NCBI RefSeq assembly: GCF_018320785.1
Contig: NC_054873.1
Coordinates: forward strand, 23,278,196 to 23,342,195
Direction: 5' to 3'
Origin: Cheilinus undulatus
Taxonomy: Eukaryota > Chordata > Actinopteri > Labriformes > Labridae
DNA length: 64,000 bases
Shown here: positions 1 through 64,000 of the stretch, piece by piece
Numbering within the stretch: position 1 is the stretch's first letter
Layout: each line of letters opens with the position of its first letter
Notes under the pieces: generated by a model
What the model was told of the DNA's origin: nothing
What the model saw: only the letters and a program-made list of their open reading frames with translations
The model's database searches: none
Program-made: the position numbers and the translations under genes

Positions 1-2060
1 TTTCGGTTTAATAAAGGATACAAGCTAGACATAATTAAAGGCATGGCTGATGCGAGTTCAAGCCATCTTGTTGAAGCTGTTTGTCTGGAGGCTTAAAGCC
101 TGCTTCAGCTCCGTTTTTGTCTGTTTTTAAGTTGATCTGAAGTTAGTTTGAGACTGCAATTTCAATATGGCAGCTGCCACTGATTGGCTCCAAAAGCCCC
201 CTTCAGTAACCACAAGGCTGGCATCACGCAGGCTTTGTCCAATATTTTTTTCTTCTGAGGCCCACCAAAACCCTCCTACGGCCATTTACATGACACTCAC
301 AGAATTTTATATTTCATAAAGAGAGACTTTCAGTGCGACCGTTCAGAAAACCCATCAAGCTATTTCTTAACCATTTTGTCTCACCTGGACTTCTTGTCTT
401 AAAAAGCTTGTAAAACATCAACACTGGGGTTCACAGTCAAGCTCTAAAACTTTTCTTTTTTCAGGACAACCTGGGCTGAAAGAATAAATATGCTGCAGTG
501 ATGTCACTGGAATTTTACAAAAGTGATGGGACTATTGCCAAAAGAAAAAAACTATGTTTTTTTATGTGTGACAGACAGTACACAATAATGACTGATACTT
601 TTTTGCACATCTTCCATCTCTTTGGAACTAAAGGGTGAAAAAATGATCATTCTGTGACAAAAAAGTCCTCAAAATATTCACATTTACAAAAAAGTCCTTG
701 CATTTTTTTTTTTGCATTGGCTGTTTTAGTGCCATTTCTCAAAGCAGTCACTGTCTGCAGTGACACAGAGGGGCGCATCACAGGCTTTCTGTCTCTTCAT
801 TATGAGCTATTCAGGCCATCTCCACCAGGATCTGCACAGTATGAGTTGTGCAATTTAACAAAGCATGATGTGACAACTGCACAGCTGGCTAGTGGTTTTC
901 ACAGCCAGTCACAAAGCAATGTGGGATACAATACAGTTGTTAGCTTGAAAAGTTAGCAGCAGAACCTGTCAAAAACGGGCCAAACAATGGATAAAAGGAT
1001 GTTCAATATCAGACATACTGGTGTGAATTTAATCTTTAAATACCGCAGAAAGTCACCCAAGTTCCAGGCTCACCAGAAAAGCTAGAGATGCTTGCCTAGA
1101 AAAGCTAGCCTTCATACCCTGTAAAGACAAGGATAGTGTCACTGGAACAGCACAATATCTGGCTTTCATAGGGAAAAAGTAGGTTGCTATAGTTTAGAGT
1201 TTAAAAGTACAATTAATGAACCACTACTGTTTATTTTATTTTGATTAGGGATCTGCAGAGTCAGCTATACTTTCTTTTATAATATCTATTTCTTAACTTT
1301 GAGACTCCTCAAATGTTTTCCTAGTTACATAACTGAAGGCACTGATATATTTATTTAATCAAGAAGCAGGCAGTGTAGAAGAATGTTTAACCTACATGTT
1401 CTGTACATCAGGCCAAATACTGATTAAAAAGTGATGTGTCTGTGTTTTTGTTAGGTCTGGGAGTAAAAAAAGGTATTAACATGTAATCAACCAAATATGG
1501 TTATACTATTTTATTGATTGCAAATAAGTTGTTGTGGCCCAACTGCAGTAGCTCTGAGGTCCACCGATGGGCCATGGCTCACATTCTGGGAGGCACTGCA
1601 GACACATGAGGTACTGCTTTGTCCACAGGAGGTGCCAAAAGCACTGCAATCTTAAAGTTCATTACAAGAGACCTCAACTTTTAGGCATCGATGCAATTTG
1701 GAAATTTTCAAATAAGATGATTCTTCCAACATTTCAAGTCACAAGGTTTCAGCTCTAACAAGGTCATGTACATGGGTAGTAATGAAAACAGCACAGTAAG
1801 TTCTACAAGTTCTTCTCCATGGCTACACAGTTCAGAATTAAAGCCACCTGCATCATTTTTTTAAAACACAGTTAAAGACAGTACAATTGCTGCGTTGCTT
1901 TCTGCCATTTGAACAGCTTAGAATAAAACTGTCTTCAAACTCAAAGATTTTTAAATGACCATTTTTTTAGGTCTCTTTCTATTTTTGCTCAATTTTTTCT
2001 TTGATATATCCCAGACAAATTTAGCAAAGTTTACAGGAAAGAATGCAGATATCGCAGGAA
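1..2060. other. Non-coding stretch downstream of ca12
   Basis: No gene is recognised here. The longest open frames (about 100 codons at 654-956 and 63 codons at 1567-1758, both plus strand) show no known domain and no believable splice sites. Base composition is AT-rich and ordinary. It lies beyond the ca12 polyadenylation signals, so it is probably intergenic. Confidence 0.5.
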
Positions 2061-2093
2061 AAAAACAGCTGTTTATGTTTCATGTAAAATGCT

Positions 2094-2380
2094 TTTATTG
2101 AAAATAGATCTCTATGTACAGCAGCTGTGAAGAGAGAAACAAATGAGCAGGAAAAAAAAAACATGGTATGGTGAAATAAGACACTGAAGTAGTTGCACAT
2201 ACTTTTGGTTAAGCTGCATTTCTATATTGTGCAAGACAGTAATTACAAGTATATCTCAAAACTGAGGTTGTTGTACATTATAACAATACAAATGTACTTT
2301 GCCAGAAATTGTGCATATTATAAATAACTTGATGCATAAAGATCTCCAAGCATGAATTGTGCGCTTTATTTAAGTTTATT
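2094..2380 (-). terminator. Polyadenylation signals of ca12
   Basis: Read on the minus strand, AATAAA hexamers lie at 2375-2380, 2365-2370 and 2094-2099, about 310 to 600 nt after the ca12 stop codon. Any of these could end the 3' UTR; which one is used cannot be told from sequence. Confidence 0.5.
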
Positions 2381-2689
2381 TAAGGCATTGAATGGAAAGG
2401 CAAAACTACGCAGGCACTGAAAGTTGTAAGAAGAACACGTTGCTTATTTTTGCAGATTTTAAAGACAAAGATTTGTACCAATAGGTTTAAATTTTCATGT
2501 GTTGATGGAATTAAGCGCTGATTTATGCAACAGCCTTTTCCTAACAGAAACGATATAAAGATGAAGTGCACAAATAAGAAAGAATAATTTAAAATAAAAT
2601 AGATTTGTTTAGGCAGGGTACGGAGGAAGTCACCGATGTGTGCTACAAAAAGTGACATTATGTGTCTCCAATATGGCTGGAGTGTCTCT

Positions 2690-5600
2690 CTAGTCTTCCC
2701 ACTCCATTGGTAAAAGCCAAGGATGTGGATAACCTTGGCTGTGTGGTTTCCTGGGAGAAGCAGGGGATGGATGGCCATAGTTTGTAGTTGGCACACTCTT
2801 CTTCATTGCTGTGGAAGTCTTCCCCTGACCCATAAAGGCTTTCGTCAGAGAGCGATCCAGTTCAAACGCCTCATCTGTTGGACGTCCACGCAGAATATGT
2901 CTGATGGTGGGGAGGGCTAAGTCCGACCTGCAGTCCAGGTAGCTCTTTAGGTTGAGCTCGGGGAAAACTATATCTTTGAGAGCTTGAACAAGTTTGTTTT
3001 CAGCATGAGCCTGTCTGAGTTGATGGAAAACTCTCTGCTCCAGTGAGGCGTAGCTGAGCGTGTCTTCAGCCAGAACAAACTTTCCCACGGAGCGGTTTGT
3101 CTGGCTCTTCTTTCTCAGGGATGTGTTCACAGTTTGTCGTTTGTATTTGGCCAGACTTTGACTATGCTCTTCCTTGAGGTCTTTTTTCTTGCCGGCATGG
3201 AGCTGATCGGGACTGCTTGGTAGTAGCTGATAGAGCCCTTCATCCGCCAGGTCTGCTAGGTCGCCAACCAGCAGCTGCTGAACGATTTGCTTCCTTGTGA
3301 GTGGGGATGTGACTGTAAGAGTACCGTGCAGTCCTCTGCCTGTGTCAGACACACAGCCACACACAGCTTGTTAAACATCCCAACCTATGGGATAGTCCTT
3401 GGGATGACTTTCGTGGCAAACATGCAGAAGCACTGCGTGTAGCGGTAAAACTAAAAGCACAAGCCATCTCCTGCTTAAGGCCGCTCATGATAGCTGACGA
3501 TTCCACATTGACATATCCAGACACAATCACCATAAAGAAAGCAAGGCTCAGAGAGGAAAGCTTTGAAAATGAGAAAAACATGCACAGTCATACCACACTG
3601 TATGGATCTAAATACCACACAATGTGGTCAACCACATAAAAGTAAGGCTTTATAGTCAAATTTAAGGGCTGCAGTCTTTCTCAGTTTGTCAGCAGGATGA
3701 TTATTTGCTGCATCTTAAAAGATGACCTACTTTCTGACAAGCTCGTCAGCTCGTCAACTTTAAAGGTGATTAGGAGAAGCATCAACATAAAAGCTCAACA
3801 ACAAACAGGGGATGCCGTACAAGTGTGACAGCCCTGTACGCTGCAGAAGGAAATAGGCACATCCATCATTCAAGCATTTGATTTTCCTAATTTTGAAGCA
3901 GTGCAGTGGCCCTATCATTCACACCCCCTTTGCACTCATGCTCTTACAATAAAGCAGGCCATTTAGAAGACCATACTCACCCTCCTTAAAAGATACCAGC
4001 ACCACTCGGCTGTCAACTGCCTGTGGTTTCCTGAAGTTGGCATTTAGAGGCACGAGGGCTGAGTCCTGGGCGTGCAAGGAGTAGAGGGATGTTGCTAGGG
4101 CCAGAAACTAGAACACACAACAAAACAATAAAAATAAAATTCAAATCTAATTAAACAAATTGCAAGAGGGTTTAGAGGTGTTAAACTTTTATAAAACAAA
4201 ACCTAATGTTGACTTCTTTTATTCATTTTTGTTTGAAAACTAATGAATACCTGTTTGCGAGATATTGTTACATGATTCCTGAACACAGTCCACAGGACAC
4301 TGGGATAGCATGGGGGAGTCGTCAGTGACCCATCGTAGCGGAAATATTCATCCAAACGTGAAGGCAGCAGACCTCTGATGTTGAAACCTGGGATCTGTAC
4401 TCTCTGATCTGCAAATTGGAAGTGAAAAAATATTTACTCAAAAAAGACACTGATTTAAGCTCTTAGTCCTACATTTTAAACATTAAGCAGCTGTGTATCA
4501 ATATAGTAGCTAAAATAAATCACTGCTGATACTCAAAACTTGAAATCATCATCTTAGACTCACCTCTGTATTTGACACCACTGATGAACTTTAGAAACTG
4601 CTCGAAGGTTGGATTAAACTCTCCCAACTGTACAACAAAGACAATTAGATGTTAATGCCCCTCAGATATTCCAACACTAGTGTCCTGACCCCCAAGTTCA
4701 AAATGTCTCACCTCTATCAGGACACCCAGCACAGCCAGACCATCAGACTTGTCTACAGCCATGGACATGTTGGGGTACTTGTCTGAGTTGTAGTGTACTA
4801 TATGAAGCTGTAAGAGAAAAGTTGTAGTGAAAAACATTGAGGTGATGAGTTGACAAAGGGTCTAAACAGTAAACAGCAACATAAAGGCCTGGAATCTATG
4901 TAGGGGGATGACTAGTTGTTTTATATGTCAAACATTTAGGGAGGATTATGCAAAGTGCTATACATATTGTCTCCATCGCGTGTCTCTGATAAAGAACCCT
5001 ACCCACACTGTAATATCAGGAGGGAGCAATACAGACTCTATACAGACTCATATAACTCTATAATAAACTGACATGCAGCTGTTAAAGTTGGACATCTTCC
5101 TTGTGTGAATAGTTATTAATCTAGAAAACATATAGTCATGTGTATAAGTTTTAGGCATGCAGGACACTCAGGTTTCATCATCAGGCCCTATATGCCACAC
5201 ACTGGGGCTAGAGAGAGGGGGGAGGGTAGCCAGACTTGTGGTCTGTCTATTACCCTGCAGCCAAGGTCAAGTTAACAGCATTTCTTTAGCCTGGACCTGT
5301 TTGCCCCTGGTGATATGCCTGGGGACCACTGGTATTTTTCGGGCCCCAAGAACATCAACAGTACAACCAGGGGCTCCAGGCCATGCTTACTCAACACATC
5401 CACCCTACACAACACCCTAAAGGTGTAGACTTTGTTATTTTTCCAACAGCTTATTTTTCCATGTCCCTGGTAATATACAAGAACATCCAGAGCACGACCT
5501 GGGTTGTGTCAATCCTCCAATCACGCCTGATGGTGCCCTCAGGCAGCTTGCACACCACATCAAGGCCTTACTTCAGTCTCAATTTTTTTCTTAAAAGTCA

Positions 5601-8600
5601 AAATATCTCTGCACCAGGCATCTGGTTGAGAGTCGAGCAAATTGGTCTGCAAAGCTGTTTACCATGAAGCTATAAAGGTACATCTCGAAAAATTAGAATA
5701 TCATGAAAAAGTTCAATATTTTTTGTCACTCATTTCAGAAAGTCAAACCCAAATATTATATAGACTCATTACACAAAGAGTGAAATATTTCAAGTCGTTA
5801 TTTCTTGAAATGTTGATTATTATGGCTTACATATAAGAAAACCCAAATTCAGTGTCTCAGAAAATTAGAATATTACATAAGATCAATTAAAAAAAGGATA
5901 TTTTCAAAAGAAATGTCAGGCTTCTGAAAAGTATGTTCATTTCTATGCACTCAGTACTTGGTTGGGCCTCCTTTTGCATGAATTACTGCATAATGCAGCA
6001 TGGCATGGAGGTGATCAGCCTGTGGCACTGCTCAGGTGTAATGGAAGCCCAGGTTACTTTGATATCGGCCTTCAGGTCATCTGCATTGTTGGGTCTGGTG
6101 CCTCTCATCTTCCTCTTGACAATATCCCATAGATTCTCTATGGGGTTCAGGTCAGGCCAGTTTGCTGACCAATCAAGCACACTAACACCATGGTCATTGA
6201 ACCAGCTTTTAGTACCTTTGGCAGTGTGGGCAGGTGTCAAGTCCTGCTGGAAAAATGAAATCAGCATCTCCATAAAGCTTGTCAGCAGAAGGAAGCTTGA
6301 AGTGCTCTAAAATTTCCTGGTAGATGGCTGCATTGACTGTGGACTTCAGAAAACACAGTGGACCAACACCAACAGATGCCATGGCAGCCCAAATCATCAC
6401 TGACTGTGGAAACTTCACACTGGACTTCAAGCAATGTGGATTCTGTGCCTCTCCGCTCTTCCTTCAGACTCTGGGACCTTGATTTTCAAATGATACTCAA
6501 AATTTACTTTCCTCTGAAAAGAGGACTTTCGACCACTGAGCAACAGTCCAGTTCTTTTTCTCCACAGCCCAGGTAAGACGCTTCTGACATTGTCTCTGGT
6601 TCAGGAGTGGCTTGACACGAGGAATGCGACATTTGTAGCCCATGTCTGGGATTCGTCTGTGCGTAGTGGCTCTTGATGCGCTGACTCCAGCCTCAGTCCA
6701 CTCAACTTTCTATGAATATGCTTGGATACAGCACTCTGTAAACAACCAGCTTCTTTAGCAATGACCTTTAGTGGCTTACCCTCCTTGTGGAGGGTGTCAA
6801 TGACTGTCTTCTAGACATCTGTAAAGTCTGCAGTCTTCCCCATGATTGTGTAGTCTGACTGACCCAGACTGAGAGACCATTTAAAGGCGCAGGAAACCTT
6901 TGCAGGTGTTTTGAGTTAATTAGCTGATTAGGGTGTGACACCATGACTTTCCAATATTGAATTTTTTCACAATATTCTAATTTTCTGAGACACTGAATTT
7001 TGGGTTTTCTTATCTGTAAGCCATAATCATCAACATTTCAAGAATTAAAGGCTTGAAATATATTTCACTCTATGTGTAATGAGTCTATATAAAATATGGG
7101 TTTCACTTTCTGAAATGAGTGACAAAAAATTGGACTTTTTAATGATATTCTAATTTTTTGAGATGTACCTATATACGCTTTTTTTCATCAAATAACTATT
7201 TTAACACCCCTAAAAAATTAACATTTAACATTAATCAGTATTCTAACAACAAATTGTTCTGAAAAATCTGGGTTTAACAAAACATTTTTCAAGTGTAGCT
7301 ATTTTAACATCACAACCAGACCCACTGGTTAACATGGAAGTGATGGGGTTTAAGTACAATATTGCAGTCATTCAGCAGGGGGAGCTTTAAATATTTCGGC
7401 TTCACTCCCAGGTGGCTGTTTTTTTGTTCATCTTATATACAGTCTATGGTGTGAAGACCATGCAGTTTAGTCTGCATGGTTTTTTAGAAGAGATTACTAG
7501 TTCAAAAGCATCCCACATTTTTGATTTCTCATATTTTTTATTATTAACTAAAAAAATTACTGATATCATTTGCAACTACTTATAACACACACTTTTTGTG
7601 TCCGCAGCCGAGTGGTGTCTGCATTTGTGAAAAGCTGTGAACAAAAGCACTAAAGGAATAAAACAGATGTATTGGAGATGGCCAGTTATTTGTGTCAATT
7701 TTGCCCTGTATTCCTGTAAAAAGGCCTAAGGTCTTTCTCAGTATTGCAGTGAACTTCTTTGACACAGACCATTTATCCTTTTCTGGATGTGTTGCTTAAA
7801 AATGTGGGGCAAAAATAAAGAGTATACCCACTCCAGCATGCACCACTACACCCCCGGTCTTTTTTTGTCTACATCTGTAGATGAACTACAGTCCATCGTA
7901 TGAACTTTTCATATTTGGGAATTTAAGAGAACTTTTCTACTGTTTCAGGGAAATGTTCAATTTCCCACAATTCCTTCCCTTTGTAACAACATGTCATAAA
8001 AGACCTGTGGTTCTAGAGTCTGGAGAGACTTAAAAAGATGCATGCTCTCAACGTGTACACTCAGAAGCCCAGGTCAAACCACAGCACCTTACTTGTGGCT
8101 GTGCTTCAGCGTTTGCATGGTCACTTAAAAGCTCCCAGGTTATAACCTTTATAGCTTCCACCCACTGTAATTCAAATGAAATCTTATTATATAGAGAAAG
8201 TCTCTATTTTTGTTTATATCATAAACGCAGCACTCTCTTTTAACTTAAGCACAAAGTAAATAAAGCAAACTAGTGTGTGAAAAGTGCTACAGGGTTTGAC
8301 ACATTAAAGACACAGACAGCCACTCCTTTCCAGAGGTGGTTTAGACCAAAGCATATAATAGTCTGGTAGTATAATCCTCTAAAACCCCGTAGAAAGAAGG
8401 CACACTGTCATCCTGTACACACTGAGGCTGACTCAAAGCATGCTTTACCTTTCAGAATGTGTGCCTAAGTAATAAAACAAGCTAATTTGAGTGGCATGAC
8501 AACCAATTTAACAAAAAAAACATCGCTCACCCTAAATGTCCTCTTTTTATAGTCAAAGCGAGGATTTTAAAGGCTTCTGACTTCTTTGTCTTCTTTATTA

Positions 8601-11600
8601 ATAGTCTGTATTATAAGTCTCTTCAATTAGAAAGTGTTTTACACAATCATTAAACTGTTTTCAGTCTAGTATACAATACAAAGAAAGATGCATACAAAGT
8701 GTTTTCCAAACTGTCTGTCTGCAGAGTCAGCTTAACGGCTGCCAGTGTCAAAACACAGAAAGTTACATGCAGATGCAGAGAGTTAGAAAGTTTCTGCAGC
8801 CTGAGAAAGGGTTGAACACCTTCAAGAGTGTCAGCAGCTCTGCTTCCCCTGTCAGTCAAATGTCACATGAACATGTCATTGTGAATAAAGTCATTGGTCT
8901 GACACAGGAGATGACATTGCCTGTAAACCCAGATAAGTGAAACCTCAGGTTAAAAGAAGAAACTGAGCTAACCTTGGTCACTGGTGATGATACACTGATA
9001 TTTTAACTGGAGATAGAGAGCTTAGCAGTTGTCGTAATAGCAATACTTTCGTTTTTACCATAGTACTGACACAACTGTATGACTCATGTGTCAAGCACCT
9101 GTTTATAAATCTGGTGTTTAGAGGTTATGTAAACATAGTAGTGGTAATATGGTACGTATATATATTTATAATTAACTGGAATACTTTCCTTTGTCATTTT
9201 AGTCCCAATGAATGAAACTGTGTTTTATTTGAGCACTGTGTCATTCATTTTTGAAAGTAGGTAACTCTGTGATGTTTAGGAGATTGAGAGGAAAATGTAT
9301 TATCATTATTATTTTACAGTGTAGAATCCTATGTTGAATAAAATTCAACCAAAAGACAAAGATCCTACTGTGTACAGTTGATTGTGCACAGAAGGCTTGT
9401 TGTGTGATTTTGTTAAAATTCAAAGTCATGTTCATTTTCTGTTTTACCATCCCATTTATAACGATATAAAGGAATTAATTTCTTTGCAGAAAAAAAGGTA
9501 ATGATTTCTTCAGACTGAATGAATATGAAAAACTTGGGTTGCATCTTAAAGGAGGAACCTCTTTTGTTGCAGATTTTATCTGCAAAGCCTGGAAGAGCAG
9601 GCTTAATACAACGATTAAAACCAAGCTGTATAAGGAACACACAACTTTGTAATGAATTGTTATTAACTGTTCGGACAACTGCAACTGTATTGGTTTTTGT
9701 GTATGCATGACACATAAATAAAATACAATCAAACATGAGTCATAGCATACGTCATTAGTAGTGAAAGTCCTGCATTTGAATTTGACCTCAGTAAGAGACA
9801 ACATACATGGTAAAAGGGTAACACTTTTGGTTAGGGTGCAATTTTAATGACTAATTGGCTGCTCATTAGTCGCGTGTGGATGGATGGATGTTTCATAACA
9901 AAATCTGGATTATAGTCATGAGTGCTTATACAGCATTATATGTGCAAACCTATAATGTTTTATAATGCATTACAGAGGCTATTATGAATTATTAAGTGAA
10001 AAAAGAAGGTGACTTTAGAATATGAAAAAAGTGACTTGTCAATAGGTGTGAAACTACTGATGTATAGTGATGAAAAAAAATTCAATTTAGTCTAGGGTAC
10101 ATATTCTGAGTTGTCAAGGTTTAATTAGGAGTTATTTGGTCATTACTAAGAATAGAAATTTTTTAGCTTTGTTTCATGAGAATAGATCATACTTTTTCAG
10201 AATAATTAAGGGAGAAGAACTATTAATGTGGTATTCTTACCTTATTTGGGCCACAATCATATTAGGGCAACAACAAGCAAAGTATATTAAGATCATAATT
10301 AATATGAAACAACTTCCTAATTTGCTATTATATGCAGTAATAAGGAGTTATTAAGAGAAAACTCTTTGCTAAGGGCTTATCAGCCATAGATTATAGTCTT
10401 GTAGAATAAGGTACTAATAATCTCTTAACAATGACTAATAAGCAGGCAGTATGTAAATAGTTAGCATAATTAATCAATGCTGAGAAGAGTACCCTAATCT
10501 TAAGTATCACCAGTAAAAGTATTACCACAATGCATGCTAAGCAAAAATTGCTTCAATAAATTTTGAATAAATGAATAAGTTACAGTATGAAGGAGAAAAG
10601 TTTGTGTATAATGGTTTCATGTGCATCTAAACATACTGCAAAATATAAGAACATTTGTTCATTCATTCAATCATTCATTCATTTTCTATAAAAAATATAC
10701 ATTCTTCAAACAAACCTAAACCATCCAATGAGAATGAAAGAGTTACCATATATGTAATAAAGCAATTATTTTGATTTATTCTGTTTATGGCTAAATCTCT
10801 GCTCTCTTCTGTTTTATTGTTTCTACATTAGTTGCAAGTTATTTCTGTGTTATAGCTTGTGTGCTTGCTCTTGACCTTGTATCAGGATTTGTCTCAGTTT
10901 TGTTACCTGCCTTTGTTGCACAGCACTTTGGAGGATATGAGCTGTTTTAAATGAGCTTTAGAAATAAATTTAACTTCACTTTCAATCTTGTGGAATATAG
11001 GTATTAACTGAATCAAGTCAGGCATCGTAAGAATGGCACAAATTCATTGCACTTAGTTTCTCTGATTATTGTTTTGTGTAAAGATGCTTGCTTTGTTTAC
11101 CTCTGCAGCATACTGTCGACCGTTCACCAGGTGCTCGGAGCCTGCAGGTTTGTTGGAGGAACCCCAGTGGAGATGGAGCTGAGCGGCAGTGTAACGACGA
11201 GGCAGGCTGGAAATGTACATCTTATGGGGCAAGGATAATTGCACTGTGGATCAAGAGATATGACACCCAACCACAGGAAACAGAGTAGGGTAGAGGTTAT
11301 GTCAGTTAACATCACTGGGAATCAAGAAACATCTTATTCAAGTTGATCTAAACTGAGACTGGCAGTGTGGACTGCTCTCTGCTGTCATCGTCTTTTTACA
11401 ACAGCCGTGCAGCTATGTTTAAGATACATTATGTGTGGGTGACGCAGGGCGCCTTCCACATGTCCTTCAGTGTGTGACGATTGTTTGCAAGTGAAAATGC
11501 CTCTGTCAGCTTATTCCAGACACTCGTCACGCTGATGATGCCACTCAGCTTGTGGCGTTGAAACCTGTCAGGCATGCACACATAAGCATTTGTCTGGTCT

Positions 11601-14600
11601 TTGAACCCTATCTGTGGTCAACAGTTTCCTTACATTGATATTACAGGAGCTGAACTGTTGCAAACACAGAGCAGACATTACATGCATGTTTGGCTATACT
11701 TAGTTTTTCAAACGTATAATAGCATTTTTACACCATGCTTAAGGTAACAAACAAATAACGTCAGTCCTGAGGCGTACTGCTTAGTCACCATCCTCTGGCT
11801 GCATGTTTGTTATCTTCAAACAAACAGTAGTTGAAATACATTTATCTGCCTGAGAAAGTGTTTTCTGTCTGTGCTTTGATTGCTGTACTTAGCAATTAAA
11901 TTTAAGACCAAGTTATAAACTGTTATGATACATTAAAGTGAAGCTGGTTTCTTTTGTTACGATGCTTCAGAGCCAGCGGTGGCGGAGAGAGATGACTAAT
12001 CTCTGCTCATATTTTCCTCAGCTAAACGTGGCGCTCTTTTCTTTGGGTGAAAGGACAGCTGAGATAATAAGAGAGTGATTATGGAAAATTGCTGTGGCAA
12101 ATGTAGAGAGAAGATCCATGTATCATTATCTTTAAGTTGACCCTGAAGTTAGGCTTGTACAGGAAGAGCAGAATCCAGCATGTTTATGTGGGAAATACTG
12201 TAACGATGCGGCACTTTTTATGAAATTTCTGGATCACAGCAAAGACAAAGTGGTTTACAATTTTATAACCGGTGACAAAATGACATAAAAATACACATTT
12301 AACTGTGCACACTACTTAAAGTTACAAGACCCCAGAGTTTCAGCTGAAGCGCATCTTCCCTGACATTTCCAAAAAAAAAAACCTTTTGAACGTCATGGAC
12401 AGGACTTGGAGTAGGGAGGATAAAGAGCAGCTCAGACCAAAGATTCCTGAAAGCAACTAGACCATTTTAGATGGTCACAGGGACAATTACAGCAGCGTAG
12501 ACTGAACTGTTGCACCTTGAATCAAGCCATCTGATGGTGTTTCCTGTTATTCAGTTCTATAAAACCCAAATATTAGTTTAAATCTTTAATCTTTGGTTCG
12601 TACTGGGCTTAAAGCCTTCTCCCTTGTTCTTACTGTTCCCATCAACTATAACGTCATACAGTCTATATGGCTTTTACTGATTTGAATATCAGTCATAATG
12701 TCTTAACATTGACTTAAATGAGCTACCTGACAGAGTGATAAAGAACAATATTATATGATAATATTATATGCTACAGTGGAGGACACAAGCTCAGCTTTTT
12801 TTTTAAAAGAACAACACTATCTACAATCCTAGATTGTCACAGTGACATCTCTGATTGGTGGAGACTGCTATTACCAGCAAATTTTGGCTATAGGCTATCT
12901 ATGCCTGTTACACCTGCAAATGTACTGACTGCCTACAAAGTAATAACCACAAACGTTATACAAATCTGCATTTTTAGCATGATAATCCCAAAAATGTGAG
13001 AAATTCCCACAGATGTTATAGCAGTTGCCTACAAAAAATGTAATCACAAAAGTCCCACAGACATAAAATCTGCAGCTTTAAAAAACTGTAATTATTTCCC
13101 ACAATTGTAATATAAACATGAAAACCAAATATCTGCATACATTGTTGTTTGTTGAAGCCTTTTATAACTGTTACAGGGTTCAAGTCAGCTCAAGCTCAAG
13201 TCACATCAAAAAACATAATAATGGCAATTCTTGTTCCCCATGAAACAGGAAGTAGTTTTACCTGAGTTTTAAAACACTGGTAGAGCCATGAATCTTTGCA
13301 GAATAGATAACAATGAACCTGTATGTTTAAAACACAGTCACTAGCTCTAACAGGGAGAACCAGCACAGCCTAAGACTGAGTCTTGTTCAGGTGCAGAAAA
13401 GGTTATGTTTTTTCAGTTCTCTATGAACTGCATAATCACACATATTTGGATCAGATTAACCAAATCTGAGAGCTTAATTCAAGAAAAACCCTTTGGCTTT
13501 TGCAGAATTTTCCAAAGTAATATAGATCTTCTCCCTCTCCCATTAAAAATGTGCTAAGATGCATGGCTCTCTGAGTGTTCTAAGGCTCTGGGCAAAACTT
13601 CCTGTTTCGTGGCAAACAAAAAAATTGACTGACTGTGACCATGACTGTGTTTTTTGATGTTACTTGAGCTTAGCCCATTGGTAGTTGTGAAATGGCTACA
13701 ACAAATTCAATAGAAATGTATTACATTTGTGGAATTGTTAAATTAAAAAAACTGCAGATTTGCATTACTTTTGTGATTTTTTTTTTTACAGTTTTTTTAC
13801 ATTTGTGGGCAGTTATTATATTTGCAAGTGTTACAGTGCCAGTGTTGAATATCATGAATGAAATGTGCAGTGACTGTTGAGCCCCATGGTGACCAAAGCT
13901 GGCATTACCTCATAAATCACCAGCCACCAGTTCAGCCAATAGTAAAATTCAGTTGCAGTAGTCCCGTTTCAACCTATAGAGGGCAGCGGCTATACACATT
14001 TTCTACACAAAATGTAGAATTATATTTTGTATGCAAATGTTGAGATTTAGACCCTAACTAATCAACAACACTGATAAATACCACGTACAAAGGTTTTCAG
14101 CTAAAAAAGTGTACTTTGGGCTTAATTACTCTTAAAAACGGATGATTTACACTTACCAGAATGGCCATTATTTCCAAGAGTAAGCTGCTCATTGGGCGAC
14201 AAGTCGTAATTTTGAACCTCAATTGGACCCAGACTCGGGTCGAACCTCAGCAGCTCTGACTCAATGTCTATTGGAGACTGGAAAGATCCTCCACAGTATG
14301 GATAATGCTTGGACCAATATTGCTGTCCCTCTGGTCCTGCAACAACAGTAGGGGTAAATTACTTTTGAAACTTTCTGCAATTTCATGTACCTTAAATGAA
14401 TAATTAACTAAAAAAAAGGCCATCCTTTGGTGCTTCTTGATACTTTGTGTTTTTAAAGAATATCCTCTCTAATATTTAAATAAATGGCAGTATTGAAAAG
14501 TATTGAAACACTAACTGTTTTATAAGGCAGGTGCATAAAGATGAATCAGTCAAAAACTGCAAGCAAACTCCTGCACTCTGTATACTCTGAACAAAAACAC

Positions 14601-17530
14601 TGGCAAAATTTAAGTACTTGCAATTTTTAATAATTGAAAACAGGGAATTACCCATTATTAGTCTCTAGGACTTATGTTTTAATTGCTGTGGTATTGAAAC
14701 AGATAAAGAAACTGTTCAAGTTTTACTAGTATCATATCAGGGTTTAAAATTCTGGTATTCTGAAAGCCCTACCTCTTCATCTATTAAATATGATTTAAAG
14801 TAATCCAAAAAGTGTATTTCACTTCAAATCAGCAGAGGGAATCTGTTGCATGTCTTTATAAATGTTAAGCTGTTCCAGCTTAAAGGGCAAATGAGCAAAT
14901 CGTGCCCAAGTTTGAAGTTGAAGAGGAGATGGCTCCAAAAAGGGCTTGACTTGCAGAACATTTATCCATAATCAAAGTGAAGTATTATTATCTGTGCACA
15001 GGGCGGCATGGGAGAGGCCCATGGCTCCGCTCTTGGCCCTTGTTCTAAAGCAATGGAGAGTGAGAACCCCGGCAGTTGTTTGCGGGGAAGAGCCAGTGAG
15101 AATGCTGTCTCTCTCCAAATGAGAGGTTTCTGTAAAGCACAGGATACTGAGAACTGCCACATTTTCAGATCAAGTCCCGTTCACAAAAGAGCTCAGCTGC
15201 AGGAGGGTGTCTCTCAAAGTCATGTCTGCAGAAGAAATGAAGCACACTGGTCTAATAAATAATACAGTATGGACAAAAGGGAAATCAGCAAGCTTTTAAT
15301 TTCATTCAGTGTGTTGACTGAAGTGTAAAGGTCCAGACTGAGCTTTTCAAACATCATCAGATCTGAAGCAGTAGAATTATAGAATAGAAAGCACATTGAT
15401 AGGGCACTCTCATCACTTCTGCATACTTGCCTCTTCCTCAACATCAGCACAGAATTCATTTAAAAATCCACCATTCACCATTTGCCAGATGACCGTGGTT
15501 AAATATGAATAATGCATCATGAGGTCTGCCCCCAACCTGAGTGTCACATCCCAGACAAATGTGAATTGATTGCACAAGACATTGCCAAAAGGCATCCAGT
15601 AAAGCTGTGGAGTCACAAAATAATTATTTGGAGCAAAACACAAAGTTCAATCCAGGCAAACCCTCCTTATGACAAGAAAGAAAGCTGCTCCTATGGCTAT
15701 TATTACTCAGTGTCCACTTCATTTGCTGTTTTAATGAGACCCCATCCGCCCTGTAATAATGGCCTTCAGTTGCCTTTGGTGGCCTGTTGGCGGTTGATGG
15801 TTAAACACAGAACAACTGCTTGTAATTTTTTTAAAAATTCAACAAAGTAACTTGTGCAACATTACATCATCGGTCAGTGCAGAAAAATAATAACAGAGCA
15901 GGGGGAAAACAACAGAAGATGACATAATTTCTTTTTAATCCCACTTTAAGATTGTCTGCTTTGTCCTCCGTTGGAGGGTGGAGTGTCGAGGTGGAGTAAA
16001 TTGCATGACTCAGCTGTGCACCCGTCAACACAAAGTCCTCCTCAGGGTTTGACTGTAAGTGAAGATGAAATCCGCTACGCTCAAGCCAGAGGGTTTTTCT
16101 TGTATGTAACATCTTAGCTCAGAGGTCATTATACATCTTGTCACCATGACTCCTAGCTATAATAGCACAGATTTTTGTCTGATTTTCAAATTTGAGAATA
16201 AATATTGCTTAAATGTTATGATTACATAACACATCAGATCCTTGAAGGGTTATTAATTCATAGCCAATGCAAGACATATAAAACAGAATCCAGAAGGCTC
16301 TCTTAGAAGTCAGAATTAGGCATTAAAGTAGAGATTACTCAACTTCCAGTAATTTACATTGATTGCTACATATTTTCATTTTTGTAAGACATTTCACAAA
16401 AATATTTTGGCTGATAAATAATAATCTACTTGAACTACTCCTTGATCCCTGAAAGCTACAGACATAGTGTGAAGTATTAGGGCAAAGAAAAGGGGTTACG
16501 CTCTGAGCACAGTTTATGTAAGGGATAGTCATGGCTCAAGAAGTCTAAGCCCAGACTCCTTAAGGCAGGAGACAAAGGCAACCGGTCTTGTCAGCTCAAG
16601 AAATGCTGCGATTGCTGAGTCTGTAATGAACTCTGCAATTACAAGAGTTGATGGGGGGGAGGTCAGAACTAGTTGTTCAGAGGTCAAAATAGGGCTGCAG
16701 AGTTTTTTTCTCCTCTCTTGATTACAATTACTTTTGTCTTATTTTATGACTCTGCTGGTTTAAGGCATCCCAGTGGGAAAAGAACAACAATAGCAGCTTC
16801 TGAGACTTAGTTATCGCCTGTCAAAGAGTTACGTCAAATGTTAACACTAATTTAGTTAATGTTGGTTTAAGGGCAGAAAGCAACTGAGAGTGGTAAATAC
16901 TTACCATGCTAATTACAATATACTTAAACTGAAACAAATTTCATCAGCAATAGTAGAAAAAATATAAGCAGACTTACCAGTATATGTCCATTTGGCCCCT
17001 ATAACACAAGAAAATTTTATTAACCAATGCATACAATTTATTCACACGATACAATGTCATACAACAAAGTTACAGAAACTGTTGTTAAAAATCAACTATA
17101 GAGAAAATTAGCTTGAGTTAGAGCACCCTCTTTAGCATAGATAGATAGATAGATAGATAGATAGATGCAAGGCATGTAACAATAAATTAACATGGCAATA
17201 AGCAAAAATGTAGGCTTGACAACAGAGCAATACTCAGGTTAAATGAATAAACTGTAAGCAAAAATGTACACAACATATAAGAGCTTAAGTACCCTCTGAA
17301 AAAATGAGCAGACTTAATCAAAGCTAAACCTTGCATACCTGAGTATAATTGGTGACATAGGTCTTGCTTTAAAAAATGTGTCCTTTTTGTACTTAACACC
17401 AATGTAAGAGCCCTGTAAAAGAAACTAAACCTAATTTGTGACTTTCTTCCCGCCCAGAGGTCTTACCGTGCAGTACAGCGAGGTGGGAGAGCTGCAGCAG
17501 CAGGATGGTTGTGAAGCTGACAAAGTGCAT
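2690..17530 (-). CDS. ca12: Carbonic anhydrase XII-like protein, 9 coding exons, 500 aa
   Basis: Extracellular alpha-carbonic anhydrase (CO2 + water to bicarbonate + proton). Coding exons on the minus strand: 17530-17467, 16998-16978, 14336-14157, 11243-11101, 4807-4712, 4627-4564, 4408-4251, 4107-3981 and 3339-2690. All have GT-AG borders, and the lengths sum to 501 codons including the stop. A signal peptide starts at MHFVSF. The zinc ligands are H112 and H114 (LHLHWG) and H138 (LHIVHYN); the proton-shuttle His is H87 (NNGHS). The GSLTTPPC active-site loop is present, as are the two cysteines of the CA12/CA9-type disulfide (YPYCGG and TPPC). The 21-nt second exon is small but keeps frame. 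The enzyme domain ends near residue 285. The last exon then encodes a 216-residue hydrophilic tail with Lys-rich patches and no transmembrane stretch, unlike mammalian CA12. Position next to usp3 and fbxl22 supports CA12. Secreted CA6-type was considered, but no pentraxin domain is seen. Confidence 0.92.
5675..7172 (-). mobile_element. Tc1-like DNA transposon, decayed, in ca12 intron 4
   Basis: Long terminal inverted repeats of about 200 bp. The left end reads AGGTACATCTCGAAAAATTA and the right end is its reverse complement with few changes; both ends are flanked by TATA. Between them a transposase relic runs on the minus strand from about 6843 (MGKTADFTD) to about 5950. Recognisable parts are a helix-turn-helix region ([19 protein letters not shown]) and the DDE core with [11 protein letters not shown] and [20 protein letters not shown]. 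The frame is broken by an early in-frame stop ([10 protein letters not shown]) and by frame changes around 6430 and 6270, so it cannot encode an active enzyme. Total length of about 1.5 kb is normal for Tc1. Confidence 0.9.
7370..7455. repeat. Short interspersed-repeat fragment
   Basis: A stretch with the wording of common fish repeats (GGCTTCACTCCCAGGTGGCT and TATACAGTCTATGG). No ends or duplication visible. The remainder of this intron, about 7460-9800, holds nothing else that I recognise. Confidence 0.3.
9817..10511. mobile_element. hAT-like MITE in ca12 intron 4
   Basis: A 695-bp non-coding element bounded by imperfect inverted repeats of about 23 bp: GGTAACACTTTTGGTTAGGG at the left, and the reverse complement of GGTGATACTTAAGATTAGGG at the right. 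It is flanked by an 8-bp near-duplication (GGTAAAAG at 9809-9816, AGTAAAAG at 10512-10519), the size hAT transposases make. The inside is AT-rich with no coding potential. Confidence 0.65.
10658..10683. repeat. (ATTC)n microsatellite
   Basis: Short run of ATTC/CATT units with one interruption, in ca12 intron 4. Confidence 0.6.
12905..13838. mobile_element. Long fold-back (inverted repeat) element in ca12 intron 3
   Basis: The two halves are imperfect reverse complements over roughly 400 bp each. The left outer end (TGTTACACCTGCAAAT) matches the complement of the right end (TGTAACACTTGCAAAT). Further in, CTCAAGTCACATCAAAAAAC pairs with its copy near 13645, the segment GAAACAGGAAGT with its copy near 13605, and TAGAGCCATGAATCTT with its copy near 13560. 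There is no coding sequence. It resembles a fold-back or long-TIR non-autonomous DNA transposon; I cannot name the family. Confidence 0.65.
17138..17166. repeat. (GATA)n microsatellite
   Basis: Seven GATA-type units in ca12 intron 1. Confidence 0.9.
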
Positions 17531-17615
17531 CTTGGTCCCCCGAGCCCTCCCTCGCACTGTTGTCTGACGTTACACCGGTACAGAGAAGGAGTTTGGAGCG
17601 CGAGCCTTCAAACCG

Positions 17616-17625
17616 GCTTTTATAC
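17616..17625 (-). promoter_or_regulatory. TATA box of ca12
   Basis: On the minus strand GGTATAAAAG lies about 90 nt upstream of the ca12 start codon at 17530, at a distance that fits a short 5' UTR. The sequence just downstream is G/C-rich. This supports 17530 as the true start. Confidence 0.6.
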
Positions 17626-17659
17626 CCATGATGCCAGCTTCTTTGTAGCTCACAATGAC

Positions 17660-19280
17660 GTCAGAGCAACAACAAAACCAGCCTCCAAAGTCATCTGGTC
17701 ACCGGACAGTGACAGCTCAACAGCAGCGACCGCATCTAAAGCCAAGTCACTCATTTAGGGCTTGAGCTGCCAACGGATGGAGGATGACAAGCATGGAGAT
17801 CACGTGCACGTGCCGGTTTAACGCAGAAAAATAAGACCCATCTGGTTCTATGATGCCAGAGGTGATGTTCAGAGGAAAAGACGAGTGTGCAGAATGAAGA
17901 CAGGTGAGGTCTAAGGGCTTTGCAGGATAGACGCAAACACCTGACAGTTTTATAACTAGGCCTGTGAACTGAAGGGTCACCATTTCTGATGAAACCTCAG
18001 CTGGAAACGAGCTAGCTGCAAAATTAAGCTTGGTAGCTGAAAAATAGAGCTACTAATAGAATAATGACATCCAAAAACTATAACATGGTTTTCCCAGGGG
18101 TGGAAAGGGTACAAAACGATTTTACTTAAGAGGACTTATGGTTACTTTAATAGTTTACCCCCCTTTCAATCTTCCAGATTTAAAATGAGTATGACAGCAT
18201 GATTTTTTAATTAGGGACTTAACCTAGCAAAATAATGCACATGCACCACATCTACGCAATTATATATACATAAAAACCCTTAATTACATTTTTTTAACCT
18301 CCCACAGACACACACACACACAAGTAAGAGTCTTCCCCTCACAATGTTTGACATAACTCCAAATTATGTACATGCATGAGCTAAACACTAGAAAGATAAA
18401 TGTACACCTCAATGAGATGTGTAAACCTGTAAAAGCCCACACACTAATAATGGACTCTACAGTGAAACAGGAGACATTGAGTGCCAGAGAAATATAGTTT
18501 TGTAAGAAAAAGATGTCCTTATTTCTGTATTTTTCCACAATTTTCCTTTTTTTAACAGTAAAATAGTAAAATATACATCACATTATTATGCTATGAGTAG
18601 TTATTTCTAAATCTCTCAAACAAACCTTTTGTGGATAAGTAAACTATCCTCTATCCTTGTTTAGGTGACAACTATCTATTTATTGATATCTAAGGTGTGA
18701 AATGGAACAAGTTTTTAAAAATCTCTTACCTTAACTCATGACCGAGCCTTTTTCTAATTAGAGGTGTTAGACTTTCCTGGCAAAGTAAGAGGATGGAGTA
18801 ATCCCTACCTCCTTCTACAGCCGACAGATTTGAACTTTGTAAAATGTTCTCTTATCAAGTTTTCTGCTAAAACAGTAGGTGTCATTTGCAGCCATTTAAA
18901 CAGATTAAGGTAAAACAGGTTTTAATGCATCAGGCCTTCCTTTAGTCAACAAATGAGCAGTCTCAGACAAGCACAATGAGTATCGTCTGATCCATGAGCT
19001 TTGACCGGCTGGCAGGCAATACAGATTCCCTTAATGCAAGCTGAATGTTGCATCAGGAAAATATACGTTTTGTCCTGACTTTGATACGAATTTTAAACAA
19101 TGCTCCTTGAGGCTGTACAACACGTGCGTACGTATTTTGGTGTTGCATGAGTATGCTGCATGTCTGTTTATGGATTGAGGTTTGTATTTTTTTTTTAATT
19201 CACTAAAACCGCTGTAGAGTCGGCTAAATGTATGAAGCTCTTGGAATCCAAGACTAATTTCCCAAAGGGTAGAGGAAATT
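17660..19280. other. Intergenic stretch upstream of ca12
   Basis: No gene seen. A fragment near 18105-18165 resembles the fish repeat found more fully near 63.1 kb, and a short (CA)n lies at about 18307-18322. The first few hundred bases next to the ca12 TATA box probably hold its proximal promoter. Confidence 0.45.
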
Positions 19281-19282
19281 GT

Positions 19283-20575
19283 TTGATAATGTTATCGGTA
19301 TCATATTGAATTGTGTCATATCTCATGGTATCGTATCGAACCATATCAAATTTTATCGTACCATACCATATCACATTGTATTATATTGTATCTTATTACA
19401 TTGTAACATATCATATCGTACTGTATCATATCACAATGTATTGTATTGTATCCTATTCCATTGTATGATATCCTAATATTTTGTATTGTAACGTATCATA
19501 TCACATTGTATTGTATTGGGTCTAATTACATTTTATCATCTCGTATCATACTTTGTCATATCAAACTGCATCATATTGTATCATATTGCATTGTATAGTA
19601 TCGTAATGTACCATACAGTATCGCATTGTATTGGATCCTGTTGTATCAAACCATATCGTATCTCATTGTGTCATATGGCATTATATCAAATCGTATCATA
19701 CCGTACTGTATCGCAATGTATTGAACCAAATGGCATTGTATTGCGTTGCATTGTATCATATCGCATTGTACCGTACCATACGTTATCGCATTTTATCATA
19801 TTGTATCGTATTGCATTGTACTATACCGAACCATACCGTACTGTATTCGGTTGTGTCGTATCTATCATATCGTATTGCATTGTGTTGTATCACATTGTAT
19901 CTATCATATCATATTGTATTGCATTGTTCCTCATTATAATGTATCGCACTGTATTGTATCATTGTGTTATTACATTCTATCTTCTTGTATCGTACTGTAT
20001 CATATCACATTGTATCGTATTGTATAGTAACATATTGTACCGTACCATATCGCAGTGTGTTGTATCCTATCACATCCTATCCTAACATACCAGATCGTTT
20101 TGCATTATATCGTGTTGTATCGTACTGTACTGTATCGCATTGTGTCGTATCTTATCAAATAGTATCATATGGTATGGTATGGTATCATTTTGCATTGTAT
20201 CTTTTTGTATCACTGTATTGACTGTATCATACAGTATATACAATATTGCATGGTATTTTATCGTACAGTATTTTCATCATTTTGCATGGTATTGTACAGT
20301 ATGGCAGTGGTTGTCAAACCAAACCAAGGCACACCTGAGATCCAGCCAAAGTGTCAAGGCACACCATATTTATATCCATGCAAAATAGCTTCTTTAATAA
20401 GTGTTGTGGTATCTGTAGTTTTTGGATAGTTGTAGTAATAATGTGTGGTTGTACACACTTACATGGTACACCTGGACTTGCATCAGGGCACACCTGCTGC
20501 AAGGTACTGTATTGTATCATATTATATTTTACTGAATCGTATGTGATTGTACTGTGTAGTAGTGTATCAACTGAT
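19283..20575. repeat. Diverged pentanucleotide (TATCR/TATTG/CATTG) array
   Basis: About 1.25 kb built almost wholly of 5-bp words TATCG, TATCA, TATTG, CATTG and near variants. The array is interrupted at about 20305-20505 by a unique or dispersed-repeat piece containing AAGGCACACC, then resumes to about 20575. Because the period is 5 and the words lack stops, the plus frames stay open for up to 189 codons and read as Y, I, S, H, C, V-rich peptides. These are not genes. Confidence 0.85.
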
Positions 20576-20817
20576 GTCGTATCATACTCCACAAGAATGT
20601 AAAAAATAAAAATTACAAAGTAAAAATGTTTGTGAACTGACCTATGACTCATACATGTAAGTTTCTACTGTCAGTTTTATATCTAAAATTATCTCAGTTT
20701 TCCAATATATATTCAGTAAAGAATCATTAGAATCACACATTTATGGAGTTTTTTTTAACACACCCTACAACATAATTACTACTGTCACACTTTTGATAGC
20801 TGCATAGAGGATTTGTG

Positions 20818-20821
<4 letters not shown>

Positions 20822-20880
<59 letters not shown>
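20822..20880. repeat. (TA)n microsatellite
   Basis: About 58 bp of uninterrupted TA, roughly 100 bp upstream of the probable 5' end of Kunitz gene A. Confidence 0.95.
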
Positions 20881-20884
<4 letters not shown>

Positions 20885-20982
20885 GTAATGTCCTAACATA
20901 AAACAGCCACCTCTCACCTATAATAAAAAGTAGTAAAGAGGAAGATGTGTGTCCCTGTAGTTAACTTTTGTTTCGATTGAAG

Positions 20983-21094
20983 GTGTCACCATTAGGGAAG
21001 TGAGAGTCCAAAGGTCAGCAATTACAACCCACTCCCACTGTAGTTTACAGCCATCATTCACTCCTGGACAGACAGCACGCAGAACAGCAGCAAG
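20983..21094 (+). promoter_or_regulatory. 5' flank or 5' UTR of Kunitz gene A, shared with gene B
   Basis: The block from GGTGTCACCATTAGGGAAGT to the start codon is repeated, with about 80-90% identity by eye, at 26141-26244 before gene B. It is the duplicated 5' UTR or proximal promoter. A TATAATAAAA box at about 20920 fits as a core promoter for gene A. Confidence 0.5.
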
Positions 21095-23931
21095 ATGAAG
21101 CACCTGCTGTTTTTGGGGATTGCTTTTGTTGCAGTCCACATCAGCCAATCAATACCAGGTATATCAAGCTATTTTTACTTAAATTTTTTTTTTATTTTAA
21201 ATGGGGACCAAAAATGTGTCGGTAGGCCCAAGCTTTACTTTTTATCCTAGACTCTAGTGTGGGCCTGTCTGTAGTGGCTAAATATGTGTGTTATTGCTAT
21301 TGTCTTTGATTATTGGAATATTTGAGATATACTTTTTGCGTGGTTTTAAATGTTTTAACTTGGATGCAAATGGTCAGTTTCATTGAAACTCAGTCAGAGA
21401 GATAGAGCTTCACCTTTACTCCTCTCAGAGCAATATTGCGCTAATCCTGGGGATGACAAAATAAACCATAGGCAGAATCATGCAGTATAATATGGCGGCT
21501 GCTTTATTACGCCTGGTCAGGGAAAATTTAAATTTAAAGCGAGATCAACAGGCTTTATTATCAAAAATAGTTTGAGCTCATATAAGTCTGGACTCTAGCA
21601 GGATATAATTGTATGAAGTGTTTTACTGACTCCATGTCCTTGTTATAACTTGCAACTGCAGTCAGCAATGACTGTCCTTAGTCATCAACAAAAAAGAAAA
21701 GATGGTATTTAATGTACATTTACTCTGCTGGAAATGTTATTTACACACTTTTAATGAGTGTGCTAAGCTGACTGGATATTTCCTGCCTCTATAATTCCAA
21801 ACTTTTAACTGTGAGATCATTTCTGTCTGAGCCTGAGCAAAAAAAAAAAAAAAAATGCAACTATGTCTACCTGAAACTTCATCCTGCCTGAAACCCTGGA
21901 GATTATATATGTAAGGGGATGCAGTCAGTTTGTTGGGCCTTTTTCCCTCCTAAAGCAGGGAGTACAAAGGACCAAAGGTCTGATCCTCAGAGAACCGTTG
22001 AACACCATTTCCCTTCTGTTAAAGCCATGAAGGGCGGGACGACTGAAAATGTACCATAAATGACCTTTTTTATTGCCATCATAAAAACAGGGAGTGGGTT
22101 TTGTGCGACAACGTTAGTTAAACATTAGTTATGTGATCACAGGTATCTGCTTATGATTTCAACTGCTACGCCTATCATACGCCTATCAATGTCTGTGCAA
22201 TGGCTATCTTACCTGCTTGGTCTTTAAAAGGGTGACAAAATGATATGTGCTTAAAAACCAGAAAACCTCTTGCCAATAAAACTGAGTTTTCTTATGCTTA
22301 CACAATCCAACAGATTTCTGTCAACTGTCTGAAGATGAAGGAACTGGAAACCAATTTATCTTCTCTTTGTATTATGATGCCGACAACGACCGATGCAATC
22401 CTTTCTTCTACAAGGGTGAAGGAGGAAATGGCAACCGCTTTGTAAATGAGAGAGAGTGCATTAGAAACTGCTCATCTAATTCAGAGACACTCTACCCCAA
22501 GGATGGTAAGATGGTTTTATGTATTTAAAGTGAGAAAGACTTTTGATTTGATCATATTAGCTAACTCAGTACTTTTGGTTTGGTTGTTCCAAAAGTCTTA
22601 TGTGTCCTCAAAGAAGGCCTAACGGTATGTGAACCCAGTCTGAAAAAATAATGTCAGTATTGCCAACAGTTTTTCTGTGGACTTTGATCACGAACCAGCT
22701 AATGAGGTAGTGTTTATGGCCTTAAGGAGCATGAGAGGAAACTTGATCCAAACTGGTCAAACTGAGAGAGACAAGAGCCTCTTGCAGATTTAATAACAGA
22801 TCTTTGTTTTACCATCTAGTGAGGAGTAAACTCATGATGTTAAATTATCAATTACCCAAACTTATTGTTTTTTAAATAAGTATGTCAAACATCATTGCTC
22901 AATTCTTCAGGGGCTGCAGGACAGATACTGTCAGCTTAAAGCATTAGCAGTACACCACCCAGTGGTGAAAGATGGGGGTTACACAGGTCAGATAAAGGGA
23001 ATGAAAACACCTGCTCCTTACCTCTGATGAGGCTGTGATCATCTGATCCTCTGCTTTATTCATAAGTAGACAGTACCCTACTGAGGGGACTTAAAATAAT
23101 GATAAAGCTGATTGTGAGGATAATGTCTTCTCTACACAGTGACTGAGGCTTGCTACTTCAAAAAGGCTCCAGGTGGTTGTAATGGTCAGTATTTGAGATA
23201 CTACTACGATGCTGTCCATGACAAGTGCAAAAAGTTCTTCTGGACTGGATGCTTTGGAAACGGAAACCGGTTCCCTGACCATGACACCTGCAATGCCACA
23301 TGTGCCGGCATCCATGGTGAGCGCAAATACCCTTTTTATTCTTCCATAGTCCTGTTAGTATTAATGTCATTAAAGAAACATGTTTACACACCCACAAACT
23401 GGTGAGTTGTAATGAATATTGTCTGAAATCTATTTTTTTCTGAAACATGTTCATGTTATTTTTTATTTCCTAGATGACAGAGATGACCCAGAGGAGGATG
23501 AGCCAGACACTCCCATTGGTCTGTAAAAAAAAAAGGAACCCTCAATGCCATATTATGCTTTAATGAGAGACAACACATGGTCTTCATTTACAACAGTGGT
23601 TCCCAAACATTTTCCTTTTCACTGTTGTCCCCCTTACAGCAATCATCTGTGGAGTTTTGCTCGGCATCATTCTTGTGGCTGTCATTATAACAGGGATTCT
23701 CTTGGCCGTCAAATCAAAGTAAGACCATTTGTCTTTGTGCTGAGCCTAATATGAAAAGGATGATTAAGTCTGACTGAGAGGTGGAAATTCAAACAGTACC
23801 ACTTACCTTCTAATAACCCTAAATATTCTGACTTTTTCAGGAAAAAGGGCTCCAAGAAGAAGTCAGGAGGGAAAAGCCAAGAGGCCCCGGCTGAAACACC
23901 TCTTCAGGAGCAGAGGATTGAAATGTCATAA
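21095..23931 (+). CDS. Kunitz gene A: two-Kunitz type I membrane protein, 215 aa
   Basis: Exons 21095-21158, 22314-22505, 23140-23316, 23474-23518, 23640-23718 and 23841-23931 give 648 nt in one frame, all introns at GT-AG. Parts in order: signal peptide (MKHLLFLGIAFVAVHISQS); Kunitz 1 (C24 to about residue 74); Kunitz 2 (from C90); an acidic stalk (DDRDDPEEDEPD); one membrane segment (AIICGVLLGIILVAVIITG, about residues 160-180); a Lys-rich cytoplasmic tail ending EMS. Kunitz 1 lacks C14 (Gly) and C38 (Glu), so only the 5-55 and 30-51 disulfides can form. Kunitz 2 keeps six cysteines, with Asn at P1 (GGCNG). No basic P1 exists, so trypsin inhibition is unlikely. If the donor at 23519 is not used, translation stops after PIGL (23524-23526), giving a soluble 161-aa form. 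I do not recognise a named orthologue. Confidence 0.87.
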
Positions 23932-24099
23932 AACAGCATGTGGAGTTTTTACAACTTGTTTTTGTATTCTCGGTTAAACATATCAAATGATTATATGACT
24001 GATGTTCAATTTAGTTTTGTACTGACAGTTGTAGGATAGACTTTTGATCAATTTTGTACTTTTCAGCTTCACAACATGTCTGAGGTTAGTTCATGAAGT

Positions 24100-25360
24100 C
24101 ATTTCTTTCCCTGGAGACTTCTTCACGGTTTTCTCTCAATCCCAAATTTAAATGGTCAAACTGTACTGAAAAGATACAAACCCACACATTTTGAGTATTT
24201 TTAAGGACAAAATACCTCATACTACTACTACTACTACTTAAGTTTTCTTTTTCTAACTTTCAGTCATGAGGATTTGTCATATGTACATAACAGATTTGGC
24301 TTTGGACTGTTGGTAAGAGTGAAAATGTGTGGATCAAAAAGTGAAAACCAGTGGATCAAGGAAATAGTGATAGACTTTTATTATAAATTTCAGACATCCC
24401 ATAGCTCTAATAGATAATCAAGGAAATTACAGGATATTACTGTTTTGAATTGCAAACTTAATAGATGCAAACCACTTACAAAATTGTAGGAACAAAATTT
24501 ATTGGCTGGTAACAGGAGCAAACCTGCACCATTTCTGAGCTCTTCTGTGTGCACAATCACCTGACGTGATTTCTGTAATCTCATGATCATGTTACCATTC
24601 AAAATATAACTGCATCATCACCTGACTCAAGAATTTGCTGATAAAATGTCTGAAGCCTCCAAGAGACACTGACATTCAAACTTCAACATACTGTATTTGG
24701 AGCTGTTTTTTTAGAAGTGCTGCCCAGTGAGCCCACTCTCTCTGTTATTATGTTTTCCTGCTCAGCTATATGAATGTCTTATTTTAGGCTCTAAAAACAT
24801 TAAAGTGTCATAAACCACCTGTCCCATTTTCTCACATTCTCATTATATCATCTTGTTCTCATACTATTGCTTTGTTCGTCAGATTTAATATGGAAATGAT
24901 CTTTTCAAAAAGATGTACAAATGCATTTTTATTTTCAAAAGTGTCACCTTTTTTAGATCTAAAAAGAAAAGCACCCTTCAGGATGCTCTGTCAAGACAAA
25001 ACATGAATTATGACTGAAATGTAAACTTGATATCAAGTAAGGAAAGTTATATAGCAATACAAATGCAGCATCACTGGACAGCTGCTGCATTTCTATTTGA
25101 ACAAGAATCTCCTGAGCTTATTCCAGTGATGATGATGTTAACACTGGAGCTGATATTGATGGTATGACTGCTGTAAATCACACCTCTTGTTTCTCCTTTC
25201 ACCCCTTTACACACTTTGAGGTTCTGAGTGCACTACAGGCCTTAGACTCTGCGAACCCCAATTACTACACATCACATTAAGACATATTCAATTTTTTTCA
25301 TTTTAACAGGAAGATTTCCTAAAATCTTTAAATCTTCATGTGTGGTTATCTTTAATTAAA
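24100..25360. other. 3' UTR and intergenic region after Kunitz gene A
   Basis: The first part aligns with the 3' flank of gene B (36.55-36.7 kb) and with the relic at 25.83-26.1 kb, so it is 3' UTR. An ATTAAA variant polyadenylation signal lies near 24797. Nothing else recognised. Confidence 0.45.
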
Positions 25361-25369
25361 GTGGTGCAA

Positions 25370-25815
25370 GAAAAAGATTTGAATAATTACTGCCCAATTT
25401 CCAAAATTGTCTGGTAAAACTCATTGAATCTCTGGGTAATACCCGACTAAAATTTTTTCTCTCATATAACCCTGGTACTTAACCCATATCATTCAGGCTT
25501 CAGAATACAAACCATAGCACTCTGATGATATAATATCGGCATTAGATAGGAGGTGTTTTTGTGCAGCACTTTTTATAGACCTGTTAAAGCATTTGATGCT
25601 GTTGGTCATCACCTTCTTTCAAAGAAACTGCAATAGGGTTGGATGAAAATGTATACCTAGTCTCAGGATTGCCTGTCTGACAGGTGTCATTGTGTTAAAA
25701 TAGCTTGTGCCAAATCTGATTTTTTTTTCCCTCATAAATAGAGGCATGCCCCAGGGGTCAGTTCTGGGCCTTGTGCTCTACAAAGTCTATAAATGATATT
25801 GTTTCTTGCAATGGT
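25370..25815 (+). mobile_element. LINE reverse-transcriptase fragment
   Basis: Broken frames carry non-LTR reverse-transcriptase signatures in the right order: a SGFR-like motif near 25495, then FIDLLKHL (a changed F-x-D-L-S-K-A-F) near 25575, then GMPQGSVLG at about 25744-25770. It is an old internal piece with both ends missing. It ends close to the Kunitz 3' UTR relic. Confidence 0.75.
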
Positions 25816-25825
25816 TATCTTAGAA

Positions 25826-26100
25826 AAGCACGTCACATTGATATCGCCATGTGGAGTCTTTACCATTTTGTTTTTGTGTTGGCTGTAAAACATGTTAAAG
25901 AATTATAAGACTAATGCTTAACTTAGATTCTTCTTTCTCTGTTATTATGTTTTCCTGGTCAGCATAATGTGAATCTTTTATTTCAGGCCCAAAGACACAA
26001 AAGTTTCAAAAAAACAATTTATCACATTTGTTATTATATCAAAATAAACTCATGCTAATGCTTTGTACTCATGATTTAATATAATAAAATAGAAATCAAA
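25826..26100 (+). pseudogene. Relic 3' end of a third Kunitz gene copy
   Basis: The run from AAAAGCACGTCACATTGATA onward aligns with the end of the last exon and 3' UTR of gene A (from 23930) and with the matching part of gene B (from 36546). Later shared words include CTCTGTTATTATGTTTTCCT near 25940, matching gene A near 24750. No Kunitz exon precedes it; a LINE fragment does. I infer that an extra gene copy once lay between A and B and lost its body. Confidence 0.6.
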
Positions 26101-26244
26101 TAATACAAAAAAAATTATGGATTACTTTTTTTTTTTTAAAGGTGTCACCATTAGGGAAGTAAAGGTCCAAAAGTCAGTAATGACAACCCATTCCTGCTGT
26201 AGTTTACAACCATCATTCATTCCAGCACACACACCAGCAGCGAG

Positions 26245-29200
26245 ATGAAGCACCTGCTGTTCTGGGGGATTGCTTTGGCTTCATTTCACATCAGCAAATC
26301 AATTCCAGGTATAGTAATCTACTTTAATTTTTATTTAAAGTGGGGATTAAAAAACTTGTTTATGGGCTAAAACTTTACTTTTTACTCTAGAGACCATGGG
26401 ACCATAGTATGGACTTGTCTCGTATGGCTAAATATGAAGTGTTTCCTTGGTGATGTTTCTGTTATTGTACTCAGTAACTAGAAACATGGGGGTGGGGGGT
26501 TATAGTTTGTGTGATTTTAAATGATTTCACTTGAATGCTAATAGTTTTAATAAAAACTGGTCGGACAGTTAAAGCTTAGCTCTGTACAAGGTGATACTGC
26601 ACCTAAATTAGTAGTTATAAAATAAACAGTAGGTGGAATCATACAGTACGATATGTAGCTGCTTTATTACTCATGACAAGGGATAAAAATCAACCAGAGA
26701 TCTATAGACCTGATTACCAAAACTAGTTTAAGCTCATAGAAGTCCCAAAATAGCAAACAAAAGAATTTTATTTCATTGACTCCATGTTCTTAGTTGTCAA
26801 CATAATGAGGAGGATACTATTTAATGTACACTTACTCTGCTTGAAATGTTATTTACACTCTGCTAATGATTGTGCTAAGCTGAGTGGGCATTTCCTACCT
26901 CTATAATTCCAAACTGTAAGCCGTGAGATCATTTCTGTCTGAGACTGAGCAAAAGAACTGAAACTATGTCAACCTGAAACTTCATCCTGCCTGAACCTTG
27001 CAAATTATCTGTAGGAAGATGTAGTCAGTTTGTTAGCCCTCTTTTTCCTCCAAAATCAAGGGCATTCGGCATAAAATGTATGGTCCCATTCCTCTTCGGT
27101 TATAATCATGAAGGGCAGCATGACCTAAAGTGAACTATTAATGACCCTTTATATTGTCATCACAAAAACAGGGAGTGGGTATTGAGTGACAAGGTAAATT
27201 GTTAATTCCTTATGTAATCACAAGTCTATTTATGACTGCAATTGAAAAAAACAATCATACAATGTGCAGGTGCACTCAAAGCGTTGCAGAGGGCATCTCA
27301 TCGTGTTTTCTGTTGGTCTTTGGATGTACTTTCAAAAAGGAAACCAAAAAAAGCATAAAAATAAAGTAAAATGCCCTCAGGGTCCAATCCAGTGGGAAAA
27401 AAACATGATAGTGCTGACTGACACGATGAATCTTGATAAATTGTCTTCTAGAAAACATGTGTCCAATACTGTATGAGTACGTGAATACCAGTCTGACAGT
27501 TTCACATGTGAGACAATGTACAATCCCCAACTCCATAAAAGTTGGGGCATCGTATAAACTGTAGACAAAAACAGAATGCAATCACTTGCAAATCAAAAAA
27601 TGTGATCTATATGATAATGTGTCCCTGTGGTAAAGTTTATATTGGGGAAACATCCCGCACACTCAGAAAAAGGATCACAGAACACAGAAGTGTTATTAAA
27701 AGAAATGACGCCACCAGCCCATTTTAATGATTTTTTGGCACCCTATGTCCTCTTTATTTTTCTTAGGTATAGAAGTCATTAAACCTAGTTTGAGGGGTGG
27801 CAACATACATCTTGTTAGGAAAAAGAGAGAAGCATTTTGGATTTTTTAAATTCAAAACGTTTATTTCCAGGGGGATGAATGAAGATTTTTCTATCAATGA
27901 GTTTTTATAATTATCTCTTAACCGGGGATTTTTATTAGGTTTTTAACTCTAAAAGTGTTTATCTCCAAACTAACGTTCTATGTTTTCCTTTTATCTGTTC
28001 CCCTTTAGATGTTTTTACTGATGTCCTTTAGCCTTTCATAAAATGTTTTTACAAAATGCTTTTATAAAATGTTTTACCTCTTCCAAAGATAGCACTTTAA
28101 AATGACCCCAGAATGCACTTTAACTCCACCAAGTGGTCATTTCCTTGTACTGTTTCAACACATTTTTTGTGTCTGTTTCCCATTAGACACTCCCTGTGCC
28201 TCTTTGGCAGTGTCTTTTGGTCATAAACCAGATGATCACTTAACCAACCCATTGGTACTGTTACCCCATTGGCTGGTATACATATGTGGCTGTTTCTGAT
28301 TGGTTAGAATTGTGGAGTTTTGTAAGATTTTTTTTCCTGTTTTAACACTACCCTATTTAAATGTTGCTTACAATGTGGTTCTTGATGACCCTGATGAAGG
28401 CTACATGCCGAAACACGTCGGTCTAATAAAGTCGTTCCTTAAACTACAAGTGTTGCTGGAGATTTCTGTTCTCTTCAAATCTCATAAACACATATTTTAT
28501 TTACAACAGAATATAAACAACACATCAGATGTTGAAACAGAAACATTTTACCAATTGATGAAAAATATAAGCTCATATTGACTTTGATGGCAGAAATACA
28601 CCTCAAAAGAGTAGGAGTGGCAACAATATGCTGGAGGAGCATTTTGCAACTAATTAGGTTCATTCACAGGTCAGTAACATGACTGGGTATAAAAGAAGCA
28701 TTTCATAGAGGCAGAGTCTCTGAGACATTGTTCCTATCAGTCATGAATATTAGATACATAGATAGCCAAACAATACAGTACTGCAGTACTGTTAATATAT
28801 TCTTACTTCAGTAAATGTACTACAGTAGTGTATAACAGAGATATAAAATCTAAGTCTTACCCAGAGTTTCTGGTTATTTAACTACAAATATTTGCCTTTT
28901 ATTTATCTTTATTTATTTATCTATTTGCCACTATTCGTGCTGACACCCCACAGCATACAGTAAGTTTCCTTTGAATTATTTTTGCCCCTGCCTCTCAAAC
29001 ATCCAAAGTCCTCCACTGATACAATGACTGTAGTGGTTATCTTACCTTCTTATTCTCTAAAAAAGGTGAAAAAATGTGTGCTTTAAGAACCTGAGCATCT
29101 GACCCTGCAAAATTAAACTGATCATTTTCTCATACATACACAATCCAACAGATTTCTGTCGACTGCCTCAAGATGAAGGAAGTGGAAACCAGTTTATCTT

Positions 29201-32200
29201 CTCTGTGTATTATGATGCCACCAATGACCGATGCATACCTTTCCTCTACAAGGGTGAAGGGGGAAATGCCAACCGCTTTACAAATGAAAGAGAGTGCATT
29301 AGAAACTGTTCAGCTAATTCAGAAAAACTCTACCCCATGGACGGTAAGATGATTTTATGTATTCAGAGTGAAGGGGGAAATGGGGGGGATTTATCATTTG
29401 CATTGCCAAGTCATCAACTATTTTTGGTTGTACAAATGTCTAATATAGGGCCCTCTAGTAGGTGAACCCAGTCTGAAAGTAAAATAAAATACAATACAAT
29501 AAAATAAAAAAACTATTACTGACCATGAACCAGCTAAATCAGAAGTGTTTTTTGGCCTAAACGAGAATGAACGGACACTTGATTGTTGGGCCAAGCTGGC
29601 CAAACTGACAGAGCCTTCCTCTGGTCTGTTTTTAGAAAAAAAAGAGCCCTCTTTTACTATTAAATCTCTGAAATTGTTTTAAAAAAATAATATTCAACAC
29701 CTCAGGGACTGTAGGACAGACACTGTCAGCCTTAAGTACTGGCAATATAAAACCCAGCAATGAAAGATAGGGATAACAGAACAGATAATGTGAATGAAAA
29801 CAACTGCTCCTTTTAAGTTGTGGTCATCTATAAGCTGATCATGAGGATAATGTCTTCTCTATACAGAGACTGAGGCTTGCCACTTGAAAAAGGCTCCAGG
29901 TGGTTGTAATAGTCTGTATTTGAGATACTACTACGATGCTGTCTATAACAAGTGCAAAAAATTCTTCTGGACTGGATGCTATGGAAATGGAAACAGGTTC
30001 CCTGACCATGAAACCTGCAATGCCACATGTGCCGGAACCCATGGTGAGTGCAAATACCTCTACTTTATACATCGTTCTCATTGCTATTAATGTCATTAGG
30101 TACATGTAGTGCTGTACATCAGAGATGTAGTAGGTTTTTAAAAGTTTTATATTAAATATTCAAAATAAGATAGCCAAAATTCTAATTATAATATTTAAAT
30201 AGCCAAACTGATATAAAAAGATGCTCTTTTTCTTATTTTTGCCCCTGCCCCCCAACATCCTAAGTCCTCCACGGGTACAATGACTGTAATTGTTAATGGC
30301 TGCTTATTCTCTAAAAAGGTGACAAAATTATGTGTGCTTAAAAACCTGAGCATCAGCCCCTGCCAAATTAAACTGATCATTTTCTCATACATACACAATC
30401 CAACAGATTTCTGTCGGCTGCCACAAGATGAAGGTACAGGACACAGCTTTATCTTTTCTGTGTCTTATGATGCCGCCAACGACAGATGCATACCTTTCCT
30501 CTACAAGGGTGAAGGGGGAAATGCCAACCGCTTTACAAATGAGAGAGAGTGCATTAGAAACTGCTCTGTTAACTCAGAGAAACTCTACCCCATGGATGGT
30601 AAGATGATTTTATGTATTTCAAGTGGAAAAGAAAAACAGTTGAAATTTATTCCTTTATTAACTATTTTGGGTTGTTAAAATGTCTAAAAGATGGCCTACA
30701 AGTTGAACCCAGTCTGAAAAAATATTCTTGTTCCTGCCAACTGTTGCTGACCATGAACCAGCTAACGAGGTGGTGTTTATGGCCTTTAGGAATATGAAAA
30801 GAAACCTGATTATTGAGCCAACCTGGTCAAACTTTAAGGGGCTTATTGGGACTGTGTTTTTATGTTTTAGATAACAGACCCCTCTTTTACTATCAAATCT
30901 CTGTAATTACTTTGACAAATTACTGCCCAATCCCTCAGGGGCTGCAGGACAGACACTGTCAGCCTTAAGTACTGGCAAAACAGCAACAAGAATGAAAGAT
31001 GGAGATAACATAGAACTGATAATGTGAACGAAAACTCCTGCTCCTTTTAGGTTGTGGTCATCTAATCCACTGCTTTATTCACAGTGCCTTACTGAGGTGA
31101 CTTCTTATGATTGTAAAATTAATCATGAGGATAATGTCTTCTCTTTACAGAGACTGAGGCTTGCCACTTTAAAAAGGCTGAGGGTGGTTGTAGTGGTCAG
31201 TATCTGAGATACTACTATGATGCTGTTCATGACAAGTGCGAAAAATTCCTCTGGACCGGATGCTTTGGAAATGGAAACCGGTTCCCTGACCATGAATCCT
31301 GCAAAGCCACATGTGCCAGCACCCCTGGTGAGCACAAATACCTCTACTTTATACATCGTCTTAATTGCTATTAAAGTCATTAGGTACATGAAGTACTGTA
31401 TTACAGAGATGTAGTAGGTTTTAAAGGTTTGATTTAAAATATCAAATATTTGAAACAAGATAGCCAAAATCTAGATATTAATAATTACATAGCCAAAATA
31501 AAAAGGTACCTTTTCGATTTTTTTCTGCCCCTGCCCCTCAAACATCCTGAGTCCCCACTGATACAATGCTTATTCTCTAAAAATGTGATAAAATGTGTGC
31601 TTTAAGAACCTGAGCATCTGACCCTGCAAAATTAAACTGATCATTTTCTCATACATACACAATCCAACAGATTTCTGTCGACTGCCTCAAGATGAAGGAA
31701 GTGGAAACCAGTTTATCTTCTCTGTGTATTATGATGCCACCAATGACCGATGCATACCTTTCCTCTACAAGGGTGAAGGGGGAAATGCCAACCGCTTTAC
31801 AAATGAAAGAGAGTGCATTAGAAATTGTTCAGCTAATTCAGAAAAACTCTACCCCATGGACGGTAAGATGATTTTATGTATTCAGAGTGAAGGGGGAAAT
31901 GGGGGGGATTTATCATTTGCATTGCCAAGTCATCAACTATTTTTGGTTGTACAAATGTCTAATATAGGGCCCTCTAGTAGGTGAACCCAGTCTGAAAGTA
32001 AAATAAAATACAATACAATAAAATAAAAAAACTATTACTGACCATGAACCAGCTAAATCAGAAGTGTTTTTTGGCCTAAACGAGAATGAACGGACACTTG
32101 ATTGTTGGGCCAAGCTGGCCAAACTGACAGAGCCTTCCTCTGGTCTGTTTTTAGAAAAAAAAGAGCCCTCTTTTACTATTAAATCTCTGAAATTGTTTTA

Positions 32201-35200
32201 AAAAAATAATATTCAACACCTCAGGGACTGTAGGACAGACACTGTCAGCCTTAAGTACTGGCAATATAAAACCCAGCAATGAAAGATAGGGATAACAGAA
32301 CAGATAATGTGAATGAAAACAACTGCTCCTTTTAAGTTGTGGTCATCTATAAGCTGATCATGAGGATAATGTCTTCTCTTTACAGAGACTGAGGCTTGCC
32401 ACTTGAAAAAGGCTCCAGGTGGTTGTAATGGTCAGTATTTGAGATACTACTACGATGCTGTCTATAACAAGTGCAAAAAATTCCTCTGGACTGGATGTGA
32501 TGGAAATGGAAACAGGTTCCCTGACCATGAAACCTGCAATGCCACATGTGCCGGAACCCATGGTGAGTGCAAATACCTCTACTTTATACATCGTTCTCAT
32601 TGCTATTAATGTCATTAGGTACATGTAGTGCTGTACATCAGAGATGTAGTAGGTTTTTAAAAGTTTTATATTAAATATTCAAAATAAGATAGCCAAAATT
32701 CTAATTATAATATTTAAATAGCCAAACTGATATAAAAAGATGCTCTTTTTCTTATTTTTGCCCCTGCCCCCCAACATCCTAAGTCCTCCACTGGTACAAT
32801 GACTGTAATTGTTAATGGCTGTTTATTCTCTAAAAAGGGGACAAAAATATGTGTGCTTAAAAACCTGAGCATCAGCCCCTGCCAGATTAAACTGATCATT
32901 TTCTCATACATACACAATCCAACAGATTTCTGTCGGCTGCCACAAGATGAAGGTACAGGACACAGCTTTATCTTCTCTGTGTCTTATGATGCCGCCAACG
33001 ACAGATGCATACCTTTCCTCTACAAGGGTGAAGGGGGAAATGCCAACCGCTTTACAAATGAGAGAGAGTGCATTAGAAACTGCTCTGTTAACTCAGAGAA
33101 ACTCTACCCCATGGATGGTAAGATGATTTTATGTATTTCAAGTGGAAGAGAAAAACAGTTGAAATTTATTCCTTTATTAACTATTTTGGGTTGTTAAAAT
33201 GTCTAAAAGATGGCCTACAAGTTGAACCCAGTCTGAAAAAATATTCTTGTTCCTACCAACTGTTGCTGACCATGAACCAGCTAACGAGGTGGTGTTTATG
33301 GCCTTTAGGAATATGAAAAGAAACCTGATTATTGAGGCAACCTGGTCAAACTTTAAGGGGCTTATTGGGACTGTGTTTTTATGTTTTAGATAACAGACCC
33401 CTCTTTTACTATCAAATCTCTGTAATTACTTTGACAAATTACTGCCCAATCCCTCAGGGGCTGCAGGACAGACACTGTCAGCCTTAAGTACCGGCAAGAC
33501 AGCAACGAGAATGAAAGATGGAGATAACATAGAACTGATAATGTGAACGAAAACTCCTGCTCCTTTTAAGTTGTGGTCATCTAATCCACTGCTTTATTCA
33601 CAGTGCCTTACTGAGGTGACTTCTTATCATAAAATTGATCATGAGGATAATGTCTTCTCTTTACAGAGACTGAGGCTTGCCACTTTAAAAAGGCTGAGGG
33701 TGGTTGTAGTGGTCAGTATCTGAGATACTACTATGATGCTGTTCATGACAAGTGCGAAAAATTCCTCTGGACCGGATGCTTTGGAAATGGAAACCGGTTC
33801 CCTGACCATGAATCCTGCAAAGCCACATGTGCCAGCACCCCTGGTGAGCACAAATACCTCTACTTTATACATCGTCCTAATTGCTATTAAAGTCATTAGG
33901 TACATGAAGTACTGTATTACAGAGATGTAGTAGGTTTTAAAGGTTTGATTTAAAATATCAAATATTTGAAATAAGATAGCCAAAATCTAGATATTTATAT
34001 TTGCATAGCCAAAATAAAAAGGTGCCTTTTTGATTTTTTTCTGCCCCTGCCCCTCAAACATCCTGAGTCCCCACTGATACAATGCTTATTCTCTAAAAAT
34101 GTGATAAAATGATTTGTGCTTAAAAACCTGAGCATCTGACCCTGCAAAATTAAACTGATCATTTTCTCATACATACACAATCCAACAGATTTCTGTCAAC
34201 TGCCTCAAGATGAAGGTACAGGACACAGCTTTATCTTATCTGTGTCTTATGATGCCGCCAACGACAGATGCATACCTTTCTTCTACAAGGGTGAAGGAGG
34301 AAATGCCAACCGCTTTACAAATGAGAGAGAGTGCATAAGAAACTGCTCTGTTAACTCAGAGAAACTCTACCCCATGGATGGTAGGATGATTTTATGTATT
34401 TCAAGTGGAAACAACATGGGATAAATCATGAATTTTTCAACTATTTTTGGTTTCCCAATTGTCAAATGTATCCTCAAAGATTCCCTACAAGTTCATCTGT
34501 GGACTTTAACCATGAACAAGCTAATGAGATAGTGTTTATGGCCTTAAGGAGCATGAAAGGACACTTGATCACTGAGTCAGCCTGGTCAAATTGAGAGAGC
34601 CTTTTTAAAATCTGTTTCTTTTTGTAAATAACAGACTCTCTTTTACCATCAAATCTCTGTAATTTCTTTCAAAAATTCTTGCACAATTCCCCAGGGGCCG
34701 CAGAACAGACACTGTCAACCTTAAGTACTGGCAATACACCACCCAGTGGTGAAGATGGGGGTAACACAAAACAGATAAAGAGAATAAAAACACCAGCTCC
34801 TTTGAGATCATCTAATCCTCAGCTTTATTCATAAATAGATAACACCCTACTGACCGGACTTTTATGATGATAAAGTTGATCATGAGGATAATATCTTTTC
34901 TACACAGCGACTGAGGCTTGCCACTTTAAAAAGGCTGAGGGTGGTTGTAGTGGCCAGTATCTGAGATACTACTACAATGCTGTTCGTGAAAAGTGCAAAA
35001 AATTCCTCTGGACCGGATGCTTTGGAAATGGAAACAGGTTCCCTGATTACAGAACCTGTAAAGCCACATGTGCCGGCACCCCAGGTGAGCACAAATACCT
35101 CTGCTTTATACATCGTCCTAATTGCTATTAATGCCATTATAGCAACATGTCTTTAAATGTTCACAAACTGATAAATGACACTAGTAAAAATATTGTATGC

Positions 35201-35275
35201 AATGTGTTTTTTTTATTTTTTTGTGTTGTGTTTCCAGGTGGTGGTGATGACTCAGACACCCTTGATGGTCTGTAG
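26245..35275 (+). CDS. Kunitz gene B: ten-Kunitz secreted protein, about 648 aa
   Basis: Exons: 26245-26308 (signal peptide MKHLLFWGIALASFHISKS); then alternating 192-nt and 177-nt Kunitz exons at 29152-29343, 29867-30043, 30407-30598, 31151-31327, 31671-31862, 32386-32562, 32926-33117, 33667-33843, 34189-34380 and 34908-35084; last exon 35238-35275, ending GGL-stop. All introns are phase 1 GT-AG; total 649 codons. Domains 1, 3, 5, 7 and 9 have Gly at position 14 and Glu at 38 instead of Cys. Domains 2, 4, 6, 8 and 10 have all six cysteines and Asn (2, 6) or Ser (4, 8, 10) at P1. The membrane and tail exons of gene A exist downstream only as decayed relics, so the product should be secreted. 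Intron 1 was enlarged by a Penelope-like element nested in a DNA repeat. A partial transcript using fewer domains is possible. Confidence 0.8.
27595..28475 (+). mobile_element. Penelope-like retroelement, 5'-truncated fossil
   Basis: A short frame near 27600-27727 contains a GIY-YIG endonuclease-like segment (VIYMIMCPCGKVYIGET, then RKRITEHRS), which is the C-terminal domain of Penelope-like reverse transcriptases. The 3' part ends with a hammerhead-ribozyme-like motif, as known for this family. CAAATC occurs at both junctions (27589-27594 and 28476-28481). At about 880 bp it is only the 3' end of the element, and it is not intact. It lies in intron 1 of Kunitz gene B. Confidence 0.8.
28381..28432 (+). 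ncRNA. Hammerhead-ribozyme-like motif (type I, minimal helix III)
   Basis: Core CTGATGA at 28391-28397 and GAAA at 28410-28413. Helix I: GACC 28387-28390 pairs with GGTC 28420-28423, and CTT 28381-28383 can pair with AAG further out. Helix II: GGC 28399-28401 pairs with GCC 28407-28409 around a TACAT loop. Helix III is the very short ACACGT type, and the predicted cleavage would follow C28419 (GTC). There is one extra A before helix II. Hammerhead motifs of this compact form are known in Penelope-like elements; activity here is unknown. Confidence 0.65.
29060..34100 (+). repeat. Tandem duplication of a 2.52-kb four-domain unit in gene B
   Basis: Copy 1 (about 29060-31580) and copy 2 (about 31580-34100) are nearly identical, introns included. 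Equivalent exons are offset by 2519, 2519, 2519 and 2516 bp. The intron block starting GGGGGGATTTATCATTTGCA and the GCAATATAAAACCCAGCAAT block are the same in both. Domains 9-10 are a further, older copy. Identity in introns points to very recent duplication or gene conversion, or to an assembly duplication. Confidence 0.85.
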
Positions 35276-35534
35276 ACCCAAAGAACTTAATGTCATATTT
35301 ATCTTAAATCAGTGACTTAACATTGCCTTTATTAACTATTTGTTTTGATAAATAGTCATTTAAAAATTAAAATGTTTTCAGCACATTAAGATTAGAATGG
35401 GCTTGTTTCAGTCAGAATTGTTTTGCTCATTATTCAAGGGGTTCTTACTTGTTATATGTAAGATTTTGAGATTCATTTGAAGTTCAAATTAAATCTAATT
35501 ATATGACTCCTATTTTCTGTTGTCTACTTTTGAG

Positions 35535-35613
35535 CAATCAAACTGAGTTTTACTCAGTATCATTCTAAATGCTGTCATTATAACAGTGGTTGTATTTTCC
35601 TTATATCAAAGCA
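35535..35613 (+). pseudogene. Decayed transmembrane exon of Kunitz gene B
   Basis: Aligns with gene A exon 5 (23640-23718): CAATCAAACTGAGTTTTACT matches CAATCATCTGTGGAGTTTTG, and TGCTGTCATTATAACAG matches GGCTGTCATTATAACAG. Relative to gene A it has a single-base deletion and substitutions that bring in stops, and the splice donor context is altered. It cannot supply a membrane segment. Confidence 0.7.
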
Positions 35614-36103
35614 ATATAATTTGTCTTTTTATTAACCCCAATATGACAAGGGTGATGAAGTCTTACCACCATGCAAGGCTGCCAGTAAGGGGTATAAAAG
35701 GAGGACTTTCTGGTGCCCTGCCAAATGGGGGTCTCATGGAAATCAGCAAAATCATGATCACTGAAAAGTTAAGCTGTGATGACAATATTTTATTTTCAAC
35801 CTGAATAACAACCACCCTTACCTGAGCAACAACAAAAAAAGAATTTTATATATCAATCTTGTAGTAAAACATAACCTTATTTTCCAAGATGTACCTCTTT
35901 TCTTAAAACAGAATTACATTAAGATAACAATGTGAATGGGCACATTGAACCAAATCATTTGGAAAGTAATGTCAGACGTCAGGATGCCAGAAAAGGGAGA
36001 TCAAACTGAGACAACCATAGTGGAAAAATAACTGAATAATTGTGAAATGGGTTAAAGGTGGCAACAAAGTGGCAAAAATGGGTCAAAAGTAACAATCAGG
36101 TGT

Positions 36104-36126
36104 TGGTGTGTGTGTGTGTGTGTGGG

Positions 36127-36160
<34 letters not shown>
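36104..36160. repeat. (GT)n microsatellite
   Basis: About 55 bp of GT with one GGGGG interruption. Confidence 0.9.
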
Positions 36161-36454
36161 CTGAAATGGCTTTAAGTTGGCAAATGGGTGTTAAAAGTGG
36201 CAAAAAAGGATGGAAATAGTGGTGAAAAGCTTGACACACTTTTCAGCACCAAAATGTGGTAACTGTTAGCTAGGATGCTAGCACTAATGCTACTGCCTGC
36301 TTTCATTGAAATTGTATATAATCTACAACTGGGGAGGGGCCATTCAATAGGTTTTTCAGGGGCCCAGCCAATTCTGTGGCAGGCCTGCTGATGTGGTTGA
36401 AATTCAAACAGTACAACTTTACTTTTAGATAACTCTCAGTATTCACATCTTCAT

Positions 36455-36545
36455 GAAAAAGGGCTCCAAGCAGAAGTCGGGACAGAAAATATTAGAGACC
36501 CAGGCGGAATCATCTCCTCAGCAGCAGAGGATGGAAATGTCATGG
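36455..36545 (+). pseudogene. Decayed last exon (cytoplasmic tail) of Kunitz gene B
   Basis: GAAAAAGGGCTCCAAGCAGA aligns with the start of gene A exon 6, and CAGCAGAGGATGGAAATGTC with its end. The acceptor AG before it has become AT (TTCATG instead of TTCAGG), and the TAA stop is TGG. It is therefore a relic, matching the loss of the membrane exon upstream. Confidence 0.7.
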
Positions 36546-36599
36546 AAAAGCATGTCACCTTGATATCAATAGGTGGAGTCATTACTTAAAAAAAAAACA

Positions 36600-37260
36600 A
36601 AAAAAAAAAACATATTAACAGTATAATATTTAACTTAGACTTTTTACTGATATTTTTGGGATGCACATTTGATCAAATAGTACTTTATCAGTTTCACAAC
36701 CTGTCAGAAGCTGTATTTTTCTTGCCTGGAAAATTTTTGACATATGGGGTTGCATACAGCACAAAGCCCATTCAGAACGCCTAAGGACCAATGCCTAATC
36801 TGAAAACTGCATTAAACTATTACCAACCATTTTATCTGGCATTACAAGTAAAGAACACTCTATCTTTGTGCAACTAGAAATGATTACACTGCTTTTGAAA
36901 TCAGTCATATATTTGTGACCTGGGCTGTTATATATGATTAATGCATTTACAGATGCTAAGCCTTGCACTGCTTACAGACTGTGTTTAATGCAGAATGTCT
37001 AGCATTTGGGGGGCAAATCAGCTTGCAGCCATATATGTTGATGTTTCCAAGCTTTTCAGTGTGATTTTAGGAGGGCCATCTTTGTGATGGTGGTAAGGTT
37101 AATCGCGCTGAAATACACCAAACATAAGATTAAGTAAGACTTAAATGTTGCTCTACCCTGTATCATTAGTACTTCACATTCAGCAAACACTGAGTACATT
37201 TTAAATGGTTTATTTCCGTTTAGTCAAACTTGTCTGGCCACTTGTTCAAACCAGACTCAA
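36600..37260. other. Intergenic stretch between Kunitz gene B and usp3
   Basis: Apart from an A-rich run at 36590-36612 and 3' UTR-like homology to gene A up to about 36720, nothing is recognised. Confidence 0.45.
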
Positions 37261-37289
37261 AGTGAACCGGTCTGAGATGTCTTTTAACT

Positions 37290-37560
37290 ACGCATGCGTG
37301 TCAGGGTGATAGTTACAACATAGAAAAGTGAACTTAACACATTGTTCACGCGGCTGATTAAACGAGCTTCCAAAAGTCAAACTATAAAACTGCAGGAGAA
37401 AGCCGTTGAGCCCAAGTAAGACACAAAAGTGCCTGAGAGTGGAAGTGGTGTAAACGAAGGCGGAAGTAGCTCGACGTACACGAAAAAACGTTTGGTTTCC
37501 ATCTTTTGTTTTGTAGTTGTGGCCGAGCCGGTAGACTGACGTCACTTCCTCGAGTTCTTT
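37290..37560 (+). promoter_or_regulatory. usp3 proximal promoter with NRF1-, ETS- and CRE-like sites
   Basis: A TATA-less region. Visible motifs: ACGCATGCGT at about 37291-37300 (NRF1-like half palindromes); CGGAAGTA at 37461-37468 (ETS core); a perfect CRE TGACGTCA at 37537-37544 running straight into CTTCCT (an inverted ETS core). This composition is usual for housekeeping genes. A second TGACGTCA lies at about 38009-38016 in intron 1. Confidence 0.45.
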
Positions 37561-37883
37561 CCATTTGTTTGTAGCAAACGGGTCTGATACCATATACACC
37601 AAGGGTAGCGTTACTATTTTATCTTACATGAAAGAATGGAAACGGCAATTGACGTGTCGTCTATAAACTAATGAATTCTTAAACTATGCAAGAAACGTAG
37701 CAGCGACCAAACGTATTAGCATTAGCAAAGACAGGAAAACGTGCGTTCGCCAGCAGAAATTGTTGGTCAGCTAACGGTAGCTAGTTAGCTGGTTCTGGTT
37801 AATTGGCTAACTGTTGTGGGCTTCGCTTTTCCCAGTGGTGCCTTTATTCTGTGCACAATAACTTATCTGGCAGTTGTAAGCTG

Positions 37884-40800
37884 ATGGAGTGCCCTCATCT
37901 GAACTCAAACGTGAGTCCCGTGGATTCCTCCCGGTTCCCCAACGGTACTCCGTCCTCCTGGTGCTGTAACGGTAAGAGCCGTTAGTCACTCTTTCACTCT
38001 CTTTAATTGACGTCAATGGAAAGAAAAATTACAGGTTTTATCTCCCATCCTCTACTGACAGTGATACCGCCACATTTGTCTTTAAGCTTGGCAATACATG
38101 TAGTTTGAAGATATACCGATGTATTTCCTATTAATACTTAGGATTGCAATATCGTATAGACATATTGCTCTGAGAAAAAAGGACGGCCAGGCCTAATGAT
38201 CAGTAAAAATATTGCTGACCGTAAGCACCACTTACAACAAAATCTGTAGATCATTTGACAATGTATCTGAATTTTTCAGTCAAATTTGGAGTAACCATTT
38301 AATCCAGGAGCGTTTGTCATTTATTACTATATTATTACTCAAAAACGAAATAATATAAATTCATTTTGATGCTACAGAAACAAAAGCAGAAGTCCTACAT
38401 ACACAGTATTTGGGTAATTTATTGTAAATTATCCAAAATTTGAGGCAAACTCATGCACATTTCTAAATTGCACAAATATGTTGGCAACTAGGGGGCCGAC
38501 CAATATTGCTTATTATTAGTGGTTCATAAGGCTGATACTCAGTATTTTAACTAATATGCAGCCGTTCTGACGAACAAAATGTTTTTAATTTGGAAAAAGT
38601 AAAATTGCATTATCAATAAAACAATGAAAAATAAACAATTAAGCCCTAGCTCTATCAACATGAGAAATGACTATGGATGAGTACCAACTTATCCAATACC
38701 TACCAGACCAAATTATAACATAGATATCACTACTTCATTTCATTACCTTTCTTATTGAATGAAAGGTAAGAAATGCATTACGAAATTTGTGTGATTTATA
38801 AGTTAAGTTACACCAGTTTCCTTTTATTATCCTATGTTTAACTGGCATCTTATAAAGATACTTCTCCAAGTCATTTACGATACCTAGACAGCTTTTATTC
38901 TCCTGTTGACTTCAACAATTTTTTTTTTCTCAAAAGTATCAATTCAGGCACCACACGGGCACCGGCAAAGTATAAAAAGTATCAATTTAGTACCAGCATC
39001 AGAAAAAAACCCAAACGATACCCAACCCTAGACATGGCACAGAGCAACACAGTACCAGCAGGAAAACAGGCCATGATGCTACAAGCTTATCGTTTAAGTG
39101 GCACCCAGGTTTAAGTGTTGATTGGCTACAACTCGTGTCATCTGAATTTCCCTGAGACTGATAAAGCATCCATCCATTCAACCAACCAACCAACCAACCA
39201 ACCAGCCAACCAGTTTTTGTGAGACTGTGGAGAGGGAAAATAAAACCAGATGGGAAGAGGCACTTTGCAGTGGAACCAAAGTAGAGCCACCAAATGTTCC
39301 CAACATATATGTGCAGTTTAGACAGTGCAATTTCTCTTTTAGTCTAAAATATGAATGTAGATCATAACATTTCTGTGCTGTCTGATACCAGAAATCATTA
39401 GAATATGGCAGATTTAATCATTTTGAAACATACGGTACTTCAGGGGATATAACATTTTGACAACCTCAACGAAAAGAAATGTTGCCAATTGTTTTGCACA
39501 ATTTAGACATTATGAAGAAGTTCGCCTACAAAATTGGGCAATATTGGGTGTCTAGGACTTCTGTTTTTGTCATTGTATCATCATTTAGGTTTCATTACCA
39601 TTTGATTTTTACTAGAATAGTCTCAAAACATATAATTTTCTAGTATTATAACAACCATTTCTTAAAAAAGAGAGCTCAAAGTTTTGAGATTTTTTGTGTC
39701 ATGTATTGTCCTGCCCTACTCTGATACAGTGTCATGTTTTATTTCTAGTTTGCAGGTCTAATAAAAGCCCTTGGATTTGCCTTACCTGTCTGGTGGTCCA
39801 CTGTGGAAGGTAAACGTGAGGGTATTGTTGCTGTTTTCATTGTAGTAAACCTATCAAACCAGTAACTGAAACAAAATGGTGGTGTTTCTTGCTTTTGCTG
39901 TGTAAGCTTTTTGACTCTGGTAGACAAGTTAATTATACAAACATGTAAGGCCTGCAAAGCTAATGAAGGTTTTTTGTAAACAGAAAGAATTGTCAGGTTG
40001 ATGCGATGGCTTTCAAGATACAAATGGCCCCGAAAGTCCTAGATTATCTCACCAGTTTTGGAAGATAAACAAATAAGGGCATTTCCCCAAAATAATACAC
40101 GCTTTAGTTGACGAGGACCTCCTTTGTTCTCAAGATGGAATATTTGTCTATGGTAGATTATTTGATAACATTTGTTGGTATATCTCAGTCCAAATATCTA
40201 TTAACCTTGAATTATTTACAAGTAGTTCCAGTGTTGAATGTTAAAAAAGCAATCTCCTTTTCATAGGTATGTCAATGGGCATGCAAAGAAACACTTTGAA
40301 GAGAGCCAGGTTGTTGGTGTAACTCAAAAGAAGGCTGAGAAACAAGAGAAAGAGAAATCCCATCATACTGTCTGCATGGACTGCAGCAGCTACACGCTAT
40401 TTTGGTGAGTGTCCTTCCTGACCCTGTCTACTGTTGGTGACTCACTGTAGAGCCATGCTGAAGTACAGTAACCAAAGCTTTTTTGAACTTCTAAATCAAT
40501 GATGTGTATGATGTGATTATAGGAACCATTGTTAATTATTAGCAAAAACAAGTGATCCAAATTGTATCAACAAATTGGTAACAATTACTTAAAAATGTCT
40601 ATTATAACATTTGTAACTGTCGTTAAGTTTGTATGCTACTACAGTTAAACAAATTAAACACATTTGTGGTATGGTACCTCAGTTACCGTACAATGTTTGA
40701 ACGTGTCCAGATCTTATAAAGTAATGATGTTTCATGACTGATGTGGATTTGTAGTTACAGATGTGATGACTTTGTTGTCAATGACACCAAGCTGGCGCAG

Positions 40801-41560
40801 GTACAGAAGTTTAGGGAACAGCTTCAAGGTTTAGAAAAGTAAGTACAAATCTCTAGAATTATGTTTTGTTATACTGTTGTGTCCTTCTGTTAACTGTTCT
40901 GCCATTTACCTTGAAAATCCACACACAAAATAATGGAAATGTTGTATTATTTAGGATTTTTTCTCCTTTTTCAACATACGATTTATTAGGGGTGGGAATC
41001 ACTAGTGGCCCCACAATACGATATTGCGATATTTGGGTCACATTTCGATATTATTGCAATTTTAAACATTTTGTGATACAGTGAGTATTGCGATATCACA
41101 TATTGCGATCTATACAATTTTTTCAACTGTTTAGCTGATTTAGCTTAATCTTGCCCTCATGTTTGTCGTATTTCCGCAGTATTTTGTCTTCATGAGGCAC
41201 TTCTTGCAAACCTCATGTCCATCTCATTCGTGCCCTCCTTGCATTCCTAATGTTCTTCCCCTGGTGCTGTCATGTTTGTTGTACTAACTTTTTCCTGCTG
41301 TATGAGTGACACGTCTGCTGACCTCACTCTTCAAACAATTGATTTTATTTTCCCATTATCATAGACTTCAGTTCATATGAGCAATTGATTTTAAAGAATC
41401 GATTCTTGGTGGACAAGACGATACAGTATATCAACAGACAAAATATCGCGATATTATGCCGTATCGATTTTTTTCTCCCACCCCTACAATTTATTAATCC
41501 CCAAAGGGAAATAAAATGCACGCTCTATTATTAATCCCGCCACATACCTATAGGCCAGAA

Positions 41561-41606
<46 letters not shown>

Positions 41607-44600
41607 GATCCTATGATCATGCAGATGTGATAGTGAAGGGCTGCACATGAAAGTCAATAGAGCAGTTTCTCAAGGGCACCTTAGCAGAGCTCTGAAAGTA
41701 ATCTGTTTCCTTGGACTTGAACCCTCAAGTTCCTAACCTAAGTCCCAACAGTCTGAGCTACTGTTGCCCCATCTTGGTAGATTAAAGGTGTTTGAGATCA
41801 AAGCATATCTGGGCCATAAACATGCACGTGTCAAAATTCACATGATCAATGTTTTGTAACTGTTCTAAAACTGTTGGTGCTCAGATAAGATGCTTTTCCA
41901 TCTTGCAGCTCAGCATTGATAGCTGACAGACAGAGGAAAAGAAAACTTCAGGAAAGTGCAGATCAAGACAGCAAGTTGCTAAAAGACAGTGTAAGTGCCT
42001 GAAAATATTTTCAGGTTTTCAGATTTCATAAGAAGCAATGTTTAATACAACTCTATTCATTTCTTTGTCAGGAAGGGGCTGCTTTAGGTGCTACAGGCCT
42101 GAGGAACTTGGGTAACACGTGCTTCATGAATGCCATTCTGCAGTCCCTCAGGTAAGCTCTGCACTGAAAATGAGGTATGTGGGTGGTAAACGGGGGTTGA
42201 AGCATGGTGCATTTGCTCTGCCCTTGTAGACCCAGGGCCTCATGACCAGTCATCCTTTATTAACACAGTCTGGGGCACAGTCAGGGGAATTACTCAGGCT
42301 GCTTGGAAACAAGACACAGTCATAGCCCAGGTTTTTACAGCTTACACATACAGCTATTGTCCTGGGTCCTATAATACTACAGTCATGTAGTAGCATTTGT
42401 TTTACTATTATGGACCATTTACTTAAACATGCCAAAGTACATTTCTTTCTTTATCAGCTCTTATTTTCCATTGATTTCAGTTTTGTATTTAATCAACATT
42501 CACAGTCCAGATGTGTTAATATATATAATATATCGTGTAATACACGATATGCAGAAGTTTAAATATGTCCACTTTTTTACCATCTATTTTGAGTTCTTTT
42601 ACACAAATACATTAGATGCATAGACAGCAGTACCATCTCGGTATTTGTTCTGTATTTTAACAATGAAATGATGGCATGGGAAGTACAAGTTCAGTTACTG
42701 ATTGTTCAGGCAGTATTTGCTAAACAGCTACAGCCGTCAGCACAACTGTTTTTGAAAGCTAGCTTGACAATAAAAGCATTAATCTAAAGACATTAAAGCA
42801 TACATATCAATCACCTACAAAAATACACAAGGTTGAATTTTAAAATCTTTCAGTTATATCAGGGTTCATGTGGATCCTTAAAAAGTCTTAAATAATCTTG
42901 AATTGCACCTTTGAAATTTAAAGCCATAAAAAGTCTTTGCAAGTCAGATTTTTACATGTGGGAGTTCATATATTTAAAAGTCATTTTGACTAAGACATGC
43001 CCCTATCATATGTTTGTTTTTGAGCCAATCTTTGATTATTTTAATCATCTTCCTCACAAATTGTTGCATAAATATTCTCTATGATTAAGGGAATTCCGTG
43101 TTGGATGTTCTAAATTTACTGGGGAAGGACCCCAGACCCTCTTCCGATTTTATCTCACTGTGATTTAATAAACTCGGTACTGTTGTAAGACACTAGGTCA
43201 GTTTTCTAACATCTGGGCTACCATGTTGCCAGCTTAAAAATCCTTGCAGCCCACCCATATTTTAACAGGTCTTCTCTGACAAATAGTGTATTCTGCTTTT
43301 TGATATTCAAGCTGTTTTGCGTTATGCTCAGCAATATCAATAATCTGTAAACTGGTAGAATAGGGGCATCAAATGCCCCAGAAATGATTGAATTAGAGCA
43401 TCAGTGACCAAAAAAATCTGTTTTACCCTATGCCATGTGCAGTTCATTAAATCAGAAAATTCAGCCCTGGTCAGATGTACTGAGAAATCTCATGCCTTTC
43501 ATTTCACTGTTTACCATGCAAAAAGTGGTATTATTTTTCTCAGTTCAGGTCTTTAAAGAGTCTAAATTTTATTTTTAGATGTGTGTAGGAACCCTGAACT
43601 AAACAATCAGGGTCAGCAGCAATAATGTAAAATACACTTGAATTATCTGCAGTTAGAATACAAGAATAATGTGTCATCAACAAAAAACATTATTGCAAGT
43701 CATTTAAGTCAATTTATGTTTTCTGTCCCTCTTAAGATTATTTGACCTTGCACATATTTGATCATAGATCTTCCTTCTTTTACATTGTCTGGTATTATAA
43801 ATCTCAGTTGGCAAATATCTCATACATGTGTTTCCCTCTTAACAGCAACATCGAGCAGTTCAGCTGTTATTTCAAGGAGTTGCCTGCAGTTGCTTTGCGC
43901 AGTGGTAAGACAGCAGGAAGGAGGATGTACCACACCCGCAGCCAAGGGGACACCAGTGTGTAAGGTCCTCTTCTGGAAGGGGGTTGGGAGGGAATTAATG
44001 GGTTCAGTGAATTGAACTGAAATTAATTTTAGCAAGTACATTAATGTCAGAACTGCTCAAAATTGACTTTTGCTGTGAGGCTTACAACAGCACTACTTTT
44101 GTTTGAGAAAAATGTTGATTTTGATGCAGTGCAGCACTAGCAATGGGACCTTTTTGTTGTTGAGAAATGATGTCAGAGAGAAATAAAAAGACTATACTTT
44201 GATGGAGTGTAAGACAGCCAGAGTTTGTGCAGCAAGGTAATGAGGTTTCTCTATGGATTTCCTTTGGAATTAATAAAGTATCTATCTATCTATCTATGGA
44301 CAGGTCTTTGGTGGAAGAGTTCAGGAAAACCCTTTGCTCCCTGTGGCAGGGCAGCCAGACTGCTTTCAGTCCAGACTCCTTGTTTTATGCTATATGGAAA
44401 ATCATGCCAAGTTTCAGGTAGGCCAAAACCTTACAATAAATACATAACTCACATTACTTCCTTTTGACTTTTGTTTATTGTCACTATAATAAAGTTTCTA
44501 ACAGCTACAATACTGCTTTAGGCAAACTTTTAAAAATGAACTGTTAAGTGTAACTGTTGTGTGTTTGTGTTCAGGGGCTATCAGCAGCAGGATGCCCACG

Positions 44601-47600
44601 AGTTCATGCGTTACCTGCTGGATCACCTTCACAGGGAGCTCCAGCAAAGTCGCAACGGGGCATCGCACCAAGTGTCACCTCAGGATGGGGTCAGGCTGCC
44701 CGCTGCAGAGGGAAAATACAGCATGTAAGCCTATGTTACTTTACACTTGTGTTGATCCTGCCAAGATTTCTTCCCACCTTTCTGTTGTTTTCAAGTTTCT
44801 AACAAGCCAGACACTTTTATTCAGCAAAGTTTAGAAAAGTATAGTCTTTGAGTTTGAACTCTTGAGAAGTTTCAATAATCATGTTAGAAATTTGCTACAT
44901 TCTCACCAATCAGATAATTTAAACACTAAATTTTAATTTATAAAAACTTTATGTTTGCCTTTGATTTTTTTTTTAGCAGAAATGGGACTGCCAGTGTTGT
45001 CACATCCATCTTTGGTGGCATACTTCAGAACGAAGTGAACTGCCTGATATGTGGGACAGAATCTCGGAAGTTGGATCCGTTCCTTGGTAAAGCAGCACAT
45101 TTTTCTGAGTAACCACATACAGTAGGCTGAAAAGACGCTGTTATTTTGTGACTGGAAAGACATTCCCCTGGTTAACTTACTTTAACAACAAAGAGATGAA
45201 GGAACTTAAACACAATGCCTAAATGATGGTTTTCTATATTTACTGTGGCAAAAATAGATTTGGTTTCTGCTAAATCAAAGTAGATAAAAGATTGTAAATG
45301 CAGAAAAATAAAAAGGCTGATGTATGCACAGAAAATGTATTTTAATCTGTTTTTTTTTTCTCAGATCTGTCTTTGGACATTCCCAGTCAGTTCAGACAAA
45401 AGAGGAGTAAGGACCAGGAGCCAGGGCCCACGTGTACCCTGCGTGGTAAGTTCATCTCTGACTGACTGAGATAACTCATGGCATTTTTGAATGGTTAATA
45501 TCTAATTGTGTGCTGTTTAGATTATTGACAGCAATTTATATTTTTTCTGCTTCTTATAGACTGCTTACGTAGCTTTACTGACCTGGAGGAACTTGATGAA
45601 ACTGAGCTGTACTATTGCCATAAATGTAAAAAGCGACAGAAATCCACAAAGAAGTTCTGGATTCAGAAGCTGCCAAAGGTAAGAGAGATATTCTCAGTGC
45701 TTATATGCCAAATGACTGTTTATTTTATGAACATAAAGTAGTGGGTAAAAAATTATTGTTTGGCTGTAATTTGAGGTTGTATTTCCAATTGTAGGTTTTG
45801 TGTCTGCACCTGAAAAGGTTCCACTGGACAGCCTTTTTAAGAAACAAGGTGGATACCTATGTGGAGTTCCCACTGAAAGGCTTGGACATGAGGGGATACT
45901 TACTTGAGGTGAGCTCCAATAAGTAAATGCTGATTATAAAATTCAAGAATGCTATTTCAGACAGGTTGCAGCAGAGTAAAATTCCATCAAATACATTTAT
46001 ATCTGGTTTAAAATAATAAGGATGAAAACCCTAAAACCAACACGACCCATTCACTAGAGCCAAAGTTAGAACTGTCAGAGGTCAGAAGTCAACTTTGCTC
46101 TGTCAGTTTGGCCTGAGAGAAAATGAGCTGCAGCCCTGTGGAAAAACACTGGCTGCACCCATTACACTGTATGCAAAATGAATAACAGCTTCACAAACAC
46201 TTGTGTTAATACGCCTGCCTGCTATTTTAAGGGTCCATGTTTTGGAAGATTTCAAGTGAATAACATTCACAGAGTAGTCATAGGGGAAATTTTATACATG
46301 TAGTTCTCATATGAAACATGAAATGAGCAACAGATGTTCTTTTGTGTCATATTTAAACCTTTATGCTCATGGTTGTGAAGGCAAGATAGTAGTCATACCA
46401 AGGAAGAATCTTAAGTTAAATACCATACAGCTGAATTGTTGTCGTGAAATATGAGTTTGAATGACTGCATTCTAACTTAGGCACAAACAAAGCTGACAGA
46501 ATGGAGAATAAACCTTTAAAATGAGATGTATGAGGTTTTGTTATATGCAGTAATTACAATGGCTGCATTGCCAAACTGGTATTTAAGTCAAACCGAAACT
46601 TTCTTCGAAAGTCAGCTGATGATGGATTTCTATCCACAAAGAAAGATGCAATCTGCTTGACTGTCAGAGGGATCGATGCCACCCTCTGCTGGCTGACCAG
46701 TGATGCACTGCTACTGGAAAATAGTGTGGCTGGATGAACTGATAATCTCTTTGTGTTTGTTAAACTTTTATAGTTGTCAGCTCTAGAAATTGGAGAGTGT
46801 CTGCCCCTTGTTTGTAGGTAGAGACATTATCCACAAGTAATTTCAAGCTTTTGATCTTTAAATATTTTTGCATGTAATAAATGCAAGGCGAAGTGTACAA
46901 GAGGGTATTTGTGTTGTGAAAGATGACATTTTTGATGCGGTGAAAATGGCAGCACGAGTGTATATGTGGTGCTGTCCACAGTGCTGAAGACAGCTGACTG
47001 GCATCTGTCACTCAGACACTGAGGGAGGGAGAAACGGCCCTTTTCTCTCAAGGTTATTTTGAGTGATTGTCGTGATTGCTCTGGTGTTTCCACCATGCAT
47101 CATTGATACATTCTTTGACCCAATGATCATGTTGACTATTGTTTATTTAACCAGCCAAAATGCATCTTTCTTACTACTGCACTCCTGAATGCAATGCAAA
47201 CAGACAAACAGCAGTGGGTGATAGAGAGAGGAGATGAAGTAGAGAAAGTGGCAGCTAAAAATGAACAGGCTACCACAATATCCCGCACTAATCATGTCTG
47301 ATATGTGCGTTATGGCTGTATGGGTGTAAAAGGAACAACAATTATAATTGTATTAGTAATCACAAATAATAATTTGCTCATAATGGCACTTGTAAATAGG
47401 GCGGGGCAATCTGATGCAATCTTCAAATCACAAAATGTGCAATGTCTTTTTTTTTACCTGGAATTTGCTTCAAAATACCAGTTTAAAACTTTTTATGCAG
47501 CAGAGGTGTTATGCATCACACAATCATGCAATCATTCAAGTGCCATTTTTTAAAACAGTATAAAAAAATCTCACTGTCTCTATTTTCTGTACTTTGTATG

Positions 47601-48932
47601 GCATAAAAATGATCAGTCCCTTCAATACAGCATTTCACATCCAATCTGCAATACAATTAAAATCATCACAATAAGATACTTTCTCAAAATTGTTCAGCCC
47701 TAGTTTAATATAATATTGTGCTGGTTATGATATAGAATGATTCATTGCTTTTGTTTGTTGGAAAATACATAAGATGAGGAACTTAAGGAATAATCACATT
47801 TCAAATCACAGTTGCAATATTGGGTAAAAATATTGCAATTAAATTATTTTTCCAAATCGTTCAGCCCTACTTATAAATACTTTAATAGAAGAAGTGCAGT
47901 TGTTTTATGTAGTTCTGAACCCATAAGTGCCACAAAATATTTATAGTGTTTAAAATGCCAACCAAGAGTAAAATGACATGACTAGCTGGAGAGTAAGTAT
48001 ATGCTATGTGGTAAAACATACCAATGAGTGGTCACATACTGTAGTATGTTGATAGGCTTAGGCTTGTTAATAGGGGTGGGTAAAAATATTGATTAATCGA
48101 TGCATCGCAATATTTCCCCCCTCAATTCAATATCGATTCAGCAAATCCTCTGAATCGATTCACCTCCTGGCCAGTGGGGGTCACAACAACCAACCATAAC
48201 CATGTTATGTGAGGTTTATCACAATTTCCAAGAGGAAAGAAATATTATTAAAGTTTACATGCACTTTACTTTTTCAGTGTTTATACAGAACTGGTATGTT
48301 TTTTACTTTTGTATTCCTTATGCACAAATAAGTTATTTTTGTGCAAATTTTCATTTTCAGATGTTTTATTGCTGAAAAATGTGAGGTGACCTATCACATA
48401 TGTTCACATGGGCATGAAAATAATTATTAAAAATTGTCAACAGGTCATTTGTGTATTTCTACTTCTTACTGAATCAACATCAAAGCATTTAAATCAATAT
48501 TGAATCGATATCGAATTGAATCGCAACCTAAAGAATCGAAATCGAATTGAATCGTGAGGTTCTTTGCAATACCCAGCCCTACTTGATAGGCTGTGTTACC
48601 TTCATTGTAAGGTTCAAATGTGTTTTGCGACTCTCCATTGATTTGTTAGAGGTAGGTAAATGTCTCTTTCAATTTAAAAGGTTTCCGTCCTCTGGGATAG
48701 GTGCTCAGTAAAGAGACCCCTAATCCCAATGTTGCCCTTATGTGCTACTGGTAAGTTACACAACCTACCACATGACCCTCAGTTGCCACTGCAACCCAAA
48801 CAGCGTTGTCTATGTGAGTGTCTGCCTTTCATGTCATGCTGGTTTATCTGTGATGCCAGCAGTGTCTCCTATAGCCTCAGTGTACATTTAGGAAACACAC
48901 AGACACTACCTACACCAGCCATCCCCAAATGG

Positions 48933-49025
<93 letters not shown>

Positions 49026-51572
49026 TTTTTTTACAGTGCTTAACAAATTTATTAGACCACATGTCATATTTGTCTCAAAGACCACCCAGCATCATGAAGT
49101 GCTTTAATGCGGACTCTTTCATTTTCAGTGAGCTCTCCCCATTTTGAACAGGAATGAGGGATTTCAAACTGAATTCACCCAAGTTTGAGCCGGCTCACTG
49201 GGCTTCTCTGAGAAGTCAGATATTAATGAAGCATAACATTCAACCACTAAAACTCACTTTTCTCTTCAGGAATGCAAGTAAATAACTATAATTTGACATA
49301 TTAATCAAGAAATAATAATGTGCTTTACTGTTTTTGCAGTTTTTGTGTAAATGAGTAAATTTGAAAATTCATGGATAACAATAATAATTATAATTTAGCA
49401 TTAAAAACATCATTTCTGTTAAAGAGCTTCTACATATTGGTGTATTAACCATTGCAGAAACATAAAAAATGATTTTGGTAATTACCAATGCTGTTAATTT
49501 AGGGCAGCTGTGGCATAAACCTTAGTTTGGTTAGAGTTAGGGGGGTCTAATAAATCTGTTAAGCACAGTATATATTTATTTATATAATAAAAAATGTAAA
49601 AAGAAAAAAAAAAATCCGATGTCTGGCCCTCGGCTTTCTGTCCTTGAAATATTTTGGCCCTTGGGGAAAAAGTAATTGGGGAACCCTGACCTACACAGTG
49701 CACATTTTACTAACTTCTAATTTCAGGCAGACTTTACAGCAGTCAAATCAAGAAACAGAAAAAAGTGGTTTTGGTTTACATCAAACAACAAAGAAGTGGC
49801 AGCATGAAGTGCTTCAGGTCACATGTCTTAACATTGCATATCTTGCAAACATCACCATCACATTATAAAACAGTTCAGCTCTAATCTATGTTTTGTCCAA
49901 CAAGTCCAACAACACCTCAGGGAGGCTAGAAATTAAGCTTTCAAGTTATTCTTGTATTTGTATTGCTGATGTTGCAAAGCCTCTCGTCGTTGTGAATCTG
50001 TATAATACAATGGTTTAAGAGTAGCACAGGTTTTATGTAAATGATCGTATTTGTCTGCCTCCTTCTACACTGTAAGTCGTCAAATGGTGAAGTTGTGAGT
50101 GTATTAAGACCATGAGAAAGAAATAGCTTAAAAAGTTAATAATGGTATCAGTAGATATTTCATGGGCTGTAAATATCGGTCTATCAGTTGTAAATGTATA
50201 TGCAAATAAGTAAGTGGAGTTTTAGGACGGACCAACAAAGCCACATAAGCTGAAGTCATTTTCTTTGTACATCCTTATTCCTTAAACTTTAAAGTTTGTC
50301 TTAAGGACTGAAGTTTTAAGTCTAACCTACATTTATATAATGATTTCAAGACTGGTATTAGCTTGAATGAATTTGTAAATATCAGATACTGTCAGAAACC
50401 CAACATTCATCTATACTAATGATTTTTGTTTGTTTTTAGCCTGAAAATTCATTACCAGACAGCTGCCTGTATGACCTTTCTGCTGTTGTGGTTCATCATG
50501 GATCTGGGTGAGTGAATGAAGAGTCACAAAATAAAATAGAAATGGAGAAGTTGAAACCAGTATGAGCTTTTATTTTTAGATTTATTTCCCCTTTTTAAAA
50601 AGCACACATGCAATACTTTAGTTTTGCAGGATCTTTTACTTGTGTGTTTACCTCTTGCTGATGTATGATGATGATGTTCATATGCATGCTTTTTTCCCTT
50701 TTTCACAGTAGCGGACTTAACTGTTGTATAGCTACAAAAGCCAACACTGGATCATAAATCCAGATATAACCATTTGCCAACCAGCTCTGCCTACCACAGA
50801 TGGCTGTCATTCATCCTGTCAAAACTAATGTGATCCAATTTGTTGCAAAGCCTAGTTGACAGCTGCTTTTTAAATATTAATGCAGCCGCTAAATGCTGAA
50901 AGGCATAAAGCTGAGAGTCCTAGAAAATGCATTGTTTGGTAAGAACTGTCAATCAAACAGCTGTTGTTTCACCCTTAGCCTCTAGGTGGCCATGTTGCAC
51001 TGCTGCTGCTGTTGAGCTGAACGTGTCCCCCTAACTTCAGCAGCAATAAAGTAAATGTTAAAAGTAACCATACAGCACAAGGTGAGATAAATGTGTGTGT
51101 TCACAGGGTTGGATCAGGACATTACACAGCATATGGCAGCCACGAGGGCCGCTGGTACCACTTTAATGACAGCACGGTGACTCTGACCACTGAGGACACA
51201 GTGAGGAAGGCCAAGGCCTACATCCTCTTCTACGTGGAAAGGACCAACCAGGTGGCCTCAGACAAGACTGTCACCATCAGTATGGCCACAGAAAATCCTG
51301 CAGTGAACAGTGTTTCCTTAGTAGTGTGTCAGGAGGAGGCTGTGGCGGACGGAGCTCCCACAGATATGGATTTGATGGATGAGGCATCCTCACACATAGA
51401 AACAGTGGATGTACCAGCTCCTGATAATGCAGCATTGGGAAATGTGGGCGAAGACGAAGCTGACTTACATGAAGCTGACACAGCTTTAATGGAGGCTGCA
51501 GCAGATAGCGATACCTCAGACAAGGCGGCAACAGAGGAAGCAAGCCAAGCAGTGCAAGCGGTTACACAATGA
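37884..51572 (+). CDS. usp3: Ubiquitin carboxyl-terminal hydrolase 3, 15 coding exons, 621 aa
   Basis: Deubiquitinase that in other vertebrates removes ubiquitin from histones H2A and H2B in the nucleus. Exons: 37884-37971, 39749-39809, 40267-40404, 40755-40838, 41909-41990, 42072-42151, 43846-43959, 44304-44417, 44575-44724, 44980-45086, 45365-45445, 45560-45678, 45795-45908, 50440-50507 and 51107-51572; all GT-AG, frame closes. The N-terminal UBP zinc finger starts MECPHLNSN (ligands in CCN-VC, CLTC, HCGR, CMDC and CYRC). The USP domain has catalytic C168 (NLGNTCFMN), H472 (GSGHYTAY) and D488 (HFNDST), and a CLIC/CHKC zinc ribbon. Residue numbering at the nucleophile equals human USP3. After YILFYVERT, where human USP3 soon ends at 520 aa, it runs on for about 95 acidic, Ala-rich residues. 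Exon 10 has a tandem TAGCAG acceptor. Confidence 0.97.
39179..39213. repeat. (AACC)n microsatellite
   Basis: Eight or so CAAC units in usp3 intron 1. The rest of that intron (37972-39748) holds AT-rich sequence; 38.5-39.03 kb looks like degraded MITE material, ending ATACCCAACCCTAG. Confidence 0.75.
40989..41488. mobile_element. hAT-like MITE in usp3 intron 4
   Basis: Terminal inverted repeats GGGGTGGGAATC at the left and TTCTCCCACCCC at the right, each followed inward by CG/GATAT-rich words (GATATTGCGATAT, ATATCGCGATAT). Identical 8-bp flanks ATTTATTA lie at 40981-40988 and 41489-41496. About 500 bp, no coding sequence. Confidence 0.75.
41497..41780. repeat. Dispersed fish repeat with (CA)n tract
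   Basis: Begins AATCCCCAAAGGGAAATAAA, wording seen at the 3' end of fish retroposons, then a (CA)n run at about 41562-41605, then a segment ending GTCTGAGCTACTGTTGCCCC that recurs in fish genomes. Ends not determined. Confidence 0.45.
42860..43596. mobile_element. Non-autonomous DNA element in usp3 intron 6
   Basis: Ends CAGGGTTCATGTGGAT (left) and the complement of CAGGGTTCCTACAC (right) form short inverted repeats. The left part contains the AAAAAGTCTTAAATAATCTT wording of a common fish repeat. About 737 bp, no coding potential. Confidence 0.5.
44255..44297 (+). repeat. Retroposon-like tail and (CTAT)n abutting the usp3 exon 8 acceptor
   Basis: TTTCCTTTGGAATTAATAAA followed by four CTAT units is the 3' tail wording of a common fish repeat. 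It stops 6 nt before the exon 8 boundary, so the tetranucleotide forms the polypyrimidine-like tract of that 3' splice site. Confidence 0.65.
47397..47702. mobile_element. hAT-like MITE in usp3 intron 13
   Basis: Left end TAGGGCGGGGCAATCTGATG and the complement of the right end (TAGGGCTGAACAATTTTGAG) form inverted repeats. A second right-end-like piece (TCGTTCAGCCCTA) sits at about 47797-47872, suggesting another fragment of the same family. Confidence 0.5.
48071..48581. mobile_element. hAT-like MITE in usp3 intron 13
   Basis: Left end TAGGGGTGGGTAAAAATATT, right end GCAATACCCAGCCCTA; the inside is rich in ATCGATT words that also form inner inverted repeats. Flanks CTTGTTAA (48063-48070) and CTTGATAG (48582-48589) share 6 of 8 bases, fitting an aged 8-bp duplication. 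Confidence 0.65.
48935..49032. repeat. Compound microsatellite (TC)n-(TA)n-(T)n
   Basis: A TC run of about 30 bp, then a TA run of about 40 bp with one TTT break, then about 25 T. Open frames crossing it (48729-49147) read as poly-Ser/Leu and Ile/Tyr and are not genes. Confidence 0.9.
49034..49568. mobile_element. Tc1/mariner-type MITE in usp3 intron 13
   Basis: Inverted repeats of about 25 bp: CAGTGCTTAACAAATTTATT at the left, and the complement of CTGTGCTTAACAGATTTATT at the right, each bordered by TA (49032-49033 and 49569-49570). 535 bp, no transposase. It sits inside a TA-rich microsatellite, which supplied the TA target. Confidence 0.75.
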
Positions 51573-51833
51573 TTTAGTCAGACTGCCTCAGACCAGCTTC
51601 TCAACCCACTTGTACTTAACCTCAGTCACATTTTCTAGTGTTTGATTCAAATAGTTTATTTCATGTTAAAGTATGAGCATTTTGCTCTTAAAGAACTGCA
51701 TGACAGCATCATGTAAGATTTGCTGCTTTATTTGTTTAGTATTCCTTTTTGTATTCCTTTCCATGATGATGAATCTCTCAGTTGAGGCAGACTTCTCTGT
51801 ATCTTATGGATTCAAATGGACATTATTTAAAAT

Positions 51834-51839
51834 AATAAA
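51834..51839 (+). terminator. Polyadenylation signal of usp3
   Basis: AATAAA 262 nt after the usp3 stop codon. Confidence 0.7.
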
Positions 51840-51899
51840 GAAAAACTAGCCTGTAAAACCTCAGTTGGTCCAATGTTTAGGCAAGAAAAAAGGGATGGA

Positions 51900-53260
51900 T
51901 CATGTCAAGACACTGTCACTATAACAATATTTTTTTTTTTTAATTTTCTATAATATAATTTTCAACTTCAGAACCTCGTTGCCCTTATTTTCCAGTTCTT
52001 TAGGAAAATGTTAGGATGCAAAATGCAGTGCATTTATGGACTGACAAAAGTTCTCATTTGAGCCTTAGAGAGATATTTTACCTTGTCAGTCAGAACCAAT
52101 GTGAACAAAGATCATTCTCAAGATGTTTTTGCCTGTATTGATGCTGGAGTGTAATTAAGAGTTGATTTGCTCTAAATGGACTTGAAAAACAAGCCTTGAT
52201 GAAATGAAAGTGAACAATATGAAATACAACAAAGAATCTTTTTTTCAAATGTTTGATGTTTTTCATTTATCTTGGAAAAAGAAATGACAAATTTCACTCT
52301 TCTTTTTTAGGTAATGGTTTCATTTGGAAATATAAATACACAGAATAAAATATATGCTTACATTACATGGAATTTCTTTCCCTTCTTTTAAAATTCAACA
52401 AACGGAAAATCGCCTCCCACTCCCTACTTAACAGAACAAATGACACAATCCACTTTATATAGAAATTAAAATTAAAAGTGAAAAAAGTATTTTTGAGTGA
52501 GGATTCATTGGTTTACCTAGTGTAAGTTCCTATAAAGTTATAACCACAAAATATGCCAGACAAATAAATAATGTATATTGATTGGAGGACTTTTGGTTTA
52601 ATCACAACAAACAAAACAATATACAAGGAAATTCTGGATTTCCAAGGTCGCCAAAATTTTAATTTTCCATGTTATATTACATAATTAAATGATTCTTACA
52701 GTTTTCAAGCCTGATCAGTATACTGTATGTATTTATATTTTTAGAATAATTATTTCACAGGTTCACCCCCCTAACTGACAGACAATGAGACTGAATATTT
52801 GTTCATATTTTTGGTTTATTTTTCATATATCAATGTTTCCTTATTTTACACAAATTCTGGATATTTTGTGGTAATTGTTCAGTTAAAGCTTTGTACACTG
52901 TTTGTATTGTATTCTACTAAATCTGTAAATTCTAGTATATTCATCTGAAGGAACAGAGGATTAGTTAGCTCGTAATCGTGTTTGTTGCTTATGATTCATA
53001 TGGCTTTCTTTTGCAGTAGCAGAATAGAGTTGGTCTTTGTTTTAAACGTTTTTCCCCCAGACCTCTACACTGTATGTCGTGCAGGACAATGCGTAAATAA
53101 TAATAGTCTACAAAGAATTCTGGCTTAAGAAATCTTGAGCTTTGTAAAGAATTGGAATTTTGGCTGTGCCATAGTTCATATGAGACTTCGAATTTAGTTT
53201 ACTGTCAAGACTAAATGCCAGGTTTCCAAAAAATATGCATTTTCTTTTACCAAGGGGAAG
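51900..53260. other. Intergenic AT-rich stretch after usp3
   Basis: No gene or clear repeat recognised. Confidence 0.45.
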
Positions 53261-53264
53261 TCTT

Positions 53265-53520
53265 ATTACCTCTGCTAAGGAGGTTATGTGATCAGCAGGG
53301 TTTGTTAGTTTGTTAGTTTGTTAGCAACATAACTTAAAAAGTTAAGGACGGATTTTGATGAAATTTTCAGGAAATGTCACAAATGGCATAAGGAAGAACT
53401 GATTAGATTTTAGGAGTGATCCGCATCACCGTCTGGATCCAGAAATTTTTTAAAGGATTCTTTACTATTGGGAGATAGGACTAATGGCAGAGGTCTGCAC
53501 TCTCCGAGTGCTTTTCTAGT
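53265..53520. repeat. Common dispersed fish repeat
   Basis: Contains the familiar wording CTCTGCTAAGGAGGTTATGT, GACGGATTTTGATGAAATTT, GGAGTGATCCGCATCACCGT and CTCCGAGTGCTTTTCTAG. About 255 bp. Probably a non-autonomous DNA element, with ends not resolved. Confidence 0.55.
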
Positions 53521-53539
53521 TTGTCATTAGCATCAAACT

Positions 53540-53900
53540 ATTTCTCTGCTGTCTGTAGTTCTTTCTCAACTGTATCCAGAAGTTTCAGGTGTTCCCACTA
53601 CAAAAGATCATTGTGTCATCAGCAAATAAAACACACTTAAGGGATTTTAATGCCAAATATCGTTAATATACAATATGAACTACAATAGTCCAAATACTGA
53701 ACCCTGTGGCACCCTCAAAGGTTAGACTGTATCTCTGTAATTTATACAGTAACAGTTTACAGTCAATGGTGTCAAATGCTTCTTGTAAAACAACAAATAT
53801 CCCAACCATATTTCGTTTCTCTCAGTTGCATTTGTAATTTCTTCAATGAAATCTATTAGCGTGAGTGAAGAGGTTCTAGTTCACCTGAATTCATTTTGTC
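53540..53900 (-). mobile_element. LINE reverse-transcriptase fragment
   Basis: On the minus strand a frame reads VLFADDTMIFCSG (catalytic Y/F-ADD box, about 53592-53634), and upstream of it VPQGSVFGL (about 53690-53715), in the order expected for a non-LTR reverse transcriptase. It is an isolated internal fragment. Confidence 0.75.
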
Positions 53901-55094
53901 GTTCACATAGTGTGTTGTTTGTAAGTAGATTCATTTAGACTTTTTACAAAATATGTTTTTCAATTCTTTTTGAGAATTTTGATAACAGTGAGATGGGTCT
54001 ATCGTTCGAGAAAATGCATTTAACACCTTGGAGCAGGAGATACTATCACTGACACTTTGTAGACCACAGCTTCACACATCTTCATCCATGACCTCTCCTA
54101 ATTCATTCTCCCAGTCTGCCTTGATCTTTGGAAGGGACTAATTTTTGAGGGAAGCAATATGATCCGATATTTTTAAGATCAGACTTTTTGAATAAACAGA
54201 AATCATCTAATCCTGTTTGGAAAGTTGTGGTCATAGCGTAGGAAAAAACATGCCAGATTTGACGGTAAAGGAACAAAGAATTTAAGTGATAAGTCACTGA
54301 AACTTGCAAATATGCCATTAATGTACATATCTTTAAATTTAGAAATGCCTACTCTTTGACACAATGAGAACACAGAATCCAGTTTAGCTGGGAGGAAGGG
54401 ATGGTTATTATATTTAATACTTTCTTAAGAAACTGACCGAACCAAAAGTTTTTCCAAAATTTAATTTCTACTCTTTTCTAAAATCCTTTAGTAGCATGCT
54501 GGCAAATCCATTACTTCAATTTGACAACATGAAGCTGTTCTTTCCAAACAGGTAGACAACTCTGTTTCTAATGTCACAGTAAATAGCACAAATAGATTCT
54601 TTACAGTTCTAGCTTTGTGAGTTGCTACCCTTTCTCTTTTTCTTTCTTGTGTTCAGTCGAGCATCTTGTGGCTTTATGCGATTGCACAGAGAAGTAGAAA
54701 AAACACGACTGAAAGACTTAATCCTTAGCTGCAGGTGGAAGGGTTGTTGAAACCAGTTTTTACATTTCTGTTCAGTGTGTAAAAATGTAATAAAACTTCA
54801 AGTCTTGGGCACTCAATGTTTTTTTTTTTGTTTTTTTCTTTGGATGGCCACAAAATCCTGACAAACTCATATGGGTGGTTTGATAAGAATAACCAATTCT
54901 TGTATTTAAACAAAACTATTATTGTAAAAAAAAGATAAGACACTTAAGCTGTCTATGACAGATGGAATTTATATTGAAACAGGGTCAGAATTTTATGCTT
55001 TAAGTATGGATAGTAAATAGCACGTGAAAACAAAGGTGTCTGAGAATGTCTTACTTATGAACAAAGCAAAGTTTGTGTAAATGATAATTAGGAT

Positions 55095-55240
55095 TCTGTA
55101 TTGCCATGTCTTAGTTACTGTTTGCAAATTTGGGGCAATAGGAGCATTACAAACATAAAGCCATTATTTACATTACAGAAAAGTGTAAGAATCATTCAAA
55201 CCAACTACAGCTACAGTAAGTACACACTGCAGGCCATATC
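55095..55240 (+). mobile_element. C-terminal LINE ORF2 fragment
   Basis: The frame at 55101 reads LSYCLQIWGN, then PLFTLQKSVRIIQ, the conserved stretch that follows the polymerase in Jockey/L2-type LINE proteins (S-Y-C-x-x-x-W-G-N ... L-Q-K-x-x-x-R-I-I). Short remnant, possibly related to the minus-strand fragment at 53.5 kb but in opposite orientation. Confidence 0.65.
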
Positions 55241-55510
55241 ATCCAGCAAACCTTGGGTGCAAATCTGTCATAGACAGCCTATGTTTCCTTTGTGCTGATA
55301 GGGTGAGGAAAATGTCTTCTTAGGTTTTGGTCTTCACTTTGAGGCCTGTCTCTTACATCTCCCGTTAAACAGAACTTGGCTTTCAGTTTGGAGATGGTAC
55401 TCGCGCTCACTCCAAATAATGCTACAACTTAGTTTTGTGGAACACCAGCTTGAAGTTGCTCTATTGCACAGGCCCTACCAGATCAGTCAAACGTGGCGTG
55501 TTGATTCTTG
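55240..55510 (-). mobile_element. Tc1/mariner-type transposase N-terminal fragment
   Basis: On the minus strand a broken frame reads AIEQLQAGVPQN, then VALFGVSASTISKLKAKF, then TGDVRDRP, which is the paired helix-turn-helix DNA-binding region of Tc1/IS630-type transposases. There is a stop within it, and no catalytic half is seen. Confidence 0.7.
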
Positions 55511-55524
55511 GAGCAGACACCTAG

Positions 55525-56115
55525 GCTGTGTCCGAAACCACACTCTCATTCCCTACTCCCTATCCACAATATAGTGAGCAGCATATAGTGGACTATGTAA
55601 TGGACTCAACTGCAAAACACAAAAATAATTTGGGACACTACTCCAGCGCGGGCGATGATGTCATTGCTGTCTCACAATTAAAACCTTGAGCAACAATGGC
55701 TTGTAGATTTCCATAACAACGGCTGAGGATTGAAATTAACAGTAGAATTTCACTGAAAGTTGATGACGTAACGTATTTTCACTAAAAATAAAAATAGATA
55801 AAAAAAGGTTTTGTGTCATTAGTGGCAAAATAGTCAAAATGGTTTCGTGTATATCATTTATTTTTGCATATAGATGATTGTGTAATCATTATGGGGAAAA
55901 AAAGTTACTTCGTTTGGTGTCCTTAGCATGTTCTTACAAACCAACCAAACAAAAAAGCCTAAAAATGTTTTAATATGTGTTCCTTTGCTCTTCTCATTCG
56001 TTTGTCATGTTTGAGAGCAACAACTGCAATGTATGATGGTAAATATTGCTGGATTAGTGACCATTGGTTGTTGTCACTACTTTTCATAATGCATTGTGCG
56101 ATAGAATGAGTGCGC
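55525..56115. mobile_element. hAT-type MITE, probable
   Basis: Begins TAGGCTGTGTCCGAAACC, a well-known fish MITE start, with the typical inner words CCCTACTCCCTATCCACAAT and ATAGTGGACTATGTAATGG. It ends near GCATTGTGCGATAGAATGAG. Exact right end and target duplication not determined. Confidence 0.5.
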
Positions 56116-56119
56116 TAAA

Positions 56120-57690
56120 GAAGAGTCAATAGCAACAGCAGAATAAGCTGTTTCATGAGTGAAACCCACATACTCAGCTCTGCTGCTCATCCCACAAATG
56201 CATGTTCCTTACAAATATGGCACCATTTAAAAAGGAAATAAACAGGCTTTCCAGTCGGATAAGATTTTTTGCCAAGAAGTATTGGGACAACGAAGAAATA
56301 ATCTACCAAACACAAATTAACTTACTCTTAGTGCTAGGTTTATTTTGGTATCTGGAGTATGGCACAGACTTTAATTTTCCTGGTATTATTCATCACTTTT
56401 ATGTGTTGTTTTTGTTTCTTTTTCTTTATTCATGAGGATGTGTTGTCTTAAATCTGTTTTTTTATGTAACTGTGAAATTGGTTGGTAAGACCATTACAGT
56501 CAGTTTGACTATTATACAATGAATTGATAAATAGATATCTTCATAAAAATAAAACCAGTCATGGAACTTAAAGACAAAGCCATATCACTAAACATGTGTT
56601 ATTTATTACTCCAATACTGTTGCTGTTTGTATTTATTGGTTTCTGTCATTGGAAGAACTTTTATATGAATTCTGCAGACAAACTATTGAAACCATATGTG
56701 CTAAGTTTGATATTCCCATTGCCTTGATATGTCAGTATTATGAATTTCTCACATGCACATCAGACAGTCCCGCTGTGTTTATACCCCTAATATAACCACC
56801 CCAGCACCCTTATTATGTCAAAACAGTCTTTGATATGTCCGAATACAACATTACAGGAGAGAGGCCAACTTTTAGCAAGCCGTTTTTTTTCCACCCCCAC
56901 AAACACAGACACATTCACACATAAGAGCCCCCTTGGGACACGTGCCAGCCAGTCAGGCTCAACGCTCAGGCAGGAACAAGCACTCCTGTATGATGATGAA
57001 CAGCTGCTCTCCCTCGCCGGCTCACAGGTGGCCGTGGGCTCGCTACTCTGTCCCCATTAATGACACAAGTAGCCTTTTTTCTTTCCTGTCTCAGAGGCTC
57101 GATCACAGGTGCTAGTAATAAGCTCATATTCCATTGTTTGTGAGAGGTCTGGTTAGGAACACCATGACCTGGTGAGTCATGGTACGTTCTGTTATCAGCC
57201 TGCCAAGAAACAACATTTCCCAACACCCTACATTTTTGTGGGACTGGTGAGAACATGTGGGGGAAGAACATAACTGGTAATGCCGGATGGAGTGACGACA
57301 TAGATGTTTGATGCTTTTGCCTTTTTGCCCTCTCGGTATGTCCTCTGCACTCCAGTTGAGCAATGCAAAGGCTGAGTCATAGTTCACAATGTTCTTTGAA
57401 GGAAAGTTTTTGTTTGTTCTTGTGGCTTTCACTCACAGGAAGGGTTGCGAGGTGGAGGTTATGGGGCTGTAATTATTTTGAACATGACACGTGAATGTTC
57501 TAGTGTCCTAAAAGTAGGTCGATGAAATTGTGTTGTTCGACTCATTTTTTAATCACGCACAATGGCTGACTTCCAGACTGTGCCTGTTTAAAAAGTGAGT
57601 TTAGGGTTGATACTGTGTAAACAGGTAAATAAAAATGAACTATTTAGTCATCTCAGCATTTGTACTGTATGTAAACTTGAGGTTTATTCA
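56120..57690. other. Intergenic stretch
   Basis: Nothing recognised. The small open frames here (for example 56202-56435 plus, 56966-57301 minus) lack known motifs and splice context. Confidence 0.4.
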
Positions 57691-57699
57691 TTAGGCATC

Positions 57700-59110
57700 A
57701 ATCTTCTTTTTAACCTGATATCTCAAGAACCCTTTAAGGGATTTTCTTAATACTTTACAAAAATGTCAACCCTGACTCAAAGCTGATCTGATACGATTTT
57801 GAAGGTCATAGGTCAAAGGTCATGTCTTTGGACCTCATGTTAATCTCTTGCTTTCCAGGCAGTTCCTGAGAATGTGATATTTCAGAAACCCTTTCAGAGA
57901 TTTTCTTTAAACTTTGCACAAATGTCCACTCTGACTAAAGATTGAACTAAATACATTTTAGAGGTCAGTGGTTTAGGTCATTAGGTCCCTTGTTTGTGAA
58001 TCTGATTACCTAAGAACACCTTAGAGGGATTCTCTTCAAACTTTGCACAAATATCCCCTCTGACTCAAAGTGAATCAGTTTTTTGGAGTATGGGTGAAAG
58101 AACAAGAGGGGTCTGACTGCAGACCTACAGTATCTCTGACAGCCACTCTCACAGTCTGTTCATCTGAGAAGCCATCTTTGTCAGAACGGAAATACACCCT
58201 AAGACTTTTGAAATAAAGTTGAATTAAACTTCAGTTACAAGTTAAAAACCTGACCTACAAACCCTGATTACAAAATGGTTAAATAACTCTGAGTAAATGG
58301 GCTGCTTGTAGGAAAAAGCTTGTCCTCAATGAAAACATTTTAATGTAGCAAGCATAGCTTACATAGCTGCTTAAGCTAGGTCGTTAACATAGCTACATAG
58401 CTTATGTAGCTAAAGCTAGACTCATTAAGCAGCTACATAAGGTAAGTAGCTGTTTTGTGAGCTTAACTTTAGCTAAATTTGCTAAAGCTGATGTTGCTAA
58501 AGCTAACTTAGTGACATCAGGTTTTTTTCTGTTTTATTTATGACATGTTGCTTATCCCGTAATGTTTACTCTGTAGCCTAAAGTTTAGTTTGTAATGTGG
58601 TTATTTCATGAATGTAACTGCCAGGCTTTTCTTATGGGTAAAGTTTAATTTTAAACAATCTAAAATGCTTTGTTGGCAGGTTACGGCACCTCCATTCTGA
58701 AAGAGACGGTGTCTCAGATGAACAATCTGTTAGAGTGGCTATCAGAGGTGTATCGTCTGCAGCCGGACTGTCTTGGAAAGGTCAAGATCACTATACCTCC
58801 CAGCAATCTGTTGCTTTTCTTGTGAATGCAATATCTCAAGATCCCAAAGAAGAGTTTTTCTTCAAACATTGCGCAATTGTCAACTCTGATTAAAACACGA
58901 TTTCGTATGATGAGATTTAGAGCTTAAAGGTTTGTTGCAAAGTCATTAGGGCTCTTTTTCCTCTCTTGCTTGTGAATACTATATCTCAAATATCTCCGTA
59001 AAGGATATTCTTAAAACTCCAACACAAAACGTCCAATCTGACTGAAGGAGGACTTGATTAGATTTTGCAGATCAGAGATAAAGGTCATTTGGCCTCATGT
59101 TCATCCCTTT
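57700..59110. repeat. Tandem array of a 125-160 bp unit, split in two
   Basis: About five diverged units share the order ATATCTCAAGAACCC..., CAAACTTTGCACAAATGTCC, TCTGACTCAAAG, GATTTTGAAGGTCATAGGTC. Units lie at roughly 57710-57870, 57871-57995 and 57996-58080 (partial), then 58823-58972 and 58973-59110. This is a repeat family known from many fish. An inverted-repeat element (58090-58795) separates the two parts. Confidence 0.65.
58090..58795. mobile_element. Inverted-repeat element inside the tandem array
   Basis: The arms at about 58105-58260 and 58630-58785 are imperfect reverse complements. For example CAGATGAACAATCTGTTAGA (near 58715) matches the complement of 58145-58170, and GTCTGCAG matches near 58117. 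The centre (58345-58510) is a run rich in AGCTA and TAGCT words. No transposase. Probably a long-TIR non-autonomous DNA transposon. Confidence 0.55.
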
Positions 59111-59204
59111 CTTGTAAGATTTTAACAAATCATTCTAGCACAGAAAACACCCCAGCCCTTCTTCTCTACCCACCAATGTACTTTCACTCTCCAGAAATTG
59201 TATG

Positions 59205-60578
59205 CAGTACCTACAAAAAAAATGTATTCACTCCCTTGAATGTTTTACCCTTTAATTGATTTTAAAAAGCAATCATGGTAAAAATAATTGACTTTTTTGA
59301 CAAAAGAAAAATAAAATAAATAAAACATAAAATCCTCTTAGATGTCTAGTGAAAAGCAGATTTCTACAAAGTAATATCAATCAAATAAAAATGATGTAAA
59401 ATGAGTGACTGCATAAATATTCACCACCTTTAAAGTGACTGACATAATTCAACAGAGGTCAACAGAGAAAAGGTTATGGAAAAGTATAAGTCAAGGGACG
59501 GATACAAAATAATTTCCAAAGCGCTGAACATCCCCCCAAGTTTAGTTAAATCCATCATCAAGAAATGAAAGTAATATGGCCCATGTGTAAATCTCTTTAG
59601 ATCACGCTGTCCTCACAAACTGAGTGCTAGAAGGAGACTAATCAGAGAGGCCACCAAGACACCTATGACTACTCTGAAGGAGTTACAAGCTTCAGAAGCT
59701 GAGGTGAGAGAGATTCTGCGTACAATAACTGTTGCCCGTGTTCTTCACCAGCCACAGCTTTGTGGGAGAAAGGCAAAGAGAAAGTCACTGTTGAAGAAAC
59801 TCGCATGAAATCTCTACTAGAGTTCGCAAAAAGGCATGTGAGAGACTCCATGGTCAAGTGGAAGAAAAAAAGAAAATGGTGCTTTTTGACTATTAAACAA
59901 GAAACTTTGTGTGGTAGACATCAAACACTGCACATCAACACAAAAACACCATCCCCACTGTGAAGCACAGTGGAGGCAGCATCAAGCTGTGGGGATGCTT
60001 CTCGGCAGCCTGCCTTCAATGGCTTGTAAAGGTAAAGAGTAAAATGAATGCAGCAAAATATGGGATCATCTATGATGACAATCCTATTCAGTCTGCAAGA
60101 GGACTACAGCTTGGGAGAAGATTTGTTTTCGATCAAAACAATGACCTAAAGCATACAGTGAAAGCACCCAAAAATAGTTTAAAGACAACAAGGTAAATGT
60201 TCTGGAGAGGCTGTGTGAAAGCCCAGACCTCAATCCAGAATTTGTTGCTGGAAAGGGCTGTTCACACCCCATACTTGTACAACCTGACAGAGCTTGAGCA
60301 GTTGTGCAAAGAAGAATGGAGTAAAATTGTAGTGTCCAGATGTGCAAGCCTGATTGAGACCTATCCACACTGACTCAGTGCTGTGATTGCAGCCAAAGGT
60401 GTAGTCACTGATGTAACACATTTCTATTAAATTGACATTATTTTGGAGAAATCTGTTTTCGATTTGACATTGGAGAGTTTTTAAAATCAAAAAAGCTGAA
60501 TTATTTTGACCATGATTGATTATAAAATCAATAAAAGGGTAAAACATCCAAGGGGTCGAATACTTTTTATTGGCACTG
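59205..60578 (+). mobile_element. Tc1-like DNA transposon, decayed
   Basis: Left end CAGTACCTACAAAAAAAATG and right end complementary to CAGTGCCAATAAAAAGTATT. The inverted repeats extend at least 90 bp (GAATGTTTTACCCTTTAATT at the left, its complement at the right). A transposase relic on the plus strand between about 59470 and 60370 shows MKHSGGSIKLWGCFSA, then DNNPIQSA-like and FDQNNDLKHTVK (changed Q-x-D-N-D-P-K-H), then LCESPDLNPE. Stops and frame changes interrupt it (for example the stop at 60194-60196), so it is inactive. It belongs to a different Tc1 family from the copy in ca12. Confidence 0.85.
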
Positions 60579-61597
60579 TGCCTCACAGAGGTATTATATT
60601 GTAACTTCAAGGTGGTAGTTCTAGTTTAAGCTATGACAGACTTCTAGTAAAAATCTAAAGATATCAACACCTGTTTTTGATATCAAAAATAATGGTCCAA
60701 GGCATCCAACAAAAGCCAAGTTGTCAAAAACATTTGCAACAAAACATTGCCAATATTTTTTAGTAATATTAAAATAGTTCTCTTCCTCCCACTTACAGCA
60801 TCTCTGGGGTTAAAATTATGACTCTTAATATGATGTTTTAAAGGTCTGGCAGCCTAAGATACTATAGATCATTAAAAAAGAGATTTGGTTCTTTAAAACA
60901 TATTAGAAGTTTAGTTTGACAACCATAATTGAAAAGGCAAACTGCCTTACTCCAAACACTATTCAGACATTTAAAATGCTCTGTTTCTTCTAATAGTGTG
61001 TGTCTGATGCTGTTTTTCCACATAAAAGTTTAATTAGTTGGCTAAAGATCATGAAAACTGCATCTACTCCCTTTCCCACACTTAAAAATGATGAATGGGA
61101 AGACAGCCTTGTGGTGTCAAACTGCAGTACATCATTCGGCAGAGTGAAGGTCAAACATCCAACCAACTGAACAAAAATACAAAAACACGTTTCTAAGACT
61201 CCACAACATGTGAACATTTAACTCCCGTACTGAAGGATTTATGTGCTGCAGTCCCCTTCAGAGGTGTTTAGTTTTTTGGTATCTGTATCTGAGAACTAGG
61301 CCAGGCTAGTGTAAACATCTGGCTCAGTCCAGTGCTTGCTGCCTGTTGAGATCCATGACAGATGGAAAGGGAGCGTATGGCTCAAACACTTCCATCTTTG
61401 ACTCTACCGGCAGTTGTCTTCCTAAAATAGCCCGCACTCCACGGCCTTATATGTGCAGGCCTGCAGCATGTGCCTGAGGAGGCATCATGTATCTAGGCCA
61501 CACAATACGAGCTGCAGGCTCATTGTTGCTGCTCACCAGCAGGCCTATCACCCCCCTCAGGGACCAGGCCTGTCTTTCTGTTTAGTGTCAGCTCAAC

Positions 61598-61935
61598 ATG
61601 CATCTCACTGAGCTCAACCGCGAATGTCTCCTTCACCTTTTCTCCTTTCTGGATAAAGACAGTCGGAGGAGTTTGTCCTTCACCTGTCATCAGCTGCGTG
61701 AGGTCTTCATGGACCCTCGCCTCTGGAATCTACTTCACTTCAGCTCCCCGTGTGAGCTGAGAAGGGACAACTTTGTGCTGGGACCCTCACTGCGTTACCT
61801 GACTGTTTGTTGGTACTCCAGCCGAGTCCTGCAGGTGTGCAACATCGAGGATTGGCTGAAGAGCTCGTTTCAGAGGGATATCTGCAGTAAACATGAACGC
61901 TTGGTCAGCAATTTCCTGGCCCAGGTCTGCCTCAT
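61598..61935 (+). CDS. fbxl22: F-box and leucine-rich repeat protein 22, exon 1 (partial gene)
   Basis: Substrate-recognition subunit of an SCF E3 ligase, known in other vertebrates from the cardiac sarcomere Z-disc. The ATG begins [20 protein letters not shown], the F-box (about residues 1-45), followed by [37 protein letters not shown] and SNFLAQVC, closely matching the mammalian protein. The exon ends CTCAT before a GTGAGT donor at 61936. No second exon is visible up to 64000, so the rest lies beyond the window. It follows usp3 on the same strand, as in mammals. Confidence 0.93.
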
Positions 61936-63120
61936 GTGAGTGTTTGTGAGTGCTTTGTTGTACATTTAGAAATGATACTGTAAGAGTACTTACATATTTC
62001 CAGTTGAAGGCAGAACATTAATGTCCCTGCTATGCCTCATCTAAAATGTTTAATGCATGGAGAAGGAATGGTGGAGGAGAGATGTACCCCCTCTGATTCA
62101 CTGGAATCTTCATTGGAAGTATAAGAGATGTAATGAAAGAGGAGGACAGTAACAACATATAACATCCGAACCCACAGGATGGAATAGTGCACATCTGATT
62201 GTGTGTATTTGTGAAGCCTACTCTGTGTTTACATACCTTGTCTCATACTTTAACAGGGCCATCACACAATGTAAAAACTGAGTATTAAATCACTGCAGAT
62301 GCAATGCATAAAAAACAAAAACATCATATTAGTTAAACTCCTTTAAAGCACTGTTTTAGAGCAGATAATGTAAAAGTCAGCAATGAAACATACTAACAGG
62401 CAGTGTTAAGTAATACTTCTATGCATACTTAAAGGTTAGTGTGTATGCACGGCTCTACAATATTACATACTATAATGCAAGTGAGCAGCACGATTTTTAT
62501 GCCAGTTCATGGCTCCACTGCCACACTTCCTGCTTGTTTGTTTACAGAAAACCATGGCAACTGTAACATGCAAAAAATGTTGGAGTCAGAGTTAACAAAT
62601 ATTGAGTGGCTGATTACTCTACAGTTTCATACAGAAGAAAAGTGAGATGGAGAGGAGATGGAAAACACTGGTGCTTCATCAGCTGGAACATGGATGAGTA
62701 GATGAGTAGATTTTCATAGTTATCCGCAGCCATTAAAATAGATACAATTTGAAATGGGATTAAAAGAAAATTAAATATTTGGGAGTCTCTAACAGGAGTT
62801 TTAAAAACTCTCTATACACATAACTATGAAAATTTGGAGATTAAAATTAGACAGAAACTAAACAGATATAAAACTTTACCTGAATCACCAGCTTGGTGCA
62901 AAAAAAGCTGATAAGATACAAAAAGTAAGAAAAAACAGTTGTGCTCAGTTATACTCGGCTTTAACCTGATAATCTTACCCAATCAAACAAAGGCAGCAAT
63001 GAGAAGCCAATCAGAGTAAAAGTAAGGCAGGTCATACTCTTAGTAAAGCTCTAGATAAAATTGCAGCATATGACTGAATAAAATGCCTTAGTGGGGTTCA
63101 CATAGTAGGCATGGATATGC
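61936..63120 (+). other. fbxl22 intron 1, start
   Basis: No exon or clear repeat recognised. The open frame at 62439-62645 has no support. Confidence 0.45.
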
Positions 63121-63124
63121 TCCA

Positions 63125-63710
63125 TACAGAGGTGGGAAGTAACTAATAACATTTACTGTAACTACTGTAACTGAGTAGATTTTTTGTGTACTTCTTCTTT
63201 TTTGAGTGCATTTTGAAATCAGTAATTTTATTTTTGCTTCAGGATACTTCAGAGGAAGTATTGTATTTCATTACATTTAAAAAATAATCAAGTATCGAGG
63301 GAAAAAACAAAAACTTGAAGTAGCAAAGGTTCTAGCTTTTGTCGACGGCATGAAACTGGCTGGTAGTTTGGCTTTGACTACACATGATGGTCAGCACCAA
63401 GCAGGAGAATTATTTCACATCACAACCTAAAACAGCTTTCGCATTTCACTTTATCATAAAGATGTGATTGTACCTGAACAACCTGGTTAGAGATCCATAA
63501 CCTTATACCATTTTTGGCTTTAAGGAAAGATCATATTTAACTGTTCAACTCCATAGTAGCTGCTCAGTACTCAATAGTTTAAGTAAACTTTAAATGAAAC
63601 ACTTATTATTTTTGCTTGAGCAGATTTATAGACCAGTAATTTAACTATACTTAAGTTTTTTTAACCAAAATACTTCAACTTCTATTTGAGTACAATAGTC
63701 TTATACGTTT
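63125..63710. repeat. Common dispersed fish repeat in fbxl22 intron
   Basis: Starts AGAGGTGGGAAGTAACTAAT and continues TTACTGTAACTGAGTAGATT, ending TTCTATTTGAGTACAATAGT; wording of a frequent fish non-autonomous element. A short related piece lies at 18105-18165. The remaining bases to 64000 show nothing recognised. Confidence 0.55.
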
Positions 63711-64000
63711 CCTAATTTTGACTCTGTATATGTACATAATACCTTGCACAGTCACAGCACTATTGGATTTACCTTCTGCTGACCGATCCCCCCGGCACAT
63801 GGAGAGAAACAGAAACAGTGCAGGGGCTTCAGGGATTTTTGTTTGTGGTCACAACAAAAGATAAAAGGAAATATACCAACCCCAGCAACAGTTTATTTTA
63901 TATAATACAACCCTTTTATATGACAATCTAAGTAATCTCAGTACACTAATGGCATACTTTGTAAAGTGCAATCCCAAACACTGCATAAGGGGCTTAGACA

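Follow-up and report, generated by a model that had tools for sequence, protein, structure and literature searches.

The 64,000-nucleotide stretch of the Cheilinus undulatus genome analysed here (NC_054873.1, positions 23,278,196 to 23,342,195, forward strand; hereafter the window) carries two genes, called A and B below, for proteins built from alternating odd- and even-numbered Kunitz domains (Table 1). The span singled out in the preliminary description, 21095-35275, indeed begins at the gene A start codon and ends with the stop codon of gene B. Gene A would encode 215 amino acids that form a signal peptide, one odd and one even domain, an acidic stretch, a membrane span and a basic tail, in that order; its exon chain is open, with AG/GT junctions at all five predicted introns. 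Reading past the acidic linker exon without splicing meets an immediate stop, giving 161 amino acids, which could possibly represent a secreted form.

Gene B consists of five odd-even pairs (648 amino acids). Its exon chain is likewise open, with AG/GT junctions at 11 of 11 predicted introns, and the module exons, both odd and even, are all in phase 1-1. From its sequence, the product is most likely a secreted ten-domain protein. The 5' region of gene A is copied at 26124-27244 (68% over 1238 columns), and this copy contains gene B exon 1. Beyond the 3' end of gene B lies a decayed copy of the membrane-span exon: its frame is shifted, the hydrophobic run is lost and the donor has changed from GT to GC, with the preceding AG retained. 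The copy of the tail exon begins at 36455 and has lost the AG before it.

Table 1. Exons and related features of genes A and B (window coordinates)
Feature	Position	Strand	C5-C55	Basis or remark
Gene A exon 1, signal peptide MKHLLFLGIAFVAVHISQSIP	21095..21158	+		judged by eye; donor GT
Gene A odd Kunitz exon (G14/E38)	22314..22505	+	22319-22471	phase 1-1
Gene A even Kunitz exon (six Cys)	23140..23316	+	23151-23303	phase 1-1
Gene A acidic linker exon	23474..23518	+		exon chain
Gene A membrane-span exon	23640..23718	+		hydrophobic sequence
Gene A basic cytoplasmic tail exon and stop	23841..23931	+		exon chain
Gene B exon 1, signal peptide MKHLLFWGIALASFHISKSIP	26245..26308	+		judged by eye
Gene B unit 1 odd exon	29152..29343	+	29157-29309	
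Gene B unit 1 even exon	29867..30043	+	29878-30030	
Gene B unit 2 odd exon	30407..30598	+	30412-30564	
Gene B unit 2 even exon	31151..31327	+	31162-31314	
Gene B unit 3 odd exon	31671..31862	+	31676-31828	unit 1 twin
Gene B unit 3 even exon	32386..32562	+	32397-32549	
Gene B unit 4 odd exon	32926..33117	+	32931-33083	unit 2 twin
Gene B unit 4 even exon	33667..33843	+	33678-33830	unit 2 twin
Gene B unit 5 odd exon	34189..34380	+	34194-34346	
Gene B unit 5 even exon	34908..35084	+	34919-35071	
Gene B last exon, acidic C-terminus and stop	35238..35275	+		exon chain
Decayed membrane-span exon counterpart, downstream of gene B	35535..35610	+		sequence comparison with gene A
Gene A tail region copy (80%), downstream of gene B	36395..36555	+		sequence comparison

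In BPTI numbering, all six odd domains of the two genes carry Gly14 (codon GGA in each) and Glu38 (GAA in each), with C5, C30, C51 and C55 in exact register; all six even domains have six cysteines, including Cys14 and Cys38. The alternation reported in the preliminary description is therefore correct for both classes. The canonical six-cysteine frame, defined by Cys14 and Cys38, is found in none of the odd and all of the even domains, and the two-disulfide frame of the conkunitzin/anntoxin type (Cys5, 30, 51 and 55 kept, 14 and 38 both absent) in all six odd domains. All twelve domains exceed the curated cut-off of PF00014 (21 bits) in a profile search of the genome; with hmmscan against the same profile, one odd exon scored 52.4 bits and one even exon 59.8 bits. 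The predicted structure of an odd domain is Kunitz-like (pLDDT 79, pTM 0.59); its best structural match is collagen VI C5 (rmsd 0.9), and its distance from Kunitz structures is mostly 0.9-1.5. The model of an even domain is poor (pLDDT 70.5, rmsd about 4).

The profile search recovered at least 49 Kunitz matches in the genome, 12 of them in the window. Both Cys14 and Cys38 are present in all 37 domains found outside the window; residue counts by position use 34 of these, the other three, which also keep both cysteines, having irregular spacing. The P1 residue is Asn or His in odd domains and Asn or Ser in even ones, so that Lys or Arg at P1 occurs in 0 of 12 window domains versus 20 of 34 others. 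Position 36 is Lys in every odd domain, Thr in every even domain and Gly in 29 of the 34 others; Gly36 is thus absent from all twelve window domains. Among the 34, P1 is never Asn and once His, and Lys36 does not occur. The available part of one source terms BF9, with Asn at P1, a chymotrypsin inhibitor, and gives Ser36 in NACI (PMC6270371). The closest domains outside the locus by E-value share 39% (odd) and 42% (even) identity, and by these best identities genes A and B have no close kin at another locus of the same genome. In prokaryote and viral sequence collections, 42 pattern stretches each were found and no relative was confirmed.

In trees of these domains, the odd domains form one clade (support 100/99, or 96/80 with columns 14 and 38 masked), as do the even domains (99/96 in both trees); masking was confined to regular-length rows, and the row with the longest branch was omitted. 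The deeper relationship of the two classes rests on few columns: a fork in the first tree (96/97) groups the even domains with 22 other domains and leaves the odd ones outside, and the masked tree places odd and even on the same side of a weak branch (67/86). Units 1 and 3 and units 2 and 4 of gene B are near-identical twins with a period of 2519 bp that stem from a recent duplication, one step in the tandem growth of gene B. Because each class is a single clade and gene B has grown by duplication, the six-of-six pattern does not represent independent cases; it would most simply be one ancestral state that was copied. Six independent losses of the 14-38 bond are rejected on the same evidence.

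Selection was assessed by dN/dS for all 15 pairs per class, and pooled over the six pairs among the four distinct domains of each class, with twins omitted. The pooled value for even domains is 0.41. For odd domains, where the preliminary description had taken a value near 1 as evidence against its module, it is 0.36 (bootstrap 0.16-0.90, with 1.7% of replicates at or above 1). Nonsynonymous divergence is below intron divergence in three of three odd and three of three even pairs tested (Fisher p <=1.5e-3), and in the one pair of units compared, constraint does not differ significantly between odd and even (Fisher p=0.13). Both classes are under purifying selection and the pattern is therefore not decay, which argues for a maintained two-domain module as originally proposed; in agreement with this, Gly12, Phe33, Gly37 and Gly40 are conserved in all six odd domains. 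Pseudo-domain status for the odd domains is rejected on the dN/dS values together with the comparison to introns.

The reading that we favour, with moderate confidence, is a division of labour within this module. A two-exon module in phase 1-1, one exon for a four-cysteine and one for a six-cysteine domain, would form the core of the membrane-anchored gene A, and the odd domain would have lost the 14-38 bond once, before genes A and B separated. A duplicate of gene A, the future gene B, would then have lost its membrane exon, and tandem duplication would have raised its module to five copies, so that the product now has ten domains and most likely leaves the cell. Purifying selection would since have preserved the odd domain, with its Gly14, Lys36 and Glu38, in a folded state with two disulfides. 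Most likely it has ceased to inhibit proteases in the manner of a trypsin inhibitor and serves for structure or docking. The even domain, with its intact 14-38 brace and Asn or Ser at P1, would do the recognising, and its targets might be proteases of the chymotrypsin or elastase type. Since even domains also lack Gly36, an inhibitor role is not compulsory for them.

The preliminary description derived probable binding to something other than a protease from the loss of the 14-38 bond itself. This loss does not imply an inability of odd domains to bind proteases, because two-disulfide Kunitz inhibitors exist and BPTI with Cys14Ser and Cys38Ser is found in complex with trypsin (PDB entry 2fi3, as far as the available record goes). 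Lys36 and the Asn or His at P1 are better hints at a non-trypsin role, although the place taken as 36 is basic in anntoxin as well. An unlikely but serious alternative is that the odd domain is a working inhibitor by analogy with anntoxin, with its Asn/His P1 loop binding a protease, which would make A and B double-headed inhibitors. According to the accessible portions of the reports, frog anntoxin combines a four-cysteine frame with protease-inhibitory activity and has Gly at the place matching 14 (PMC3721222), arenin has Gly14, and anntoxin has Arg at the position taken here as equivalent to 36, within Tyr-Arg-Gly-x-Gly-Gly-Asn-Gly-Asn-Arg-Phe (PMC6274936). This resembles Tyr-Lys-Gly-Glu-Gly-Gly-Asn-Ala/Gly-Asn-Arg-Phe in the odd domains, given a register of anntoxin one residue off that of BPTI, which we infer. 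The trypsin complex and the variation of odd P1 and P1' with unit type also fit a working inhibitor; the rarity of such P1 residues and the absence of Lys36 among the 34 other domains, and the lack of change in odd domains between twins, speak against it. A role as channel or receptor ligand, like that of conkunitzin-S1, is improbable: conkunitzins are among the better sequence and fold matches of the odd domain, and adding a third disulfide to conkunitzin-S1 leaves its block of Shaker channels equally strong (PMC3721222, in the part available), but what is shared is the general Kunitz fold, the gene A sequence is that of a membrane protein, and the locus bears no sign of a link to venom or skin secretion.

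Relaxed decay, in which the bond disappeared from dispensable odd domains and tandem duplication did no more than multiply that state, would be in keeping with odd A-B comparisons of 0.48-0.71 and the upper bootstrap bound; we consider it very improbable, since non-twin odd pairs within gene B give 0.14-0.22, nonsynonymous changes lie below intron divergence, and none of the six odd exons has a stop, frameshift or splice loss. An assembly duplication might have produced the twin units and leave gene B with three real pairs; a single difference in 523 bases of one intron of units 1 and 3 suggests this. There is little chance of this, because the copies differ at about 30 places over the whole twin stretch, four of which are amino-acid changes in one even exon (unit 3 versus unit 1; BPTI positions 16, 17, 34 and 39). 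Both odd twin pairs and the other even twin pair have no amino-acid change; the changed even twin pair, B2-B6, has a dN/dS of 1.15 on five changes. With contact sites set at 11-13, 15-19, 34-37 and 39, the chance of the twin changes is 0.005-0.006, and 0.003-0.005 with the loop of PMC6270371 (11-19, 34, 36-39, from the accessible part), which was applied afterwards. This is a post hoc result, and one short gene-conversion tract could account for it; over the whole tree, neither class is significantly enriched for binding-loop changes (odd 6 of 17, p=0.37; even 8 of 21, p=0.25). It is a rather doubtful extension that the locus combines a 'frozen brace plus evolving head', in which the odd domain became an invariant docking partner after losing the 14-38 bond and the even loops of a five-headed secreted array change fast after each duplication, much as if they were racing against foreign proteases.

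Twelve natural domains present one fold with and without the 14-38 disulfide within one protein, and the role of the bond in binding and stability becomes testable on matched domains. The locus also looks like a case in which a membrane protein became a secreted multivalent one when a single exon decayed and tandem duplication took place.

Among known systems, HAI-2 (SPINT2) has a signal peptide, two Kunitz domains with six cysteines each, a membrane span and a short tail; to our knowledge, it has no array like that of gene B. Gene A, as read from its sequence, resembles it in this layout; gene B departs from it. Collagen alpha-3(VI) C5 (1knt/2knt), whose fold comes nearest to the odd model among solved structures, has Leu-Pro-x-Asp-Glu-Gly-Thr in common with it but has aligned cysteines at both the 14 and the 38 places. 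As far as the accessible text of the following reports extends, the frog skin polypeptides anntoxin and arenin are like the odd domain in having Cys5-55 and Cys30-51, no 14-38 bond and Gly at 14, and anntoxin also in a basic residue at presumed 36 with Gly-Gly-Asn two residues on, but they are single-domain secreted polypeptides that do not alternate with six-cysteine domains (PMC3721222, PMC6274936). Conkunitzin-S1 of cone snails likewise has two of three disulfides, lacking CII-CIV (14-38), but is a single-domain venom peptide that blocks channels (PMC3721222). MLT-11 of C. elegans is a ten-Kunitz protein with a signal sequence, whose Kunitz domain 8 lacks the second and fourth cysteines, but the loss affects one domain of ten without alternation, and other domain types are present (PMC13181417). 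Our guess is that the two-disulfide state common to odd domains and conkunitzin/anntoxin reflects convergence. The titles and abstracts listed in a partial coverage of the literature on four-cysteine, fish and multi-domain Kunitz proteins, searched by terms other than 'alternation', gave no description of an odd/even alternation. Loss of both partners of the 14-38 disulfide is already known; what sets this locus apart is that the loss alternates in a fixed way along a tandem array.

The twelve Kunitz domains recovered on the plus strand by a pattern scan for the Kunitz cysteine frame fall into two classes that alternate along the locus. Six ("odd") carry cysteines solely at BPTI positions 5, 30, 51 and 55 and six ("even") carry the full set of six, and both classes keep the spacing of the BPTI frame. 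Position 14 is Gly (codon GGA) and position 38 is Glu (codon GAA) in every odd domain, while both are Cys in every even domain, so that the alternation claimed in the preliminary description is borne out. The disulfides of BPTI are 5-55, 14-38 and 30-51 (PMC6270371). Possible glycosylation sites, judged from sequence, are Asn-Cys-Ser across the last cysteine (BPTI 54-56) in six of six odd domains and Asn-Ala-Thr in three of the even ones.

Each domain occupies one predicted exon with AG upstream, GT downstream and phase 1 at both ends. Read from the DNA, the exon chain of gene A encodes a signal peptide, one odd and one even domain, an acidic linker, a hydrophobic membrane span and a basic tail; that of gene B encodes a signal peptide, five odd-even pairs (units 1-5) and a short acidic end. 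Signal peptides and membrane span were called by eye. When the acidic exon of gene A is left unspliced, an immediate in-frame stop gives a predicted 161-residue secreted form, and splicing of this exon could possibly choose between secreted and membrane products. The counterpart of the membrane exon beyond gene B has a deletion that shifts the frame, has lost the hydrophobic run and has a donor changed from GT to GC, and the tail-exon copy has lost its AG; the gene B product is therefore most likely secreted.

Features of the Kunitz locus and its surroundings (window coordinates)
Feature	Position	Strand	Remark
DDE_3 transposase fragment	5986-6306	-	
Gene A	21095-23931	+	predicted exons join into open 215-residue protein
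Twelve Kunitz domains	22319 to 35071	+	
Gene A acidic exon (region)	23474-23535		
Copy of gene A 3' region	25848-25929		77% copy
Gene B	26245-35275	+	predicted exons join into open 648-residue protein
Even exon, unit 1	29867-30043		
Even exon, unit 3	32386-32562		
Membrane-exon counterpart	35535-35610		3' of gene B
Further Kunitz-frame match, same scan	42265	-	unrelated-looking
Ubiquitin hydrolase exon match (UCH, PF00443)	51021-51569	+	3' of locus
F-box match	61586-61936	+	3' of locus

The gene B array is built on a 2519-bp super-repeat, in which unit 1 resembles unit 3 and unit 2 resembles unit 4; introns of these twins differ by 0.2-3.5%, and the divergence is 24-33% when the introns that separate odd from even exons are compared between genes A and B. 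The genome (1.17 Gb, 46 contigs) contains at least 49 Kunitz matches, and both cysteines are present in all 37 domains found outside the window. No close relative was found elsewhere in the genome for the odd domains (best by E-value, 39% identity) or the even domains (42%). In a tree of the 49 Kunitz domains recovered from this genome, all six odd domains group in a single clade (100/99) and all six even domains in another (99/96), and both clades persist (96/80 and 99/96) when columns 14 and 38 are masked in regular-length rows and one long-branched row is omitted. The paired loss is therefore best read as a single ancestral event, most likely preceding the gene A/gene B split and copied afterwards, rather than six; "six of six" describes the pattern strongly but is a weak count of events. 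Kinship between the classes differs by tree, the first setting them apart (96/97 fork) and the masked one weakly joining them (67/86). The gene A-like stretch directly upstream of gene B is perhaps a scar of gene duplication.

An odd-domain dN/dS near 1 would have counted against reading the pattern as a selected module, and it is not what was observed: the mean is 0.36 (bootstrap 0.16-0.90; 1.7% of replicates at or above 1), with 0.14-0.22 for non-twin pairs inside gene B and 0.48-0.71 for A-B pairs; the even mean is 0.41 (0.20-0.74; 0.7%). In all six comparisons made, introns have diverged more than nonsynonymous sites (Fisher p 1.5e-3 to 8e-11). The odd-even cysteine pattern is real and maintained. 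Across the four exons of the twins (738 coding bases), which date from the latest duplication, there are seven coding differences; the four that change amino acids all separate the even domains of units 1 and 3, at positions 16, 17, 34 and 39. These lie within the Kunitz binding loops (11-19, 34 and 36-39 in PMC6270371), with a chance of about 0.005 taken alone in a test chosen post hoc, and the loop-site excess over the whole tree is not significant (odd, 6/17 changes, p=0.37; even, 8/21, p=0.25). Short gene conversion could also be the source of the four changes.

That odd domains should bind something other than a protease because the 14-38 bond is lost does not follow. The four-cysteine frame of the odd domains is shared by frog anntoxin, which has protease-inhibitory activity (PMC3721222); a Rhodactis rhodostoma inhibitor has two disulfides, which two being unstated (PMC3721222); and the PDB lists, by title, a complex of trypsin with BPTI in which positions 14 and 38 are both Ser (2fi3). 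Loss of 14-38 alone need not prevent protease binding. Gly14 occurs in arenin (PMC6274936), and anntoxin appears to have Gly at 14 and Arg at 36 in a register that we infer (PMC3721222 and PMC6274936). At P1, odd domains have Asn or His and even domains have Asn or Ser (Lys or Arg in 20/34 other domains), and position 36 holds Lys in the odd class and Thr in the even class (Gly in 29/34 others). These atypical residues argue against ordinary trypsin inhibition, and make the even domains unusual as well. BF9, a Kunitz protein with Asn at P1, is reported to inhibit chymotrypsin, and another, NACI, has Ser36 (both in PMC6270371), so enzymes of the chymotrypsin or elastase type may be the targets of the even domains. 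The predicted odd structure is a Kunitz fold nearest to collagen VI C5 (pLDDT 79 for the best of five models, 58-79 across all); the model of the even domain is less convincing, with a pLDDT of 70.5 and structure matches at rmsd about 4. We infer a division of labour between the classes.

Searches of a partial literature collection, with queries lacking an alternation term, listed no account of two Kunitz classes alternating regularly along a tandem array, or of such a pattern in a membrane-anchored gene and a secreted one alike. The paired loss itself is already known: the second and fourth cysteines are both missing from conkunitzin-S1, as in the odd domains, from the eighth Kunitz domain of MLT-11, a protein with ten of them (PMC13181417), and from frog skin polypeptides (PMC3721222 and PMC6274936).
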